Part shown: one piece after another, positions 1 through 64,000 of the stretch | How the letters are laid out: every line of letters begins with the position of its first letter | Position numbering within the stretch: the stretch's first letter is position 1 | Source: Micromonospora sp. NBC_00421 | GTDB lineage: Bacteria; Actinomycetota; Actinomycetes; Mycobacteriales; Micromonosporaceae | DNA: 64,000 nt | Assembly (NCBI RefSeq): GCF_036017915.1 | Contig: NZ_CP107929.1 | Coordinates: 992,001-1,056,000 of the forward strand | Direction: 5' to 3' | Position numbers and translations under genes: made by a program | The notes under the pieces: model-generated | Seen by the model: the letters and a program-made list of their open reading frames with translations, nothing else | What the model was told of the DNA's origin: nothing | The model's database searches: none

Positions 1-816
1 CAGGACCAGGCAGCCCGAACTCGCCGGCAGGAGGGGCCGCACCTGCTCGACCGCGTGGGCGTTGTCCAGCACCACCAGCATCCGGCGGTCGTAGAGCAGG
101 GAACGGTAGAGTGCGATGCGCGCCGCGGCGGTCGCGGGAAGCTGTCCGGCCGACACGCCGAGGGCGGTCAGGAAGTCCCGCACGACCGCGTCGGGGGACA
201 TCGGCGGCCCGTCCGGATCACACCCGCGGAGGTTGACGTACAGCTGCCCGTCGGGGAAGCGACCGGCGACCTGGTGGGCCCAGTGCACGGCCAGTGCGGT
301 CTTCCCCACCCCGGCCATGCCGCCGACGACCGCGACCACCGCGCAGCCGGCCGGTACGTCCTGCGCGATCACCGCGTCCAACGCGGCCAGCTCGGACGTT
401 CGGCCGCTGAGGTGGGACACGGCGGGCGGCAGCTGGTGCGGTACGACCGGCGGGCACGGCTCGGGCGGAGCCGGTTGGTAGATCCGCAGTGTCTCGGAGG
501 GCTGGATCTTCCGGCAGCTGAACGCGTGTTCGACAGCGCTGTAACGGGGCCGCCAGAACTCCTCCACGCCGGTGGTCAACGACAGCTGGGCCAACTGCCC
601 GCGATCGGCGCTGTATTTTCGGACGGCTTCCACGAGCCCCTTGACCACGTCCCAGTCGGGCAGCCGGCGAACCTGTCCGGACAGGATCGCTCCCAGCTGA
701 CTCTTGCTGATGCCCACCCGGGCGGCCAGGTCACGCAGGCTGGGGCCGCCCGCTTGGAGTCGGAGTTGCCGTAGGTCCAGGCACAGGTGCTCTAGCGACT
801 GAAGCGACAGGTCCAT
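1..816 (-). CDS. XRE/NB-ARC transcriptional regulator, N-terminal part (runs off window)
   Basis: Reading the minus strand from ATG at 816 gives 272 codons open to the window edge. Residues about 8-70 form an XRE-type helix-turn-helix (SLRDLAARVGISKSQLGAIL). A linker follows, then an NB-ARC/AAA ATPase domain with Walker A GMAGVGKTAL and Walker B RMLVVLDNA. Proteins of this kind are ATP-dependent regulators common in actinomycete secondary-metabolite clusters, often continuing into TPR repeats that would lie outside the window. It is the first gene beyond the minus arm of the peptide cluster and is a candidate pathway regulator. The palindrome TGTCCGGACA occurs inside its coding region (674-683) and upstream (910-919), which suggests autoregulation. 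The C-terminus is not visible. Confidence 0.85.
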   Translation of the reverse strand, partial: MDLSLQSLEHLCLDLRQLRLQAGGPSLRDLAARVGISKSQLGAILSGQVRRLPDWDVVKGLVEAVRKYSADRGQLAQLSLTTGVEEFWRPRYSAVEHAFSCRKIQPSETLRIYQPAPPEPCPPVVPHQLPPAVSHLSGRTSELAALDAVIAQDVPAGCAVVAVVGGMAGVGKTALAVHWAHQVAGRFPDGQLYVNLRGCDPDGPPMSPDAVVRDFLTALGVSAGQLPATAAARIALYRSLLYDRRMLVVLDNAHAVEQVRPLLPASSGCLVL

Positions 817-1120
817 GGCATCGCGGCCTCCTATGTCCGATGCTGTAGAACGCTCGGAGCGACTGACCCACGCGATCGCCTGCGTGTGCAAACGTCGATG
901 TCCGGCGCCTGTCCGGACATCGAATCACACGTGCGTGCCCAACGTGAATGCTTGTCCGGCTGAAGTGTTCCCACACACGGCGGACGGTTTCGACCTACGG
1001 GCGAGGACCCGACCCGCACCGGCGATTGTGCGGGCGCCGGCCGGAGGACGTTCCGCAGGCGGCCGCCGTCCGGGCCGGTTCTCCCACCAGCGAAGGGGCC
1101 GCGTGCCCCGCCTACGCGGA
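817..1120. other. Intergenic region upstream of the XRE/NB-ARC regulator
   Basis: About 300 bases lie between the regulator start and the exporter terminator. No convincing gene is present; the short open frames here have atypical composition. The stretch carries several copies of TGTCCGG or TGTCCGA (near 833, 899, 910 and 953) and one inverted repeat, so it probably holds the regulator's promoter and operator sites. Confidence 0.5.
896..922. promoter_or_regulatory. Inverted repeat, candidate operator of the XRE/NB-ARC regulator
   Basis: The arms CGATGTCCGG (896-905) and CCGGACATCG (913-922) are perfect inverse complements separated by seven bases. The right arm overlaps a TGTCCGGACA palindrome that recurs at 674-683. 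It lies about 80-105 bases upstream of the regulator start, and no T-run follows, so an operator is more likely than a terminator. Confidence 0.4.
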
Positions 1121-1151
1121 AGCTGACCCCGAGGACGTTTCGGGGTCAGCT
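1121..1151 (-). terminator. Rho-independent-type hairpin after the MFS exporter gene
   Basis: A perfect 12-bp stem (AGCTGACCCCGA / TCGGGGTCAGCT) with a 7-base loop starts 14 bases past the exporter stop codon. No U-tract is visible, as is usual for actinomycete hairpin terminators. It would end the minus-strand operon that starts at 12233. Confidence 0.7.
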
Positions 1152-1164
1152 CCGTACGCCGTCG

Positions 1165-2478
1165 TCAGGTCTGCCGGGTGGCGGCCTCGGCGTCGGCGAG
1201 CTCGCCCGGGCCGGATCCGTTCTGGTCGGGCTCGGGCGACGACCCGGTCGCCGAGTGGCCGGCCTGCTCGGCCTCGCGGAGTCCTCGCGTCGTCACCCGC
1301 GAGGCGAACACGAGCGCGGCGAGCGTCAACCCGATGCTGGCGCCGATGAACGTGGCCGACGTTCCCCGCCAGTGGGCCAGCGCCCCGCCCAGCAACGCAC
1401 CCAGCGGTACGACGCCGAGCACGATCAGGCGGTAGGCGGCGGTGACCCGGCCCAGCAGCTCGTCGGGTACCGAGGCCTGCCGCAACGTACTGACCACGAT
1501 CTGGTTCATCGCGGTCGCCACCGAGCTGCAGAACAGGAAGATTTCGACGAGGACGACACTGCTGCTGAGGCCGAACGCGGCGTAGGTGGCTGCGGGCACC
1601 AGGGCCGCCAGCCAGGTCACCGGTCCACCGCCGATCGTCCGGACCAGCTTCGGCGCGATCAGTGAGCCGGCGATGGAGCCCACCGCCGGTACCGCGATGA
1701 AGACGCCCCACCAGGCCGGTGTGACGCCGAGCGGCCCGGTCGCCACGAGCACGATCAGACTGCCGGTGGCCGCTCCGAAACCGTTGATCGAGGCGGAGAT
1801 GAATGCCACCCGACGCAGCAGCTTGTGGTTCCAGAAGTAGGACCAGCCGGCCCGGATGCTGCGCACGATGGAGCCGGGGGTGGGCCGGGAGCTGCTGACG
1901 TTGCTCGCCGTCGGCAGCAGCCGGGGCAGCGTGATCAGGGCCAGCGCGGCGATCGCGAACAGCCCGGCGCCGGTGGTGAACACCAACCATGCCGACACCG
2001 CGAACAGCAGGGCGCCCACCGGCGGACCGACGAACGTGTTGATGGCCGACTGGACGGCGAACAGGCGCCCGTTCGCCCGCTCGAGGTCCTTGCGTTCGAC
2101 CAGGCGCGGCGGAACCGTCAACGCCGCGTTGTCGACCATCGTCTCGGCCGCGCCGGAGAGGAACACCGCCAGGTAGAGGATGACGATGCTGTGCAGGTGG
2201 GCGAGCAGCGCCAGGACGAGCAGACCGAACGCGACCGCCCGGAACACGTTGCCGACGACCATGATGAGGCGTCGATCGATGCGGTCGGCGAGCTCACCGG
2301 ACGGCAGGGTGAACAGCAGCCACGGCAGGAAGTTCGCCACGGTCATCCCGCTGATCAGCAGCGGGTCCCGGGTGATCGCCACCGCGAGCAGCGGCATGGC
2401 CGCCGACACCAGGCCGTCAGCCGTGTTCGACAAGCCTTGCGACAACCACAGGCGGTTGAAATTACGCCCCAGGCCCAT
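1165..2478 (-). CDS. MFS exporter (EntS/MFS_3-like)
   Basis: A 437-residue membrane protein with about twelve hydrophobic segments. The N-terminal half contains GELADRIDRRLIMV, the loop 2-3 motif of drug/proton antiporters, and the whole resembles the enterobactin-exporter (MFS_3) branch. The start is taken as ATG 2478 because TTGAGGAG lies at the right distance; a GTG two codons upstream would overlap the ribosome site. It is the last gene of the minus operon, 17 bases after the GNAT gene. Export of the peptide product, giving self-protection, is inferred from context. Confidence 0.85.
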   Translation of the reverse strand: MGLGRNFNRLWLSQGLSNTADGLVSAAMPLLAVAITRDPLLISGMTVANFLPWLLFTLPSGELADRIDRRLIMVVGNVFRAVAFGLLVLALLAHLHSIVILYLAVFLSGAAETMVDNAALTVPPRLVERKDLERANGRLFAVQSAINTFVGPPVGALLFAVSAWLVFTTGAGLFAIAALALITLPRLLPTASNVSSSRPTPGSIVRSIRAGWSYFWNHKLLRRVAFISASINGFGAATGSLIVLVATGPLGVTPAWWGVFIAVPAVGSIAGSLIAPKLVRTIGGGPVTWLAALVPAATYAAFGLSSSVVLVEIFLFCSSVATAMNQIVVSTLRQASVPDELLGRVTAAYRLIVLGVVPLGALLGGALAHWRGTSATFIGASIGLTLAALVFASRVTTRGLREAEQAGHSATGSSPEPDQNGSGPGELADAEAATRQT

Positions 2479-2495
2479 GTGCACTCCTCAACAGG

Positions 2496-3074
2496 TTATC
2501 GAAGGTCTTTACGAATCAGCGCCCGGTGTTTCAGCCTGGGCTCGACGACGGTGAATCCGCAGGCCTCGAACGTGGTGACCCGGCCACGGAAGCTGCGCGG
2601 GTCGATCCGGGTCGCCGGGTCCCGGTCATCCTCGGGATAGGCCTCGATCAGGTCGGCCTTCTCGTCCCGGGCCCACTCCACGGCCCGGTTGATCAGTATC
2701 TGGAGCAGTCCCCGGTGCCGCTGCTCACGCGCCAGGTAGACGCAGACGATGGACCAGATGCGCTCCGGGTCGTCCCCCGGGAGCAGCTTGGCCGCGCGGG
2801 AGGTGCGCAGTCGCGCGAAGCCCAGCCGGGGACCGACCCCGATCCAGCCCACCGGTACCTCGTCGATCGAACCGAGGACTCCGACCCGCTCGCCGGCGGT
2901 GATCAGCTCGGCGAGGCGGTCCCGCCGCGCCGCGGAACGGCATGCGGAGTAGTCCTTGCGCTCCAGTCGGAAGTACTGGCAGAAGCAGTGTTCGACGAGC
3001 CCCTTCGGGCCGAAGAACCGGTCCACCCTGGACCGGTCGCCCGGGCCGACCACGGTTGCCACGAGGTCACTCAC
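2496..3074 (-). CDS. GNAT-family N-acetyltransferase
   Basis: A 192-residue protein with the GNAT acetyl-CoA pyrophosphate loop in REQRHRGLLQILINRAV (about residues 116-132) and a late strand pattern FEACGFTVVEP typical of the fold. It starts at GTG 3074 behind GGAGAGAAGGA. It sits 30 bases after the P450 gene and 17 bases before the exporter in the same operon. Possible roles are acetylation of a free amine of the peptide or of the reactive product as self-resistance. The substrate cannot be read from the sequence. Confidence 0.75.
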   Translation of the reverse strand: MSDLVATVVGPGDRSRVDRFFGPKGLVEHCFCQYFRLERKDYSACRSAARRDRLAELITAGERVGVLGSIDEVPVGWIGVGPRLGFARLRTSRAAKLLPGDDPERIWSIVCVYLAREQRHRGLLQILINRAVEWARDEKADLIEAYPEDDRDPATRIDPRSFRGRVTTFEACGFTVVEPRLKHRALIRKDLR

Positions 3075-3104
3075 GCGTCCTTCTCTCCGCGGCGTTGGTG
3101 CCGC

Positions 3105-4316
3105 CTATCTCCAGCTGACCGAGAGCGGCAGGCTCACGACGCCGTTCAGGAAGTTCGACACGAGATGCCTGGGCTCACCAGCAAGGGAAACGGATCGCAC
3201 GCTCTCGCGCCAGAGATCGAAGAATGTTTTCATGCCGGCGATGGCCACATGCTGGCCGATGCACCGGTGAACACCGAAGCCGAACGCGGTGTGCTGGTTC
3301 GGGGACCGGTCGGGGACGAACCGGAACGGCTCCGGGAACACCTCTTCGTCGCGGTTCGCCGAGCCGAGCCACGCGGTGACCAACGACTCCGCCGGGACCT
3401 CGGTTCCGGCGAGCGTCACGTCGCCGGTGGTACGCCGCAGCACGTGGTTGATCGGGCTGGCCCACCGCAGTGCCTCGTCGACGAACTTCTGTTCCGTGCG
3501 TTCCTGGCAGGTGAACCAGGACCACAGGTCGTCGTCGCCGGCCAGCAGGATCAGCATCTGATTGATCGTCTGGGGTATGGTCGGGTTCGCCCCCATCAGG
3601 AACGCGTAAGCGTTGAGCAGGGCGACGTCCCGGCCCGGGTCCTCCACCACGCCGGCGGTCCGCGGACACCGGCCGATCACCGAGTCACCCGCCGGAGCGT
3701 CTTCCAGGACGTCCCCGAGCACGGTCATGATCGTCGTGTGGGCCTCGAAGAGGTTGAGACGACGTTGGTACGCCGATTCGCCGGCGTCCGTTCCGCCCAT
3801 CGCGCGTACGGTCGCCCGGCCGGTGACCGGCCACTCACTCGTGGGAATGCCCATCAGCGCGCCGGTGACCGTCATCGGCAGGGTGACCATGTCCGCACAG
3901 AAGTCGAACGATTCACGGCCCCGGATGGTGTCGAACAACTCTCGCATGCGCTCGTCGATCCCCTGCGCGAGCCGCTGCGTCGCCGGCACCGTCATCAGCG
4001 GGGTGAAGATGCGCTTGAGTTCGGAGTGGACCGGGGGGTCGGTGAGGTGGATCGCCGCCCCGGCCGCGACGTCCCCGTCGCCGCGCACGCTGAGCATCGT
4101 GCTGTACGCCGAGGAGAACGCCGTGTGGTTGCTCAGCACCTCCCGGACGTCGGCGTGCCGCACAGCCGCGAAGAACTCCTGCCCGTCGGGGGTGACCTGG
4201 CGGTGGAGTCCGCCGCGCGCGCGCATCTCCCGCCACGCCGCGTGCATGCCCTGGTCCGAATACCGCGACTCGTCGTAGAGTTCCGCCGCTCCGGGAGTGT
4301 CGAGATCGACTCGCAT
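3105..4316 (-). CDS. Cytochrome P450 with unusual I-helix
   Basis: A 403-residue bacterial P450. The heme loop FGFGVHRCIG (Cys352) and the K-helix EALR (281-284) are intact. The I-helix reads FLMGANPTIPQT (239-250): the Thr is kept, but the usual acidic residue before it is Pro245. This disrupts the acid-alcohol pair used for oxygen activation and is seen in some P450s with atypical chemistry or carrier-bound substrates. The ATG overlaps the preceding stop as TGATG, so it is translationally coupled to the thioesterase/dehydrogenase gene. Oxidation of a carrier-bound or released peptide residue is the likely job; the exact reaction is unknown. Confidence 0.88.
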   Translation of the reverse strand: MRVDLDTPGAAELYDESRYSDQGMHAAWREMRARGGLHRQVTPDGQEFFAAVRHADVREVLSNHTAFSSAYSTMLSVRGDGDVAAGAAIHLTDPPVHSELKRIFTPLMTVPATQRLAQGIDERMRELFDTIRGRESFDFCADMVTLPMTVTGALMGIPTSEWPVTGRATVRAMGGTDAGESAYQRRLNLFEAHTTIMTVLGDVLEDAPAGDSVIGRCPRTAGVVEDPGRDVALLNAYAFLMGANPTIPQTINQMLILLAGDDDLWSWFTCQERTEQKFVDEALRWASPINHVLRRTTGDVTLAGTEVPAESLVTAWLGSANRDEEVFPEPFRFVPDRSPNQHTAFGFGVHRCIGQHVAIAGMKTFFDLWRESVRSVSLAGEPRHLVSNFLNGVVSLPLSVSWR

Positions 4317-6919
4317 CAGCACCTCTCCTTGCCTGACAGGGGGTCGAGCAGCCCGATGTTCTCCGCGCAGCGCATGTAGAAGCACGACGCGACCGACCAC
4401 TCCGTGATGCCTCGGGCGCCCATGACCTGCATCGCGGCGCGTAGGAGGCGGACCATCGCGTCCTGCTGGACCAGCTCGAACCGCCGGAGCGCGCTCTCGT
4501 CCAGTTGCGCCGCCGTGTTCGCGATCTCGTACAGGCGCGTGCCCACCGCGTGCATCTCGGCGTACGACCGCACGAGCGGGAACATCAACGCGTCGAGGTC
4601 GACGAGGCGCCGGCCGAACTGCTCGCGGCCGGACGCGTGCTCCCAGGCCGTGCGGAACAGCCCGACGCCGAGGCCCAGCACGTACGCCGCGTGGCGTACC
4701 CGGTCCTGGCGGGAACCGGTCGGACCGGGCCGGTAGGCGTTCTCGTAACCGAGGTACCCGAGGCTCAGGCTGATCGCGCACCCGGCGGTGAGGCCGAGCC
4801 CGAGACCGCCCTCGTCCTCGGGGCGTTCCATCCGGTCGAATCCCAGCTCGGCCAGGGTGTCCGCCAGCGCCGTGCGGCGGGTCGGCGAGTAGGCGAACAA
4901 GGGCTGCGCCCGGATGCCGGCGCCGACCGGTTCGAGGACCTCCACCAGGGTGTCGACCAACTCCGGCCCGAAGCGTCGGGGGATCTCGCGACAGCGGCGG
5001 GAGTACTCCTCGCCGAGGTCCACCTTGATGGTGGACAGCATGATCTCCGACGAGCCGGCCGAGAGGGTGAGCCCGGGCGACTCGGTGAGTCCGGAGTACA
5101 GCTCCTCGCGGACGAGGTCGTCTAGGTCGGTCCGGTCTGCGAGCGTCCGCCAACGACGGAGTACCTCGTGCCCGACCTGCTGGCAGGTCTCGCTCGTGTA
5201 CAGCTTGGCCACGGCGGTGTCGGTCGCCGCGACATCGGGGCGCAGGAACACCTCGGTCGCCGCGCGCGCCACCGTGGTGGCGCACTCGACCTGTCCCTCG
5301 AGCAGTTGGAGGTCGTCGGGTCGGCCGGTCGCCGCACGGAGCGCGGTCAGCCACCGGGCCGCCCGGACGACGTGGTCGATGCCGGTGCGTTCGATGGCCA
5401 GGGCACCGTCGAGCAGCCCCCACCCGCGGCCGTCCGCACCGATCCGCCGCCAGCTGTCGACCTCGACGTCGCGGAACGTCACCCGGCACATGCGCTCGGG
5501 CTGGATCGTGTCGACGAGCTCGACGGTCACGCCGGGTGCGGCCAGGTCGACGACGAAGAGGGTGATGCCGTCGTACTTGTTGCCGTCCGCCCCGGTGCGC
5601 GCGGCCACCAACGCGGAACCCGAGATGTCGCTGTAGATGCTGTACACCTTGACGCCGTTGATGACGTACCGGTCGCCGCGGCGCTCGGCCCGCGTCCGGA
5701 GCGCGGCGAGGTCGCTGCCCGCGCCCGGCTCGCTGTAGAGCACGGTGGCGAACTCCTCGCCCCGGCTGATCCGCGGGAGCAGCTCGCGTTTCAGCCGGTC
5801 GGAGCCGGATTTCAGCACGAAGTAGCCGACGATCTGCACGGTGAGCGCGTACACGAGGTCGGGCAGACCGGTCGCGATGAACCGCTCGAACAGCTCGACG
5901 GCCACCCGCGTCGACGTGCCCGAGCCGCCCAGCTCGCGCGGCCAGTCCGGGGTGAGCAGACCACGCCGGCCGAGTTCCCGGTACGCCTCGGCGATGGCTC
6001 GCCCGTCCATCCGCCGGGACCGGATCACGAGGTCGCGCCACCGGGGCGTGTCGATCAGCTCGGTCAGCGACGCGAACAGATCGGGCGCGACGTTCCCGTG
6101 GTCCGTGCCCGTGTCCGCGACGGTGCCCGTAGTCGCAAGACCGTATCGGATGGTCTTTTCGATGGCGGCCAGGTTCTCGGGATCGTTGAGCAGGTCGTAG
6201 TGTCCACCGGCCAGGTCCTGGAAGTCGACGTCGCCCGAGGTCGTCTCCCGCCAGTCCGACTTGGAGGACTCCGTGGCGCGGATCGAGACGATGTCGAGAT
6301 CGCCGGGTGTGGGCCACCAGGTGCCGATGAGACGGGAGTTGTGCGCGAAGATCTCGAAGCGCTCCGAGAACGTCTCCATGTCCATGCCCAGGGCCTCGGC
6401 GGCCGCCGTCGGCGAGTCGGACCGCCACTCGCCGGCCTGACCGCCCGACCTCAGCGCGTCGCCGACGAACTCCCGCAGCCGCCTGCTCGGCGTGGGCTCC
6501 TCGTATTCTCTGAACCGCCACGTCGAGTCGAGCAGGACCACCTTCGGGCGGATGCCCTGTCGTGCCAGCAGGCAGGCGATCTCCCAGGCGAGAGCGCCGC
6601 CGAAGGACCAGCCGCACACCACGTCGACGTCGGGACACCGGTCGCCGAAGCCCGCGACGTACCGCCGCGCGAGTTCCTGTATCGACGGGGCCGGCTCCCC
6701 GTCGACGAGGACCTCCAGCGACGCCTCCAGTCCGACGCACCGGTAGTCGCGCAGTCTCCGCACCAGCGGCTGGAGCGCGAGGAGGCTGCCGCCGACCGGA
6801 TGTGCGAACAGGAGGACCCGCTCGGCGTGTTCGAGTTGACTCATCTCGACGAGGCCGGGTACGCCGGTCGCCGTCGACCTCGTACCGAGGTAGGTGCTGA
6901 GGCGCTTGCTGTGATTCAT
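4316..6919 (-). CDS. Thioesterase - acyl-CoA dehydrogenase - partial acyl-CoA dehydrogenase fusion
   Basis: An 867-residue protein with three parts. Residues about 33-260 are a type I/II-like thioesterase (GWSFGGA with Ser105, and LAGGHYDL with His240). Residues about 285-645 are a complete acyl-CoA dehydrogenase, including the flavin/substrate segment YSEPGAGSDLA (395-405). Residues about 650-867 are a second dehydrogenase with the N-terminal helices and the C-terminal helical domain (SGREQFGRRL, QVMGARGITE) but without the middle beta domain. The gene follows the NRPS by six bases. Dehydrogenases of this family desaturate carrier-bound amino acids (for example proline to pyrrole). Here desaturation of an assembly-line residue plus chain release is inferred. 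The azabicycle of azinomycin-type compounds carries a dehydroamino acid, which would fit. Confidence 0.85.
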   Translation of the reverse strand: MNHSKRLSTYLGTRSTATGVPGLVEMSQLEHAERVLLFAHPVGGSLLALQPLVRRLRDYRCVGLEASLEVLVDGEPAPSIQELARRYVAGFGDRCPDVDVVCGWSFGGALAWEIACLLARQGIRPKVVLLDSTWRFREYEEPTPSRRLREFVGDALRSGGQAGEWRSDSPTAAAEALGMDMETFSERFEIFAHNSRLIGTWWPTPGDLDIVSIRATESSKSDWRETTSGDVDFQDLAGGHYDLLNDPENLAAIEKTIRYGLATTGTVADTGTDHGNVAPDLFASLTELIDTPRWRDLVIRSRRMDGRAIAEAYRELGRRGLLTPDWPRELGGSGTSTRVAVELFERFIATGLPDLVYALTVQIVGYFVLKSGSDRLKRELLPRISRGEEFATVLYSEPGAGSDLAALRTRAERRGDRYVINGVKVYSIYSDISGSALVAARTGADGNKYDGITLFVVDLAAPGVTVELVDTIQPERMCRVTFRDVEVDSWRRIGADGRGWGLLDGALAIERTGIDHVVRAARWLTALRAATGRPDDLQLLEGQVECATTVARAATEVFLRPDVAATDTAVAKLYTSETCQQVGHEVLRRWRTLADRTDLDDLVREELYSGLTESPGLTLSAGSSEIMLSTIKVDLGEEYSRRCREIPRRFGPELVDTLVEVLEPVGAGIRAQPLFAYSPTRRTALADTLAELGFDRMERPEDEGGLGLGLTAGCAISLSLGYLGYENAYRPGPTGSRQDRVRHAAYVLGLGVGLFRTAWEHASGREQFGRRLVDLDALMFPLVRSYAEMHAVGTRLYEIANTAAQLDESALRRFELVQQDAMVRLLRAAMQVMGARGITEWSVASCFYMRCAENIGLLDPLSGKERC

Positions 6920-6925
6920 GCCGGC

Positions 6926-9900
6926 CTACTCGCTTGCCAGGAGTCGGGCCACGTCTTCTTCGCTCATCTGCTCGATGGCCTGCTCGAGCTCCGCGGGCGA
7001 CAGGCTGGCCAGCCGGGCCCGCTCGACCTCCAGAGCCATGCTCTGCACGCTCGAGTCGTTGAAGAACACGACCAGGGAGATCGTCGTGGAGAACAGTTTC
7101 TTGATCTTCGACATCAGCTGGACGGCCTGGAGGCTCGTCCCGCCCAGGTCGAAGAAGCTGGCCGTCTTGGAGAAGTCGACGCGGCCCAGGATCGGCCCGA
7201 ACGCCTCGGTGAGCATCGTGCGTTCGATGTCGTTGAGCTGCTCCACGGGCGTGGACTCGGCGGCGGCGTCGACGCTGACGGCGGGCAGCGCCCGCTCGTC
7301 GATCTTCCCGCTCGCGTTGATCGGCAGCTCGTCCATGATCACGAAGCTGCTGGGCCGCATCGTGGACACGAGGCGCTTGCGGCAGTGTTCCCGCAGCACC
7401 GCCTCGGAGACGGTGCCGCCCGCCCCGGTCGCGCAGTACGCCACGACCCGCTTCTGATCCCCGTCCGGCCGGACCTGTACGTACACGTTCTTGATCCCGT
7501 CGGCGGCGCGGAGCACGCTCTCGATCTCGCCGATCTCGATCCGTACACCATTGATCTTGACCTGTCGGTCGAGCCGCCCGACGTACACGAGTTCGCCGCT
7601 GCCGTTGAGCCGAGCCAGATCGCCGGACAGGTAGACCCGGGCCGTCGGATCGGGACCGATCGGGTCCGGGATGAACTTCTTCCGGTTGTCCTCGTCCCGG
7701 CGCCAGTAGCCCGACGTCAGTCCGACTCCGCCGAGCGCAAGCTGTCCGATGACCCCCTGGGGCACCGGCCGGTGGTGGTCGTCCAGCACGTACGCCGTGT
7801 GGTTGTCCATCGGCCCGCCCATGGGCAGGGCACCCGGCGACAGCGGCTCCCGCAACTCCTTGACGATGCTGGTGACGGTGCACTCGGTCACGCCGTATCC
7901 GTTGAAGATCCGGCGGCCCTTGCCCCACGCCCGGACGAGCTCGTGGGAGAACGCCTCGCCGCCGACGAACACGATGCGCAGGTCCTGCAGCGGTGCCGGA
8001 TCGAGCAGCTTCATCACCGACGGGGGCAGGTCGGTCACGGTGATCCGGCGCTCCTGCAGGAACTGCTGGACATCCGGCATGCTCAGCCGCTGACCGGACG
8101 GTACGAGGTGGAGCGACGCGCCGCTGAGCAACGCACCGAACATCTCGAAGATCGAGACGTCGAACCCGCAGGACGCGTAACCGAGGACCCGGTCGTCGGG
8201 GGAGAGCTCGAACAGCGTCCGCACGTTGCGGATGAAGCCGAGGATGTTGTCGTGGCTGATGAGCACGCCCTTGGGCGTTCCCGTGCTGCCCGAGGTGTAC
8301 ATCAGGTAGGCGGTCGCGTCCTCGCCGCGGGCCACCTCCGGTCGCCCGGCGGGGGGCTCGGCGTCGGCCGGCAACCGCCGTTCCAGTGCCGGTGAGATCC
8401 CGGCCGTGGTCGCGTCGCAGATCACCTGCAACAGGTCGGCGTCGTTGATGATCGCCTCGATCCGGCCGCGTGGGTTCATCGCGTCGATCGGGACGTAGAC
8501 CGCGCCCAGTGACATGAGGGCCAGCACGGCCGCCGGGAAGTCGGGCGACGGTTCGAGCGCGACGCCCACCCGGCTGCCGGCGCCGACCCCGGCCGCGCTC
8601 AGGTGGGCGCGCAGTTGGTCGACCCGGCGCAGCAGCTGTCCGTAGGTCAGCTGCGCGGTGGGGGTGCTGACCGCCACGCGGTGCTCGTGCTCGTCGACGA
8701 CGTCGCGGAAGTGCGCGAACACGCTGCCGGTGGGCGCCGGCGTCCGGGTGCCGACGCCGAGGTGGCCCTGTAGCGCCCGGGCCTCCTCGTCGGAGTCCCA
8801 GAGCCGCTGCATGCTGACGTCCGGCGCGGCCAGCGCCCGGCGGAGGAACCCGACGAACGCCCGCTGCATGGCCTGGATCGTCGCCAGGTCGAAGATGTCG
8901 GTGTTGTAGACGGTGTTGACGTCCAGGTCCTCGTCGGCCTGGTTGAGCGTCCACTGCTGGAAGAACTTCGCGCGCGTCGTCTCGGGCAGGATGCCGGTCA
9001 GCGAGACGCCGTCGAGGAGCTGGAGCTGGTCGGTCCACTCGTTGATCGTCAGCGTGTACTGCAGCAGCGTCGACCGGGAGGAGTCCCGCTGGACGTTCGT
9101 GTGCGCGACGATCTCCTCGAGCGGAAGGTAGCCGTGCGCCTGGGCGCCGCGCAACCGCTGCTGGACCCGCGCCAGGCACTCCTGGAACGTCTCGTCCGGT
9201 GCGACCGGGCAACGCAGCGGCATCATGTTGATGAAGAAGCCGATGGTCCGTTCGGTCTCGATCTCGCCGCGGTTCGCGTTGGGCATCCCGAAGATGACGT
9301 CCTCGGATCCTGAGTACCGGTGGTACACGCAGGCCATCGCCGTCGCGTACACCGTCGCCGGCGTGGTGGACAGGGCCAGGGCGAGGCGCTTGACGTCGGC
9401 CGCGACCCCCTTCCAGCTGCTCGTCTCCGAGCTGCCGGCGTAGGTCGCGTCGGGTGGCAGCGGACGGTCGCCGGGAATGTCCATGACCTCGACGTCGCGC
9501 AGGGTCTCCGTCCAGTAGTCGACGCTGGCCTGCCAGGCCCCGGCCTGCAGGCGCTTGCGCTGCCACGCGCTGAAGTCGGCGAACTGGACGGCCGGTGGTT
9601 CGATCTCCGGCGCGACACCGACCCGACGGGCGTTGTACTCCCGCACGAGTTCGTCGAAGAAGACCGCCGACGACACACCGTCGAAGATGATGTGGTGGAA
9701 GACCACGCTGAGGAAGTGAAGGTCATCACGCACGGTGATCAGATCGAACTTCCACAGTGGAAACGTCGTCAACGTGAAGCGGGTCTCGGCGCGTTCGACG
9801 AGGATCCGGTTCGCTTCGGTCTCGGAGTCCGCGTACGACCGCTCGACGGCGACCTCGGGATTCTCGACGATTCCCTGGAAGTACTGGTCGTTCTCGACGA

Positions 9901-10204
9901 GGACGTACGTCCGCAGCGCCTCGTGGCGCACGACGATGCCGGCGAGCGCCGCGGAGAGGGCGTCGGCGTTCAGTTCGCCGTCGAGCCGGAACGCGAACGC
10001 GACGTTGTAGGTCGTTTCGCCGGGTTGCAGCTGGTCGACGAACCACAACGTGTTCTGCGAGTAGGACAGCGGCACGTTGTCGCGATCCTGTCGGGGCTGC
10101 GGCCCGCCGGTGACCCTCGCCCGCGCGTTGGCCAACATCGTGGCGAGCGACTGCTTCTTGTCGCCGGCGACACTGTCCGGCGCTGATCTCACGTCTGAAG
10201 TCAC
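6926..10204 (-). CDS. NRPS, one C-A-T module
   Basis: A 1092-residue synthetase. The condensation domain covers about residues 40-480 with active HHIIFDG near residue 170. The adenylation domain covers about 500-990 with YTSGSTGTPKG near 635. The carrier domain (DLGGTSLQ) is near 1020. There is no epimerisation domain. Aligning the A-domain pocket by eye to GrsA gives approximately D-V-F-D-V-V-G-V-T-K, which I cannot match to a known substrate. The GTG start overlaps the lysK-like stop (GTGA). Together with the following thioesterase protein it probably makes the last extension before release. Confidence 0.92.
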   Translation of the reverse strand: MTSDVRSAPDSVAGDKKQSLATMLANARARVTGGPQPRQDRDNVPLSYSQNTLWFVDQLQPGETTYNVAFAFRLDGELNADALSAALAGIVVRHEALRTYVLVENDQYFQGIVENPEVAVERSYADSETEANRILVERAETRFTLTTFPLWKFDLITVRDDLHFLSVVFHHIIFDGVSSAVFFDELVREYNARRVGVAPEIEPPAVQFADFSAWQRKRLQAGAWQASVDYWTETLRDVEVMDIPGDRPLPPDATYAGSSETSSWKGVAADVKRLALALSTTPATVYATAMACVYHRYSGSEDVIFGMPNANRGEIETERTIGFFINMMPLRCPVAPDETFQECLARVQQRLRGAQAHGYLPLEEIVAHTNVQRDSSRSTLLQYTLTINEWTDQLQLLDGVSLTGILPETTRAKFFQQWTLNQADEDLDVNTVYNTDIFDLATIQAMQRAFVGFLRRALAAPDVSMQRLWDSDEEARALQGHLGVGTRTPAPTGSVFAHFRDVVDEHEHRVAVSTPTAQLTYGQLLRRVDQLRAHLSAAGVGAGSRVGVALEPSPDFPAAVLALMSLGAVYVPIDAMNPRGRIEAIINDADLLQVICDATTAGISPALERRLPADAEPPAGRPEVARGEDATAYLMYTSGSTGTPKGVLISHDNILGFIRNVRTLFELSPDDRVLGYASCGFDVSIFEMFGALLSGASLHLVPSGQRLSMPDVQQFLQERRITVTDLPPSVMKLLDPAPLQDLRIVFVGGEAFSHELVRAWGKGRRIFNGYGVTECTVTSIVKELREPLSPGALPMGGPMDNHTAYVLDDHHRPVPQGVIGQLALGGVGLTSGYWRRDEDNRKKFIPDPIGPDPTARVYLSGDLARLNGSGELVYVGRLDRQVKINGVRIEIGEIESVLRAADGIKNVYVQVRPDGDQKRVVAYCATGAGGTVSEAVLREHCRKRLVSTMRPSSFVIMDELPINASGKIDERALPAVSVDAAAESTPVEQLNDIERTMLTEAFGPILGRVDFSKTASFFDLGGTSLQAVQLMSKIKKLFSTTISLVVFFNDSSVQSMALEVERARLASLSPAELEQAIEQMSEEDVARLLASE

Positions 10205-11355
10205 GCGAAGCTCCCGTTCAAGTTGGTCGCATCGATCGTCGGAGAGTCTTCTCGGGAACCGGTGTGCTGATCGCCGTCCGACCGGACGGGCAGGTGCGCC
10301 AGTTCCGAGATGGCAATGGACAGCACGTCGATGCCACGCAGGTAGTCCGACAACACGATGTGCTCGGTGTCGGCGTGGTCGAGCCGGCTGTCGCCGGGGC
10401 CGTAGGTGGCCATCGGGACGTCCCAGACCTCGGCGAGGGTGTTCATGTCCGAGGTGGCGGTCTTCACCAGGAACCGCGGCTGGCCGTGCAGCCGCCGGAT
10501 ACTGGACACCAGCGCGCGCGCCACCGGCGTGGACCGGCTCGCACGGCAGGCCGCGACCGAGTTCAGCACCTCGATGTCACCGGCCGGCAGGCGGTCACGC
10601 AGGTCGCGGACCAACGCTTCGGCGTCGTGGCCCGGTGGGGTGCGGATGCTGACGTCGACGGTCGCCGTGGTCAGGTCCGCGTTGAGCTGGCAGAGCGTCG
10701 CGCCCGGCCGATCGAACACGCCGAGGCTGGCGTCCGGCCCGAGCAGGTCGACCAGCGCGGTCCAGCAGGCGACAGCCAGGTCGGAGGCCTTCGGTGCCGG
10801 GTTGCTCGGGTGTGTGGACGGAAGCCTGACCGTGTAGCGCAGGTCGAGTTTGCCCTTGTATCCGAGCACCACGCTCGACCAGCCGCTCGGTTCGCCGACG
10901 ATCAGTGCGTCCGGCTGTTCGTGGGTGACCCGGATCGCCATCGCCCCGCGTGAGCACGGGGTCTCCTCCTCCACGGCGCCGACCACGACGAGCCGGCCGG
11001 GGAAGTCGACCGCGCTGGCCGCGGCGCAGATCATCGCCGCGAGGGGCCCCTTCGCGTCGACCGCGCCCCGGCCGTAGAGCTTGCCGCCCTCGGAGTGGAC
11101 CGGGATCTCGCCGGGGATGGTGTCGAGGTGTCCCAGCAGCATCAGTGTCGGTCCCTCGCCGCGTTCGATCACGCCGATGACGTTGCCGACCGCGTCGATG
11201 TGGGACCGGAAGCCCAGGACCGCCATGGCGTCGGCCAGGAAGTCGGCAAGCGCGCGTTCCTGGTAGGAGGGGGAGGGGACCTCCAGCATCCCGCGCAGCA
11301 GGCCCACGGCGTACGTCTCGGTGACCGCGCCGGACGAGGTGAATGCGAAGTTCAT
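10201..11355 (-). CDS. lysK: [LysW]-amino acid hydrolase, LysK-like M20 peptidase
   Basis: A 384-residue M20 metallopeptidase. Metal-site motifs are visible in GHLDTIPGE, GRGAVDAKGP and VEEETPCSRGA. In carrier-protein lysine/arginine pathways LysK cuts the gamma-glutamyl amide joining the finished amino acid to the C-terminal Glu of LysW. The start ATG 11355 overlaps the lysX-like stop (ATGA), so the open frame extending to 11613 is not the gene start. With LysW, LysX, LysY and LysZ homologues in the same cluster, release of a non-proteinogenic amino acid from the carrier is the likely role. Confidence 0.85.
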   Translation of the reverse strand: MNFAFTSSGAVTETYAVGLLRGMLEVPSPSYQERALADFLADAMAVLGFRSHIDAVGNVIGVIERGEGPTLMLLGHLDTIPGEIPVHSEGGKLYGRGAVDAKGPLAAMICAAASAVDFPGRLVVVGAVEEETPCSRGAMAIRVTHEQPDALIVGEPSGWSSVVLGYKGKLDLRYTVRLPSTHPSNPAPKASDLAVACWTALVDLLGPDASLGVFDRPGATLCQLNADLTTATVDVSIRTPPGHDAEALVRDLRDRLPAGDIEVLNSVAACRASRSTPVARALVSSIRRLHGQPRFLVKTATSDMNTLAEVWDVPMATYGPGDSRLDHADTEHIVLSDYLRGIDVLSIAISELAHLPVRSDGDQHTGSREDSPTIDATNLNGSFA

Positions 11356-12233
11356 CGAGATCCTCGCTCCAGTAGATGTTCCACGATGCGGTCCGCGACG
11401 TCGACGCGGTCGCCGAGTGCGGACTGGAAGCCGGAGAACTCGACCCGGTGGTTGACCTCCAAGACCAGCAGCCGGCCGTCGCTGTCCTCGATCAGGTCGA
11501 CGCCGGCGATGTCGGCGCCGACCGCGGCGGCGGCGTCGGTCGACAGCTTGGTGATCTCGGGTGTGGGTTCGCACGGCCGGGTCCGTCCGCCGAGCGCAAC
11601 ATTGGTCCGCCACATCTCGCCGACCCGGTAGACGGCGCCCAGCAGTTCACCGCCGACCATGATCGCCCGGATGTCCCGGCCGGGTTTGTCGACCAGTTCC
11701 TGTACGTACCCGAGGTGCGACTGGGGGCCGGGCAGCGCGGCGACGTACTCCAGTACGCCTTCGGCGGCGGCGCGGTCGGGTAGCCGGACCACGAGCCGGC
11801 CCCACGACCCGACCAGCGGTTTGATCAGCGCTGGATAGCCGATGGCGTCCAGCGCGTCGAGTGCGGCCTCGGGGGTGAGGCCGAGCGCGGTGCGGGGCAC
11901 CGGCAGCCCGGCCGCCTGCAACGCCATGGTGGTACGCCACTTGTCCCCGCAGAGCGCGGTCGCGTCGGCGCTGTTGACCACGTCGATGTCGGCCGAGGTG
12001 AGGCAGCGGGCCGCGTACTCGGCCCGAACCTGGCCGATCTCCCGGTTCAGCACGAGTTGCCAGGGCAGGTCGCGCTGCCCGGCCGCGAACCAACGCCGCC
12101 GTGTGTCGACCTGGTCGAAGGCGACACCACGCCGATCGAGCGCCTCGAACAGTCGCTTCTCGTCCGCGCCGACCCGGCTGGCCAACACGGCGATCCGGCC
12201 GTCGTCGGGATGCTCTGGTATCGATGGCACCAT
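11352..12233 (-). CDS. lysX: LysX-like ATP-grasp ligase loading glutamate on the carrier protein
   Basis: A 293-residue RimK/LysX-type ATP-grasp ligase. ATP-grasp features include YPALIKPLVGSWGRLVVRL, VQELVDKPGRDIRAIMV and EVNHRVEFSGFQ near the C-terminus. LysX-type enzymes join the alpha-amino group of glutamate or aminoadipate to the C-terminal glutamate of LysW. The start is ATG 12233, with GGAGG just upstream; the longer frame to 12257 lacks a ribosome site. It is the first gene of the minus operon and divergent from the sulfotransferase. The substrate is inferred to be glutamate, as in known secondary-metabolite versions. Confidence 0.85.
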   Translation of the reverse strand: MVPSIPEHPDDGRIAVLASRVGADEKRLFEALDRRGVAFDQVDTRRRWFAAGQRDLPWQLVLNREIGQVRAEYAARCLTSADIDVVNSADATALCGDKWRTTMALQAAGLPVPRTALGLTPEAALDALDAIGYPALIKPLVGSWGRLVVRLPDRAAAEGVLEYVAALPGPQSHLGYVQELVDKPGRDIRAIMVGGELLGAVYRVGEMWRTNVALGGRTRPCEPTPEITKLSTDAAAAVGADIAGVDLIEDSDGRLLVLEVNHRVEFSGFQSALGDRVDVADRIVEHLLERGSR

Positions 12234-12436
12234 GACCTCCGTAATGGGACGGCACAATTCGGCTGCTCCGTGACGCTACGGGCGACTCGATCTCGAACGC
12301 GTCCGCGCGAGGTTCATCCGGGACGACGCGTTACATTGACATTCGTGCCCGCGGGGTGCGGGTTTCGCTTACCTGATCCGCGCCCGGCCTGTACGACAAT
12401 GGACCACGTTCAATGCGTCATAACGGAAGGAATCAC
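12234..12436. promoter_or_regulatory. Divergent promoter region between the two cluster arms
   Basis: About 200 bases separate the lysX-like start (minus) from the sulfotransferase start (plus). TTGACA lies at 12336-12341 on the plus strand, but I cannot place a good -10 box at normal spacing. The partial inverse repeat ACGCGTC / GACGCGT-like around 12297-12332 could be an operator. Both operons of the peptide cluster probably start here. Confidence 0.45.
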
Positions 12437-13168
12437 ATGGAAAGCACCCCGGAACGGATGTCGGTGCTCGCGCTGTGGAGCGCCCCGCGCAGTCGCTCCA
12501 CCGCCTTCGCCCGGATGATGGCGGAGCGGAACGACCATCTCGTGGTGCACGAACCGTTCTCCCAGGTGGTCGACTTCGGTGAGGCGAAGGTGGGTGACCG
12601 GGTCGCGCGCACCGAACAGGAGGTGCTCGACGCCCTGCGCGCGGTCGCCGCCGAGCGGCCGGTGTTCTTCAAGGACACCATGGACTTTCGCTACCCGGCG
12701 CTGCTCGCCGATGTGGCCTTCCTGAAGGCCGCCACCCACACGTTCATCATTCGCCACCCGACCGAGGCCATCGCCTCGCACTTCGCCCTGAACCCGAAGC
12801 TCGGGCGCGACGAGATCGGCTTCGCCTGGCTGTGTGAGGTCTTCGAGGCGGTGCGGTCGGCCACCGGTACGACGCCGACCGTGATCGACTCGGACGACCT
12901 GCTGGACCGGCCGGAGGACACCGTGCGGGCGTACTGCGCGGCGGTCGGCATCCCGTTCGTGCCGGAGGCGTTGAGCTGGCGGCCGGGCATGCGGCCGGAG
13001 TGGCAGGCGACCGGCCGGTGGCACCAGTCGACCAGTCGGACCACGGGTTTCGGGCGGAAGGGCGGCGCCGGTGCCGGGGTGGTCGACGGGAATCCGGTGC
13101 TGCGGGACTACCGCGATTACCACCTGCCGTACTACGAGCGGTTGCGCGTGGCGGCGCTCCGGCCCTGA
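12437..13168 (+). CDS. PAPS-dependent sulfotransferase
   Basis: A 243-residue sulfotransferase. The 5'-phosphosulfate loop is WSAPRSRSTAF near the N-terminus, and the 3'-phosphate site is FIIRHPTEAIASHF in mid-protein. The start ATG 12437 has GGAAGGAAT upstream. In vazabitide A biosynthesis a sulfate ester on the carrier-bound diamino-dihydroxy acid is the leaving group for aziridine closure. This gene's position before the two candidate ring-closing genes and the carrier-protein pathway supports the same role. The acceptor hydroxyl is inferred, not seen. Confidence 0.82.
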   Translation: MESTPERMSVLALWSAPRSRSTAFARMMAERNDHLVVHEPFSQVVDFGEAKVGDRVARTEQEVLDALRAVAAERPVFFKDTMDFRYPALLADVAFLKAATHTFIIRHPTEAIASHFALNPKLGRDEIGFAWLCEVFEAVRSATGTTPTVIDSDDLLDRPEDTVRAYCAAVGIPFVPEALSWRPGMRPEWQATGRWHQSTSRTTGFGRKGGAGAGVVDGNPVLRDYRDYHLPYYERLRVAALRP

Positions 13169-13793
13169 CCGCCGGCGGTGCGGCCGGTGACGTGGTCGCG
13201 GGTGTGAGGGTCGTGCCCCACGCGGCCCGGCGCGACGGTGTGGAGTGCTCGGTGGAGGCGTCGGTCGCCACCGCGGTGGAGCCGGTAGCGGGTGGTGTCG
13301 CCTGACGAGGCCGGCAACGGTGACGCGCCGCCCGGGGCGGCGCACGCGGCATCGGAGCGGACGCGGCCGGGGCGGGGCCAGGCCAGCAGAACCGCGAGGA
13401 GGTCCACAGCCTCGCGTCGGTACCGCGACGCAGTGGCCACCGACACCTCGCCACCCCCGAGGTGGGGGAGGCTGCCGCCGTTGCGCAGGCGGGTCAGGGG
13501 CCATGCGCCTGTTGCTGCGGGTGCGGCCCGCGCGCCGGCGCCACCGGTCGCGGATCAGCTCGGTCAGGCGGGTCCGGTTACGCGTGGACAGCGGGAGGAT
13601 CGACACGCGACCCCCTACCTGCCCGATCGGCCGCCCTTGACCACGACGAAAAGGGTCCGATAGTCAGCTTGATTACCCGGAGAGTGCATCGAAAGGTCAA
13701 TCGGGACATTCGCGGTAATCATTATGGAGACGAAATGAGGGATTCGGCCGCCTAGATTGGTGTCACCGAAGGGTGTTCCAGTGAGGGAGAGAC
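13169..13793 (+). other. Long intergenic region inside the plus arm
   Basis: A 625-base gap. The first 450 bases are very GC-rich, with overlapping open frames on both strands but no ribosome sites or protein-like composition. From about 13640 the base composition becomes more AT-rich (around GGTAATCATTATGG, 13713-13726), suggesting a promoter for the genes from 13794 on. A six-codon open frame with GGAGA upstream (ATG at 13735, TAG at 13753-13755) lies just before the next gene and might be a leader. No firm -35/-10 pair can be assigned. Confidence 0.4.
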
Positions 13794-14384
13794 ATGCTCG
13801 TCTCCAGTGCCGTTTCCCGCCGGTGCGATCCGGTCGACATATCCGAGCACCGCAACAACGTCGCCATCTCGTCGGCGACGGCGACCAAGGCCGGCCACTT
13901 CAACGTGTGGGGCAACTCGTTCGCCGCCGAGCACCTGCCGGCCGGCGAAAGCCTCGTCCACGTGGCGGGCGTGCCCTTCCACTTCCCGCCGGTGTGTGCC
14001 GGCCCTGACAACGTCCGCTGCGAAGGACAGTTCATCGCCGTGGCGCAGGGCCGTTACGACTGGGTGCACGTTCTGGCGGCGGCCGAGCGGCGCTGCGAGG
14101 ACACCGTGGAGCTGAACTTCACTGCCGGCCCGGTCGACGCCGAGTGGCTGCGGGTCTCCGACTTCTGGGCGGCACCGGCCTGGTTCGGCGAGCTCCTGGC
14201 GTTCCAGAGCCCGGTCATGCACTACCCGCACCACGTGCAGCAGGGCGTGCCGGCCGTCATGTGGGCCCAACGGGTGCCGGTCACCCGGCGTGCCGACCTC
14301 GTCGGCATCCGCCTGCCGCGTAACGCCGCGATGCACCTCTTCGCGGTCACCGTCCAACACGCGGAGGGCGATCATGACCAGTGA
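13794..14384 (+). CDS. Small protein of no recognised family; candidate subunit of an aziridine-forming enzyme (Vzb10/11, AziU2-like)
   Basis: A 196-residue soluble protein behind GAGGGAGAG. I recognise no standard domain. It contains many aromatic residues and the segments HFNVWGNSFAAEHLPAG and VMHYPHHVQQGVPAVMWAQ. It overlaps the next gene by 11 bases, so the two are probably made in equal amounts. In vazabitide and azinomycin biosynthesis a heterodimer of two proteins with no known relatives (Vzb10/11, AziU3/U2) closes the aziridine by sulfate elimination. A small protein paired with a larger one, next to a sulfotransferase and the carrier pathway, fits that description. Homology is inferred from context and size only. 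Confidence 0.55.
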   Translation: MLVSSAVSRRCDPVDISEHRNNVAISSATATKAGHFNVWGNSFAAEHLPAGESLVHVAGVPFHFPPVCAGPDNVRCEGQFIAVAQGRYDWVHVLAAAERRCEDTVELNFTAGPVDAEWLRVSDFWAAPAWFGELLAFQSPVMHYPHHVQQGVPAVMWAQRVPVTRRADLVGIRLPRNAAMHLFAVTVQHAEGDHDQ

Positions 14385-15396
14385 CGTGACGGCCCGGACC
14401 TACCTGATCGCCGAGCCTGAGCTGTGGTGCCGCGACCTGATCAGCTGCCTGCAGGCCACGTTCGGCACGCTGGTGGCCCGGTGGGGTGCCGACCCGTTGG
14501 CCGTGCTCGGGGCGGGTTGGCGGTTCCTGCACCTGCCGGGCGACGTCCGGTTCGACGAGTTCTACTACCCCTGCCCGGACGGCGACCTGGGCGCGGCCCT
14601 GGCCCCGCACCACGAGCTGCGGGCCCGCTGGTGGCAGCCGGCCGACGAGGACGACGTCTGGCGGGAGGTGCGCGAGTCGCTGGCCCGCGACCAGCCGGTC
14701 ATCGCCGCGGTGGACAACTTCTACCTGCCGTTCCGGCCCGCCTACGGCGACGTGCACGCCGCTCACCTCGTGGTGATCTATGGCTTGGACGAGGACCGCG
14801 GGCTCGTGTACGTCTCGGACGCGATGCCGCCGGCCTACCGCGGGCCGGTCCCGCTCGGGGAGTTCCTGAACAGCTGGGGTTCGGCCAACCCGGCCGACGT
14901 GCAGGACGCGTTCTTCAGCGACTCGCGGATCGGCAGGCGCTGTCTCGACGTCCGGCTCGACGCCCCACCCGCGCCGCTGACCCCCGAGCTGCTCCACGGG
15001 TACCTGCGCGTCGACGTCGACGACTTCACCACCGCCACCGCGGCCCGTAACGGTCTCGCCGGGTTCGACGCGTTCGCCGGAGAACTCGTCGACCGGTGCC
15101 GGGCGGGGGACGCCGCCGCGCTGCGCGAGCTGTACCCGTTCGGTTGGGGCATGCAGGCGCAGGCGTCGCTGCACGGGGAACTGCTGCGCCGCTGCGGCCG
15201 GGAGTGGGGCGACCCGGCCCTCGCCGGGGCCGGACGGGCCGTCGAGGCGGTCGCCCACGCCTGGACCGGGCTGCGCATCACCGGCGCGCACGGGATCGCC
15301 GATGCCCGGGCGGTCTCCGCCGACATCGCTCACCACGCCACCGTCCTGCGTGGCAAGTACGCGTACGCCGTCGACGCCGTCACCGCGGCGATCTGA
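14374..15396 (+). CDS. BtrH-like fold protein; candidate partner subunit for aziridine formation (AziU3-like)
   Basis: A 340-residue protein starting at ATG 14374 inside the end of the preceding gene; the open frame from 14290 is in a shadow of that gene. The middle (AHLVVIYGLDEDRGLVYVSD, then FLNSWGS) resembles the BtrH N-terminal/papain-like family, although the usual N-terminal catalytic Cys context is not obvious. The C-terminal 130 residues are mostly helical. It is translationally linked to the 196-residue protein. By context it is the candidate large subunit of the sulfate-eliminating aziridine synthase. Alternatively it could be an acyltransferase acting on the carrier-bound amino acid, as BtrH does in butirosin biosynthesis. 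Confidence 0.55.
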   Translation: MTSDVTARTYLIAEPELWCRDLISCLQATFGTLVARWGADPLAVLGAGWRFLHLPGDVRFDEFYYPCPDGDLGAALAPHHELRARWWQPADEDDVWREVRESLARDQPVIAAVDNFYLPFRPAYGDVHAAHLVVIYGLDEDRGLVYVSDAMPPAYRGPVPLGEFLNSWGSANPADVQDAFFSDSRIGRRCLDVRLDAPPAPLTPELLHGYLRVDVDDFTTATAARNGLAGFDAFAGELVDRCRAGDAAALRELYPFGWGMQAQASLHGELLRRCGREWGDPALAGAGRAVEAVAHAWTGLRITGAHGIADARAVSADIAHHATVLRGKYAYAVDAVTAAI

Positions 15397-15414
15397 CCAC
15401 CCGGAGAGGCAGCG

Positions 15415-16707
15415 ATGAGCAAGCTGGCAGCGTTCGGCGGCACGGCCGCCGTACCGAAGGACCGGCGCGGCGTGGACTGGCCGCTGATCGAGGACGAGGA
15501 CCGCAAGGCCGTCCTCGACGCGCTCGACGGCGGCCGGCTGGTGTCCAACACCGAAGGCGTCAACCCGGTCGCCACCCTCGAGGCGAACTGGGCGCAGCGG
15601 TTCGGCTTCGACCACTGCGTCGCGGTGTCCACCGGTACGGCGGCGCTGTCCCTGGCGCTGGCCGCGCTGGGGATCGGACCGGGCGACGAGGTGATCGTGC
15701 CCGCGCTCAGCTTCATCGCCACCGGGCTCGCCCCGGTACACCAGATGGCCGTTCCCGTGTTCGCCGACGTCGACCCGGTCACGTTCAACCTCGACCCGGA
15801 CGATGTCGAGCGTCGGATCACGCCGAGGACCGCGGCGATCATCCCGGTGCACCTGCACGGCGCGCCGGCCGACATGGACCGGCTCCTCGACATCGCACGC
15901 CGGCACGGCCTCGCGGTGATCGAGGACGCGGCCCAGGCCCCCGGTGCGACCTACCGGGGTCGGCCGGTCGGCGGGATCGGTGACGCGGGAGCGTTCAGCC
16001 TGCAGGTCACGAAGAACATCCCGACCTGCGGCGAGGGCGGCCTGCTGGTGACCGGCCGTGCCGAGCTGGCCGAGGCGGTCCGCCGGGCCCGGCAGTTCGG
16101 CGAGGTGATCGAGAGTGGCCGCGACCGCGACTACGTGTCCCACGGCCTGGGCTGGAACCACAAGATGAACGCGATCCAGGCCGCGTTCACCACCGCGCAG
16201 CTCGCCCGGTTCGACGGGTACGAACGCCAGCGGCAACGCAACGTCGCCGAATTCCTCGCGCGGCTCACGGCGCTGCCCGGCCTGCGCGTACCGACCGCGC
16301 TCCCGGACACCACACATGTCTGGCACATCCTGCGGTTCCGGTTCGAGCGGGCCGGGTTCGGTCTCTCCGACGACGTACGGCCGGTGGCGCTGCGCTCGGC
16401 GCTGCGGCGGCTGCTGCGCGCCGAAGGTGTGCCGATGTCGCAGTACCAGCTGATGCCGCTGCCCGACCAGAAGGTGTTCGTCGACCGCGTCGGGTTCGGC
16501 GCCGGCTATCCGTGGACCGTGACCGGCGGATCGGCCCCGGGCGCGGACTACCCGGTGGCCCGGGCCATCATCGCCGACTCCCTCGCCCTGCAGAAGCGTC
16601 ACCTCAATCCGGGATCGGGCGAGCTGCTCGGCCACTACGCGGACGCGTTCGAGAAGGTCTGGGCGAACCGGGACGCGGTGGCGACGCTCGCGGCGGCGGC
16701 GTCATGA
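15415..16707 (+). CDS. DegT/DnrJ/EryC1-type PLP aminotransferase
   Basis: A 430-residue fold type I aminotransferase of the sugar/AHBA-synthase group. Landmarks are [35 protein letters not shown] and the PLP lysine in [17 protein letters not shown] (near residue 199). It starts at ATG 15415 behind GGAGAGG and overlaps the transketolase gene by ATGA. In the carrier-protein route to diamino-dihydroxyheptanoic acid an aminotransferase converts the ketone made by transketolase into the second amine. Its position before the split transketolase fits this. Substrate assignment is inferred. Confidence 0.85.
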
Positions 16708-17534
16708 CCACGGCCCAGGACACGCTGGAGGCGGTCGCCGCCCGCATCCGCACCCACGTCGTCGACATGTGCGCGGGGCCGGAAGGCGGCCACCTCGGCG
16801 GCGCCTTCTCCTGCGTCGAGGTGCTCAGCGCGCTGTACTTCTCGGTGCTCAACGTGGACCCGCGGCGGCCGAACCACCCGGACCGCGACCGCTTCCTGCT
16901 CAGCAAGGGCCACGCCGCGCTGGCCCTCTACGCGACGCTCGCCGAACGGGGTTACTTTCCGGTCGGGGAGCTCGCCGGATACGGACGGCCAGGTAGCCGG
17001 TTGATGGGTCATCCGGTGCGGGCGGTGCCCGGGGTCGAGCTGCCGACCGGGTCGCTCGGCCACGGTCTCGCGCTGGCCTGCGGGTTCGCGCTGGCCAACC
17101 GGTACGCCGGCCGTGACTCACGCAGCTTCGTGCTGCTCGGCGACGGCGAACTCCAGGAGGGTTCGGTGTGGGAGGCGGCCATCGCGGCCGCGTCGCTGCG
17201 GCTGGACCGGCTGGTCGCCGTCGTGGACCGCAACGGGCTGCAGCTGACCGGCCCGGCCGAGCGGATCGCGCCGATGGAACCGCTGGCCGAACGCTGGCGC
17301 AGCTTCGGCTGGGCGGTCCGCGACGTGGACGGCCACGACGCGAACGCGCTGGCCGACCACCTCGCCACCGCACCGTGGGAGCCGGGCCGGCCGAGTGTGC
17401 TGATCGCCCGCACGGTCAAGGGGCACGGGCTCTCGTTCCTCGCCGGGCGGCCCGACAGCCACTACGTGACGCTGTCGCCGCGCAACCACGCCCGGGCGCT
17501 CGCCGCGCTGGCCGTCCCGGACGCCGCCCGATGA
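16704..17534 (+). CDS. Transketolase, N-terminal (TPP-binding) subunit
   Basis: A 276-residue protein equal to the N-terminal third of transketolase. The thiamine diphosphate motif is visible as GDGELQEG followed about 25 residues later by [19 protein letters not shown] and [15 protein letters not shown] are family signatures. It pairs with the next gene, which it overlaps by ATGA. In the vazabitide pathway a split transketolase moves a two-carbon hydroxyacetyl unit onto carrier-bound glutamate semialdehyde, and the neighbouring lysW, lysY and lysZ homologues point to the same step here. Confidence 0.88.
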
Positions 17535-18481
17535 GCCGCGCGGTCCGGGAGGCGTACCGGGACTGCCTGCTCTCCCTGCTGGAGCGGCATCCGGAGGCGA
17601 TCTGCCTGGACACCGACACCGGTCTGTTCCGCCCGGAGCACGTCTCGGCGGCCGGGGACCAGTACCTCAACCTCGGCATCGCCGAGCACAACCTGATGGG
17701 GATCGCCGCCGGAATGGCCGCGTGCGGGCGCATGCCGTTCGTGAACACGATGGCCGCGTTCGCCGCCTCGCGCGCCCTGGAGGCCATCAAGATCGACATC
17801 GCGTACAACCGGCTGCCGGTCCGCATCATGGCCACCCACGGCGGTCTCGCCGCCGGCCACCTCGGCCCGACCCACCAGGCCCTGGAGGACCTCGCCGTGC
17901 TGCGGGTGCTACCCGGGATGACCGTGGTGGTGCCGGCCGACGCGGCGGCCGTGGAGGCGTTCGTCGCGCAGAGCCTGAGCCTGCCGGGACCGCTCTATGT
18001 CCGGCTCGACCGTAAACCGTCGCCGCCGCTGCCGCCGGCCCCTGCGCCGGTCATCGGTCGCGCGCAGACGCTGCGAACGGGCGGGGACGCCGTCCTCGCG
18101 TGCTGCGGCCCCTACCCGACGCTCGCCTGCCTCGCTGCGGCGGACATCCTCGCCGGGCACGGCATCGAGACCACCGTGCTGAACCTGCACACGGTGCGGC
18201 CCCTCGACACCGGGACGCTGATCGAGGCGGCGCGACCGGCCGCGCTCGTGGTCACGGTCGAGGAGCACTGGCGCAGCGGCGGCCTCGGCGGCGCGGTGAC
18301 CGAAGCCCTGGCCGAGGCCGCGCCGACGAAGGTCCTGCGGCTGGGGATGCCGGACCAGTTCGTCGACACGGTCGGCAACCAGGAACACCTCCTCACGCAC
18401 TACGACATCACCGCGGAACGGATCGTGACCATGGTCCGCACCGCACTCGACGCGACGGCTCGCCTCGGGACCCACCAGTGA
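17531..18481 (+). CDS. Transketolase, C-terminal (pyrimidine-binding) subunit
   Basis: A 316-residue protein matching the central and C-terminal transketolase domains. NLGIAEHNLMGIAAGMA carries the catalytic Glu that contacts TPP; HGGLAAGHLGPTHQALED and TVEEHWRSGGLGGAV are further family signatures. Start and stop overlap or abut the neighbouring genes. It forms the active enzyme with the 276-residue subunit; neither is complete alone. The likely acceptor is carrier-bound glutamate semialdehyde, giving a seven-carbon ketone for the aminotransferase. Confidence 0.87.
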   Translation: MSRAVREAYRDCLLSLLERHPEAICLDTDTGLFRPEHVSAAGDQYLNLGIAEHNLMGIAAGMAACGRMPFVNTMAAFAASRALEAIKIDIAYNRLPVRIMATHGGLAAGHLGPTHQALEDLAVLRVLPGMTVVVPADAAAVEAFVAQSLSLPGPLYVRLDRKPSPPLPPAPAPVIGRAQTLRTGGDAVLACCGPYPTLACLAAADILAGHGIETTVLNLHTVRPLDTGTLIEAARPAALVVTVEEHWRSGGLGGAVTEALAEAAPTKVLRLGMPDQFVDTVGNQEHLLTHYDITAERIVTMVRTALDATARLGTHQ

Positions 18482-18494
18482 AAGGACGTCACCC

Positions 18495-18668
18495 ATGACC
18501 ACCATGTCGGCCTGCCCAGAATGCGCGGACGAGGTGCCGATCAGCGATGCGGTACGGCTCAACGAGATCGTCGAGTGTGCCGGCTGCCGCAACGAACTGG
18601 AGATCGTCGCCCTGACTCCGGCGGTGCTCGCGCTGGCCCCCGAGATCGAAGAGGACTGGGGCGAGTGA
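18495..18668 (+). CDS. lysW: LysW-type amino-group carrier protein
   Basis: A 57-residue acidic protein. It has two zinc-type cysteine pairs (CPEC near residue 7 and CAGC near residue 28) and ends in EEDWGE, the signature tail of LysW, whose last Glu gamma-carboxyl is the attachment point for the amino group of the substrate. It starts at ATG 18495 after AAAGGA and its stop overlaps the next start as GTGA. It would hold glutamate and later intermediates during phosphorylation, reduction, chain extension, amination and probably sulfation. Its presence in an NRPS cluster, rather than in a lysine operon, indicates secondary metabolism. Confidence 0.93.
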   Translation: MTTMSACPECADEVPISDAVRLNEIVECAGCRNELEIVALTPAVLALAPEIEEDWGE

Positions 18669-19684
18669 TCCGCGTCGCTGTCGTCGGCGCGGCCGGATTC
18701 ATCGGCGGGGAGTTGCTGCGACTGCTCGTCGGGCACCCCGAGGTCGAGGTGACGGCTGCGGTCTCCTCCCGGTTCGCCGGAAAACGGGTCGACGGGGTCC
18801 ACCCGAACCTGCGATCCGCCACAGAACTGCTGTTCTGCTCGGCGGACGACGTGGACGAGTACGAGACCGTCTTCCTGGCCACGCCGCACGGCGCCGCGAT
18901 GACCCAGATCGACCGCTGGATAAGACACACCAAACAGGTCATCGACCTCACCGGCGACTTCCGGCTGGACGACACCGAGGTCTTCCAGCGCTACTACGGG
19001 ACTCCGCACGCCGCGCCACACCTGCTCGGCGAGTTCGTGCCGGGAATTCCGGAGCTGCACCGGGAGCGCCTACGCGGCGCCGACCTGGTCAGCGTGCCCG
19101 GATGCATGGCGGTGGCCGGCGTGCTCTCGCTGTACCCGATCCGGGACATGATCGGACCGGACGCCCGGCTGGACGCGCGTACCGGGTCCAGCGGATCCGG
19201 GGCCACTGCCGGCGACGGCAACCTCCACGCGTTCCGCAGCGGGGCGATGCGGGTGTTCGCGCCGACCGGACACCGGCACGAGGCGGAGATCGCCCGGCAC
19301 GTCGGCGTGCGGGTCACCATGACCGCGACCGGGGTGGAGGCGGTGCGGGGCGTGCAGACGATCTGTCACGTCACCCCGAAACCCGGCGTCGACGCGAAGG
19401 CGATACGCCGGGCGTTCCGGGAGCGGTACCGCGACGAGCCGTTCGTCCGGCTGGTCGCGCAGCAACGCGGCCTGTACCGGTACCCGGAACCGAAGATCCT
19501 GTCGGGTTCGAACTTCTGCGACGTCGGGTTCGCCTTCGACGAGGACACCGGCCGGCTGACCACCATCGCGGCGCTGGACAACCTCATGAAGGGCGGCGCC
19601 GGCAACGCGGTCCAGTGCCTGAACATCCGCATGGGCTGGCCGGAGACCCTCGGCCTGTCCTTCCCCGGCCTGCACCCCGCCTAG
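18665..19684 (+). CDS. lysY: LysY/ArgC-like carrier-bound acyl-phosphate reductase
   Basis: A 339-residue NADPH-dependent reductase of the ArgC family. The Rossmann motif is VAVVGAAGFIGGELLRLL at the N-terminus. The active-site cysteine lies in VSVPGCMAVAG (near residue 148), and the C-terminal NLMKGGAGNAVQCLN is a family signature. The start is GTG 18665, overlapping the lysW stop. It should reduce carrier-bound glutamyl phosphate to the semialdehyde that transketolase then extends. Confidence 0.9.
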   Translation: MIRVAVVGAAGFIGGELLRLLVGHPEVEVTAAVSSRFAGKRVDGVHPNLRSATELLFCSADDVDEYETVFLATPHGAAMTQIDRWIRHTKQVIDLTGDFRLDDTEVFQRYYGTPHAAPHLLGEFVPGIPELHRERLRGADLVSVPGCMAVAGVLSLYPIRDMIGPDARLDARTGSSGSGATAGDGNLHAFRSGAMRVFAPTGHRHEAEIARHVGVRVTMTATGVEAVRGVQTICHVTPKPGVDAKAIRRAFRERYRDEPFVRLVAQQRGLYRYPEPKILSGSNFCDVGFAFDEDTGRLTTIAALDNLMKGGAGNAVQCLNIRMGWPETLGLSFPGLHPA

Positions 19685-19691
19685 GAGAGCC

Positions 19692-20555
19692 GTGACCAGA
19701 CTGCTGACGGTCGTCAAGTGCGGCGGGAATCCGGCCGTGGACTCGACGAGCATCTGTGCCGACGTCGCCCGGCTCGTCCACCGGGGCGAGGCTGTCGTCC
19801 TGGTGCACGGCGGCTCCGGCGAGATCGCCCGGCTGGCCGGGAAGCTGGGCGTGCCGCAGCGCACCCTGGTCGCCCCGGACGGGGTGTCGGCCCGGTACAC
19901 CGATCCGGCGATGCTGGAGGTCGTCGTGCTCGCGCTGGCCGGGGCGGTCAAGCCGGCGATCGTCGCCGCGCTGTCCGGCCTCGGGGTGCCCGCCGTCGGC
20001 CTCACCGGCCTCGACGGCGGCATGCTGCGGGCCCGCCGCAAACCGGCGGTCCGGGCGGTGGTGGACGGCCGGACCGTGCTGGTGCGGGACAACCACAGCG
20101 GCCAGATCGGCACCGTCCGCACCGAGCTGCTGGAAGGCCTGCTGCGGTCCGGTCTGGTGCCCGTGGTGTCGCCGCCCGCCATCGACGAGCACGACCACCC
20201 GGTGAACGTCAACGCCGACCGCGTGGCGGCGGCGCTCACGGTGGCGCTCGGCGCCGACCGGCTGGTGCTGCTGACCGGCGCACCGGGCGTACTCGCCGAC
20301 CCCGGGGACGACACCAGCGTGCAGAGCACCTACGAGGTGCCCCCGACGGGCGCTCCCGGACCCGTCGCCGGCGGCGGCATGGCGCTCAAACTCGTCGCCG
20401 CCCGGGAGGCGCTGGCGGGCGGGGTGGCCTCGGTGCGGATCGCCGACGGACGGGTGCCCGATCCCATCAGCCGGGCCCTGGCCGGGTCCGGAACAACGGT
20501 GACCATGGCCGGTGCCTTGTCGGTGGCCGGCCGGTCCGCGCGAAAGGGGAACTGA
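19692..20555 (+). CDS. lysZ: LysZ/ArgB-like carrier-bound amino acid kinase
   Basis: A 287-residue amino acid kinase. It shows [17 protein letters not shown], the substrate loop [20 protein letters not shown] and [13 protein letters not shown]. Its start is GTG 19692 with AGGAG seven bases after the lysY stop. LysZ phosphorylates the side-chain carboxylate of the LysW-bound amino acid, here probably glutamate. It acts between the lysX-like ligase and the lysY-like reductase, although lysX is in the divergent arm. Confidence 0.9.
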
Positions 20556-20557
20556 CG

Positions 20558-20752
20558 ATGGACCGCACCTACCTCGTGGTCGTCAACGACGAGGAGCAGT
20601 ACTCGATCTGGGACGCCGACCGTGAGCTGCCGGCCGGGTGGCGCGGCGAGGGCTTCCGCGGCCCCGAGGCCGACTGCCTGGCCCACATCGAGGAGATCTG
20701 GACCGACATGCGTCCGCTGAGTCTGCGCCGTGCCATGGAGTCGGGCGCCTGA
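20558..20752 (+). CDS. MbtH-like protein
   Basis: A 64-residue protein with the MbtH pattern ([33 protein letters not shown]). MbtH proteins bind adenylation domains and are often needed for their folding or activity. It starts two bases after the kinase stop and precedes the large NRPS, so it probably serves one or more of the four adenylation domains in this cluster. Confidence 0.95.
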
Positions 20753-20797
20753 ACCGCGACGCCACGAATCAAGCCGCCACCACCAGAGGAAGCGTGC

Positions 20798-23700
20798 GTG
20801 ATGATCCTCGATCAGTTCCATTCCCGCGTCACCCAGGCGCCGGATGCGATCGCCGTGCAGGACGGCGACCGGCGGCTCACCTACCGGGAGTTGGCCGGAC
20901 ACGCCTGCGGGCTGGCGGTCCGGCTCACCCGGCGTGGAGTGCGACCGGGTGACGTGGTCGCCGTCTACGTCGACCGGTCCGCCGAGATCGTCGTCGCCGA
21001 GCTGGCCGTGCTGCTGGCCGGCGCGGCCTACGTACCGCTCGATCCGGCCCATCCGACCACGCGGACCACAGAGCTGCTGGGCCTGGCCCGGGCCGCCGCC
21101 GTGATCACCACCCGGCCGTTGCTGTCGGCCGGCGTGGAGCTCGACGATCCCGAGGTCGTCGACCTGGCGCAGGCGCCCACCGAACGCTACGAGCCGGTCC
21201 CGCGACCGGACGACGACGCGCTGGCCTATGTCATCTTCACGTCCGGCTCGACGGGCCGGCCCAAGGCGGCCGCGGTTCGCCACGGCGGCCTCGCGAACCT
21301 CATGCGCTGGCACGAGGATGCCTTCGGCCTGGGCCCGCAGGACCGCACGACGCTGCTGTGCGCCCCCGGATTCGACGTCTCGGTGTGGGACACCTGGCCC
21401 ACGCTGGCGGCCGGCGGCACGCTGGTGGTGCCGCCCGCGGCCGTGCGCGCCTCGCCGCCGGACCTGGCCGCCTGGCTGGCCGACGAGCGGATCACCGCGA
21501 CCTTCCTGCCCACGCCGCTGGCCGAGGCGGTACTCGACGTGCCGTGGCCGGCGCACAGCGCGCTGCGGTGGATGCACACCGGCGGGTCCGCGCTGCAGCG
21601 CGGCGCGTCGCCCGGCCTGCCGTTCACCCTGGTCAACGTGTACGGCCCCGCCGAGTGCACGGTGGCCGCGACGACCGCCGTGGTGTCGTCGGACGGGCCG
21701 GTGCCGCCACCGATCGGCGTGCCCGTCGACGGCGTGCGCTGTCACGTGCTCGACGGCTTCGACGTGGTGCCCGACGGCGAGCCCGGCGAGATGTGCCTGG
21801 CCGGCGCGTGCGTGGCCCGCGGCTACCTGAACGCTCCGGCCTTCACCGCGCGGTCGTTCGTGCCCGACGTCACAGTGCCGGGCCAGCGGATGTACCGCAC
21901 CGGCGATCTGGTCCGCCGCCGGCCCGACGGGACCTTCGAGTACCTCGGCCGGCTCGACGACCAGGTCAAGATCCGTGGATTCCGGATCGAGCCCGGCGAG
22001 ATCGCGGCCGTCCTGCGGCAGCACCCGGCCGTCCGGGAGTCCTACGTGGCCGCCCAGCGCACCGGCTCCGCCGACCCGGTGCTGCACGCCTACGTCGCCG
22101 CGGACGCCACACCGGCCGAGCTGATCGCGTTCGTGGCGGCCCGGCTGCCCGACTACATGGTGCCCGCCGCCGTCGTCGTGCTGCCCGCGCTGCCGATGAC
22201 GGCCAACGACAAGGTGGATCGGGCCGCGCTGCCCGCGCCCGACCGGGTGGCCGCCGGCCTGGCCGGGATGACCGCGCCGCATCGCACGCCGACCCAGGGC
22301 GCGGTGGCCAGGATCGTGTCCGACCTGCTCGGTGGCGTGGCGGTCGGCGCCGACGACGACTTCTTCGCCCTCGGCGGCACCTCGCTGCTGGTCGGCCGGC
22401 TGGCGACCCGGATCGCCGTCGAGCTCGACGCGAAGCTCAGCCTGGCCGAGCTGGCCTGCGCCCGCACGATCGCCGCGTTCGCCGACCTGGTCGACGAGCG
22501 GACCGGCCGACCAGAGGTGGACACCGGCCTGGACCTGAACTCCCCGGTCCCACCGACCCCGCCGCCGATCGCCCCGGCCGGCCGCGGTCGGCTCATCCCC
22601 CTGTCGTTCCAGCAGGAACGGGTGTGGTTCTTCGCGCAGCTGGCCCCGGACAACATCGCCTACAACTTCCAGGCCACGGTGTCGCTGCACGGCGACGTGG
22701 ACACCGGTGCCCTGCGCGCCGCGCTCGACGAGATCGTGCGCCGGCACGAGATGCTGCGGACCGCCTTCGTCAGCGTAGACGGCGTCGCGGTGCAGCAGCC
22801 GGTCGCACGCGTGGGCACGCCGCTGCGCGTGTTGGACGTGCCGCGCGAGCAGGCCGACGACGTGGTCGCCGCCGAGCTGGCCCAGCCGTTCGACCTGGCG
22901 AGCGCGCCGCTGGCCCGCTGGCTGCTGCTGCGCCACGGGGACGGCGAGAACACGTTCGTCCACGTCGAACACCACTTCATCCACGACGGCTGGTCGCTCG
23001 CGGTGTTCCTGTCCGAACTGTCGGCGCTCTATCCGGCGTTCGCCGCCGGTCAGCCGTCGCCCTTGCCGGAACTGGCCGTCCAGTACGCGGACTACGCGAT
23101 CTGGCAGCGGGAGTGGATGAGCGGTGACGTGCTGAAGGCCCACGTCAACCACTGGACCACCCGGCTCGCCGGCGCGTCCGCCCTGTTGGAGCTGCCGACC
23201 GACCACCCGCGGCCGCCGGTCATGAGCCTGCGTGGCGCGGCGCCGCGGATCAGGGTCCCGGCCGAGCTGGCCCGCGCGCTGCGCGCGTTCAGCCGGCAGC
23301 ACCGGGTGTCGCTCTTCTCGACCATGTACACCGCCTTCGCCGCCCTGCTGCACCGGTACACCGGGCAGCAGGACCTGCTGGTCGGCACCGGCATGGCCAA
23401 CCGGAGCCTGCCCGAGATCCAGCCGCTGCTCGGCATGATCGTCAACACGGTGGTGCTGCGGACCCGGCCGCACGGCCGGATGTCGTTCACCGACCTGCTC
23501 GACCAGGTCCAGGAGACCGTGCTCGACGCGCTGGCCTGGTCCGACACCCCGCTGGACACGGTGATCAACGCGATCGGGCCGGAACGCGACTCCTCGCGGC
23601 TCCCGCTGTTCCAGGTCATGTTCAGCTTCCACGACTCGGCCGTGCCCGACCTCGACTTCGGCGGGCTCACCGGTGCGGTCACCGAGCGGGCGAACGGCTC

Positions 23701-26700
23701 GGCCAAGGCCGACCTCAACATCATCGTCGTGCCGCGCGGGGCGCAGCGGGTGGGCCGGGAGTCCCGGCCCGAGGACGACGACCTGAACCTGATCTGGGAG
23801 TACTCGACCGACCTGTTCGACGCGTCGACCATGTCCCGGATGGCCGAGCACTACCTGAACCTGCTCGCCGGTGCCCTGGCCCGACCGGACTCCGCGATCG
23901 ACGGGCTGCGGCTCATGCCGGACGACGAGTCGCGGCGGCTCGAGCAGTGGAGCCGCGGGCCCGCGGTGGCCGACACCGAGCCGGGTCGGACGATCCCCGC
24001 CCTGTTCGCGGCCCAGGTCGCGATCCGGCCGGACGCGACGGCGCTGGTCTGCGGCACCGGATCCATGACCTACGCGGAGCTGGACCGGCGCAGCAACGCC
24101 CTGGCCTGGCGGCTGCGCCGCCGCGGAGTGGTCACCGACGTGCCGGTCGCGGTGGCGATGGAGCGCGGCCCCGACCTCGGGGTGGCCCTGCTGGCCGTGT
24201 CGAAGGCCGGCGGCGCGTACCTGCCGATCGACGCGGGCAGCCCGGCGCCCAGGGTGGCGGCCATGATCGCCGCCGCGGGCGCCCGGCTCCTGCTGGCGAA
24301 GCGGGCCACCGACCGGGTCGAGATGCCCGGGGTGGACACGGTGTACGTCGACGCCGAGCCCACCGACGCCGCCGACGAGTGGACGGCACCACCGGACCTG
24401 TCCCACCCGGACAGCCTGGCCTACCTCAGCTTCACCTCGGGCTCGACCGGCGTGCCGAAGGGTGTCGCCGTGCCGCACCGCGGCGTGGCACGGCTCGTCC
24501 ACGACCCGTCGTTCGCCCCGCTCGGCCCGGGCCAGCGGCTCCTGCACCTCGCCCCGGTCGCGTTCGACGCGTCCACGTGGGAACTGTGGGGCGCGCTGCT
24601 GACCGGCGCGACGACGGTGATCGCGCCGCCCGGCCCGCTCGGGCTGCCGGAGATCGCCGCCCTGCTGCGCACCGCCGACGTGACGGTCGCGTGGCTCACC
24701 GCCGGCCTGTTCCACCAGCTGGCCGAGGCGGATGTCGAGGCCGTCGCCGGGGTACCCGTCGTCCTGGCCGGCGGCGACGCGCTCAGCCCCGCCACGGTGC
24801 GCGCCGTGCTGTCGGCCCGCGGCGGCCGACCGCTGGTCAACGGGTACGGCCCGACCGAGAACACCACGTTCACCACCTGCCACGTGCTGACCGACCCGGA
24901 CCAGGTGGCGTCGACGGTGCCCATCGGCCGTCCGATCCAGGGCACCTCCGTGCACCTGTTCGACGAGAGCGGTCAGCCGGTGCCGATCGGTGTGACCGGC
25001 GAGCTGTTCACCGGTGGGGACGGTCTCGCCCGCGGCTACGTCGGCAACGCCTCGGCCACCGCGCGGGCCTTCGTGCCCGATCCCCACGGGTGCGGCACGC
25101 GCCTGTACCGGACCGGGGACCTGGCCCGTTGGCGCACCGACGGGACGCTCGAGTTCGTCGGCCGCGCCGACGACCAGATCAAGATCCGTGGTTTCCGGGT
25201 CGAGCCCGGCGAGGTCGCGTCGGTCCTGCGCACGCATCCGGACGTGGGCGACGCGGTCGTCCTGGTGGCCGGTCAGGGCGCGCAGCGGCACCTGATCGCG
25301 TACGTGACACCGGCCGACGGTGTCGACCCGGGCCTCCTACGGCCGCCGTCGCTGCGCGACTTCCTGGTCGGTCGCCTGCCGGAATACCTGGTACCCACCG
25401 GGTTCAGGGCCCTCGACCGGTTCCCGCTCAACGCCAACGGCAAGATCGACCGGGGCGCGCTGCCCGCGCCGGAGGTCCAGACCCGCGGGCAGGTCACCCC
25501 GCCACTGGGTGACACCGAGGAGCGGTTGGCCGACACCTGGCGGCGGCTGCTGCCCGCCCACGGCCCGTACGGCGGCGCCATCGGCCGCGACGACAGCTTC
25601 TTCGCCCTCGGCGGCAACTCGCTCCTGGCGTCCCGCCTGATGTTCCGGATCCGCGAGGTGTTCGACGTCGAGCTGCGCATGGCCACCTTCTACGAGAAGC
25701 CCACGCTCGTCGACTGTGCCGCCGCGATCGACGCCGCCCGTGACCGGACCGCGACCGTCGCGGCGCGACCGGCCACCATCGGCCGCCAGGACCGCCGTGC
25801 CTACCGCGCCCGCGCCCCGAAGCCGCCGCCGGGCCGGAAACTCGCGCCGCACCTGGTCCACCTGGGTGGCGACTGGGCGCTGTGGCGGACGGTCTGCCTG
25901 CGGGCGGCCGGTTTCCCGGCCCACCTGCTGGCCGGCCTCGGCGCCGCGGATCTGGCCGAGGCGGCGGACGCCGTCGTCGCCGTGGGCGAGCCGGCCAGGG
26001 CCACCTACTCCGCCGAGTTCACCGCGGCGGTGCGACGCCAGTCCGCGGTCCTGCACGAGGCGGCCAGCCGGCCGGCGCTGCGGGAAGCGGTCGCCTGGCA
26101 GAACCGGCACGCGCTGACGACCGGCCTCGATCCGGTCGTCCGGCGTGGGCCGGAGCCGGCCAAGCGGGACACCAAGGCCCGGCAGCACGAGGCGCTCATC
26201 GCGAGTTACCTGCAGCGGTACTGCGCGAAGAACGACACCATCGGCTTCTTCGGCCCGGTGGATTGGTCGCGGATCGACGACGGCGCCGGCATCCGGATCA
26301 CGCACGATCCGGCGGGGCGGTTCCTGGCCGAGCGCATCACCTACCTGGAGGGCTGGGCGGTGGCCGCGGTCCTGGCCGGCCACACCACGGCCCTCCGGCC
26401 CTGGCTCGTACCGCGGTGGATGCCGTTCGTCGGCCTCGACGGCAGCCAGCTGCGGGTGCCGCTGGCACCGCCGGTGCCGCTGACCCCGGCCGAGGCGGCG
26501 GTCCTGCGGGCCGTCGACGGCGCGCGTGACGCCCGCGCGGTCGCCGCCCTGGCGCTCGCTGACGAGTCCGCCGGGCTGCGTGACGTCGAGGAGGTCTTCG
26601 CCGTGCTGGCCCGGCTGGCCGACCAGCGCCGGCTGGCCTGGCAGGTCGAGATCTCCCCGCCCGACATCCATCCGGAGCGGACCATGCGGACGCTGCTGGC

Positions 26701-28171
26701 CCGGGTCACCGACGGCGACGTCCGGGCGGCGGCCACCCGGGCGCTCGACGAGCTGACCGCCGCCCGGGACGAGCTGGCCGGGGCGGCCGGCGACCCGGAG
26801 GGGGTGGTCGCGGCCATGGCCGGCCTGGAGGCGACGTTCACCCGCCTGGCCGGCGTCCCGCCCACCCGACGGGCCGGCGAGCTGTACGCCGGTCGCACGG
26901 TCGCCTACGAGGAGTGCCGGCGCGCCGACACCGTACGGCTCGGCGCCGACACGCTGGACGGTCTCCGGGAGGCGTTGGCGCTGGTGCTCGACAGCGCCCG
27001 GTGGTTCCTCGGCGACTGCGCCGAGGCGTACACCGCCCATTTCGAGGCGGCCTACCGGAAGCGGGCCGCCGCGCTCGGCACCGACGTCGTGCCGTTCGCC
27101 GACTTCTGGCTGCTCGTCAACGACGCCCTGTTCCACGGGGCGTCGACCCTCATCCAGCCCGCGGTGACGGCGCTGCAGGAACGCTGGTCGGCGATCCTCG
27201 ATCTGCCCGAAGGCTCCCGGCGGGTGCAGCTGCGCTCGGCCGACCTGCGGCGTCGGGCGGCCGACCGGTTCCCGGCCCCGCCGCGGCCGTGGCCGACGGC
27301 TGTGTTCCACAGCCCGGACCTGATGATCGCCGGAGCGGACGCCGCCGCCGGCGGCCGGCTCACCTGGGTGCTCGGCGAGGTCCACCCCAGCAAGGTCACC
27401 GCCCGCTACGGCACGTGGCTGGAGCTGCACGACGACCCGGACGGCTACCACGCGGCCATGCGGCACGACCTCGCCGGACCGGTCGTCTGGCAGGCCGAGA
27501 CGGCCGAGGTCGGCGGCAGCGCCACCCGCCAGGCCGGTGCGTTGGTGTCCCCGGGCGACCGGTGGCTCGTCTGGTCGCACGACGCCAACGGCTACGACCC
27601 GGCCACGACCCTGGTCGTGGGGGACTGCGACGTGATCGACTCGGCCACCGGGCTGCGGGTCCGGCACCGCGACGGCACATTCGAGCGCGACCTGCTCCCG
27701 GTCCTCGGCGACCTGATCATCGCCGTGATCATCAACAGCTTCGACCCGGTGCCGCCCGCCGCCCACACGCCCCGCGTCACCGTCGACGATCTCGTGATCG
27801 GTCGGGAACGGTGGACGTTCGCCGCCGCCGACCTCCCGTTCGCCGGTACGGCCGACGAGAGCGCCCGGTACCTGCAGGCCCGGGCGTGGGCGACCGGCCA
27901 CGGACTGCCCCGGCACGTGTTCCTCCGGTTCACCGGCGAGCGCAAGCCGATCTACGCGGACCTGACCAGCCTCGCGTCGATCGACCTGATCTCCCGGTCG
28001 GTGCGACGCTGTCGCCGCCACGGCCGGGCCGAGGCGACGGTGACCGTCGTGGAGATGCTGCCGGAACCGGATCAGGCCTGGCTCGTCGACGCCGACGGCC
28101 AGCGCTACACCAGCGAACTGCGCCTGGTCGCAGTCGATCAGAAGACCGCTGAGCAGAGTCAGGAAGGCTGA
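20798..28171 (+). CDS. NRPS (A-T-C-A-T) fused to a LanB-type tRNA-dependent glutamylation domain
   Basis: A 2457-residue protein. A1 covers about 10-480 (FTSGSTGRPK near 148), T1 is near 530 (FFALGGTSLL), C covers about 600-1030 (HHFIHDGWS near 725), A2 about 1060-1560 (FTSGSTGVPKG near 1212), and T2 is near 1607 (FFALGGNSLL). From about 1680 to the end it is a lantibiotic-dehydratase N-terminal domain: KNDTIGFFGPVDW near 1811, FHSPDLMIA near 2171 and LGEVHPSKVTARYG after it. The SpaB_C elimination domain is absent. Such domains transfer an amino acid from aminoacyl-tRNA to a hydroxyl or, in PEARL enzymes, to a peptide C-terminus. Pocket residues read by eye are D-V-W-F-M-T-V-V-A-K for A1 (unassigned) and D-A-W-W-V-A-G-T-F-K for A2 (Val-like). 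As A1 has no C domain before it, this is probably the initiating synthetase. GTG 20798 or ATG 20801 are possible starts. Confidence 0.92.
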   Translation: MMILDQFHSRVTQAPDAIAVQDGDRRLTYRELAGHACGLAVRLTRRGVRPGDVVAVYVDRSAEIVVAELAVLLAGAAYVPLDPAHPTTRTTELLGLARAAAVITTRPLLSAGVELDDPEVVDLAQAPTERYEPVPRPDDDALAYVIFTSGSTGRPKAAAVRHGGLANLMRWHEDAFGLGPQDRTTLLCAPGFDVSVWDTWPTLAAGGTLVVPPAAVRASPPDLAAWLADERITATFLPTPLAEAVLDVPWPAHSALRWMHTGGSALQRGASPGLPFTLVNVYGPAECTVAATTAVVSSDGPVPPPIGVPVDGVRCHVLDGFDVVPDGEPGEMCLAGACVARGYLNAPAFTARSFVPDVTVPGQRMYRTGDLVRRRPDGTFEYLGRLDDQVKIRGFRIEPGEIAAVLRQHPAVRESYVAAQRTGSADPVLHAYVAADATPAELIAFVAARLPDYMVPAAVVVLPALPMTANDKVDRAALPAPDRVAAGLAGMTAPHRTPTQGAVARIVSDLLGGVAVGADDDFFALGGTSLLVGRLATRIAVELDAKLSLAELACARTIAAFADLVDERTGRPEVDTGLDLNSPVPPTPPPIAPAGRGRLIPLSFQQERVWFFAQLAPDNIAYNFQATVSLHGDVDTGALRAALDEIVRRHEMLRTAFVSVDGVAVQQPVARVGTPLRVLDVPREQADDVVAAELAQPFDLASAPLARWLLLRHGDGENTFVHVEHHFIHDGWSLAVFLSELSALYPAFAAGQPSPLPELAVQYADYAIWQREWMSGDVLKAHVNHWTTRLAGASALLELPTDHPRPPVMSLRGAAPRIRVPAELARALRAFSRQHRVSLFSTMYTAFAALLHRYTGQQDLLVGTGMANRSLPEIQPLLGMIVNTVVLRTRPHGRMSFTDLLDQVQETVLDALAWSDTPLDTVINAIGPERDSSRLPLFQVMFSFHDSAVPDLDFGGLTGAVTERANGSAKADLNIIVVPRGAQRVGRESRPEDDDLNLIWEYSTDLFDASTMSRMAEHYLNLLAGALARPDSAIDGLRLMPDDESRRLEQWSRGPAVADTEPGRTIPALFAAQVAIRPDATALVCGTGSMTYAELDRRSNALAWRLRRRGVVTDVPVAVAMERGPDLGVALLAVSKAGGAYLPIDAGSPAPRVAAMIAAAGARLLLAKRATDRVEMPGVDTVYVDAEPTDAADEWTAPPDLSHPDSLAYLSFTSGSTGVPKGVAVPHRGVARLVHDPSFAPLGPGQRLLHLAPVAFDASTWELWGALLTGATTVIAPPGPLGLPEIAALLRTADVTVAWLTAGLFHQLAEADVEAVAGVPVVLAGGDALSPATVRAVLSARGGRPLVNGYGPTENTTFTTCHVLTDPDQVASTVPIGRPIQGTSVHLFDESGQPVPIGVTGELFTGGDGLARGYVGNASATARAFVPDPHGCGTRLYRTGDLARWRTDGTLEFVGRADDQIKIRGFRVEPGEVASVLRTHPDVGDAVVLVAGQGAQRHLIAYVTPADGVDPGLLRPPSLRDFLVGRLPEYLVPTGFRALDRFPLNANGKIDRGALPAPEVQTRGQVTPPLGDTEERLADTWRRLLPAHGPYGGAIGRDDSFFALGGNSLLASRLMFRIREVFDVELRMATFYEKPTLVDCAAAIDAARDRTATVAARPATIGRQDRRAYRARAPKPPPGRKLAPHLVHLGGDWALWRTVCLRAAGFPAHLLAGLGAADLAEAADAVVAVGEPARATYSAEFTAAVRRQSAVLHEAASRPALREAVAWQNRHALTTGLDPVVRRGPEPAKRDTKARQHEALIASYLQRYCAKNDTIGFFGPVDWSRIDDGAGIRITHDPAGRFLAERITYLEGWAVAAVLAGHTTALRPWLVPRWMPFVGLDGSQLRVPLAPPVPLTPAEAAVLRAVDGARDARAVAALALADESAGLRDVEEVFAVLARLADQRRLAWQVEISPPDIHPERTMRTLLARVTDGDVRAAATRALDELTAARDELAGAAGDPEGVVAAMAGLEATFTRLAGVPPTRRAGELYAGRTVAYEECRRADTVRLGADTLDGLREALALVLDSARWFLGDCAEAYTAHFEAAYRKRAAALGTDVVPFADFWLLVNDALFHGASTLIQPAVTALQERWSAILDLPEGSRRVQLRSADLRRRAADRFPAPPRPWPTAVFHSPDLMIAGADAAAGGRLTWVLGEVHPSKVTARYGTWLELHDDPDGYHAAMRHDLAGPVVWQAETAEVGGSATRQAGALVSPGDRWLVWSHDANGYDPATTLVVGDCDVIDSATGLRVRHRDGTFERDLLPVLGDLIIAVIINSFDPVPPAAHTPRVTVDDLVIGRERWTFAAADLPFAGTADESARYLQARAWATGHGLPRHVFLRFTGERKPIYADLTSLASIDLISRSVRRCRRHGRAEATVTVVEMLPEPDQAWLVDADGQRYTSELRLVAVDQKTAEQSQEG

Positions 28172-28174
28172 GGC

Positions 28175-31100
28175 GTGGCTATCTACGAGCTCCCGACGTC
28201 GTTCGCCCAGCGGCGGATGTGGCTGCTGGTCGAGATGGACCCCGACCTGCCCACGTACAACATCTCCTGGGCGGTGTGGCTGGACGGTCCGCTCGACGTC
28301 GACGCGCTGCAGGGAGCGTGGGACGCGGCCCTGGCCCGGCACGAGTCCCTGCGCACCACGTTCCGCCACGAGGCCGGCGTGCCGGTGCAGATCGTCGACG
28401 ACGAGCCCGAGCCGCGGCCGCTGCTGATCACCTCGGTCGAGGATCGGCCCGACGGCGAGCGGGTACCGGCCGCCCAGGCGCTGATCCGCGACATGGCCGG
28501 CATCACCTTCGACGTGGCCACCGGGCCGCTCGCCGTGGCCACCCTGGTCCGGATATCGCCGCAGGCCCATGTTCTCGCGGTCGTGGCCCACCACATCGTG
28601 GCCGACGGCTGGTCGTTCCGGGTCCTGTTCGACGAGCTGTCCACCGACTACGACGCGCTCGTCGGCGACGGTGCCCCGATCGTCGCGGAGCCGGCGATCC
28701 AGTACGCCGACTACGCCGTCTGGCAGCTCGGGCACGCCGAGGACGGCGGGTACGCGTCGGCCGGCCGGTTCTGGCAGGACGAGCTGGCCGACGCGCCGTC
28801 GGCGCTGTCACTGCCGACCGACGAGCCGTATCCGGACCGCCAGACCTTCGCCGGCCGGTCCATCCACACCACACTGGACACCGGCCTGGCCGATGCGCTC
28901 CGGCAGCTCGCGGCCCGGCAGGGCACCACGGTGTTCGCCGTCCTGCTGGCCGCCTACGCGGTCGTGTTGTCCCGGCTGACCGACAGCGACGACCTGGTGA
29001 TCGCCGTACCGATGGCCGCCCGGACCCGGCCGGAGACGGAGACGATGGTCGGCCTGCTGATGAACACCGTGCCGATCCGGGTCCGGATCGACCGGGACGC
29101 CACGCTCGGCGACCTGGTGCGATCCGTCCACCTCGCGACCGCGCGGGCGCTGGCCCACCAGGAGCTGCCGTTCGAGCGGATGGTGGAACTGCTGCGCCCC
29201 GACCGCGACCCGGCCCGGTTCACGCTGACCCAGGTGATGTTCGCGATGGAGGAGTCCTGGGCCGTCCCGGACCGCGGCGGGCTTCACTGGCGGCCCGAGC
29301 TGGTGGAGAACGGCACCGCGAAGTTCGAGATCGAGCTGACCGTCACCGAGGCGGCGGACGCACCCCAGCTGCGGGTCAACTACAACAGCGACCTCTTCCA
29401 CGACGCGACCGGCCAACTGGTGACCGACGGCTTCCAGGCGGTCCTGCGCTGCCTCGCCGACGACCCGGACGGCGTCGTCGCCGACGCGGAGATCATGTCC
29501 CCCGATCTGTCGGCCCTGGTCACCGACCGCTGGCCGGACGGCGGCCCGCACCTCGACCCGGAGGCCACCGCCGTGGCCCGGTTGTCCGCGGCGTGTGCCG
29601 GCGACTCGGTCGTCGTCACCGGCAGCGACGACGAGCTGACCGGCGCGCAGGTGCGCGACCGGGCCGGGCGGATCGCCGCCGCGCTCGCCGACCGGGGTGT
29701 CGGCCCGGCCGACCGGGTGGCGATCCTGCTGCCCCGCGGCGCCCGACTCCTGCCCACGGTCCTCGGCGTCTGGTCGACCGGCGCGGCCTACATACCGCTG
29801 GACCCGATCTATCCGCAACAGCGCATCGCCATGATGCTGGCCGATGCCGGGGCGGCCGCGATCGTGGTCGACAGCGGCGTCGCGGGCGCGCCGGCCCTCC
29901 CACCGACGGCGGCGCCGATACCGGTCGTGGACCTGGCCGCGCTCCCGGCGGACCTCGAGCGGCCCGAGCCGGTACCCGACCGGCCGCCGTCGGCCCCGGC
30001 CGTGACCATCTTCACCTCGGGGTCGACCGGCCGGCCCAAGGCGGTCACCGTGACCCAGGGCGGCATCGCGGCGCTGCTCGACGCGGTCGTGCCGATGCTG
30101 GCCCTCGGCCCGCAGGACCGGTTCGTCGCCGTGTCGACGTTCGCGTTCGACATCGCCCTGGTCGAGCTGCTCGCGCCGGTACTGGCCGGCGGACGCGTCG
30201 CGGTCGCCGATACCGACCAGGTCAAGGACCCGACCCGGCTGCGCGAACTGCTGATCGACAGCGGCGCGACTGCCATGCAGGCCACGCCGGCCGGTTGGCG
30301 GATGCTCGTCGACGCCGGCGGCATCCCGGACGCCGTGACGCTGCGGATGACCGCCGGGGAGCCGCTGCCCAGGGACCTGGCCGACGTGATGGGCGCCGGC
30401 CCGGGAGCGCGCGTGTGGAACCTGTACGGCCCGACCGAGACGACGATCTACTCCGGCGGTGACGTCGTCGCCGGATCGCCGGCCCCGATCGAGATCGGGT
30501 CGATCATCGCCGGCACCCGGCTGTACGTGCTCGACGCCCGGCAGCGGCCGGTCCCGCCCGGCGTCTTCGGGGAGGTCTACATCGGGGGAGCCGGGGTGGC
30601 CCACGGCTACCACGGTGCACCCGGGATGACCGCGGCCCGTTTCCGGCCCGACCCGTTCGCCCCGCGGCCGGGTGCCCGCCTGTACCGGACCGGTGACGTC
30701 GGCCGGTGGCGCCGGACCGGCCGGATCGAGCTGGCCGGCCGGGCCGACCGGCAGATCAAGATCCGTGGGTACCGGATCGAGAGCGGCGAGGTGGAGGTGG
30801 CCCTACGAAGCCATCCCGACGTTGCCGAGGCCGTGGTGTCGGTGCGGGGTGGCGGTGACGACGTGCGCCTCATCGGCTACGTCGTCACCGGGAACGGCGC
30901 CGACCGGCCGCCCGCCGGGCTGAGCGAACACCTGCGGCAAACGCTTCCCGACTACATGGTCCCGGCCGCGTACGTGGTGCTGCCCGAGCTGCCGCTCACC
31001 CGCAGCGGCAAGGTCGACTACCGCAACCTGCCCGAGCCCGACTGGAGCGCGTCGTCGAGTCAGGAGTCGGTCGCGGCGCGCACCCCGGTCGAGGCCCGCC

Positions 31101-31312
31101 TGGCCGCAATCGTGGCCGAGCTGTTGCTGCTGCCGGCGCCGGTGGGCGTACGGGACAACTTCTTCGCCCTCGGCGGGCACTCGCTGACGGCGGCCCGGTT
31201 GATGGCCCGGATCCGCGCCGACTACGGCATCGACCTACCGATCCGGACGCTGTTCTCCGATCCCACGGTCGCCGGTCTGGCCGCCACGATGGCTGCCGGC
31301 CGGCCCGGCTGA
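28175..31312 (+). CDS. NRPS, one C-A-T module
   Basis: A 1045-residue synthetase. The condensation domain covers about 1-430 with HHIVADGWS near residue 144. The adenylation domain covers about 450-940 (FTSGSTGRPKA). The carrier domain (FFALGGHSLTAARL) is near 1000. The pocket read by eye is D-I-V-Q-M-A-L-I-Y-K, close to the published glycine code D-I-L-Q-L-G-L-I-W-K, so Gly or another small residue is a tentative guess. It follows the large NRPS by three bases and closes the plus arm. No thioesterase is present here; release presumably uses the one in the minus arm. Confidence 0.92.
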   Translation: MAIYELPTSFAQRRMWLLVEMDPDLPTYNISWAVWLDGPLDVDALQGAWDAALARHESLRTTFRHEAGVPVQIVDDEPEPRPLLITSVEDRPDGERVPAAQALIRDMAGITFDVATGPLAVATLVRISPQAHVLAVVAHHIVADGWSFRVLFDELSTDYDALVGDGAPIVAEPAIQYADYAVWQLGHAEDGGYASAGRFWQDELADAPSALSLPTDEPYPDRQTFAGRSIHTTLDTGLADALRQLAARQGTTVFAVLLAAYAVVLSRLTDSDDLVIAVPMAARTRPETETMVGLLMNTVPIRVRIDRDATLGDLVRSVHLATARALAHQELPFERMVELLRPDRDPARFTLTQVMFAMEESWAVPDRGGLHWRPELVENGTAKFEIELTVTEAADAPQLRVNYNSDLFHDATGQLVTDGFQAVLRCLADDPDGVVADAEIMSPDLSALVTDRWPDGGPHLDPEATAVARLSAACAGDSVVVTGSDDELTGAQVRDRAGRIAAALADRGVGPADRVAILLPRGARLLPTVLGVWSTGAAYIPLDPIYPQQRIAMMLADAGAAAIVVDSGVAGAPALPPTAAPIPVVDLAALPADLERPEPVPDRPPSAPAVTIFTSGSTGRPKAVTVTQGGIAALLDAVVPMLALGPQDRFVAVSTFAFDIALVELLAPVLAGGRVAVADTDQVKDPTRLRELLIDSGATAMQATPAGWRMLVDAGGIPDAVTLRMTAGEPLPRDLADVMGAGPGARVWNLYGPTETTIYSGGDVVAGSPAPIEIGSIIAGTRLYVLDARQRPVPPGVFGEVYIGGAGVAHGYHGAPGMTAARFRPDPFAPRPGARLYRTGDVGRWRRTGRIELAGRADRQIKIRGYRIESGEVEVALRSHPDVAEAVVSVRGGGDDVRLIGYVVTGNGADRPPAGLSEHLRQTLPDYMVPAAYVVLPELPLTRSGKVDYRNLPEPDWSASSSQESVAARTPVEARLAAIVAELLLLPAPVGVRDNFFALGGHSLTAARLMARIRADYGIDLPIRTLFSDPTVAGLAATMAAGRPG

Positions 31313-31473
31313 CCCGATCGATCGGTCGCTGATCTTCAACTTGGCGGCAACAGGTGGCTCGACGACGACTCAGCCTGCTGACAGGGTCACCGCAGGCATG
31401 CGGCCGGCGGCGGCCCTGCGCGCGCTGTCTCGACGAGGTCATGGACGCGCGATCACTCTGTCGGCACGCGCAG

Positions 31474-31597
31474 TCACCGCCACGCGTACTCGACGAGCGC
31501 GAGCTGAGCCGTGGTGCCGATGAGCGCGTACTGCGGTCCGAACAGCTTGTCGTTCTGCACCAGCAGGTGCCACTGGGCTCGCAGTCTGGTCTCTCAG
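31474..31597 (-). pseudogene. Unidentified coding remnant
   Basis: On the minus strand a short frame reads in typical codon usage (HLLVQNDKLFGPQYALIGTT, then QLALVEYAWR and TGA at 31474-31476). It is closed upstream by an in-frame stop near 31600 and has no start codon. It looks like the C-terminus of a lost gene. I do not recognise the family. Confidence 0.35.
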
Positions 31598-31626
31598 AAG
31601 AGAGTTCCTCTGCCGTGTCCTCCTTT

Positions 31627-32277
31627 ATGTCCAGGCGCACGTGGGCGGTTCTCGCCGTCATCGTCGCGGCCGACGTTCTGGATCTCCTCAGCACCACCGT
31701 CACCAATGTCGCGGCACCGGCGATCTTGCGGGACCTCGGTGCCACCGACTCGCTGGCGCCATGGCTGGGTGCCAGTCACACGCTCACGATGGGGTCGCTG
31801 CTGATCGTCGGTGGTCGGTTCGGCTACCGCCCGGGCTCCTTCTCAAGCAACGCCCGGCAATGGATGCACGGCATCCGCGCTAAACGGGCCGTGGACCTGC
31901 CCTACCCAGCCGCCCGCGTCGACGCCGTCGACGAGGGCGACGTCGCCGAGGTGGCGTACCACACCCTCACCGATTCCGGGCTACGCGGCGCCACACTCAA
32001 CCTCACCGGACCGGACGCGATCAGCCTCGCCGAACAGGCACACGCCCTGTCGGCCGCCCTCGGCGAGACGATCACCGTCAACCGGATCACCCGCGAGCAG
32101 TGGAAACAGCCTGCCAACCAGTACGTGACCGGCGACTACGCGGAAGCGCTGCTGAACTACTGGCAGGCCCTCGAACTGCACCCGGCATCGATCAGCACCG
32201 CCGTTTCGGATATCGCGGGCCGACCCGCGACCAGCTTCCACACCTGGGTTCACCGCAACATCGACATGTTCCGCTAA
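31627..32277 (+). pseudogene. Chimeric remnant: MFS N-terminus joined to NmrA/SDR-like C-terminus
   Basis: A 216-residue frame from ATG 31627. The first 73 residues are the start of a QacA/EmrB-type MFS transporter (SRRTWAVLAVIVAADVLDLL, VTNVAAPAILRDLG). After RFGYRPG the frame passes into the second half of an NAD(P)-binding NmrA-like protein (RVDAVDEGDVAEVAYHTLTD, LNLTGPDAISLAEQAHALSA). Neither part is complete, and no ribosome site precedes the ATG. A deletion that joined two former genes in frame is the simplest explanation. It is probably not functional, although it remains open. Confidence 0.6.
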
Positions 32278-32291
32278 CGACCGCGCGTCCG

Positions 32292-32317
32292 GCTCCGCCG
32301 CCGACGGGAGGCGGAGC
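32292..32317 (+). terminator. Hairpin after the chimeric remnant
   Basis: GCTCCGCC and GGCGGAGC form an 8-bp stem, starting 15 bases after the stop at 32277. No T-run is visible. It may be the original terminator of the SDR-like gene. Confidence 0.4.
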
Positions 32318-32722
32318 TGGTCCGCTTCGGTACCGCTGGACCGACCCGGGTCAGCGCCCCTGATCTGCCCACTTTTGCCCGTGATCGGACTACACAATCA
32401 ACTGTCCTGTAGCTGATACCCTCCGTGGGGCAGCCCACCGTTCCTGCCGGTAAGTGACCCGCCTACTGTGGGTAATCTATGCGGGGAATCCGCTGTTCAT
32501 CCGGCCATCTATTTCGGTTGATGGATCTCGCCTATCTTGCCACCAGAAGTTGCGTCTGAGGAGGCAGCATGTCGGGACCGCTCGGCCGCCGCACCATCCA
32601 GGCACGCCCGAGGGCGACGACGGTGCGACCGGCCAGCCCGGGACGCCGGTGGCCGGTACAGCGTCGCCGCCCCGGGTGGGCCGCGATGGTCGGATCGCCG
32701 GTCGGTCACCGGCGTCCCCGTC
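32318..32722. other. Intergenic region without recognisable gene
   Basis: About 400 bases, partly more AT-rich (32380-32540), between the gene debris and the 3' end of the esterase gene. Short open frames here lack ribosome sites and family signatures. No terminator or promoter can be assigned with confidence. Confidence 0.4.
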
Positions 32723-33970
32723 CTATCTCAGGTAGGTGGCCAGGGGGATCTGCTGGTCACGGAGTGCTCGGGTGACGACGCCGGCGATCTGCCTGGCGCC
32801 GGACGGCTCGAAGTGGGTGTGGTCGTCGCAGAAGAAGGCACCCACCGGGCCCGAGCCGTAGTCGCCGTTGAAGGGACAGAAACGCAGGCTGTTGTAGAGC
32901 GTGTAGCTGAGCCGGTGCAGGTCGATGACGGGGACGGCGTTCGCGCTGCCGGCCGAGTTCGTCTCGGTGACGAAGCCGCGGTTGCCGACCGCCGTGCTCC
33001 CGGAGCAGGTGAGCGCGGCCGGCGGGGTCAGGAAGACGGGGTGGGCGCCGCGCGCCTTGGCCGCGGTTGCCATCATCCCGAGCAACTGCTGGTACCGCGC
33101 CGAACCGACGTGGCGGGGGCAGGCACTGGTCCCGTCGTTGATCCCGAACTGGATGAGCAGGTAGTCGCCGCGCTTCATGCCGGTCGTCGGGTCGAGCATG
33201 GCCTGCCAGCGCGAGGAGTACGTCTCCGGGCTGACGACGCACTCCCCGGCCGGGTTCTTCGTGCTCGTCACGTTGGGGTCGTAGAGCCACGTCTGGATGC
33301 TCCGCCCGCCCACGGCACTGTTGCGTACGGTGACGTCGCTGGTGAAGTACTGGGCGAACTGGTTGCCCCAGCCGGCCGGGCACACGGTGCCGCCGGAGGG
33401 GTCGGCCACCGTGGAGTCGCCGGCCAACCAGACGGTGACCTGCCCCTGCGGGGGAGGAGAGCTGGACGACGGCGGCGCGCACGGCGACGGGCTCGGCGAC
33501 GGGCCGCTGCCCGTCAGGTCGAAGTAGTCGAGGTTGGGCAGCCCGCCGGCCGTGGTCGGGCTGAACCCGATGGTGGTGGTGCCCGGGTTCACCGGCACGG
33601 TCACCGTCGTGGTGACCCACGTCGTCCACGCCCCGGTGGGCGCGAAGGGCACCGTCTGCGTCGATGTGCCGTTCACCAGGACGGCGGCGGGTCGCGCGGT
33701 GGTGGAGCCGTTGGCGAACCGTACGTCCAGCGTCGCCGTCCCGGCCGCCGAGGTGGTCACGGTGAGCCGGACCGCCGCGCCGACGGCGTTGTCGCCGTTG
33801 CAGAACCCGGTCCCGGAGTACCCGGCGTGGTTCGCGTCGATCGTGCCGGTGCACACCACCGGCGCCGTCTCGGCCTCGTACCGACTGGGCGCTGCCGTGG
33901 CGATGGTGGCGCCCAGCCCGATGAGGACTGTCGTCATCGTCACGACGCCGATGACCGCTCGTCGATTCAT
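32723..33970 (-). CDS. Secreted CBM35-like module plus SGNH esterase (rhamnogalacturonan acetylesterase-like, CE12)
   Basis: A 415-residue protein with a signal peptide (about 1-27, ending ATAAPS). Residues about 30-155 are a CBM35/CBM6-like carbohydrate-binding module (SRYEAETAPV, HAGYSGTGFCNGDN). A Ser/Pro linker (SPSPSPCAPPSSSSPPPQ) leads to an SGNH hydrolase with GDSTVAD, FGINDGT and the catalytic DHTHFEPSGA. CE12 enzymes remove acetyl groups from rhamnogalacturonan. The start ATG 33970 has GAGGAG upstream. It lies 17 bases after the next esterase gene and downstream of a PL11 lyase, consistent with a pectin-degrading operon. Confidence 0.85.
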   Translation of the reverse strand: MNRRAVIGVVTMTTVLIGLGATIATAAPSRYEAETAPVVCTGTIDANHAGYSGTGFCNGDNAVGAAVRLTVTTSAAGTATLDVRFANGSTTARPAAVLVNGTSTQTVPFAPTGAWTTWVTTTVTVPVNPGTTTIGFSPTTAGGLPNLDYFDLTGSGPSPSPSPCAPPSSSSPPPQGQVTVWLAGDSTVADPSGGTVCPAGWGNQFAQYFTSDVTVRNSAVGGRSIQTWLYDPNVTSTKNPAGECVVSPETYSSRWQAMLDPTTGMKRGDYLLIQFGINDGTSACPRHVGSARYQQLLGMMATAAKARGAHPVFLTPPAALTCSGSTAVGNRGFVTETNSAGSANAVPVIDLHRLSYTLYNSLRFCPFNGDYGSGPVGAFFCDDHTHFEPSGARQIAGVVTRALRDQQIPLATYLR

Positions 33971-33987
33971 GTCGCTCCTCGGGTCGC

Positions 33988-35394
33988 TCAGATGTACTGG
34001 TCGAGAATCGGCCGGAGCCGTTGCGTGATCTTGACGTGGCCGGCGTCCGTCGGGTGGACGTTGTCCGTGGTGTCGGTGGCCGGGTCGATCCAGCCCGTGG
34101 TGTCGACGAAGTGGACCTTCGCGTCGCCGGCCGCGGTGCGGGTGGCGACGGCGCTGCGGGTCTCGGGCACGTACCGGTTGCGGAAGACGCCCATCGCGAA
34201 GATCTCCGCGTTGGGGTACGCCACGCGCACGCGTTCGAGCATGACGACGTAGTTCTGCTGGAACTGCGCGGTGCTGACGCCGTGGCCGACGTCGTTGGTG
34301 CCGAGGTTGATGACCACGGCGGTCGCCTGGTACGTCCCGAAGTTCCAGTCGTCGGTGCTCACCCACGCCGAGGAGCGGCGGAACCAGTCGACCATGCCGT
34401 AACAGTCCTGGTTGACCAGGCAGGCGCCGCCCTGGGCGACCTGGGTGTGACCGGCCCCGAGGGCCTCGGCCGTGAGCCACGGGTAGGCGGTGAAGGGGCG
34501 GTTGGCGTTGGGCTGGCCCACCGTGATGGAGTCACCGATGAACTCCACGAGGTTCGCCGGCCTGGCCAGCGGCGCGGTCTGCGCCCCGCTGGCCAGGATG
34601 AGCCCACCGAACACCGGGTCGCCGGTGTACGAGCCGGCCCGCTCGCGGTAGCCGATCCGGATGCTGTGCGAGCCGCCGGTCAGCCCGGAGGCGAGGGTGA
34701 CGTTGCCGGACACGTTGCGCCGCCACTGCGGTGCGGCCTGGTCGACGGAGTAGTACAGGTCGATGGCGTTGCGCTGGCGCACCCCGATGACGCTGCCGGT
34801 GAAGCGGGTCTCGAGGTAGCCGCCGGCCCAGCCCATCGCGGGGAACGCCGGGTCGGACCTGTTCCACCGGCCGTAGTACTGGATGTTCGAGTCGTCCGGC
34901 CGACCCGTGCCGGCCGAGGAGCTGCCGGAGGTGTCGACATCGAGATTGTCGACGTTGGGCAGGCCGGCCGCCGTGGTCGGGCTGAGCCGGATGGTGTTGC
35001 TTCCGGCACCCAGCGACACGGTGAGCGTGCTGGCCGACCAGGTGGTCCAGGCACCGGTGCCGCCGAAGGCGGCGGTCGAGACCCGGGTGCCGTTGACGAG
35101 GACGTCCGCCGGGCGGCCGGTGGTGGTGCCGTTTGCGAAGCGTACGCCCAGGGTCGCCCGTCCCGCCGCCGGCATGGTCACGGTGAACTGGACCGAGGCG
35201 CCGACGACGTTGTCGCCGTTGCAGAACCCGGTCCCGGAGAAGCCGGCGTGGTTCGCGTCGATCGTGCCGGTGCACACCGCCGGCGCTGTCTCGGCTTCGT
35301 ACCGGTTCACGGCCGCCGTCGCGGGACTGCCGCTCAGCGCCGCGACCGTGCCGGCGACGAGCGTGCCGATGACGAGGAAGGGCAGGGGTCTCAT
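33988..35394 (-). CDS. Secreted CBM35-like module plus CE2-type SGNH esterase
   Basis: A 468-residue protein with a signal peptide (about 1-28). Residues about 30-155 are a CBM35-like module almost identical in places to that of the downstream gene (HAGFSGTGFCNGDN). Then comes a beta-sandwich segment (about 165-280; IQYYGRWNRSDP, GYLETRFTGS) typical of CE2 esterases, and an SGNH domain with EFIGDSITVG, NLGTNDVGHG and DNVHPTDAGH. CE2 enzymes deacetylate plant polysaccharides. The start ATG 35394 has AAGGAG upstream. It works with the flanking lyase and esterase outside the cell. Confidence 0.85.
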   Translation of the reverse strand: MRPLPFLVIGTLVAGTVAALSGSPATAAVNRYEAETAPAVCTGTIDANHAGFSGTGFCNGDNVVGASVQFTVTMPAAGRATLGVRFANGTTTGRPADVLVNGTRVSTAAFGGTGAWTTWSASTLTVSLGAGSNTIRLSPTTAAGLPNVDNLDVDTSGSSSAGTGRPDDSNIQYYGRWNRSDPAFPAMGWAGGYLETRFTGSVIGVRQRNAIDLYYSVDQAAPQWRRNVSGNVTLASGLTGGSHSIRIGYRERAGSYTGDPVFGGLILASGAQTAPLARPANLVEFIGDSITVGQPNANRPFTAYPWLTAEALGAGHTQVAQGGACLVNQDCYGMVDWFRRSSAWVSTDDWNFGTYQATAVVINLGTNDVGHGVSTAQFQQNYVVMLERVRVAYPNAEIFAMGVFRNRYVPETRSAVATRTAAGDAKVHFVDTTGWIDPATDTTDNVHPTDAGHVKITQRLRPILDQYI

Positions 35395-35481
35395 GACTGA
35401 GCTCCTTGGCTGATCGAAGGTCGGTGGTGTTCCCGCAGGCCCGGCACGACGAGGTCGGACGCCGTACTCCGGAAGTGGCAG

Positions 35482-37725
35482 CTACCGGAGGTAGATGTCG
35501 GGGCGGGGCGGGGTGGTCATGCCGTCGCCCAGGAAGAAGCTCGGGTGTGGCGGCTGGTTGTAGGCGGTGTTCTGCCAGGCGATCGCCACCCGGTACTGCG
35601 GGTCGTGCAGGAGGGTGTAGAGCCGCCGGTCGGTCTGCGTCGGGCTGGCGTAGATACTCAGCGCGGCGTTGTCGTCCCGGGGCAGGATGACCTCTTCCCG
35701 CCAGTCGCCGAACAGGTCACCGGAGAGCGAGGGCGTCGCCTTGGTGCCGTTGATCGAGTGCGCGCCGGTGGCGGTGAGCAGGCGCGTGTCGCCGCCCGTG
35801 CCGTACTTGTCGACGTGGTTGCCGTCGAGCAGTTCCCGCACCGGGTCGCCGTCCCACCAGGCGAGGAAGTTGGAGCTGCCCGGGGTACGCCCGACGCTGC
35901 CGCCAGCGGAGTTGAACAGGCTGGTCAGGCCGGTGCCGCTCCCCCAGAACTCGGCGCCGGGGTTGCCGGCGAAGACGTCACCGGCCACACCACGCCCCGG
36001 CCCCTCGCAACCGCAGCTGTTGTTCTTCTGCATGATTATCGCGCCGGTGTTGGCGTCGCGCAGCGTCGCCGCCGCGCCGGAGTTCTGCTCGTGGATCTGC
36101 CAGATCTCCTTGCCGGGGCGGCTGGGCACGAAGTCGCTGACGTGCAGCGCGTCGCCGTGGGCGTAGAAGTTGGTGGTGTAGCGGCCGGTCCCGTTGGCGT
36201 TGATCGTCATGCCGCCGTAGATGATCTCGTCGGTGCCGTTGCCGTCGACGTCGGCGATGGACAGCGAGTGGGTGCCCTTGCCGGTCCACTGGCTGCCCGC
36301 GCTGCTCGAATCGAACTTCCACCGCAGGGTGAGCTGTCCGTTGCGGAAGTCGTACGCGGCGATCGCGGTCTTGGCGTAGTAGCCACGGCCCACGATCAGG
36401 CTGGGTCGGCGCCCGTCGAGGTACGCGGTGCCGGCCAGGAACCGGTCGACGCGGTTGCCGTAGTCGTCGCCCCAGTCACTGACGTTGCCGCGGGCCGGCT
36501 GGAACGGCACCGTGGCCAGCACCGCGCCGCTCAGCCCGCTGAACATGGTCAGGTACTCGGGCCCGGTGAGGATGTACCCGCCGGCGTTACGGTGCAGGGC
36601 ATTCGCGTCACCGATGACCTGCCCGGTGCCGGAGCGGCTGCCGTCGCCGGTTTTGACCGCGACTTCCGCCCGGCCGTCACCGTCGTAGTCGTACACCTGG
36701 AACTGCGTGTAGTGGGCTCCGGCACGGATGTTGCGCCCCAGGTCGACGCGCCACAACCGGGTGCCGTCGAGCCGGTAGGCGTCGAGGTAGACGTTGCTGG
36801 TCACGCCCGACTGGGAGTTGTCCTTCTGGTCGCTGGGGTCCCACTTGAGGAAGATCTCGTACTGCCCGTCGCCGTCGGCATCGCCGACGCTGGCGTCACC
36901 GGCGGTGTAGTTGCTGCCCGGCCGGGAGATCGGCACGTCCAGGTGGTCGCCACCGGCGAAGCGCAGCGACGCCTCCGAGGCCGCCTGCTCCGCCCCGTCG
37001 ACCACCGCACGGATCGTGTACGAGGCGTCGGCGGGCGCCCCGGAGTCGAGGTAGTTGGTGGAGGTGGTGATCGGCGACGCGGTCAGCTTCGTGGCGCCGC
37101 GGTAGACGTTGAAGCCCGTGTTGGCCGCCTCGGTGCCGAGCAACCGCCAGGACACCAGGTTGCCCGACCCGGAGCGGACGCTGACCACGCCCCGGTTCAG
37201 GTCCTCCAGCTGTCGGCCCGTCTCGGACGGCGGCGGGGTGCCGGTCGTCTCGACCTCGACGTAGTCGATGTTGGCGAGTCCCGCGGCGGTGGTGGGGCTC
37301 AACCGGATCGTGTTGCTGCCGGCGGTGAGCGAGGCGGTGAGGGTCTTCGTGGCCCAGGTCGTCCACGCCCCGGCGGGGTCGAACGTGCTAGCGGCCTGCG
37401 CCACCGAGCCGTTGACGAGCACGTCGGCCGGGCGGTTGTCGGTCGTACCGTTGGCATACCGGACGGCGATGGTCGCCGTGCCGGCGGCCGACACGTTCAC
37501 GGTGAACTGCGCCGCCGCACCGACGGCGTTCCTGCCGTTGCAGAACCCGCTGCCCGAGTAGCCGGTGTGGTTGGACTCGATCGCGCCGTCGCAGGTGGCA
37601 GGCGCGGTCTCGACCTCCTGACGGATCGCGGCGGCGGACGCCACCGTGACGACGGCGACGCCGGCGCTGACGGTGACCGCCGTGCAGGCGGAGAGCAGCG
37701 CGACGCGCTGTCTGCGTGACAACAT
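35482..37725 (-). CDS. Secreted rhamnogalacturonan lyase, PL11, with N-terminal CBM35-like module
   Basis: A 747-residue protein. It has a signal peptide (about 1-33) and a CBM35-like module (about 34-160; HTGYSGSGFCNGRN). A PL11 lyase of about 580 residues follows, starting RQLEDLNRGVVSV, with calcium-type repeats (VGDADGDGQYEIFLKWDPSD, YDYDGDGRAEVAVKTGDG, IADVDGNGTDEIIYGG) and ending FLGDGMTTPPRPDIYLR. The family cleaves rhamnogalacturonan I by beta-elimination. It is the first gene of the three-gene minus group; all three share the binding module, which suggests they spread by duplicating it. Confidence 0.92.
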   Translation of the reverse strand: MLSRRQRVALLSACTAVTVSAGVAVVTVASAAAIRQEVETAPATCDGAIESNHTGYSGSGFCNGRNAVGAAAQFTVNVSAAGTATIAVRYANGTTDNRPADVLVNGSVAQAASTFDPAGAWTTWATKTLTASLTAGSNTIRLSPTTAAGLANIDYVEVETTGTPPPSETGRQLEDLNRGVVSVRSGSGNLVSWRLLGTEAANTGFNVYRGATKLTASPITTSTNYLDSGAPADASYTIRAVVDGAEQAASEASLRFAGGDHLDVPISRPGSNYTAGDASVGDADGDGQYEIFLKWDPSDQKDNSQSGVTSNVYLDAYRLDGTRLWRVDLGRNIRAGAHYTQFQVYDYDGDGRAEVAVKTGDGSRSGTGQVIGDANALHRNAGGYILTGPEYLTMFSGLSGAVLATVPFQPARGNVSDWGDDYGNRVDRFLAGTAYLDGRRPSLIVGRGYYAKTAIAAYDFRNGQLTLRWKFDSSSAGSQWTGKGTHSLSIADVDGNGTDEIIYGGMTINANGTGRYTTNFYAHGDALHVSDFVPSRPGKEIWQIHEQNSGAAATLRDANTGAIIMQKNNSCGCEGPGRGVAGDVFAGNPGAEFWGSGTGLTSLFNSAGGSVGRTPGSSNFLAWWDGDPVRELLDGNHVDKYGTGGDTRLLTATGAHSINGTKATPSLSGDLFGDWREEVILPRDDNAALSIYASPTQTDRRLYTLLHDPQYRVAIAWQNTAYNQPPHPSFFLGDGMTTPPRPDIYLR

Positions 37726-38292
37726 GACGATCTCCAGGGCTTGAGGACGACCGGTTGAGGGCTCGTGCGGGTCAGTGTCGGGAGGCGCGACGTGCCGCCG
37801 GTGCCGCCGAAGGTGTCGACACAGTTCAGGTACCTCCTGTGGGCTGGCACGGTGGCGACCCTCGGACCGCGCCGAGGCACGGCCGTGGCAGCGACACGGC
37901 CGTGAGGATGCCGATCACCGTCGGGATGTCCCGGTCTGGTCGGAGCAGTAGCAGCGGACGTCGGACGGGGAGCGTTCACGCAATGCGCCTTCGACCGGCC
38001 TTCCGGCCCGGAGTCTCAGCCCGCCAACCTGCGGTCTTGGATTTGTAACACCCTGTGAACACTCCCATGACATTTACCTGCGTCAGTCAGTCTCCCGACC
38101 GGGCGGCCATCCGTCAATCGACGCCGCTCATTTCCTTGCCTCCGGTGCCGCGCTGGTCGATATCCGCACAGACCGTGCCCACCCCCTCCCTCTCCGTCAG
38201 ATTGAGGTCAGACGCCACCCGAGGTCGCGGCGGCTGCTCCCGGCCAGATCCGGATGGCCGCGGGAGCAACAGCAGTCCCGCATAATCCGTTC
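37726..38292. other. Intergenic region upstream of the pectin-degradation genes
   Basis: About 570 bases between the divergent PL11 lyase and the Ser-Ile-Gly-Ser repeat protein. The stretch 38040-38110 is lower in GC and contains TGTTCACAGGGTGTTACA (minus strand), a plausible regulator or promoter site, but no defined box pair is evident. No gene is supported. Confidence 0.35.
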
Positions 38293-38664
38293 ATGACCTC
38301 CACCCGCTCGTCACGGCTGTCGTTGTGGTCCACCGACTCGTTGCTGTCCATCGGATCGCGCGGCTCGGTGCTGTCCATCGGCAGCGTCGGCTCGATCGCC
38401 TCCGTCGGCAGCGTCGGCTCCGCCGGATCGGTCCTGTCCATCGGGTCCGCGCTCTCGATCGGGTCGGCCCTGTCGTGGCGGTCTCGCTGGTCGTTGATGG
38501 CTGACCGCTCCTTCGGAGCCGCGCTGGGCTCCCGCGAGGGTGGCCGCGCACTCATCGGTCCGTCCGCGGCGTTGGCAACCATGGCGCTGACCGCCTGTGC
38601 CGGCTACCTCCTGACGCGCAGCGGCGCGAGGCCAGCGCGGCCAGCCCGGCGCCAGCGGCGTTGA
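38293..38664 (+). CDS. Small protein with Ser-Ile-Gly-Ser repeats and C-terminal hydrophobic segment
   Basis: A 123-residue protein starting at ATG 38293. Residues about 15-65 are tandem copies of a pentapeptide of the type (I/V/A)GSxx, mostly SIGS- or SVGS-like units separated by Val, Ala or Leu. A hydrophobic stretch (IGPSAALATMALTACAGYLL) and a basic tail follow. I know similar short repeat proteins from Micromonosporaceae, without a function. Its 3' end overlaps the VanZ gene on the opposite strand by about 110 bases. The codon pattern supports a real gene, although the ribosome site is weak. Confidence 0.6.
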   Translation: MTSTRSSRLSLWSTDSLLSIGSRGSVLSIGSVGSIASVGSVGSAGSVLSIGSALSIGSALSWRSRWSLMADRSFGAALGSREGGRALIGPSAALATMALTACAGYLLTRSGARPARPARRQRR

Positions 38665-39190
38665 GCAGCACGTCGTCCACGGACGACACCCGATCCAGCC
38701 GCAGGACGTACTGCCCGGCCTCCACCAGGACCGAGCAGCCCGCCGCGAGCGCCAGGATCCGCGGCACCGACGCCAGCGCCGCGAACCGCAGCGGGGCGAA
38801 GAACCCCAGCGCCGCGAACACCAGCAGGTTGCCGGCGACCTGCCCCGTCAGCGTCACCGACCCGCGGTCGGCGAGGATCGTGAGCAGATCCCGCAGCGGT
38901 ACCAGGCTCACCCCGGCCCGGGAGCCCGGCAGCAGGGTCATCCACACCCACGGCACCGTCCCGTACCCGATGCCGACCTCGGCCAGCGACATCCGCTACG
39001 CCCACGCCGGCGTGGCACCGGTGGCCCTGCGCCGGCGGGCCAGGGCCAACACCGCCAGTGCGGCCAGGGGCAGTGCGGCCCCGCGCGGCATCCGGGTCAA
39101 CGCCGGCACCAGCAGTTCGGGGCCCGTCTGTTGAAGTGGCCGCTCATCACACAGATCGGCGGAACCGCGCGTAGACCTTTGGTCCAACAT
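38552..39190 (-). pseudogene. VanZ-family membrane protein broken by an in-frame stop
   Basis: The downstream part (ATG 38992 to 38552) gives 146 residues of a VanZ-like protein (GYGTVPWVWMTLLPGS, NLLVFAALGFFAPLRFAALA, LRLDRVSSVDDVLLNAAGAG). Directly upstream, in the same frame, is the missing N-terminal membrane segment (AALPLAALAVLALARRRRAT, then PAWA), ended by TAG at 38996-38998. Relatives I remember read PAWAWRMS at this point, so TGG to TAG is likely. The 146-residue piece could still be made from ATG 38992, but without its first membrane segment and without a good ribosome site. Confidence 0.65.
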
Positions 39191-39450
39191 CGCAGCCGAC
39201 GTCTACGTAGAGTGACGTGCTGATCCTCTGTCGACCTTCGCGCCGACTTGTAACTGTCAACAAGCGGCGCTCGTTCTGACGAACATCCGCGGAGAACGGG
39301 GCGGCGAGTTGGCGCTGAAAGTGGCGAACATCTGGCGCCCGTTCTCACGGAGAGAAATCAGACGGGCAGCGTGAAACGCTCGGTCTTTGGCCTTCCGGTT
39401 CCACGGCCCCGGATGTGGACCTTCCGCCGGAATCCTGGCGGCAGCGGCCT
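39191..39450. other. Intergenic region next to the transposase remnant
   Basis: About 260 bases with no supported gene. No terminal inverted repeats of an insertion sequence could be recognised around the transposase scrap that follows. Confidence 0.3.
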
Positions 39451-39576
39451 CTGGATCGAGTGTATCCCGTGGTGTTCATCGACGCGCTGGTGATGAAGAT
39501 CCGGCAGGGGCAGGTCACGAACCGGCCCTTCTACGTGGTGGTCGGGATCAGCCTGGACGGGGGAACATCGCATTAG
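39451..39576 (+). mobile_element. IS256-family transposase fragment
   Basis: A 41-codon segment reads YPVVFIDALVMKIRQGQVTN followed by RPFYVVVGISLDG. This is the conserved central part of mutator/IS256-type transposases, around the second catalytic Asp. It ends at TAG 39574-39576. Everything before and after is missing, so the element is dead. It marks a past insertion near the boundary between the polysaccharide and ABC-transporter regions. Confidence 0.7.
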
Positions 39577-40187
39577 GCGGCAGTCCCTGCTGATGTGTTC
39601 AGTCGTGATCCTCGCAGGATGTAGTGGGCTGCGCCGAGGACGAGCAGTCCGGCTGCGGTAGTGCCGGCTGTTGTGGATTCGGCTGGCTGCAGGGGCCAGC
39701 TGAGAATTTGGCCGAGGACGCTGTCGCCGGTGGTGCGGCTGATCGGCAGGAACGGCGGAATGGTGATGAAGGGGACCAGATAGAACCATGAGCGTGCGCT
39801 ACCAAGGGTGGCAGCGCCGAGACTGATCAGACCGAGCGCGCCGGCGCAGTTGCGCGCGAGGGCGGCCGGCTCGCCGTATCCGTGCATCGTGCCGGCTACC
39901 GACAGCAGCAGACCGAGGACGACCAGAGCGGCGAGGGTCAGGTGCAGTGCCCGCCGAGTCGGCCAGGGCAGTGCGGCGGTGCGGTCCAGGTCGGGGTCGG
40001 GACCGGTGAGAGTGATGCCGGCGGCGACGGCGGCGAAGCCGGTGGCGGCCATGGACAGGGGAGCCGACAGGATGTCGGGTGGCGAGATTGCGGTCCAGAT
40101 CGCCCAGAGGCCCCAGACCACCGCCGCGGCGCCGATCATGGCGGCGGGTATCCGGCGCGCTCGGAAGTGGTGAGCAAGCCCTTTCAT
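39573..40187 (-). CDS. Membrane protein of an ABC transporter operon
   Basis: A 204-residue integral membrane protein with about five or six hydrophobic helices (AAMIGAAAVVWGLWAIWTAI, LHLTLAALVVLGLLLSVAG, FYLVPFITIPPFLPI). The start overlaps the preceding permease stop by ATGA. No family is recognised; it is probably a second membrane component of the ABC system encoded just upstream. Confidence 0.65.
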   Translation of the reverse strand: MKGLAHHFRARRIPAAMIGAAAVVWGLWAIWTAISPPDILSAPLSMAATGFAAVAAGITLTGPDPDLDRTAALPWPTRRALHLTLAALVVLGLLLSVAGTMHGYGEPAALARNCAGALGLISLGAATLGSARSWFYLVPFITIPPFLPISRTTGDSVLGQILSWPLQPAESTTAGTTAAGLLVLGAAHYILRGSRLNTSAGTAA

Positions 40188-41455
40188 CGAGGGCTACCCA
40201 TCAGGATGTCCCACTGGGTGTCGGCGTTGCAGGCAAGGCCAGCGTCGCGGAGCGCGGCGATGCGTGCCAGTTGTTCGGCTGCGGGCAGTGAGGCCAGCCG
40301 TTGCCATACCTCGACTGCTTTCTGTTCAGTGTCCGGTGGCGGGGTTTCGAGCAGCCAGTACGCGGCGGCGAGCCGGGCGGCGCCGTACGTCTCCCAGTTG
40401 CTGGTGTCTCCGCAGCTGATGACCCCCGCACCGGTCAGTAGTTGCAGCGTGACCTGTTCGGCGTCGATGTCCGCGGCCCGTCCGCTGTCGATGTAGAAGG
40501 TGATGGTCTGCCCTGACGGGGTGTCCTGTTCGGCGGGGTTACCGCTGATGTCTCGGATCCCTTCGTCGACGGCGGTCGGGGGATTCGGTAGGCGGCTGAG
40601 GCGGTGCAGGGCGTCGCGGGCGGGTGCGACGGTGTCGGGGAGGATGGCGGCGTGTACCCGGCGGACGCAGACGCGGGGTGTTCCGTCGGCGCAGACCAGC
40701 TCGCGGGCACCGGCGTCGACGGCGTCCATGCTGTTGGCCGGGCCGGCCGACGCCAGCAGAAGCAGCGCGGTCACGGCACCGAAGACGGCTGGTAGGGCGG
40801 CAGCCGTGCGGGCGCGGACGTTGGTGGCCGACAGCAGCAGGAATCCGGTGGTGGCCAGGGCGAGCGCCCAGATGGACTGGGCCAGACTCAGCCGGGCCGG
40901 CACGATGAGGAAGTCGCCGCTCTGGCCGAGCACCGGCGACAGCAGAGCAACGCTCTGCTGGACACGGCCAGCGACGTAGTAGGCGGACAGCAGGCCGGGG
41001 GCGCTGGACAGGATCAGTCCGGCCATGGCCAGAGTTGGCGCGGTGAACCGCGACGGTACGACGGTGCCCAGGCCCATGCCGAGCAGCCCGGCGGCGAGTA
41101 GCAGCGGCAGCCCGGTGGTGATGACGGCGATCGCGGCGGGGTTGAAGTAGGTCGCCGAGCCGGCTACCAGCGGCAGGCATGCGGCCACGGTCAGCAGGTA
41201 GGCGACGGTGACGGTCAGACTCAGCGCGAGGGCCGGTGACGCGGCGCGTTGCCAGGCGGGCCGGGCAGTGCTGGTGAACAACTCGCCGACGCGTCCGCGG
41301 CGGTCGCGGTCGGTCAGCCACGCCCCGGCGGCCAGGGTGAGCGGCCAGGTGAAGGCAAGCGCTGTGCGTAGCGTAGTTGCCAGCGGGGACCATCGGCTGC
41401 TCCACGCATCGGGCCCGAAGAGGAGATACATCGCGGCGAGGCCGAGTAGGAGCAC
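40184..41455 (-). CDS. ABC-2-like permease with C-terminal soluble domain
   Basis: A protein of about 423 residues. The first 240 residues form about seven hydrophobic helices. The rest (about 245-423) is soluble, with Cys residues (ELVCADGTPRVCVRRVHAAI) that suggest an extracytoplasmic domain. It follows the ATPase gene. The true start is uncertain: no ATG lies in frame between 41455 (GTG) and the TAA that follows the ATPase stop, so the frame could begin at a rarer codon up to about 41500. Function as the channel part of an ABC exporter is inferred. Confidence 0.65.
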   Translation of the reverse strand: MLLLGLAAMYLLFGPDAWSSRWSPLATTLRTALAFTWPLTLAAGAWLTDRDRRGRVGELFTSTARPAWQRAASPALALSLTVTVAYLLTVAACLPLVAGSATYFNPAAIAVITTGLPLLLAAGLLGMGLGTVVPSRFTAPTLAMAGLILSSAPGLLSAYYVAGRVQQSVALLSPVLGQSGDFLIVPARLSLAQSIWALALATTGFLLLSATNVRARTAAALPAVFGAVTALLLLASAGPANSMDAVDAGARELVCADGTPRVCVRRVHAAILPDTVAPARDALHRLSRLPNPPTAVDEGIRDISGNPAEQDTPSGQTITFYIDSGRAADIDAEQVTLQLLTGAGVISCGDTSNWETYGAARLAAAYWLLETPPPDTEQKAVEVWQRLASLPAAEQLARIAALRDAGLACNADTQWDILMGSPR

Positions 41456-41509
41456 GATCAGGCCGGCGCCGACCGCAGCGCTACGGCGCAGGTCGATGGC
41501 AAGCGCTTA

Positions 41510-42316
41510 TCATGCGCCGGCCTCCCGCCGGGCCTGGCGGATCACCGCGGCGTAGCCGCGTTCAGCGGCACTGTCACCGGGGTCACCGGTGCCGCCGCGT
41601 TCGGCCAGTTCCGCGGGCGTGCCCTGCCACACCACCCGGCCGGCATGCATGATGACCACATCGGTGCACGAGGCCACCACGTCCTCTACCAGGTGGGTAG
41701 AGACCAGCACGCAGGTGTCGGCGCCGAGGTCACGGAGCAGCTCGCGGAAGGTCAACCGCTGCTCCGGGTCGAGACCCACGGTGGGCTCGTCAAGCAGTAG
41801 CAACGCCGGGTCGTTGACGATGGCCTGGGCCACACCGGCACGACGCAGCATCCCACCGGACAGCTGTTTCAACTTGCTGCCGGCCCGCTCGGTGAGCCCG
41901 ACCCGGGTGATCGCCCGTTCGGCGGCCACGGTGATGCCGGCCGTGGGCACTTCTTTGAGCCAGGCCGTGTACTCGACGAACTCGTAGACGGTGAACTTCG
42001 GGTAGTAGCCGAACTCCTGCGGCAGGTAGCCCATCATGCGCCGGATCGGCCGCAGATCGGCTCGACGCTCGTGCACCGGCCGACTAAGAAGGTTCAGGCT
42101 GCCGGCGGCTGGCCTGAGCACGGTCGCCAGCGCGCGCATCAGCGTGGTCTTCCCGGCGCCGTTGGGACCCAGCAGGCCGTGGACGCCTACACCGATGCGC
42201 AGGTCGAGGCCGGTCACCGCCAGATGCCGGCCCGCCCGGACCTGCAAGCCGTGCGCCTGCACCGCGTGTTCCCACGTGGTCGGCCTCAACTCGGCCTCGG
42301 ACAGACTCCGTACCAT
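41510..42316 (-). CDS. ABC transporter ATP-binding protein
   Basis: A 268-residue ATPase. Walker A is GPNGAGKTTL, the signature is LSGGMLRRAGVAQ, and Walker B is LLLLDEPTVGLDPE. A switch His is in STHLVED. YLPQEFGYYPKFTVYEFVEY is typical of the ABC-2 lantibiotic/antibiotic-type group. The start is taken as the second ATG (42316), five bases after AAGGAG. It powers the following membrane proteins; the substrate is unknown. Confidence 0.9.
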   Translation of the reverse strand: MVRSLSEAELRPTTWEHAVQAHGLQVRAGRHLAVTGLDLRIGVGVHGLLGPNGAGKTTLMRALATVLRPAAGSLNLLSRPVHERRADLRPIRRMMGYLPQEFGYYPKFTVYEFVEYTAWLKEVPTAGITVAAERAITRVGLTERAGSKLKQLSGGMLRRAGVAQAIVNDPALLLLDEPTVGLDPEQRLTFRELLRDLGADTCVLVSTHLVEDVVASCTDVVIMHAGRVVWQGTPAELAERGGTGDPGDSAAERGYAAVIRQARREAGA

Positions 42317-42382
42317 CATCGCTCCTTGGACAGGAATCACCAGCCGCTGGCAGGCAGCGGGAAACAGTGGGCGGGCCGTTGA

Positions 42383-42724
42383 TCAGTTACGAGTGGCGAG
42401 CCGTTGGAAGGCGTCAGCGCGGGTCCAGGCCAGGGCGGCCAGTACCAGCCCGGTCATTGCCCAGACCGGGGCCTTGTCGGCGTCCAGCACGCCGGGCAGC
42501 TGATGGGTCAGCATCGCCGGTGCCGTCACCACGGCGACCCAGGCAGCGGCGACGACACCGGCAGCCCTTCGTACGCCGAGCAGACTGCCCAGCGCGATCG
42601 TGGCCGAGGTAACGGTCAGGCAGGGCAGCAGCCACAACGCCACCGACGTCCCGACGGCCCAGCCGACCGCCGCGAGAACCGGCAGAAGCGCCGTAAGCAC
42701 CGTGACGGTGCGGCGCAGCACCAT
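42383..42724 (-). CDS. Membrane remainder of an anti-sigma factor-like protein
   Basis: A 113-residue protein with about four hydrophobic helices (TVLTALLPVLAAVGWAVG, VALWLLPCLTVTSATIALGS, AAGVVAAAWVAVVTAPAML) ending DAFQRLATRN. I remember longer relatives that carry an N-terminal zinc-finger anti-sigma domain, encoded after an ECF sigma factor. That domain is absent here. The ATG shares its A with the sigma factor stop (TGATG). It is probably what is left after a deletion across the sigma/anti-sigma junction. Confidence 0.5.
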   Translation of the reverse strand: MVLRRTVTVLTALLPVLAAVGWAVGTSVALWLLPCLTVTSATIALGSLLGVRRAAGVVAAAWVAVVTAPAMLTHQLPGVLDADKAPVWAMTGLVLAALAWTRADAFQRLATRN

Positions 42725-43077
42725 CAGAGCACCTCGTCCTCGGCGGCGGGCGCCGGCGCTGCGGCTATCGCAAGCGGAAGTTCCGCCGCGCGGGCACGGT
42801 GCCGGAAGGCGTCCACCAGCCGGCGTGCCGCAATCGTCCAGATCCAGCCCGTCGCACCACTCTGCGCCGAGCCGGTGAACGACCCCGCCGACCGCCACAC
42901 CGCCATGAAGGTCTCCTGCAGAACCTCGGCCACGATCTCGTCGTCGGAACACCGGCGCCGTAACCGGGTCGCCAGCCACGGCGCCGTACGCCGGTACAAC
43001 TCGTCGAAAGCGGCATGCTCACCGCGTGCGCAGCGGCGAACCAGCTGCACCTCGGTCACCGCTTCCTGATCACCCAC
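42724..43077 (-). CDS. ECF-type sigma factor lacking region 4
   Basis: About 117 residues from GTG 43077 (start uncertain; the frame is open to 43182). Region 2 is clear: LVRRCARGEHAAFDELYRRT, then DDEIVAEVLQETFMAVWRSA and GWIWTIAARRLVDAFRHRAR. After an Ala-rich linker the protein stops, without the region 4 helix-turn-helix that reads the -35 box. Full-length relatives continue for about 70 more residues. The following gene is the membrane tail of an anti-sigma-like protein, so one deletion may have removed both the sigma region 4 and the anti-sigma N-terminus. Confidence 0.6.
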   Translation of the reverse strand: MGDQEAVTEVQLVRRCARGEHAAFDELYRRTAPWLATRLRRRCSDDEIVAEVLQETFMAVWRSAGSFTGSAQSGATGWIWTIAARRLVDAFRHRARAAELPLAIAAAPAPAAEDEVL

Positions 43078-43451
43078 GCTCAGTAGGACGGCGCCGACCG
43101 CCCGGCGGATAGCCAAAGCAGTGTGACTCGAGACACATGCGCAAGCCATGAATGCCCGTGCATCGGCTGTCCAACGGATCACGAGGCGCCGAGCGGTCTA
43201 CGAGAACCCTAGAACCACAACACACGGGATCGAGGTCCTGCCCCACGGAGCACCCCCGGCTGAACACGGATATCTACGCGGCCCCGAGCCCGGTTGATCT
43301 CCTTCTGCGAATCCGGTTTGTTCTTGCCGTTGTGGGGCGTGATCTATCGTTCCGGTCACGCCGAATTCGACGTCGTCTTCCGGGCGGCAAGGCGTGATCG
43401 GGCCGTCATTGGCCTCTCGCCGGAACGGGAGTAGACCCGTTAGTTCCACGG
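43078..43451. other. Intergenic region upstream of the sigma factor remnant
   Basis: About 370 bases, mixed composition, with no gene that shows both a ribosome site and family-like sequence. The promoter of the minus-strand sigma/ABC operon should lie here. Confidence 0.35.
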
Positions 43452-43880
43452 TCATCGCCTGCCTGCGGAGGAGATGACGCGGGGATGGCGTTTGTCGATG
43501 AGGACGGCGGCGGTGGGGAAGGCGTCGGCGTTGAGAACCCGGGTCCGGGTCGCGGCACCGTCGATGAGTAGCGCGAGTTGCTCGCCGAGTTGTTCGGGTT
43601 CGGCGGCACCGGCTTCCCGGGCGGTGTCGGCGAGCCGCGCGGCGACGGCTTCCTTGTAGTCGCGCGCGTACTGGGATGCCGGGTGCTGGGGGTCGTGAAG
43701 TTCGACGGCGGCGCCGATGTAGGGGCACAGGGGGGTGGCGTGAGGGACGTCGAACGCGGCGAGGAGCCGTTCGCGGGGCGTGAGGTCGGTGCGGTCGAAC
43801 ACGCCAGACAGAACGGAGGGGTCGAACCGGCGCAGGTACTCGGCGACGAGTTCGTCCTTGCCGGTAACGAATTCCCGGAC
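43452..43880 (-). pseudogene. TetR-family regulator without its DNA-binding start
   Basis: The frame reads GKDELVAEYLRRFDPS, ERLLAAFDVPHATPLCPYIG and LADTAREAGAAEPEQLGEQL, which are the end of the helix-turn-helix region and the ligand domain of a TetR regulator. The helix-turn-helix itself is missing. Just upstream (43890-43941) the sequence changes to an IS6-type transposase scrap. A 116-residue product could start at GTG 43802, but it would not bind DNA. Confidence 0.6.
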
Positions 43881-43889
43881 CTCGACCGG

Positions 43890-43941
43890 GGCTGACCGCC
43901 AGCACGATCGCCTCGGGCGGGAACCGGAACCCGGCCCGCAG
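43890..43941 (-). mobile_element. IS6-type transposase N-terminal scrap
   Basis: The minus strand encodes LRAGFRFPPEAIVLAVS, a typical N-terminal segment of actinobacterial IS6-like transposases, and then loses similarity. A second scrap on the same strand (44012-44075, DAWVTQRARDLAAA) resembles the integrase-core segment of IS481/IS3-like transposases. Both are decayed. They probably caused the loss of the TetR start. Confidence 0.45.
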
Positions 43942-44019
43942 AGGCCGGGCCGTCCGACCGGTTCCTGGATACCGGAGCCCGCAGGTCGGCCACCGACCGG
44001 CCGGCGGGCAACTATCGGA

Positions 44020-44042
44020 CGCTGCGAACTTTCGCCGCAGCG
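44020..44042 (-). terminator. Hairpin downstream of the Eis-like gene
   Basis: CGCTGCG and CGCAGCG form a 7-bp stem with a 9-base loop, about 35 bases past the Eis-like stop codon at 44076. The stem is short, so this is only a possible terminator. Confidence 0.3.
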
Positions 44043-44075
44043 AGATCACGGGCGCGCTGGGTCACCCAGGCGTCG

Positions 44076-45254
44076 TCAGAAGGTCGAGAAGAGGTAGGGA
44101 GAGGCGCGCGGGAAGAGTCGCCGTAGCGGCTGCAGGGATTCCGGATCCACCGTTCCCAGTTGGCGGGCGTTGATGTCCACCGGGTCGAGCACACCGTAGG
44201 CCAGACCGCTGAGGCCGGCGACGGTCAGGACCGCGGTGGGTCGCCGCGTCGTCTGCTCCACGAGCATCGTGCCACGTTCGCCGACCAGCCGATGGGTTCC
44301 GCCGATCAGCTCGTCGTCGACGATCTGCACGGTGACGTCGCCCGTCCCGCAGGGCATACCGTCGAGGGCGTCCATGCGTAGCAGCCTGCCCATCGGGGCG
44401 GGCTCCCCGGGCAGGGCGACGCGACCCGTCTCGGTCACCTCCAGGTCGGTGTCCCACAGTTCGGCCAGCTCACCTGCCGCCACCGTCACGCTGACCGTCT
44501 TCACCTGGTCGACATGCCGTGCCAGGAACTGCAACAGCAGCGCCCGCCCCAGGGGTCCGGTGGTGAGCAGGTCGTCGCCGACGAGGTCTCCGCCGAAGCC
44601 CGTGATCCGATATGTCAGGGCTCCCACAACTGCACCGTCGACGCAGGCGAGCGCGAGCCACTGTGGGGGATTCTCCCGGCGTGCGGCCCACTGCACTTCG
44701 TCGAACACCGCGAAACCGTGCCAGTGTCTCAGCAGTTCGTGGGTGAGGGCCGTGTATTCGGGGAAGCCGTCACGTAGGTCGAGTTGGCTGACCGTCCCGG
44801 GCACCTCGCCGGCCAGGCGCAACCCCGGTGTCTGGAGGCAGGCGGTGCGCTTGCGGGGCAGGCCCACATAGCCGAATCGCTGGTAGAAGCTCGGCCGGAA
44901 TGGATACAGCGTGCTCAGCAGGCATCCTTGGTCGCGCATCTGTCGCAGCAGCCGATTGAGCAGCGCCCGGACGTGGCCCTTGCGCCGTGACCCCGGATGG
45001 GAGGCGACGGAGGCGACACCGGCCATGGGGTGCACGGTGCCGCGCAGGTTCTGCCGCATGGGCAGCGCCTCGGCGCAGGCGACGATCCTGCCCGCCTCTT
45101 CGACGACCAGGCAGGTGGCCGTCCGCCGGTAGATGCTGCTCTTGTGAAACGCCTCCCGCTGCGCTTCTTCCCATGGCGATGACATGAAGGCGTACGCCTG
45201 TAAGGCAAAAGTTGTGTCGGTGAGTTCTTCCGCGGCCACCGATCGTATTTTCAT
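44076..45254 (-). CDS. eis: Eis-family GNAT acetyltransferase
   Basis: A 392-residue acetyltransferase of the Eis type: N-terminal GNAT domain with VASVASHPGSRRKGHVRALL (acetyl-CoA site), a second GNAT-like half, and a C-terminal SCP2-like domain ending FPRASPYLFSTF, whose terminal carboxylate acts in catalysis in Eis. The start ATG 45254 has GAGGGG upstream. Eis enzymes acetylate amines of aminoglycosides and other substrates. It lies at the end of the aminocyclitol-type group, where it may acetylate the amine of the product or protect against it. A terminator-like hairpin separates it from that group, so it may be a separate unit. Confidence 0.82.
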   Translation of the reverse strand: MKIRSVAAEELTDTTFALQAYAFMSSPWEEAQREAFHKSSIYRRTATCLVVEEAGRIVACAEALPMRQNLRGTVHPMAGVASVASHPGSRRKGHVRALLNRLLRQMRDQGCLLSTLYPFRPSFYQRFGYVGLPRKRTACLQTPGLRLAGEVPGTVSQLDLRDGFPEYTALTHELLRHWHGFAVFDEVQWAARRENPPQWLALACVDGAVVGALTYRITGFGGDLVGDDLLTTGPLGRALLLQFLARHVDQVKTVSVTVAAGELAELWDTDLEVTETGRVALPGEPAPMGRLLRMDALDGMPCGTGDVTVQIVDDELIGGTHRLVGERGTMLVEQTTRRPTAVLTVAGLSGLAYGVLDPVDINARQLGTVDPESLQPLRRLFPRASPYLFSTF

Positions 45255-45284
45255 GTCGCCCCTCACGTTTTAAGATCTACGGGC

Positions 45285-45323
45285 GGTGCCGGCCCGCCGC
45301 CCTTGCAGGCGGGGGCCGGCACC
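45285..45323 (-). terminator. Strong hairpin ending the aminocyclitol-type operon
   Basis: GGTGCCGGCCCGCC pairs with GGCGGGGGCCGGCACC (two extra G as a bulge) around a 9-base loop. It starts 8 bases after the aminotransferase stop codon at 45331, as expected for the end of the minus-strand operon that begins at 51815. Confidence 0.7.
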
Positions 45324-45330
45324 GGTTCCG

Positions 45331-46560
45331 CTAGCCGAGCACGCCGTCCATCGTCGCGTTGATCTGCTGGGCGACGTGGGCCACCTCAGCCTCGGTCGAA
45401 CGGACGGTGATACCGAATCCGGCACCCAGGTACTGGTCCGACACACCGATGGAGAAGGCGACCGACCGGGCCAGAACCTCGTCGGTGCGCGGCAGGCTGC
45501 CACGCCGGTAGTCGTGCTTGGTCTCCGTACCCGGCGCGCGGAACGGGGCGACGTTGGGACCGTCACCGGTCAACGCACCCAGTTGTGGCATGTTGCCGTA
45601 GTAGTGCCGACCCGAGTCGACAAGGGTCTTGGTGCCCAACGCGGCGGCCACTGCAGCGGCGTCCTCGACACGGTCGAACACGTAGACCAGTAGCGTTCCG
45701 CACTCACCGTGCGGATCGTGCAGGACACGACGGCGGACCCCGTCGCGCTGGGTGATCAGTGAGGCCAGTTGCGCCTTGTGCTCGCGTACCGAGGTGATGA
45801 CCGCGTCGAGTTTTCCCAGTTGGGCGCACGCGATCGCCCCGGCGAGCTCGGACATTCGAAGGTTGAGTCCGAACAGGACGTCGCCCTGCCCGGTGTCCGT
45901 GCGCAGCGGGAACCAGCCCTGGTCCTGGAAGGAATAGGCCCGCTGGTAGAGCCGCTCGTTCGAGGCGAGCAGGAAACCGCCCTCCCCACAGCAGATGACC
46001 TTGAAGGGGTTGAGTGAGAAGGCGCCGACGTCGCCCCAGGTGCCCAGCCTCTGGCCCTGGTAGGAGGCGCCGCATGCCTGCGCGACGTCCTCGATGATGG
46101 CGAGGTCGTGCCGTCGGGCGATGTCGCGCAGCGGGGCCAGATCACAGGGCGCACCGAGCATGTGGACCGGCATGATGGCGCGGGTCTGTGCGGTGATCCG
46201 GGACTCGACGTCGGCCGGATCCAACGTCAGGGACTCGTCGATCTCGGCCAGCACCGGCGTGGCACCGCTGTAGATGATGCTGCCGATGGAGGCGACGAAG
46301 GTGTAGCCGGGAACGATCACCTCGTCGCCGGGACCGATGCCCAGGGCGGCGAGGCCGGTCAGGAGGGCCGAGGTGCCGCTGTTCACCGCGACGGAGTACG
46401 GCGAGTGGAACAGTTGCTGGCTGCTCAGTTCGAACTCCCGGACGAACGAGGTGAAATCCGGCTTGTCGTAGGCATAGCGATTGAGGTCCCAGTTGTCCAG
46501 CACCTGAGCGATGTTGTGCTTCTCCTCGGCACCGAGGAATGCGTATCCGGGTCCAGGCAT
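45331..46560 (-). CDS. DegT/DnrJ/EryC1-type aminotransferase (aminocyclitol type)
   Basis: A 409-residue PLP aminotransferase: [35 protein letters not shown], and the PLP lysine in GAFSLNPFKVICCGEGG. It resembles AHBA- and aminocyclitol-forming members. The start ATG 46560 has GAAGGAAGCC upstream. With a sugar-phosphate cyclase, oxidoreductases and a HAD phosphatase in the same operon, it probably aminates a keto-cyclitol. It is distinct in sequence from the aminotransferase at 15415. Confidence 0.85.
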   Translation of the reverse strand: MPGPGYAFLGAEEKHNIAQVLDNWDLNRYAYDKPDFTSFVREFELSSQQLFHSPYSVAVNSGTSALLTGLAALGIGPGDEVIVPGYTFVASIGSIIYSGATPVLAEIDESLTLDPADVESRITAQTRAIMPVHMLGAPCDLAPLRDIARRHDLAIIEDVAQACGASYQGQRLGTWGDVGAFSLNPFKVICCGEGGFLLASNERLYQRAYSFQDQGWFPLRTDTGQGDVLFGLNLRMSELAGAIACAQLGKLDAVITSVREHKAQLASLITQRDGVRRRVLHDPHGECGTLLVYVFDRVEDAAAVAAALGTKTLVDSGRHYYGNMPQLGALTGDGPNVAPFRAPGTETKHDYRRGSLPRTDEVLARSVAFSIGVSDQYLGAGFGITVRSTEAEVAHVAQQINATMDGVLG

Positions 46561-46572
46561 GGCTTCCTTCTC

Positions 46573-47142
46573 TCAGATTTGACGGATGTCCACTACCGTG
46601 GCGCCCGCGGCACGGGCGGCGGCGATGCCGGCGTCGCTGTCCTCGTACACCAGACACCTGCTGGCGCGGACTCCGAGCCGCTCCGCCGCCACCAGGAAGA
46701 TGTCCGGCGCTGGCTTGCCGGCCGTGACGTCCTCCCGAGTCACCACGACGTCGAAGAGTTCGTCGAGGTCCAGCGCCGTCATGGTCGCGGTGATGCTGGC
46801 TCGTAGCCCACCGGACGCAACGGCCATCGGGAGCACGCCGTGGTTGCTCCGCGCGATGTCGACTATCGCGGTGATCTCCCTGACGCGATCCACGCTGTCG
46901 AGGTAGACCGACTCACACCGCCGGACGAGTTCGGCGAGCGGCAGGGTCAGCGTGACCTGCTGCTGGCGGGCCAGCAGCGTGATCGATTCTGCTGTCGACA
47001 TCCCCGTCTCCGACATGAACCAGTTCCGGTCGACGACGATGCCCTGTTCGTCCATCACCTCCTTCAGTGACTGGTAGTGGGCGGCGTGGCTGTCGACCAG
47101 CGTCCCGTCCCAGTCGAACAGGATCGCGTCGTGGTCGTTCAC
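46573..47142 (-). CDS. HAD-family phosphatase (phosphoglycolate phosphatase/beta-phosphoglucomutase-like)
   Basis: A 189-residue HAD hydrolase. Motif I is ILFDWDGTLVDS, motif II AVASGG, motif III with Lys in TAGKPAPDIF, and motif IV VYEDSDAGI. It starts at GTG 47142, overlapping the GMC oxidoreductase stop as GTGA. In C7-cyclitol pathways a phosphatase removes phosphate from a cyclitol phosphate. That role is inferred from the operon. Confidence 0.85.
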   Translation of the reverse strand: MNDHDAILFDWDGTLVDSHAAHYQSLKEVMDEQGIVVDRNWFMSETGMSTAESITLLARQQQVTLTLPLAELVRRCESVYLDSVDRVREITAIVDIARSNHGVLPMAVASGGLRASITATMTALDLDELFDVVVTREDVTAGKPAPDIFLVAAERLGVRASRCLVYEDSDAGIAAARAAGATVVDIRQI

Positions 47143-48629
47143 CGTCGGGCTCCACTCGCCGCCGGGACAGGTTCGATGATCAGGTGTGCGGCCTTCTCCG
47201 CGACGGCGAACACCGGCGCCGAGATGTTGCCGGTGGTCACCGTAGGTATCACCGACGCGTCCACGACCCGCAGCGCTCCGATGCCGTGTACGCGGAGGTC
47301 CGGGTCGACGACCGCGTGGTCGTCGGTGCCGAATCTGCAGGTGCCGACCGGATGGAACTGCGTCTGGGCGTTGCGCCGGCAGAAGTCGAGGACGTCATCG
47401 ACCACCGACGTGCGCTGTCCGTACCGGCGAAGAGCCGCGGTCTTTCCCAGCTCGACCGCCAGTGCGACGCCGGCAGCCAGCGTCCGGCTGTCGTGGTCGG
47501 TCGCCAGGTAGTCGGGGTCGATGACGGGTGGCTGCCACGGGTCGGCCGAGGCGAGCGAAACCCGTCCTCTGCTGGTGGGACGGGTTACCGCAGCGCCGAT
47601 GGTGAAGCCGCCACCGAACTCCGAAGCGGCGTTGAGGTCGACCATCGGTGCGAAGGAGAGCTGCACGTCCGGTGCGTCGGATGTGCCGAGCAGATTGACG
47701 AATCCGCCGGCTTCACCGAGATTCGACGTCGGCGCCACCGGGTGCCGCGTCGGGCACCGGTGGCAGACCGAGACCTGGACGTGGTCGTGGAGGTTGCTGC
47801 CGACTCCGGGCAGGTCGGCGTGCACCGGGATGCCGTGCTCACGTAGCTGTGAGGCGGCTCCGATGCCGGACAGCATCAGTAGCTGCGGTGACGCGACGGC
47901 CCCTGCCGATAGGATCACCTCACGGTCGGCGTGAACGGTGATCGGTTCGCCGGCGAGGTGTAGCCGTACGCCGGTGGCGACCCCGTTGCGGACGACGATC
48001 TTCAGTACCCGACTGCCGCTGTGAATGGTCAGATTCGGTCGCGTCGCCACTGGCCGCAGGTAGGCGTCGGCCGCACTGCACCGTCGCCCGGCACGCTGCA
48101 TGACGTGGTAGAAGCCGATCCCCTGCTGGCGCGAGCCGTTGAAGTCGGCGTTGGCCTCGATCCCGTGCTCCTGCCCGGCGTCGACGAACGCCTGCGCCAA
48201 CAGGTGCGGCTGCTGCAGCGAGCTGACGGTGAGGGCGTCGTTCTCCAGGCGCTCGAACCAGGGCAGGACGCCCTCGCGGCCCCAGTCCGGGCCGCCGAAC
48301 AGCGCCCACCTGTCGAAGTCGCTGGCGTGGCCGCGGATATAGACCATGGCGTGCAGCGAGCTGGACCCACCGACGACCCGCCCTCGCGGCCACGCCAGCT
48401 CGCGCCTGTGCAGGTGTCGTTGGGGCGCCGTCCGGTAGCACCAGTCGTACTCGCTGTCGAGCAACTGCGGCCAGGACGACGGCGAGGTGATCCTGGGATC
48501 CGAGGCAGCATCGGGTCCGGCCTCCAGCAGCAGCACGGAGACCGACGGGTCGGCCGAGAGCCGGTTGGCCAGGACACTGCCCGCAATGCCCGCGCCGATG
48601 ACGACGAAGTCGTAACGCCTATCTCGCAT
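47139..48629 (-). CDS. GMC-family flavin oxidoreductase
   Basis: A 496-residue FAD enzyme of the choline dehydrogenase/glucose oxidase type. The dinucleotide motif is VVIGAGIAGSVLANRLSADP, PROSITE-like GMC segments are GRVVGGSSSLHAMVYIRG and AGAVASPQLLMLSGIG, and the active-site His lies in TQFHPVGTCRFG. The start is ATG 48629 behind GGAGAG; the open frame to 49271 is a shadow of the SDR. It probably oxidises a hydroxyl of the cyclitol intermediate. Confidence 0.9.
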   Translation of the reverse strand: MRDRRYDFVVIGAGIAGSVLANRLSADPSVSVLLLEAGPDAASDPRITSPSSWPQLLDSEYDWCYRTAPQRHLHRRELAWPRGRVVGGSSSLHAMVYIRGHASDFDRWALFGGPDWGREGVLPWFERLENDALTVSSLQQPHLLAQAFVDAGQEHGIEANADFNGSRQQGIGFYHVMQRAGRRCSAADAYLRPVATRPNLTIHSGSRVLKIVVRNGVATGVRLHLAGEPITVHADREVILSAGAVASPQLLMLSGIGAASQLREHGIPVHADLPGVGSNLHDHVQVSVCHRCPTRHPVAPTSNLGEAGGFVNLLGTSDAPDVQLSFAPMVDLNAASEFGGGFTIGAAVTRPTSRGRVSLASADPWQPPVIDPDYLATDHDSRTLAAGVALAVELGKTAALRRYGQRTSVVDDVLDFCRRNAQTQFHPVGTCRFGTDDHAVVDPDLRVHGIGALRVVDASVIPTVTTGNISAPVFAVAEKAAHLIIEPVPAASGARR

Positions 48630-48640
48630 CGTTTCTCTCC

Positions 48641-49417
48641 TCACAGCGCAAGGAATCCGCCGTCCACGCCGATGATCTGGCCGTTGACATAGCTCGACAG
48701 ATCGGACAACAGATACATGACCGTCACGGTGACCTCGTCGGGTGTGCCGACCCGGCCTGCCGGGATCAGTCGGGGCCACCTCGCCGCGACGGGGTTGGTC
48801 GCCGTCGACGACCGAAACATCTCGGTGTCGATCGGGCCGGGCGCCACCGCGTTGACGCGCAGCCCGATCTCCGCGTTCTCGATCGCCGCGGCGCGGGTGA
48901 GCGCGACCGCCGCATGCTTGGAGGCGGCATACGCTCCGACCCCCGGGAAGGCGTTGCGGAAGCCATGAACGGAGATGTTGTTGACGATCGTCCCCGTGCC
49001 CTGCGCGCGCATCTGCCGGAGCTCGTGCTGCATGCACAGCAATAGTCCACGGGCATTGACGTTCATCACCCGGTCGAACATGCTCGCGTCGAGATCGACG
49101 ATCCGGCCGTCGCCCGAGACGCCGGCATTGTTGAACGCGCAGTCGAGTCTGCCGTAGGTCGAGACCGCCAACCTGATCGCTGCCGCGACCTGCTCCTCGT
49201 CGGTGACATCGACGACGGCGTGGACGGCGTCGCCACCCGTCGAGACGATCTCCTTGACCAACCGTTGGCATTCGTCCGCCCGCCGCGCCGCGACCACGAC
49301 TTTCATGCCGCTACGGGCGGCCACCGTCGCCGTGGTCCGGCCGATGCCGGCGCTGGCACCGGTGACGAACAGCACCCGACCGCGCAGCCACTGGCCGAGG
49401 TCCACCGCCCCCGTCAC
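48641..49417 (-). CDS. Short-chain dehydrogenase/reductase
   Basis: A 258-residue classical SDR. It shows TGASAGIGRTTA (cofactor), NNAGVSGDG, the catalytic Ser-Tyr-Lys in NISVHGFRNAFPGVGAYAAS followed by K, and VNGQIIGVDGGF at the end. The GTG start overlaps the cyclase stop (GTGA). It acts in the same pathway as the GMC oxidoreductase, presumably on a cyclitol hydroxyl or ketone. Confidence 0.9.
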   Translation of the reverse strand: MTGAVDLGQWLRGRVLFVTGASAGIGRTTATVAARSGMKVVVAARRADECQRLVKEIVSTGGDAVHAVVDVTDEEQVAAAIRLAVSTYGRLDCAFNNAGVSGDGRIVDLDASMFDRVMNVNARGLLLCMQHELRQMRAQGTGTIVNNISVHGFRNAFPGVGAYAASKHAAVALTRAAAIENAEIGLRVNAVAPGPIDTEMFRSSTATNPVAARWPRLIPAGRVGTPDEVTVTVMYLLSDLSSYVNGQIIGVDGGFLAL

Positions 49418-50583
49418 GGAGCGACCACCGCATCGAGCCGAAGGCTCTCGGTCGCCAGGTGGCGCATGTGCTCCACGGTGGTCGCCACCTCGTCGAACGT
49501 GAGGTCGTTGATGAAGAGCGACCTGCCGATTCCGGCCATGAGCGGCAGGTTCTGGCTACCGTTGCGATGCCGCACGGTGTCCGACAGTGCCTGCCACAGC
49601 AGTGCGGCATCGCCGAAGGCGGAATGCCACACGGGCAGGCGCAGACCGCGGGCGGTGTCGAGAATCCGTTGCAGGTCAGCGTGCCCTAGGTGGCCGCGAC
49701 GCAGGGCTATGACCGCCGAGAAGATGCAGTCGAGTGTCACGGCCTCGCCGTGCAGCAGGTCGTGGACGTGTCGCATCTCGACCAGCGGGCTGAAAGAGTG
49801 ACCGTAGTCGACGACTCGCCGCAGGTCTTTCTCCCAGAGATTGTCACGCAACTCTTCGATCATGTCGGCGATGGCGAGGCCGATGGCGTGCCGAGCCGTT
49901 TGCGAGTGTTGGAACCGGCTGTTGACCAGGTCTGGGCCGCCGGCCTCCAACAACTCGAAGAGGGTCGCGTCCTTGATGAGGCCCAGCTTGAGCATTTCCC
50001 CCGCGCCGTTGGAGATCTGGCGTTGCGGCACGGTACCCAGGAAGGACAGGTCCACGAGCGTCAACGGGGGAGGGCTGTAGGAGCCGATCCGGTTCCGATA
50101 GCCCTGGAAGTTCACCCCCGTCTTCGCGGCGACGCTCACGTCGACCAGCGACAGCAGAGTGGTAGGAACCCTGGTGTGTGGGATCCCCCGGCGGTAGAGA
50201 CTGGCCGCGAGGCCGACGATGTCGAGAGCCACACCGCCACCGATCGCTATCGGCGGATTGCCCACCCGCAGCGTTCCGGCGTTATTGAGCGCGCTGACGA
50301 TCTGGAACACCTGGCCCATGGTCTTGTTCTGTTCGCCACCCGACACCACGACGGTACGGTGGGGAACTGCGCGGGCCCGGAAGTAGGCATCGATCCGGGA
50401 ACCGTAGGAGCCCACCAGGTTGTGGTCCAGCACCACGACACGTTCGCCCGAGCCGATTCCTCCGTCAGGAAGCTCAAGCAGTGTCGGGTTCTCCGGGTTC
50501 AGCAGGTCGGCGGCGATCCGAATCTCGTAGCTGACGTCAAGGGTTGATCTTACTTCCCATTTCTCGTCGAGCGCCTTCGACAT
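49414..50583 (-). CDS. Sugar-phosphate cyclase, 2-epi-5-epi-valiolone synthase-like
   Basis: A 389-residue member of the dehydroquinate synthase fold. The cofactor loop is GGGVALDIVGLAASLYRRG, followed by VPTTLLSLVDVSVAAKTGVN and YRNRIGSYSPPPLTLVDLSF. The metal site is in NGAGEMLKLGLI and YGHSFSPLVEM / LLHGEAV. The VN-x-x-x-YRNRIGSY pattern fits the sedoheptulose-7-phosphate cyclases (EEVS group) better than dehydroquinate synthase or 2-deoxy-scyllo-inosose synthase. The product would be the C7 cyclitol 2-epi-5-epi-valiolone, the start of C7N-aminocyclitol pathways. Assignment inside the cyclase superfamily is by memory of motifs. Confidence 0.8.
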   Translation of the reverse strand: MSKALDEKWEVRSTLDVSYEIRIAADLLNPENPTLLELPDGGIGSGERVVVLDHNLVGSYGSRIDAYFRARAVPHRTVVVSGGEQNKTMGQVFQIVSALNNAGTLRVGNPPIAIGGGVALDIVGLAASLYRRGIPHTRVPTTLLSLVDVSVAAKTGVNFQGYRNRIGSYSPPPLTLVDLSFLGTVPQRQISNGAGEMLKLGLIKDATLFELLEAGGPDLVNSRFQHSQTARHAIGLAIADMIEELRDNLWEKDLRRVVDYGHSFSPLVEMRHVHDLLHGEAVTLDCIFSAVIALRRGHLGHADLQRILDTARGLRLPVWHSAFGDAALLWQALSDTVRHRNGSQNLPLMAGIGRSLFINDLTFDEVATTVEHMRHLATESLRLDAVVAP

Positions 50584-50609
50584 GAGTATCCAATCCTTGA
50601 GGGAAGCGG

Positions 50610-51815
50610 CTAGTTTCCTGCCAGTGCGCCTAGGTTCGATTCGCTCCTTCGGGTAGCGGTCAAAAAGATTGCCCAGACCAACAGAATCGGCACCAGAAGG
50701 AAGGCCAGGTGGATTCCCACGACGTCGCCCAGAACACTCAGCACAAATGGGCCGACAGCAGTGGCGACGCCGGTGCCGACGCCCAGTCTCGCCATGGCGA
50801 CGTCAGATCTTCCTCCGGAGAGATTCATGGCCCTGGTCATGGCCAGTGGAATTTGCAGCGCCATTCCGAGGCCGCAGACGACGAGGCCGGAAGCGGAGAC
50901 GACCGGCGTGGTGGACAGCCAGAACAGTGCAAAGCCTGCAAGATGCACTCCGATCGAGGCCATGAGGACGTCCTCCAGCTTCCGGTCACGCACGAGCGTG
51001 GCCCCGAAGATTCGTCCGACGACGATTCCCCCCAACATCAGCGAGATGGCCATGGTGGCGATACTCTGCTCCATTCCGGCGTGCCGGCGTAGCTGCTCCG
51101 AAGCCCAGAAGACCATGCACATCTCGACCAGGGCGCAGGCGAGGAAGATCAGCCACGCGATCCAGAACGGCCCGCTCAGCCGCTGTGGTCCGGACGTGGT
51201 CAAGGCACTCGGCGCGGCGGGAAGCCGCAGCCGCCGCGAGACCACGATCGCCGCGATCAGCATCGGCATGACGAGCAGCAGACCGGCTCGCCACCCCCAC
51301 CCCAAACTCGCCGCCGAGCCCAGGGCGACCGGCGCCAGCATTCCTACTCCGGCGCTGACCCCGTTGGCCTCACTGATCCTTGCCGCCGCCGCCCGACCAT
51401 GGTGTACCGACAGGCCAGCCGAGGTGGTGTTGACGATGAGATTCCCGGTGTATCCGATGAGCACCGCAGATGCCAGGGTCACCGGGAAAGTGCCACCTGC
51501 GCAGTAACCGACGACGCCGAAACCCAACCCGACCAGCGACGACGTCTGAACGATGGAGCGCCCCAGGCGGCCGACGAGCGTTGCCGCCGTCAGACCGGCG
51601 ACCACGGCGCCGGCAGCCAACGCCACCGCATGCAGGGATACTGCGGTGTCGCTGAGCGACAGGTCGCGTGCCAACAGGGATATCGACGGACCGAAGCCGT
51701 AGAGGACATAACCGAAGATCGATAGATTGAGGTACAGGCACCACGTTGTCCTGTCGCGGGAACGATGGTCGAGTTGGCTCGTCGTCGTGGCAGCAAACTG
51801 GTCGCGCCCGTCCAT
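50610..51815 (-). CDS. MFS transporter
   Basis: A 401-residue membrane protein with about twelve helices (LYLNLSIFGYVLYGFGPSIS, AVALAAGAVVAGLTAATLVG, WIAWLIFLACALVEMCMVFW and others). It starts at ATG 51815 behind GGAGGGG and is the first gene of the minus operon, 26 bases before the cyclase. Export of the aminocyclitol product is inferred. Confidence 0.85.
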   Translation of the reverse strand: MDGRDQFAATTTSQLDHRSRDRTTWCLYLNLSIFGYVLYGFGPSISLLARDLSLSDTAVSLHAVALAAGAVVAGLTAATLVGRLGRSIVQTSSLVGLGFGVVGYCAGGTFPVTLASAVLIGYTGNLIVNTTSAGLSVHHGRAAAARISEANGVSAGVGMLAPVALGSAASLGWGWRAGLLLVMPMLIAAIVVSRRLRLPAAPSALTTSGPQRLSGPFWIAWLIFLACALVEMCMVFWASEQLRRHAGMEQSIATMAISLMLGGIVVGRIFGATLVRDRKLEDVLMASIGVHLAGFALFWLSTTPVVSASGLVVCGLGMALQIPLAMTRAMNLSGGRSDVAMARLGVGTGVATAVGPFVLSVLGDVVGIHLAFLLVPILLVWAIFLTATRRSESNLGALAGN

Positions 51816-53325
51816 TCACCCCTCCACTCAGGCGATCCCACGGACAATCTCCTGTGGCATCACCGATTCATCCGAGAGCTCCGCCCGACCCTGCAGTCCT
51901 ACCGAGCTGAATAGAGCAACGCTACTGTCGTGTCGGTCGCAGAAAAGATCACAAAAACACTCGACTCATGTGGTTTCTGCGAAAGCCCTTGCCGGACGCA
52001 CTTCTCCTCCGGCAGCCTTTTGGCTGGTTGTCCGATACCACTCACACTGCTCTCGCGTAGCGTTATTCCTGTCGACGCTGAGCACATGGCTGGCACTGGT
52101 CCCCTGACGTGACCCTGCTGCCATCGGATCATCCGATAGCGGGTTCGTCGAGAGCGACTCCGTAGCCGTTGTGCGGTTGCCGTATCTCGATACTTCAAGA
52201 TGCGCGCCGCTATGTCAACCCTGCGTGATTACGCGACTACGGACCCGTCTTTGGCGTGCCCGAAGCGCCGTCTAGCTGCCGATAGGGGACGGCCCGCCGA
52301 TCGATGGCTGCCCGTAGTAACGCGGAGGTCGGCGTGAACTGTGTTTGGCGTCACACGACGCGGAGAGAGTGGATGGCGCGAGCTCGAGCGCCCTTACCAC
52401 TGCCTTTCGAGAATATGTCGATTGTTTCGACAATGCATCGGATGCATTTGCCCAGGTGGTTCCGCCCGTCGGCTGGCCCCTACCGGAACGGGGCCGCGTC
52501 CCTCATTCGAGATTCGCGTCTTTAGTTGACTCCCGTCAGGAAGCCGGCGCCATGGTACGACCCGGCGACGCAGTGTGGAGTGCGCGGGATTCGCCGCACT
52601 GGAATTCCATGCCATGTCCGTGCGGGCCACGGATGCCAGGTGGGATTCGCATCCACTGCGCCAGCCCGCTACGGCGAACGCCACAACGGCATTGCCATCC
52701 TCTCCGTTTCGGTAGTGGTGCGCCGTCGCCGCGATCGTCGAGCCGCGACGACACAGCGACGCGCGTCCTGAGGCGACCGCGGATCGACCGCGCTAAAGAA
52801 TGTCGACCACCCACCTTCCTGGAACTTCCGCCCACTGCGACCGACCAACACGTCAGCGGACCCCGACGGCGCGGTTCTTGTCGTCGCGGAGGAGGCCCGG
52901 CTGGTCGCCTGGGTACGAGCGGCGCGGCTGGGTCCGCCGGGCGAGCTGACCCCGTTCCCCTACGGCGACGAGCGGTTCGGCCGGTCCCGCCGCACCGATC
53001 TGGCGCTCGAGACGTTGGTGAGGAAGCTCGGCTGCCGGGCGGCCCCGGCGTCTGCCGCGGGTTCTTTCCGATCATCGCCCGGTCGGCGGAAGCGCCCTGT
53101 CGGCGGAAGCGCCCGGTCGGCCTCGCCGCGCCCGGCCGAGGCCACCGCCGCAGGCCTCGGCCGGGCGCCCATCGCGCTGACCAGGGCTCTTGTTGTCGGC
53201 AGGTTGAGCCGGGGCGAACGGATAACGGTCGGGTAACGAGCCCTTCCCAAGGAGTTCGTCGCTCACATAGCGTGCCGGAAGGCAGGAGGTCAGACCTCCA
53301 TCCTCATGCCTCTAGCCTCGGCGAG
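51816..53325. other. Long intergenic region between two operons, with one coding-like scrap
   Basis: About 1.5 kb. The part 51890-52250 is lower in GC and should contain the promoter of the minus-strand MFS/cyclase operon. From about 52857 to 53060 one plus-strand frame has strong actinomycete codon bias (VLVVAEEARLVAWVRAARLG, GPPGELTPFPYGDERFGRSR), but it has no start and I cannot identify it. A 16-base direct repeat (GTCGGCGGAAGCGCCC type) lies near 53085-53118. The open frame that continues into the dipeptidase from 52345 is not real upstream of 53326. Confidence 0.45.
53285..53299. promoter_or_regulatory. Short palindrome upstream of the first dipeptidase, candidate operator
   Basis: GGAGGT-CAG-ACCTCC is a perfect inverted repeat 27 bases before the GTG start at 53326. 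Its size and place fit a GntR-type operator, and a GntR/UTRA regulator is encoded at the far end of the operon. A second copy was not found before the regulator gene. Confidence 0.3.
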
Positions 53326-54540
53326 GTGAGTACGCAGGTGCAGGAAATTGCCCCCCGCTACGACGGGTACCGGTCTTTCGACTATCTGGAGCCAGTGGTC
53401 GACTACAAGGTGTTCGACCTGGCGCCCCAGCTCGGTCGGGTGCCCGCCCACGATCTCGGCCTGACCGACGACCAGCACGACCGTGTCGCCCGGCTGCTGC
53501 GTGAGCAGATAGCCATCTCGTTGCACGAACACCCGAAGATCCTGCCGGCGGACGTCACTCAGCTGCGCGACTACAACCGCACCGGCCGCAACGCCTTCGG
53601 CTTCGAGGGCCTGGCCCGCTCCGGCATGACCGCGGTCTTCGACAACTTCATGAACGGCACCGGCTGCGTGACCAGCGAGCACGCCTGGAAGTGGGACGAC
53701 GTCATCTACGACATCGGGCTGCGCTTCGCTGACGTCGCCAAGCAGGACCACGTGGTGCTGGCGACCACGCTGGAACAGATCCTCGCCGCCAAGCGCAACG
53801 GCAAGCTCGCCCTGGTGGCCGGCCTGGAGGCGGCCACCATGATCGAGAACGAGCTGGACCGCATCGACATCCTCTACGGCTTCGGCGTCCGGCAGATGGG
53901 CATCGCCTACAGCCAGGCGAACATGCTCGGTTCCGGTCTCTCCGAGCGCACCGACGGGGGGCTGACCCACTTCGGGCGGCGGGCGGTGACCCGGATGAAC
54001 AAGCTGGGCATCGCCATCGACGTGTCGCACTCCGGCGACCGGACCTCGCTGGAGGTCATCGAGGGCAGCATGGTGCCGGTCTTCATCACCCACGCCGGCG
54101 CCCGCACCGTCTGGGACACCCCGCGGATGAAGCCGGACGAGGTGATCCGGGCCTGTGCCGAGCGGGGTGGGGTGATCGGCATCGAGGCCGCGCCGCACAC
54201 CACCCTGTCGGCGGCGCATCCGCACCATTCGATCGAGTCGGTGATGGACCACTTCACCTACTGCGTCGACCTGGTGGGCATCGACCACGTCGCGTTCGGC
54301 CCGGACACCAACTTCGGTGACCACGTCGGGCTGCACGACAGCTTCACCCAGCACCTGGCGATCGGACAGGCCCACGGCGCGGTGGACCACCCCCGGGTGC
54401 CGTACGTCTCCGGCATGGAGAACCCGGCCGAGTGTTTCAGCAACATCGTCGGCTGGCTGGTCTCGCACGACTACTCCGATGACGAGATTTCCAAGGTCAT
54501 CGGCGGCAACATCATCCGCGTTCTTCGGGAGGTCTGGTGA
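53326..54540 (+). CDS. M19 membrane dipeptidase (renal dipeptidase family), copy 1
   Basis: A 404-residue metallopeptidase. Family signatures are GVRQMGIAYSQANMLGSGLS, DVSHSGDRTSLEVI, ITHAGARTVWDTPR and the C-terminal GLLS-like VIGGNIIRVL. The start is GTG 53326; the ribosome site is weak (GGCGAGG directly upstream). M19 enzymes cut dipeptides, including those with D- or dehydro residues. It overlaps the binding-protein gene by GTGA. A second copy ends the operon at 62276; the two share an identical stretch of about 165 bases. Confidence 0.87.
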   Translation: MSTQVQEIAPRYDGYRSFDYLEPVVDYKVFDLAPQLGRVPAHDLGLTDDQHDRVARLLREQIAISLHEHPKILPADVTQLRDYNRTGRNAFGFEGLARSGMTAVFDNFMNGTGCVTSEHAWKWDDVIYDIGLRFADVAKQDHVVLATTLEQILAAKRNGKLALVAGLEAATMIENELDRIDILYGFGVRQMGIAYSQANMLGSGLSERTDGGLTHFGRRAVTRMNKLGIAIDVSHSGDRTSLEVIEGSMVPVFITHAGARTVWDTPRMKPDEVIRACAERGGVIGIEAAPHTTLSAAHPHHSIESVMDHFTYCVDLVGIDHVAFGPDTNFGDHVGLHDSFTQHLAIGQAHGAVDHPRVPYVSGMENPAECFSNIVGWLVSHDYSDDEISKVIGGNIIRVLREVW

Positions 54541-56174
54541 CCACGTCCAACAACCGCCGTCCCGGTCGGTGGCGGTTCGCCGCCGCGATCGGCACGGCCG
54601 CCGCGCTGGTGCTCTCCGGCTGTGGCCTCAACGAGTCCGACGACTCCTCCGGTGACAAGGCCGGCGGCGGCACGGTGCTGCGGATCGGCACCACCACCGA
54701 CGTCTCCAACTTCAACCCGCTCCAGTCGTTGAGCAAGACCGACTCCTGGATCCTCAACGCGATGTACCCGCACCTGCTGCGGATCGACGAGAACGCCAAG
54801 AAGGCGCCGGAGTTGGCGAAGGACTACAGCTACGAGGACGGCGGCAAGACCGCCGTGTTCCACCTGCGCGACGACTTCACCTGGAGCGACGGCAAGCCGG
54901 TCGTGGCCGAGGACGTCAAGTTCAGCGCCGAGCAGATCATGAAGTACAAGCTGGGCAACGTCGCCGCCAAGCTGACCTGGGTCACCTCCGTCGAGGCGCC
55001 GGACGCCACGACGGTGAAGTTCAAGCTCTCCCAGCCGTACGCGCCGTTCGCCGAGGGCGTCGGCTTCTGGATGTCGATCGTGCCCAAGCACGTCTTCGAG
55101 TCCGCCGGCGACCTGTCGAAGTTCGCCAACGACGCCGACTGGGTCGGTGCCGGACCGTTCGTGCTCGACAGCGCCACCAAGGGCCAGCGCTACGTGATGA
55201 AGCGCAACGAGAAGTACCCGTTGGCACCGGGGGGCAAGGCCGCCCTGAGCCAGGTCGAGTACCGGATCTACCCGGACGTCAACACGATGATGCTGGCGCT
55301 GCGCAACGGCGACATCGACCTGATGGGTACCCCCGTGCCGGCCTCGGCGGCGAAGACCTTCGAGAACGACGACAAGATCAAGTTGCAGAAGGTCGGCGCG
55401 CTCGGCTTCGCCCACCTGACGTACAACATGAACAACAAGGACCTGGCGAAGCAGGAGGTCCGGCAGGCGCTGTCGATGGCGGTCGACACCAAGGCGATCA
55501 TCGCCTCGGTGCTGCAGGGCGACGCCCAGCAGATGGCCGGCCCGATCTCGCCGATCTTCGCCGACTACGACAACCCCGAGGTCCAGCCGTACCCGTTCGA
55601 TCCGGCCGGAGCGAAGGCGAAGCTGTCCTCGGCCGGCTACCGCGACGGTGACGGTGACGGTCTCTTCGACAACCTCACCCTCGGCGTGGCCTGCGACCAG
55701 TCCAACGCCAACCTGACCCGGGTGGTGCAGCTGTTCCGGGAGAGCGCGGCCAAGGCCGGGATCAAGCTGGAGAACCAGTGCGTGGAGCGGAACACGTTCC
55801 TGTCCCGCACGAAGAACGGCGAGTACGACATCGACGCCTCGCAGTGGGGTGTCTTCGACAACCCGATGGACCAGCTGCGCAGCACCTACCTCTCCAGCAA
55901 CCCGGGCGGGATCAACTACAACCTGCTCAAGTCCCCGGAGATGGACGGGCTGATCAACGACGCGGCGGCCACCACCGACAAGGACGCCTTCGCCGAGAAG
56001 ATCAAGAACATCGACAAGGTGGTGCACGAGCAGGCGTACCTGACTCCGCTCTACGTGGAGAACTTCCAGTTCGCCTACAACGCCAGCAAGTTCACCGGTT
56101 TCGTCGCCTCGCCGTCGGACCTGCTCGGCATGGTCACCGCCTACTCGCTGGCCCAGGTCAAGCCGGCCAGCTGA
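54537..56174 (+). CDS. Peptide-binding lipoprotein of an ABC transporter (DppA/OppA-like)
   Basis: A 545-residue extracytoplasmic binding protein of family 5. The N-terminus has Arg residues, a hydrophobic stretch and the lipobox LVLSGC, so it is a lipoprotein. Family segments include FHLRDDFTWSDGKPVVAEDV, VRQALSMAVDTKAII and QWGVFDNPMDQLRSTYLSSN. The GTG start overlaps the dipeptidase stop. It captures peptides for the two permeases and two ATPases encoded next. Confidence 0.92.
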   Translation: MTTSNNRRPGRWRFAAAIGTAAALVLSGCGLNESDDSSGDKAGGGTVLRIGTTTDVSNFNPLQSLSKTDSWILNAMYPHLLRIDENAKKAPELAKDYSYEDGGKTAVFHLRDDFTWSDGKPVVAEDVKFSAEQIMKYKLGNVAAKLTWVTSVEAPDATTVKFKLSQPYAPFAEGVGFWMSIVPKHVFESAGDLSKFANDADWVGAGPFVLDSATKGQRYVMKRNEKYPLAPGGKAALSQVEYRIYPDVNTMMLALRNGDIDLMGTPVPASAAKTFENDDKIKLQKVGALGFAHLTYNMNNKDLAKQEVRQALSMAVDTKAIIASVLQGDAQQMAGPISPIFADYDNPEVQPYPFDPAGAKAKLSSAGYRDGDGDGLFDNLTLGVACDQSNANLTRVVQLFRESAAKAGIKLENQCVERNTFLSRTKNGEYDIDASQWGVFDNPMDQLRSTYLSSNPGGINYNLLKSPEMDGLINDAAATTDKDAFAEKIKNIDKVVHEQAYLTPLYVENFQFAYNASKFTGFVASPSDLLGMVTAYSLAQVKPAS

Positions 56175-56206
56175 CCGGCTGACGACGCAGAAGGGAGGGG
56201 TCCCCC

Positions 56207-57160
56207 GTGGCACGCTTCGTGCTCAGCCGGGCGGTGAAGGCCGTCCTGACCATCTGGATCGCGATCACCGCGACGTTCTTCCTGCTCCGGCTGCTGCCGG
56301 GGGACCCCACGACCCTCATGGTCGAGGGGGACATGACCCCGGAGATGCAGGCCGCCCTGCTCAAGACGTATGGCCTGGACCGGCCACTCTGGGAGCAGTA
56401 CGTGTCGTACCTGCGCGAACTGACGCAGGGCAACTTCGGCATCTCGTTCCGGCAGATCCAGCCGGTCACCGACATCCTGGTCGAGCGACTGCCCTGGACG
56501 CTGCTGCTGGCCGGTACGGCGTTCGTGGTCACCATCGCCGTCGGCATCCCGATCGGGGTCTACGCGGCGGTGCACCGGGGCCGCTGGCCGGACAAGGTGC
56601 TCCAGGTGCTCGGCATCGGCGGGCACGCGCTCTTCGTGCCCAGCGTGGCGATGCTGCTGCTGGTCTACCTGGGTGCCCGGCTCGGCTGGTTCCCGATCGG
56701 CGGGGCGATCGACCCGGACACCAGGGGCGCGGCGGCCTACGCCAGCCTCGCCCACCATCTGGTGCTCCCGGTGCTCTCGCTGGTGCTGGTGCAGCTCGGT
56801 CCGTACGCGTTGACCCTGCGTACCAACATGATCGAGGTGCTCGGTGAGGACTACATCCGGGCCGCCCGGGCCCGGGGCCTCGCCACCCGTCGCCGCGTGT
56901 GGAAGCACGGTCTGCGCAATGCGATCCTGCCGGCGCTGACCCTGATGGGGCTGCAACTCGGCACCCTGGTCGGCGGCGCCGTGCTCACCGAGACCGTCTT
57001 CGCCTACCCCGGCGTCGGCCGCCTGATCTTCGAGGCGGTCGGGCAACGCGACTATCCCGTGCTGCAAGGAGCGTTCATCATGCTCGCCGTCACCGTCGTG
57101 ATCGCCAACTCGCTGACCGACCTGCTCTACGCCGTCCTCAACCCCAGGATCCGGCTGTGA
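56207..57160 (+). CDS. dppB: Peptide ABC transporter permease (DppB-like)
   Basis: A 317-residue permease with six membrane segments and the DppB/OppB N-terminus (TFFLLRLLPGDPTTLMVEGD). The EAA loop is EDYIRAARARGLATRRRVWK. It starts at GTG 56207 behind AAGGGAGGGG. Its stop TGA lies within the first copy of a 60-bp tandem repeat. Confidence 0.9.
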   Translation: MARFVLSRAVKAVLTIWIAITATFFLLRLLPGDPTTLMVEGDMTPEMQAALLKTYGLDRPLWEQYVSYLRELTQGNFGISFRQIQPVTDILVERLPWTLLLAGTAFVVTIAVGIPIGVYAAVHRGRWPDKVLQVLGIGGHALFVPSVAMLLLVYLGARLGWFPIGGAIDPDTRGAAAYASLAHHLVLPVLSLVLVQLGPYALTLRTNMIEVLGEDYIRAARARGLATRRRVWKHGLRNAILPALTLMGLQLGTLVGGAVLTETVFAYPGVGRLIFEAVGQRDYPVLQGAFIMLAVTVVIANSLTDLLYAVLNPRIRL

Positions 57161-57335
57161 GCGCGAGGAGTGCAGCGCAGCGGAGCCCCGCAGTCGCGAG
57201 GCGAAAGGGAAGCCCTGTGAGCGCGAGGAGTGCAGCGCAGCGGAGCCCCGCAGTCGCGAGGCGAAAGGGAAGCCCTGTGAGCGCGAGGAGTGCAGCGCAG
57301 CGGAGCCCCGCAGTCGCGAGCGAAAGGGAAGCCCC
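57157..57335 (+). repeat. 60-bp direct repeat in three copies between the two permease genes
   Basis: Units lie at 57157-57216, 57217-57276 and 57277-57335; the third lacks one G near 57320. Each begins GTGAGCGCGAGGAG and ends CGAAAGGGAAGCCC, so each carries a possible GTG start and, at its end, a ribosome-site-like AAAGGGAA for whatever follows. The dppC-like gene begins directly after unit 3 with the same GTGAGCGCG. Units 1 and 2 are open as 20 codons each. The unit core GCGGAGCCCCGCAGTCGCGA resembles a dispersed repeat I remember from Micromonospora intergenic regions. Confidence 0.9.
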
Positions 57336-58214
57336 GTGAGCGCGCCGGTGTTGACCGAGCAGACCGTGGCGGTCCAGGAGGTCGGCGTCCGGCCGGCCTG
57401 GCGCAGCTACCTGCGCCAACCCTCCGCCCTGGTCGCGGTAGCCGTCCTGGTGGTGATGGTGGTGCTCGCGGTCGCCGCGCCGCTGATCGCCGACGAGCCC
57501 GGCGGCACCAGCGCCGACGTGCTCCAGTCCCCGTCGGGACGGCACTGGTTCGGCACCGACGACCTGGGGCAGGACATCTTCGCCCAGGTGGTCTGGGGCA
57601 CCCGGACCAGCCTGATGATCGGGGTGGCGGCCTCGTTGATCGCGCTGGTGCTCGGCACCGCGATCGGACTGGTCTCGGCGTACTTCCGGCCGGTCGACGC
57701 GGTCGGCACGGTGATCACCGACGTGATGTTGGCGCTGCCCACCCTGCCGCTGATGATCATGCTGGCGGCGGTGGTCAGCCCGAGTGTCTGGACGCTGACC
57801 GTCATCATCGGCGTCTTCGCCTGGCCCGAGGTTGCCCGCCTGATCCGCTCGCAGGGGCTGGTGGTGACGGCGATGCCCTACATCGACGGCGCCCGGGTGC
57901 TCGGCGCCACCGGTTGGCGGATCGTCACCCGGGAGATCATGCCGGCGGTCGTCCCGCTGATGGTGGTCAGCGTGCTGCTCACCGCCTCCCGGGCGGTCAT
58001 CTCCGAGGCCGGGCTGAGCTTCCTCGGCCTCGGCGACCCGGACGCCTGGTCGTGGGGGCGGATCCTGCTCAACGCCCAGCGCAGCGGGGTGGTGGCGATC
58101 GCCTGGTGGCAGACGCTCTTCCCGTCGCTGGCGATCCTCGCCCTCGTCCTCGCCGCCACGGTCGCCGGCATGCGCTTCAACGACAACCGTGATCCCCGCC
58201 GGAACGGAGGCTGA
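57336..58214 (+). CDS. dppC: Peptide ABC transporter permease (DppC-like)
   Basis: A 292-residue permease. It has an N-terminal membrane anchor (SALVAVAVLVVMVVLAVAAP), the family segment GRHWFGTDDLGQDIFAQVVW and the EAA-type loop around ARVLGATGWRIVTREIMPAV. The GTG start follows the third copy of the 60-bp repeat and uses its AAAGGGAA as ribosome site. It forms the channel with the DppB-like protein. Confidence 0.92.
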   Translation: MSAPVLTEQTVAVQEVGVRPAWRSYLRQPSALVAVAVLVVMVVLAVAAPLIADEPGGTSADVLQSPSGRHWFGTDDLGQDIFAQVVWGTRTSLMIGVAASLIALVLGTAIGLVSAYFRPVDAVGTVITDVMLALPTLPLMIMLAAVVSPSVWTLTVIIGVFAWPEVARLIRSQGLVVTAMPYIDGARVLGATGWRIVTREIMPAVVPLMVVSVLLTASRAVISEAGLSFLGLGDPDAWSWGRILLNAQRSGVVAIAWWQTLFPSLAILALVLAATVAGMRFNDNRDPRRNGG

Positions 58215-58219
58215 CCGCG

Positions 58220-59395
58220 ATGCGGCTGCCCGACAGTTTCTACGCCACGGTCCGGACCCGGCTCAGCGCCGCGCTCGCCGAGCGCGACCTGGACGGCTTC
58301 CTGGCCACTGCACCCGCCGACGTCGCCTTCCTGGTCGGTTTCTTCTACATCGCCACCGAACGGCCGGTCTACCTCTGGATGCCACGCGAGGGCGATCCGC
58401 TGCTGGTCATCCCGCGCCTCGACGAGGAGTACGCGGCCCAGCAGGAGGTGGCCGTCGCCACCGTCAGCTACGCCGAGTATCCGGGGGTGGTCAGCGCCGA
58501 GGAGACCCTCGCCACCGCCCTGTCCGGCCGGCGGGCCCGGCGGATCGGGATCAGCTCCGGCCTCTCCGTCGGCGCGGTGGAGAAGCTGGGCCGGGCCATC
58601 GGCGGGGCCAGCCTGGTGCCCACCGACGCGGTGGCGAGCCTGCGGCTGACCAAGTTCGCCGAGGAGATCCCGCTGCACGAGGCGGCGGCCCGGATCTGCG
58701 ACGACATGCTCGCCGCCGGTCGGGAGCTGATCGCCGACGCGCTGGCGCGGGGCACGGAGTTGCCCCGCGAGGACGAGTTGGCCAGGCATGTGATCGGGTA
58801 CGGCACCGACCGGATGTACGCCGACTACGAGCGGGTCGTCTACACCACCAAGGTGGCCGGCGGGCTGGTCTACGCCGGCCCCAACTCGGCGCTGCCGCAC
58901 GGGTTGCCGACCCGGCGGCGGATCCAGCCCGGGGACACCTTGATCCTGTCGCTGGGCGCGGCGGTGGCGAGCCGGTTCGTGGAGAGCGAGCGGACCTTCG
59001 TCGTCGGCGAGCCCACCGCCGCGCAGCGCCGCTACTACGAGGCCGACCGGGAAGCCCAGCAGGTGGGCACCGAGGCGATGCTCGCCGGCCGGACCTGCGC
59101 CGAGGTCAACCGGACCTGCCTGGACGTGCTGCGCGGGCACGGGCTCGGCGAGTTCATCAGGCACCGGCAGGGGCACGGCATCGGCCTACAGAACCACGAG
59201 CCGCCCTGGGTGGCCGACGGCGACCACACCGTGCTCGCCCCCGGGATGCTGCTGTCCAGCGAGCCGGGCGTCTACGTGCCCGGCCACGCCGGCTACCGGA
59301 TCTCCGACACCGTCCTGGTCACCGAGACCGGCCCGCGCCGGCTGACCAGCTATCCGCGCGACCTGGAAGCCAACGTCATCGAGGGGGTCCGATGA
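58220..59395 (+). CDS. M24-family (Xaa-Pro peptidase/creatinase-like) protein with altered metal ligands
   Basis: A 391-residue two-domain pita-bread protein. GHGIGLQNHEPPW and SSEPGVYVPG keep the His and the first Glu of the family. The two Asp of the DxGA...SDxTRT segment are replaced (LSLGAAVASRFVESERTF: Ser and Glu), and the final Glu of RIEDTVLVT is Ser (GYRISDTVLVT). Three of five dinuclear metal ligands are therefore changed, as in metal-free creatinase-type members. It may hydrolyse a non-peptide C-N bond or act on an unusual peptide. It starts at ATG 58220 five bases after dppC behind CGGAGG, within the peptide-uptake operon. Confidence 0.82.
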   Translation: MRLPDSFYATVRTRLSAALAERDLDGFLATAPADVAFLVGFFYIATERPVYLWMPREGDPLLVIPRLDEEYAAQQEVAVATVSYAEYPGVVSAEETLATALSGRRARRIGISSGLSVGAVEKLGRAIGGASLVPTDAVASLRLTKFAEEIPLHEAAARICDDMLAAGRELIADALARGTELPREDELARHVIGYGTDRMYADYERVVYTTKVAGGLVYAGPNSALPHGLPTRRRIQPGDTLILSLGAAVASRFVESERTFVVGEPTAAQRRYYEADREAQQVGTEAMLAGRTCAEVNRTCLDVLRGHGLGEFIRHRQGHGIGLQNHEPPWVADGDHTVLAPGMLLSSEPGVYVPGHAGYRISDTVLVTETGPRRLTSYPRDLEANVIEGVR

Positions 59396-60225
59396 AGATC
59401 AATGGTGCGGAGCTGGTGGTCGAGGCGTTCGGCCCGACGGACGCTCCGGCGATGATCGTGCACCACGGCGCACCCGGGCTCGGCTCGCGGTCGGAGCCGA
59501 AGCGCTCCTTCGGGCCGTTCGCCGACCGGTTCCGGGTGATCGTCTTCGACGCGCGTGGCTCGGGGGAGTCCAGCGACGACGAGCCGTTCACCCACGAGCA
59601 GTGGGTGGCCGACGTCGACGCCATCCGGGAGCACTTCGGCTACGAGAAGATCGTGATGGCCGGTGGCTCGTACGGCGGTTTCATCGCGCTGGAGTACGCG
59701 GTCGCCCACCCCGACCGGGTCTCCGCGCTGGTCCTGCGGGACACCGCCGCCGATACGGCGCACGACCACCTGGCCGTGGAGCGGGCCCGCAGCACCGACC
59801 GGACGGTGATCCCGCAGTGGGCGATCGACCGGATCGGCACCGGCCGTTTCGAGAGCAACGAGCAGCTCCGCGACTACTGGCAGGCGATCCTGCCGCTCTA
59901 CGACCACCAGCACGACCCGGCGAAGGACGCCGCCCGGCTGGCCGCCACCCGGTTCCACTACCGCACCCACAACGCGGCCTTCGGGCAGAACATGCCGCGC
60001 TACGACCTGAAGCCGAAGCTGCCGCAGATCACCTGTCCCACCCTGGTAACCGTCGGCCGGCACGACTGGCGTACGCCGGTGGCGGCCTCGCAGGTGATCG
60101 CCGACCTGATCCCGGACGCCCGGCTGGTGGTCTTCGAGCACTCCGGGCACTCGCCGCAGTTGGAGGAGGCGGAGCTGTTCCAGCGGGTGGTCCGCGACTT
60201 CCTCCACGAGGCGGGGGTCGGCTGA
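59392..60225 (+). CDS. Alpha/beta hydrolase (proline iminopeptidase-like)
   Basis: A 277-residue alpha/beta hydrolase. The oxyanion strand is HHGAPGLGS, the nucleophile is Ser in AGGSYGGFIAL, the acid is likely in VGRHDWRTP, and the His is in EHSGHSPQLEE. It overlaps the M24 gene by ATGA and the next ATPase gene by TGATG. Relatives include proline iminopeptidases, which would suit a peptide-breakdown operon, but ester or amide hydrolysis is equally possible. Confidence 0.85.
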   Translation: MKINGAELVVEAFGPTDAPAMIVHHGAPGLGSRSEPKRSFGPFADRFRVIVFDARGSGESSDDEPFTHEQWVADVDAIREHFGYEKIVMAGGSYGGFIALEYAVAHPDRVSALVLRDTAADTAHDHLAVERARSTDRTVIPQWAIDRIGTGRFESNEQLRDYWQAILPLYDHQHDPAKDAARLAATRFHYRTHNAAFGQNMPRYDLKPKLPQITCPTLVTVGRHDWRTPVAASQVIADLIPDARLVVFEHSGHSPQLEEAELFQRVVRDFLHEAGVG

Positions 60226-61211
60226 TGGACCCGCTGCTACAGGTCACCGATCTGTGGGTCTCGTTTCCCGGGGCGAGCGGACCGGTGCGCGCCGTCAACG
60301 GGGTGTCGCTGACCCTCCAGGCCGGCCGGACGCTGGCCATCCTCGGCGAGTCCGGCTCGGGCAAGAGCGTCACCGCCCAGGCGGTGATGGGCATCCTGGA
60401 CTCGCCGCCGGCCCGGATCACCGGCTCGGTCACCCTGCGCGGACGGGAACTGCTCACCCTGACGCCGAAGCAACGCGACCGGGTCAGCGGCGAGGAGATC
60501 GGCATGGTCTTCCAGGACTCGATGGCCGCGCTCAACCCGGTCTTCACCGTCGGCGACCAGCTCACCGAGCTGCTCCGGGTCCGCCGCGGGATGTCCCGCG
60601 CAGACGCCCGCCGCCGCGCGGTCGAACTGGTCGACCGGGTCCGCATCCCGGCGGCGAAGGACCGGCTGCGCGACTATCCGCACCAGTTCTCCGGCGGGAT
60701 GCGGCAGCGCATCATGATCGCCCTGGCGATCGCGCTGGAGCCGGCGGCGCTGATCGCCGACGAGCCCACCACCGCCCTCGACGTCACCGTGCAGGCCCAG
60801 GTGATGGAGCTGATCGCGGAGATCCAGCGGGACAGCGGAATGGCCCTGCTGCTGATCACCCACGACCTGGGGGTGGTCGCCGAGGTCGCCGACGACGTGG
60901 CGGTCATGTACGCCGGGCGGATCGTCGAGCGGGGCACCGTCGAGCAGATCTTCGACGGACCGGCCCACCCGTACACCGAGGGGCTGCTCGCCTCGATGCC
61001 CCGGATCGACCGCCGTGACGAACAGTTGTACGCCATCCCGGGAGCCCCGCCCAACCCGGCCCGGCTGCCCGGCGGCTGCCCGTTCCACCTGCGCTGCCTC
61101 CGGCTGACCGAGGAGTGCCGCATCGTGCTGCCCCCGCTGGAGCCGCTGCCCCTGGGCCGGGCCAGTGCCTGTCACCACCGTACGGAGGTGCTGCATGCCA
61201 CCCGGCGATGA
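60225..61211 (+). CDS. dppD: Peptide ABC transporter ATP-binding protein (DppD-like)
   Basis: A 328-residue ATPase. Walker A is [10 protein letters not shown], the signature is [16 protein letters not shown], Walker B is [11 protein letters not shown]. It has the oligopeptide C-terminal extension with Cys-containing [15 protein letters not shown]. Its start shares an A with the hydrolase stop, and its end overlaps the next ATPase by 17 bases. Confidence 0.94.
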
Positions 61212-62235
61212 CGTCGTGCTGCGGGTCGACGGCCTGGTCAAGCACTTCCCGCTCAAGGGGCGGGTGCCACTGCGCCCCGGCGGGGTGGTGAAGGCCGTCG
61301 ACGGAGTCTCGTTCGACCTGCGTAGGGGGGAGACCCTGGGGGTGGTCGGCGAGTCCGGCTGCGGCAAGAGCACGCTGGCCCGGATGCTGGTCGGGCTGGA
61401 GCGCCCCACCGCCGGTGAGGTGCGCTTCGGCGACGCGGTGGTGCACCGGGCCCGGGGCCGGGAGCTGCGGGCGCTGCGCCGGCGGATCCAGATCGTGCTC
61501 CAGGACCCGTACACCTCACTGAACCCGCGCCGCACCGTGCGCGACATCCTGTTGCAGCCCTTCGAGATCCACCCCGACGTGCTGCCGAAGGCCCGCCGGC
61601 TGGACCGCATCCGTGACCTGCTCGACCTGGTCGGGCTGGACGCGAGCCTGCACCTGGACCGCTACCCGCACCAGTTCTCCGGCGGCCAGCGGCAACGGAT
61701 CGGCATCGCCCGCGCGCTCGCCCTGCAACCCGACGTGATCGTCTGCGACGAGCCGGTCTCCGCGCTCGACGTGTCGGTCCAGGCCCAGGTGGTCAACCTG
61801 CTGGAGCGGCTCCAGGAGGAGCTGGGCGTGGCGTACGTCTTCATTGCCCACGATCTGTCGGTGGTGCGGCACATCTCCGACCGGGTGGCGGTGATGTACC
61901 TCGGCAAGCTGGTCGAGACCGGCCCCGGCACGCCCCTCTACGAGCAGCCCCGCCACCCCTACACCAAGGCGTTGCTGTCGGCGGTGCCGGTGCCGGAGCC
62001 GGCCCGCCGGGTCGCCCGGCAGCGGATCCTGCTCGCCGGTGACCCGCCCAGCCCGGTGAACCCGCCGTCGGGCTGCCGGTTCCGCACCCGTTGCTGGCAG
62101 GCGACCGAGACCTGCGCGACCACCGAGCCGCCCCTGCTGGCGATCGGCTCCCGCCCGGCCGACGCCGACCCGCACACCCCGTCGACGTCGGCCGCCGGGC
62201 ATCCGGTCGCCTGCCACTACCCGCTGGCCGCCTAG
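61195..62235 (+). CDS. dppF: Peptide ABC transporter ATP-binding protein (DppF-like)
   Basis: A 346-residue ATPase. Walker A is [10 protein letters not shown], the signature is [17 protein letters not shown], Walker B is [11 protein letters not shown], and the C-terminus has the oligopeptide motif [17 protein letters not shown]. It starts at ATG 61195 behind GGAGG. It forms the ATPase pair with the DppD-like protein. Confidence 0.94.
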
Positions 62236-62275
62236 TGCGCCGGTGGCGTCGTACCCGTCCCTGAAGGAGAGAGCC

Positions 62276-63478
62276 GTGCTGCAAGAATCCGCGCCGAGGT
62301 ACCGGGGCCACAAGTCCTACGGGTACCTGGAGCCGCACTCGGACTACCGGGTGTTCGACCTGGCGGCTGAGGTCGGCCGAGTGCCCGAGCACGACCTGGG
62401 CCTCACCGAAGCGCAGCGGCAGCGGGTCACCCGGCTGCTGACCGAGCAGATCGCCATCTCGCTGCACGAGCATCCGGTGGTCCTGCCCGAGGACGTCCGG
62501 GAGCTGCGCGCCTACAACCGGACCGCGCGGCAGCGCACCGGCTACGAGGGGCTGTCCCGTTCCGGGCTGACCGCCGTCTTCGACAACTTCATGGCCGGCG
62601 CGTCCTGCGTCACCAGCGAGAACGGCTGGAAGTGGAACGACCTGGTCTACGCGGTCGGGATGCGCCTGAGCGACCTCTACAAGCAGGACTTCGTGGTGCT
62701 GGCGACGTCGCTGGCCGACATCCACGCGGCCAAGCGGGACGGCCGGCTCGCCCTGGTCGCCGGCCTGGAGTGCAGCAGCCCGATCGAGAACGAGCTGGAC
62801 CGCATCGACATCCTCTACGGCTTCGGCGTCCGGCAGCTCGGCATCGCCTACAGCCAGGCGAACATGCTCGGCGGCGGGCTCTCCGAGCGGGTCGACGGCG
62901 GGTTGACCCACTTCGGGCGGCGGGCGGTGGACCGGATGAACAAGTTGGGCATCGCCATCGACGTGTCGCACTCCGGTGACCGGACGTCGTTGGAGGTGGT
63001 CGAGGCGAGTCGGGTGCCGGTCTTCATCACCCACGCGGGGGCCCGTGCGGTGTGGGACACCCCGCGGATGAAGCCGGACGAGGTGATCCGGGCCTGTGCC
63101 GAGCGGGGTGGGGTGATCGGCATCGAGGCCGCGCCGCACACCACCCTGTCGGCGGCGCATCCGCACCATTCGATCGAGTCGGTGATGGACCACTTCACCT
63201 ACTGCGTCGACCTGGTCGGCATCGACCACGTCACCTTCGGCCCGGACACCATGTTCGGTGACCACGTGGGCGTGCACAACACCTATGCCGCGAACTACGC
63301 CCACGACGCCGGCAACCGCCCCGAACACCCCCGGGTGGAGTACGTGTCCGGGGTGGAGAACCCGGGCGAGGCGTTCGGCACCATCGTCGGCTGGCTGGTC
63401 TCGCACGACTACTCCGATGACGAGATCGCCAAGGTGATCGGCGGCAACACGATGCGGGTGCTCGAACAGGTCTGGTGA
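62276..63478 (+). CDS. M19 membrane dipeptidase, copy 2
   Basis: A 400-residue paralogue of the protein at 53326, with the same metal-site segments (GVRQLGIAYSQANMLGGGLS, DVSHSGDRTSLEVV, ITHAGARAVWDTPR). The start is taken as GTG 62276 because AAGGAGAG lies six bases before it; the frame from 62243 lacks a ribosome site. It is the last enzyme gene of the peptide operon. Similarity to copy 1 is high along the whole length and perfect at DNA level over about 165 bases. Confidence 0.88.
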   Translation: MLQESAPRYRGHKSYGYLEPHSDYRVFDLAAEVGRVPEHDLGLTEAQRQRVTRLLTEQIAISLHEHPVVLPEDVRELRAYNRTARQRTGYEGLSRSGLTAVFDNFMAGASCVTSENGWKWNDLVYAVGMRLSDLYKQDFVVLATSLADIHAAKRDGRLALVAGLECSSPIENELDRIDILYGFGVRQLGIAYSQANMLGGGLSERVDGGLTHFGRRAVDRMNKLGIAIDVSHSGDRTSLEVVEASRVPVFITHAGARAVWDTPRMKPDEVIRACAERGGVIGIEAAPHTTLSAAHPHHSIESVMDHFTYCVDLVGIDHVTFGPDTMFGDHVGVHNTYAANYAHDAGNRPEHPRVEYVSGVENPGEAFGTIVGWLVSHDYSDDEIAKVIGGNTMRVLEQVW

Positions 63479-63570
63479 GCCGTCGTCGGCCCTGGGCTGA
63501 ATGCGCGACAACAACTACTACACTCCGCGTACGCCGCGGCCGGCGGCGCGGAGCGAAGAGGTGATGGTGG

Positions 63571-64000
63571 ATGGCGCGGCGCGAGACCGCACTCCAGGCC
63601 GCGCAGGGCCGGTTGATGGAGCTGATCGGCAGCGAGTTCGGCCCCGGCGACAAGCTGCCCAACGAGCGGGAACTGGCCGATCTGCTGGAGGTCAGCCGCG
63701 CCACCGTCCGTGAGGTGCTCGGTCAGCTTGCCGCCGAGGGAGTGGTCAAGCGGACCTGGGGCATCGGCACCTTCGTACACGAGCCGGCTGGCCGGGTGCC
63801 GGTCTCGCTCGGTGACGTCACCGCCCTGCGTGACCGGATCACCGCCTCCGGTCACCGGCCCGCCCTGACCGACGCCGGGGTCAGCCGGTCGACCTGCCCG
63901 GTCGACTGCGCCGAGGTGCTCGGGCTGACCCCGGGCGATCCGGTGTGGCGGGTCGAGCGGCTCTTCACCGTCGACGGAGTGCCGGCGGTCTGGATCCGCG
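63571..64000 (+). CDS. GntR/HutC-type regulator with UTRA domain, N-terminal part (runs off window)
   Basis: From ATG 63571 the frame is open to the window end (143 codons). Residues about 8-75 are a GntR winged helix (PGDKLPNERELADLLEVSRA, then TVREVLGQLAAEGVVKRTWG). The start of a UTRA ligand domain follows (DRITASGHRPALTDAGVSRS, PGDPVWRVERLFTVDGVPAV). It lies 92 bases after the second dipeptidase and is a candidate regulator of the peptide operon. The C-terminal half is outside the window. Confidence 0.9.
   Translation, partial: MARRETALQAAQGRLMELIGSEFGPGDKLPNERELADLLEVSRATVREVLGQLAAEGVVKRTWGIGTFVHEPAGRVPVSLGDVTALRDRITASGHRPALTDAGVSRSTCPVDCAEVLGLTPGDPVWRVERLFTVDGVPAVWIR

Follow-up and report, generated by a model that had tools for sequence, protein, structure and literature searches.

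In the sna (threopeptin) system of Stackebrandtia nassauensis, the NRPS SnaA, with the domain arrangement A-T-Curea-A-T, forms a ureido dipeptide in vitro, and without snaE the reversed carboxylate no longer carries its Thr (PMC11212132). The amide-forming role of SnaE is derived from this gene omission, and the authors deduce from homology that it uses ATP and tRNA; the parts of the threopeptin study drawn on here leave undecided whether the substrate of SnaE is carrier-bound or free (PMC11212132). The signature of urea-forming condensation (Curea) domains is EHHXXHDG (PMC11212132). The ATP site of the peptide aminoacyl-tRNA ligase (PEARL) BhaBCTrp includes Glu575, Arg715, Phe755, and Glu813/Arg815, and the same paper cites Glu801, Arg803, and Glu542 of TglB as experimentally important for phosphorylation (PMC11962472); His577, Tyr426, and Lys763 of BhaBCTrp are reported in PMC12945691. 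An N-terminal Arg (BhaBCTrp Arg34, TglB Arg10) is an essential residue in PEARLs. Fusions of PEARL-like domains to T domains have already been mentioned in print, and no description of a Curea-PEARL fusion was found among open-licence PMC papers.

The window, a stretch of 64,000 nucleotides from Micromonospora sp. NBC_00421, encodes an NRPS (NRPS1) with the A-T-C-A-T arrangement of Curea-type NRPSs, which continues within a single uninterrupted open reading frame into a LanB-N-like domain of 778 residues (Table 1). NRPS1 is probably a system of the SnaA-plus-SnaE type combined in one polypeptide, in which the reversed carboxylate of a ureido chain bound to T2 would be extended in a tRNA-dependent manner.

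Table 1. Features of the NRPS1 locus, in positions of the window
Feature	Positions	Strand	Basis or remark
TE-ACAD, thioesterase fused to acyl-CoA-dehydrogenase-like protein, 867 aa	4316..6919	-	one ORF
NRPS3, C-A-T	6926..10204	-	C motif FHHIIFDG
M20 peptidase	10201..11358	-	nearest model [LysW]-lysine hydrolase (359.8 bits, cut-off 363); approximate start
LysX-like ATP-grasp ligase	11352..12257	-	RimK family above cut-off, LysX model just below
Sulfotransferase	12413..13168	+	Sulfotransfer_5
AziU2/Azi28 homologue	13794..14384	+	7wuw, 8gs1; E ~1e-48
BtrH_N-domain protein	14374..15396	+	scanned as 14290-15393
DegT-family aminotransferase	15415..16707	+	
Transketolase, N-terminal part	16704..17534	+	
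Transketolase, C-terminal part	17531..18481	+	scanned as 17168-18478
LysW-type amino-group carrier	18495..18668	+	ends EDWGE; Pfam above cut-off; NCBIfam lysW 49.9 bits, cut-off 53.2
ArgC-like reductase	18665..19684	+	model above cut-off
[LysW]-aminoadipate kinase-like protein	19692..20555	+	above cut-off
MbtH-like protein	20558..20752	+	
NRPS1, A1-T1-Curea-A2-T2-PEARL-like domain, 2457 aa	20798..28171	+	ORF and domain profiles
T1 Ser529 (GGTSL), carrier attachment site	22382..22384	+	
NRPS1 condensation domain	22595..23941	+	groups with Curea domains in a tree
EHHFIHDG motif, residues 724-731	22967..22990	+	matches published Curea signature EHHXXHDG (PMC11212132)
A2 adenylation domain	24005..25477	+	approximate end; Val-like code by eye, low confidence
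T2 carrier domain	25529..25729	+	Ser1608 (GGNSL) at 25619-25621
Linker between T2 and PEARL-like domain	25730..25834	+	
PEARL-like LanB-N domain, 778 aa	25835..28168	+	
KNDT motif, domain residues 132-135	26228..26239	+	adjoins Y125/R128; putative tRNA-CCA site
E515-x-H517	27377..27385	+	putative counterpart of BhaBCTrp Glu575/His577, ATP/Mg site (PMC11962472, PMC12945691)
E761-x-R763	28115..28123	+	putative counterpart of BhaBCTrp Glu813/Arg815 and TglB Glu801/Arg803 (PMC11962472)
NRPS2, C-A-T	28175..31312	+	C motif AHHIVADG

The earlier note on this DNA had described an NRPS that runs unbroken into a LanB-N-like domain without an elimination domain, and the description is borne out by the single open reading frame and by the LanB N-domain profile check: scanned by itself, the C-terminal domain matches PF04738 with 80.7 bits against a cut-off of 28. 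A match to this profile and retention of the catalytic residues, the two points on which that claim had been made to depend, were both found. The profile scan of the whole protein detected the PEARL-like domain and no elimination domain. The predicted fold of the 778-residue domain is closest to that of TbtB, and the glutamylation-type fold is present.

The residues of the domain were compared between a family alignment of 48 rows (the window plus 47 loci, selected from the 76 for spread and not at random) and 14 LanB controls, which are LanB proteins with an elimination domain and were taken from 20 LanB regions fetched in related genomes. The remaining six LanB loci were dropped: L132, L137, L142, L145, and L150 did not match the family profile at E 1, and the match of L143 had an E-value of only 0.2. 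In a residue map built on published PEARL numbering and spacing, and not on alignment to a characterised PEARL, Asp558, Glu575, Glu813, and Arg815 of BhaBCTrp have their putative counterparts in D495, E515, E761, and R763. The spacing of the CCA-binding pair Y205/R208 and of Y426/R429, R715/F755/K763, and E813/R815 in BhaBCTrp is matched by that of Y125/R128, Y351/R354, R657/F696/K704, and E761/R763, respectively. R18 is a candidate for the N-terminal Arg, with Arg in 25 of the 48 rows and a gap in nine. The published PEARL residues Gln201 and Arg197 (PMC11962472) have no clear counterpart in the NRPS1 domain, where L121 and Q117 occupy these positions.

E515, H517, and R763 are present in all 48 family rows and in one, none, and none of the 14 LanB controls, respectively; for distant LanBs, the alignment is less secure at columns 495, 515, and 517 than at column 763, where the shared E761 provides an anchor. 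D495 is likewise invariant in the family and does not discriminate PEARL from LanB because it also occurs in six of the controls. E761 is found in every family row and every control, so that among D495, E515, E761, and R763 only E515 and R763 separate the two sets. The putative CCA-site residues Y125 (46/48 family rows) and R128 (48/48), the tRNA-site residue [KR]132, and R647 are common to all 14 controls. K704 is replaced by Arg in eight of the 48 family rows.

The PF04738 match, the similarity of the fold to TbtB, and the presence of Y125, R128, and [KR]132 in every control are in keeping with LanB-type glutamylation, by which the domain would esterify Ser or Thr of the chain, perhaps for dehydration. 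Such chemistry is very improbable here, given that the LanB controls have few or no counterparts of E515, H517, and R763 and that no elimination domain was found in the genome of the window or in the flanks of L001-L080. A profile search detected no PF14028 protein anywhere in the genome of the window, and phmmer, with six LanB elimination domains as queries, detected none in the flanks of loci L001-L080; as a positive control, the same search matched 19 of the 20 LanB loci. Because of the family-specific ATP-site residues and the lack of an elimination domain in the genome and in L001-L080, we conclude from sequence that the C-terminal domain of NRPS1 is a putative PEARL-type enzyme and not of the LanB glutamylation type. 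The earlier note had proposed that the assembly line takes either a building block or an ester activation from charged tRNA. The former is likely in view of the LanB-N-like domain, its PEARL residues, and the missing elimination domain, and the latter, activation of Ser/Thr as an ester, is not supported by the same comparison. Weak similarity to LanB elimination domains was observed near Curea NRPSs in two other loci (L177 17371-18414, E 6e-7; L191 1337-2212, E 3e-6), and no PEARL-like domain was found in the stretches around these NRPSs.

The EHHFIHDG motif of the NRPS1 condensation domain had been overlooked in the earlier note. When 68 C domains were placed in a tree, in which Curea rows were labelled by the EHHxxHDG motif and assayed Curea sequences are absent, the domain fell into a 12-row set that has support (SH-aLRT 98) and consists entirely of Curea rows. 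The 25 Curea rows of this tree form one group with respect to the other labelled groups, and three changes are needed when unlabelled rows are counted. The motif is rare and specific, since only 10 of the order's 397 genomes contain a narrower version of the Curea pattern and all 18 fetched sites outside the window fall inside C domains. A Curea domain would leave a free carboxylate, a possible PEARL substrate that the earlier note had missed.

The following sequence of steps is proposed for NRPS1. A1 and A2 would load amino acids onto T1 and T2, and the Curea domain would couple both amino groups via a carbonyl, such that the first residue keeps a free carboxylate and the second remains a T2 thioester. 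The PEARL-like domain, tethered to T2 by the linker, would use ATP to phosphorylate the free carboxylate. The amino group of an aminoacyl-tRNA would attack the activated carboxylate, and the tRNA would then be hydrolysed off, so that the chain would be extended in reverse by a single amino acid. NRPS2 and NRPS3 would then take over the thioester end in trans, and the TE-ACAD protein would release the chain. We infer the reaction and substrate of the PEARL-like domain, the order of the steps, and, from domain position alone, that extension occurs while the chain is on the carrier. Between the window and its orthologue in Micromonospora wenchangensis (L005), Ka/Ks is 0.26 for the PEARL-like domain and 0.33 for the whole of NRPS1; the value of 0.75 for residues 1650-1680, in the linker between T2 and the PEARL-like domain, is the highest among the segments measured.

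With one genome scanned for each species, 286 relatives of the domain were obtained, and 76 loci were kept. The PEARL-like domain shares an ORF with an A domain in 15 of these loci, and in L016 it lies in an overlapping ORF. In 61 of the 76 loci, some of them cut by contig ends, the two domains do not share an ORF. This distribution, together with the question left open in the SnaE study (PMC11212132) in the parts drawn on here, would fit a domain that extends a free carboxylate once the chain has been released, or does so at a later intermediate, so that the fusion merely co-locates the enzymes. We regard this as unlikely, as six fused relatives that were compared keep the cassette of A, T, and then PEARL-like domain intact. 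Their identities to the window are 55-81% for A2, 50-73% for T2, and 44-68% for the PEARL-like domain.

Curea domains were found in five of the 76 loci (L005, L025, L040, L056, L068), and among the 15 fused loci only the orthologue L005 shows one, which weighs against the proposed reading. An HHA[IL]LDG-type C domain stands first in eleven fused loci (L007, L009-L015, L017, L019, L020), and the start of the contig truncates three (L006, L008, L018), including L006, the nearest relative outside the orthologues. In L007 and L009-L012, the five compared relatives in which the C domain is readable, this domain is only 29-36% identical to that of the window, whereas A2 is 55-70% identical. Since A2, T2, and the PEARL-like domain are shared while the C domain is so different, the A-T-PEARL cassette, judged by these identities, either predates its combination with Curea or is independent of it. 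In the fused relatives without Curea, a free carboxylate, if any, must come from elsewhere.

The sharing of the cassette with proteins that do not start with Curea, and the single change that accounts for fusion on the 48-row tree, also accord with an amide ligase that acts on a non-urea carboxylate, which in the wider fused family might be supplied to the carrier-bound chain by an acidic side chain or a dicarboxylic starter, with the Curea module of the window as a later replacement. This is improbable, given that the C domain of the window groups with Curea domains and that SnaA has been shown to have the order A-T-Curea-A-T (PMC11212132). On the same tree, the Curea neighbourhood needs four changes, which suggests that the pairing of Curea with PEARL arose more than once. 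In a tree with seven rows added, four stand-alone rows fall within the fused set. Among the 18 other Curea sites, one (L186) has a PEARL-family member in the fetched stretch, which covered about 10 kb on either side and less at some contig ends; this, too, speaks against the proposed reading.

A member of the family is present in 97 of the 160 genomes of the genus, and the form seen in the window in three of them, namely its own, G156 (92%), and G250 (91%). Within the fetched stretches, which cover TE-ACAD only partly, the gene order from TE-ACAD to NRPS2 is kept in two further species; ORF 31354-32277, the next after NRPS2, has no counterpart in these two.

Several other arrangements of the family were observed. 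C domains of the HHx[IVL]LDG type recur beside or before PEARL-like domains in L021, L027, and L035, as well as in the 11 fused loci. The genome of the window encodes another PEARL-like protein, which is 779 aa long and stands alone (L158, C1:5908000-5927000), with a 491-aa A-domain ORF nearby. Two PEARL-like ORFs flank an A-domain ORF in L054, L058, L062, L065, L067, L073, L076, and others, an arrangement recurrent in Streptomyces and relatives. A plasmid of Kitasatospora sp. NBC_00039 (L159) carries three annotated lantibiotic dehydratase ORFs, head-to-tail with unnamed ORFs of similar size, and tblastn matches occur at seven places in this record.

The genes upstream of NRPS1 include an amino-group-carrier set, in which a LysW-type carrier is accompanied by a ligase, a kinase, a reductase, and a hydrolase of the corresponding types, by a two-part transketolase, and by an aminotransferase. 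Scores exceed the NCBIfam cut-offs for the kinase and ArgC models and fall just short of them for the equivalog models of LysW, LysX, and the hydrolase. Carrier genes were found in L005 only among loci L001-L080, and the set with the sulfotransferase and AziU2 homologue (10201-20555) occurs also in two other species of the genus. AziU2 functions in aziridine formation. Such a gene set makes diamino-dihydroxy-heptanoic acid, which in azinomycin-type compounds is sulfated and then closed to an aziridine (PMC9570651). The 10201-20555 gene set points to an aziridine or azabicycle building block, and the product may contain an aziridine-containing azabicycle. Because the amino-group-carrier, sulfotransferase, and AziU2 genes accompany a Curea NRPS, the product is likely a ureido peptide that contains an azabicyclic residue or a related one. 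In the TE-ACAD ORF, about 250 residues separate the middle and C-terminal dehydrogenase matches. A row of GNAT, DegT aminotransferase, HAD hydrolase, GMC oxidoreductase, dehydroquinate-synthase-like, and MFS genes on the minus strand at 44076-51815 is possibly a separate cyclitol-type cluster.

If NRPS1 is of the SnaA-plus-SnaE type, it would covalently join a thioester assembly line and charged tRNA, exemplify a urea-reversed chain that grows at both ends, and provide a natural A-T-PEARL cassette for engineering. With the NRPS and PEARL-like domain in one protein, the question of carrier-bound versus free substrate can be addressed with a single enzyme or a T2-PEARL didomain. More tentatively, NRPS1 may represent a bidirectional assembly line, in which the thioester end is elongated by the NRPS and the carboxylate end by tRNA ligation in cis, and the A-T-PEARL cassette may be reusable for reverse extension. 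If so, the fused relatives without Curea would expose a free carboxylate by a second, undescribed route.

The searches found no cluster that combines an azabicycle pathway with a PEARL-fused NRPS. The azinomycin and vazabitide pathways, as described in part in PMC9570651, share with the window a kinase, a reductase, a two-part transketolase, an aminotransferase, and a sulfation step, and the vazabitide pathway also a LysW-type carrier. An AziU2 homologue is a further common feature. TbtB, MibB, and NisB (PDB 6ec8, 5ehk, 4wd9) are LanB enzymes that work with an elimination domain, which the genome of the window lacks. BhaBCTrp and TglB have the LanB-N fold that is predicted for the PEARL-like domain of NRPS1, and its putative ATP-site and CCA-site residues agree with theirs by position and spacing; however, they stand alone and act on ribosomal carrier peptides, whereas the window domain is fused to an NRPS (PMC11962472). 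The ketosynthase string DTACSS, sought for comparison with sna, was not found in the window. As far as the published description of sna allows (PMC11212132), both loci encode an A-T-Curea-A-T NRPS with EHHxxHDG, an MbtH-like protein, a thioesterase, an acyl-CoA-dehydrogenase-like protein, and a PF04738 protein without an elimination domain. By the same description, SnaE is a stand-alone protein, whereas the PEARL-like domain of the window lies inside the NRPS, and the window differs further in its fused thioesterase and dehydrogenase, two extra C-A-T NRPSs, and the amino-group-carrier pathway.
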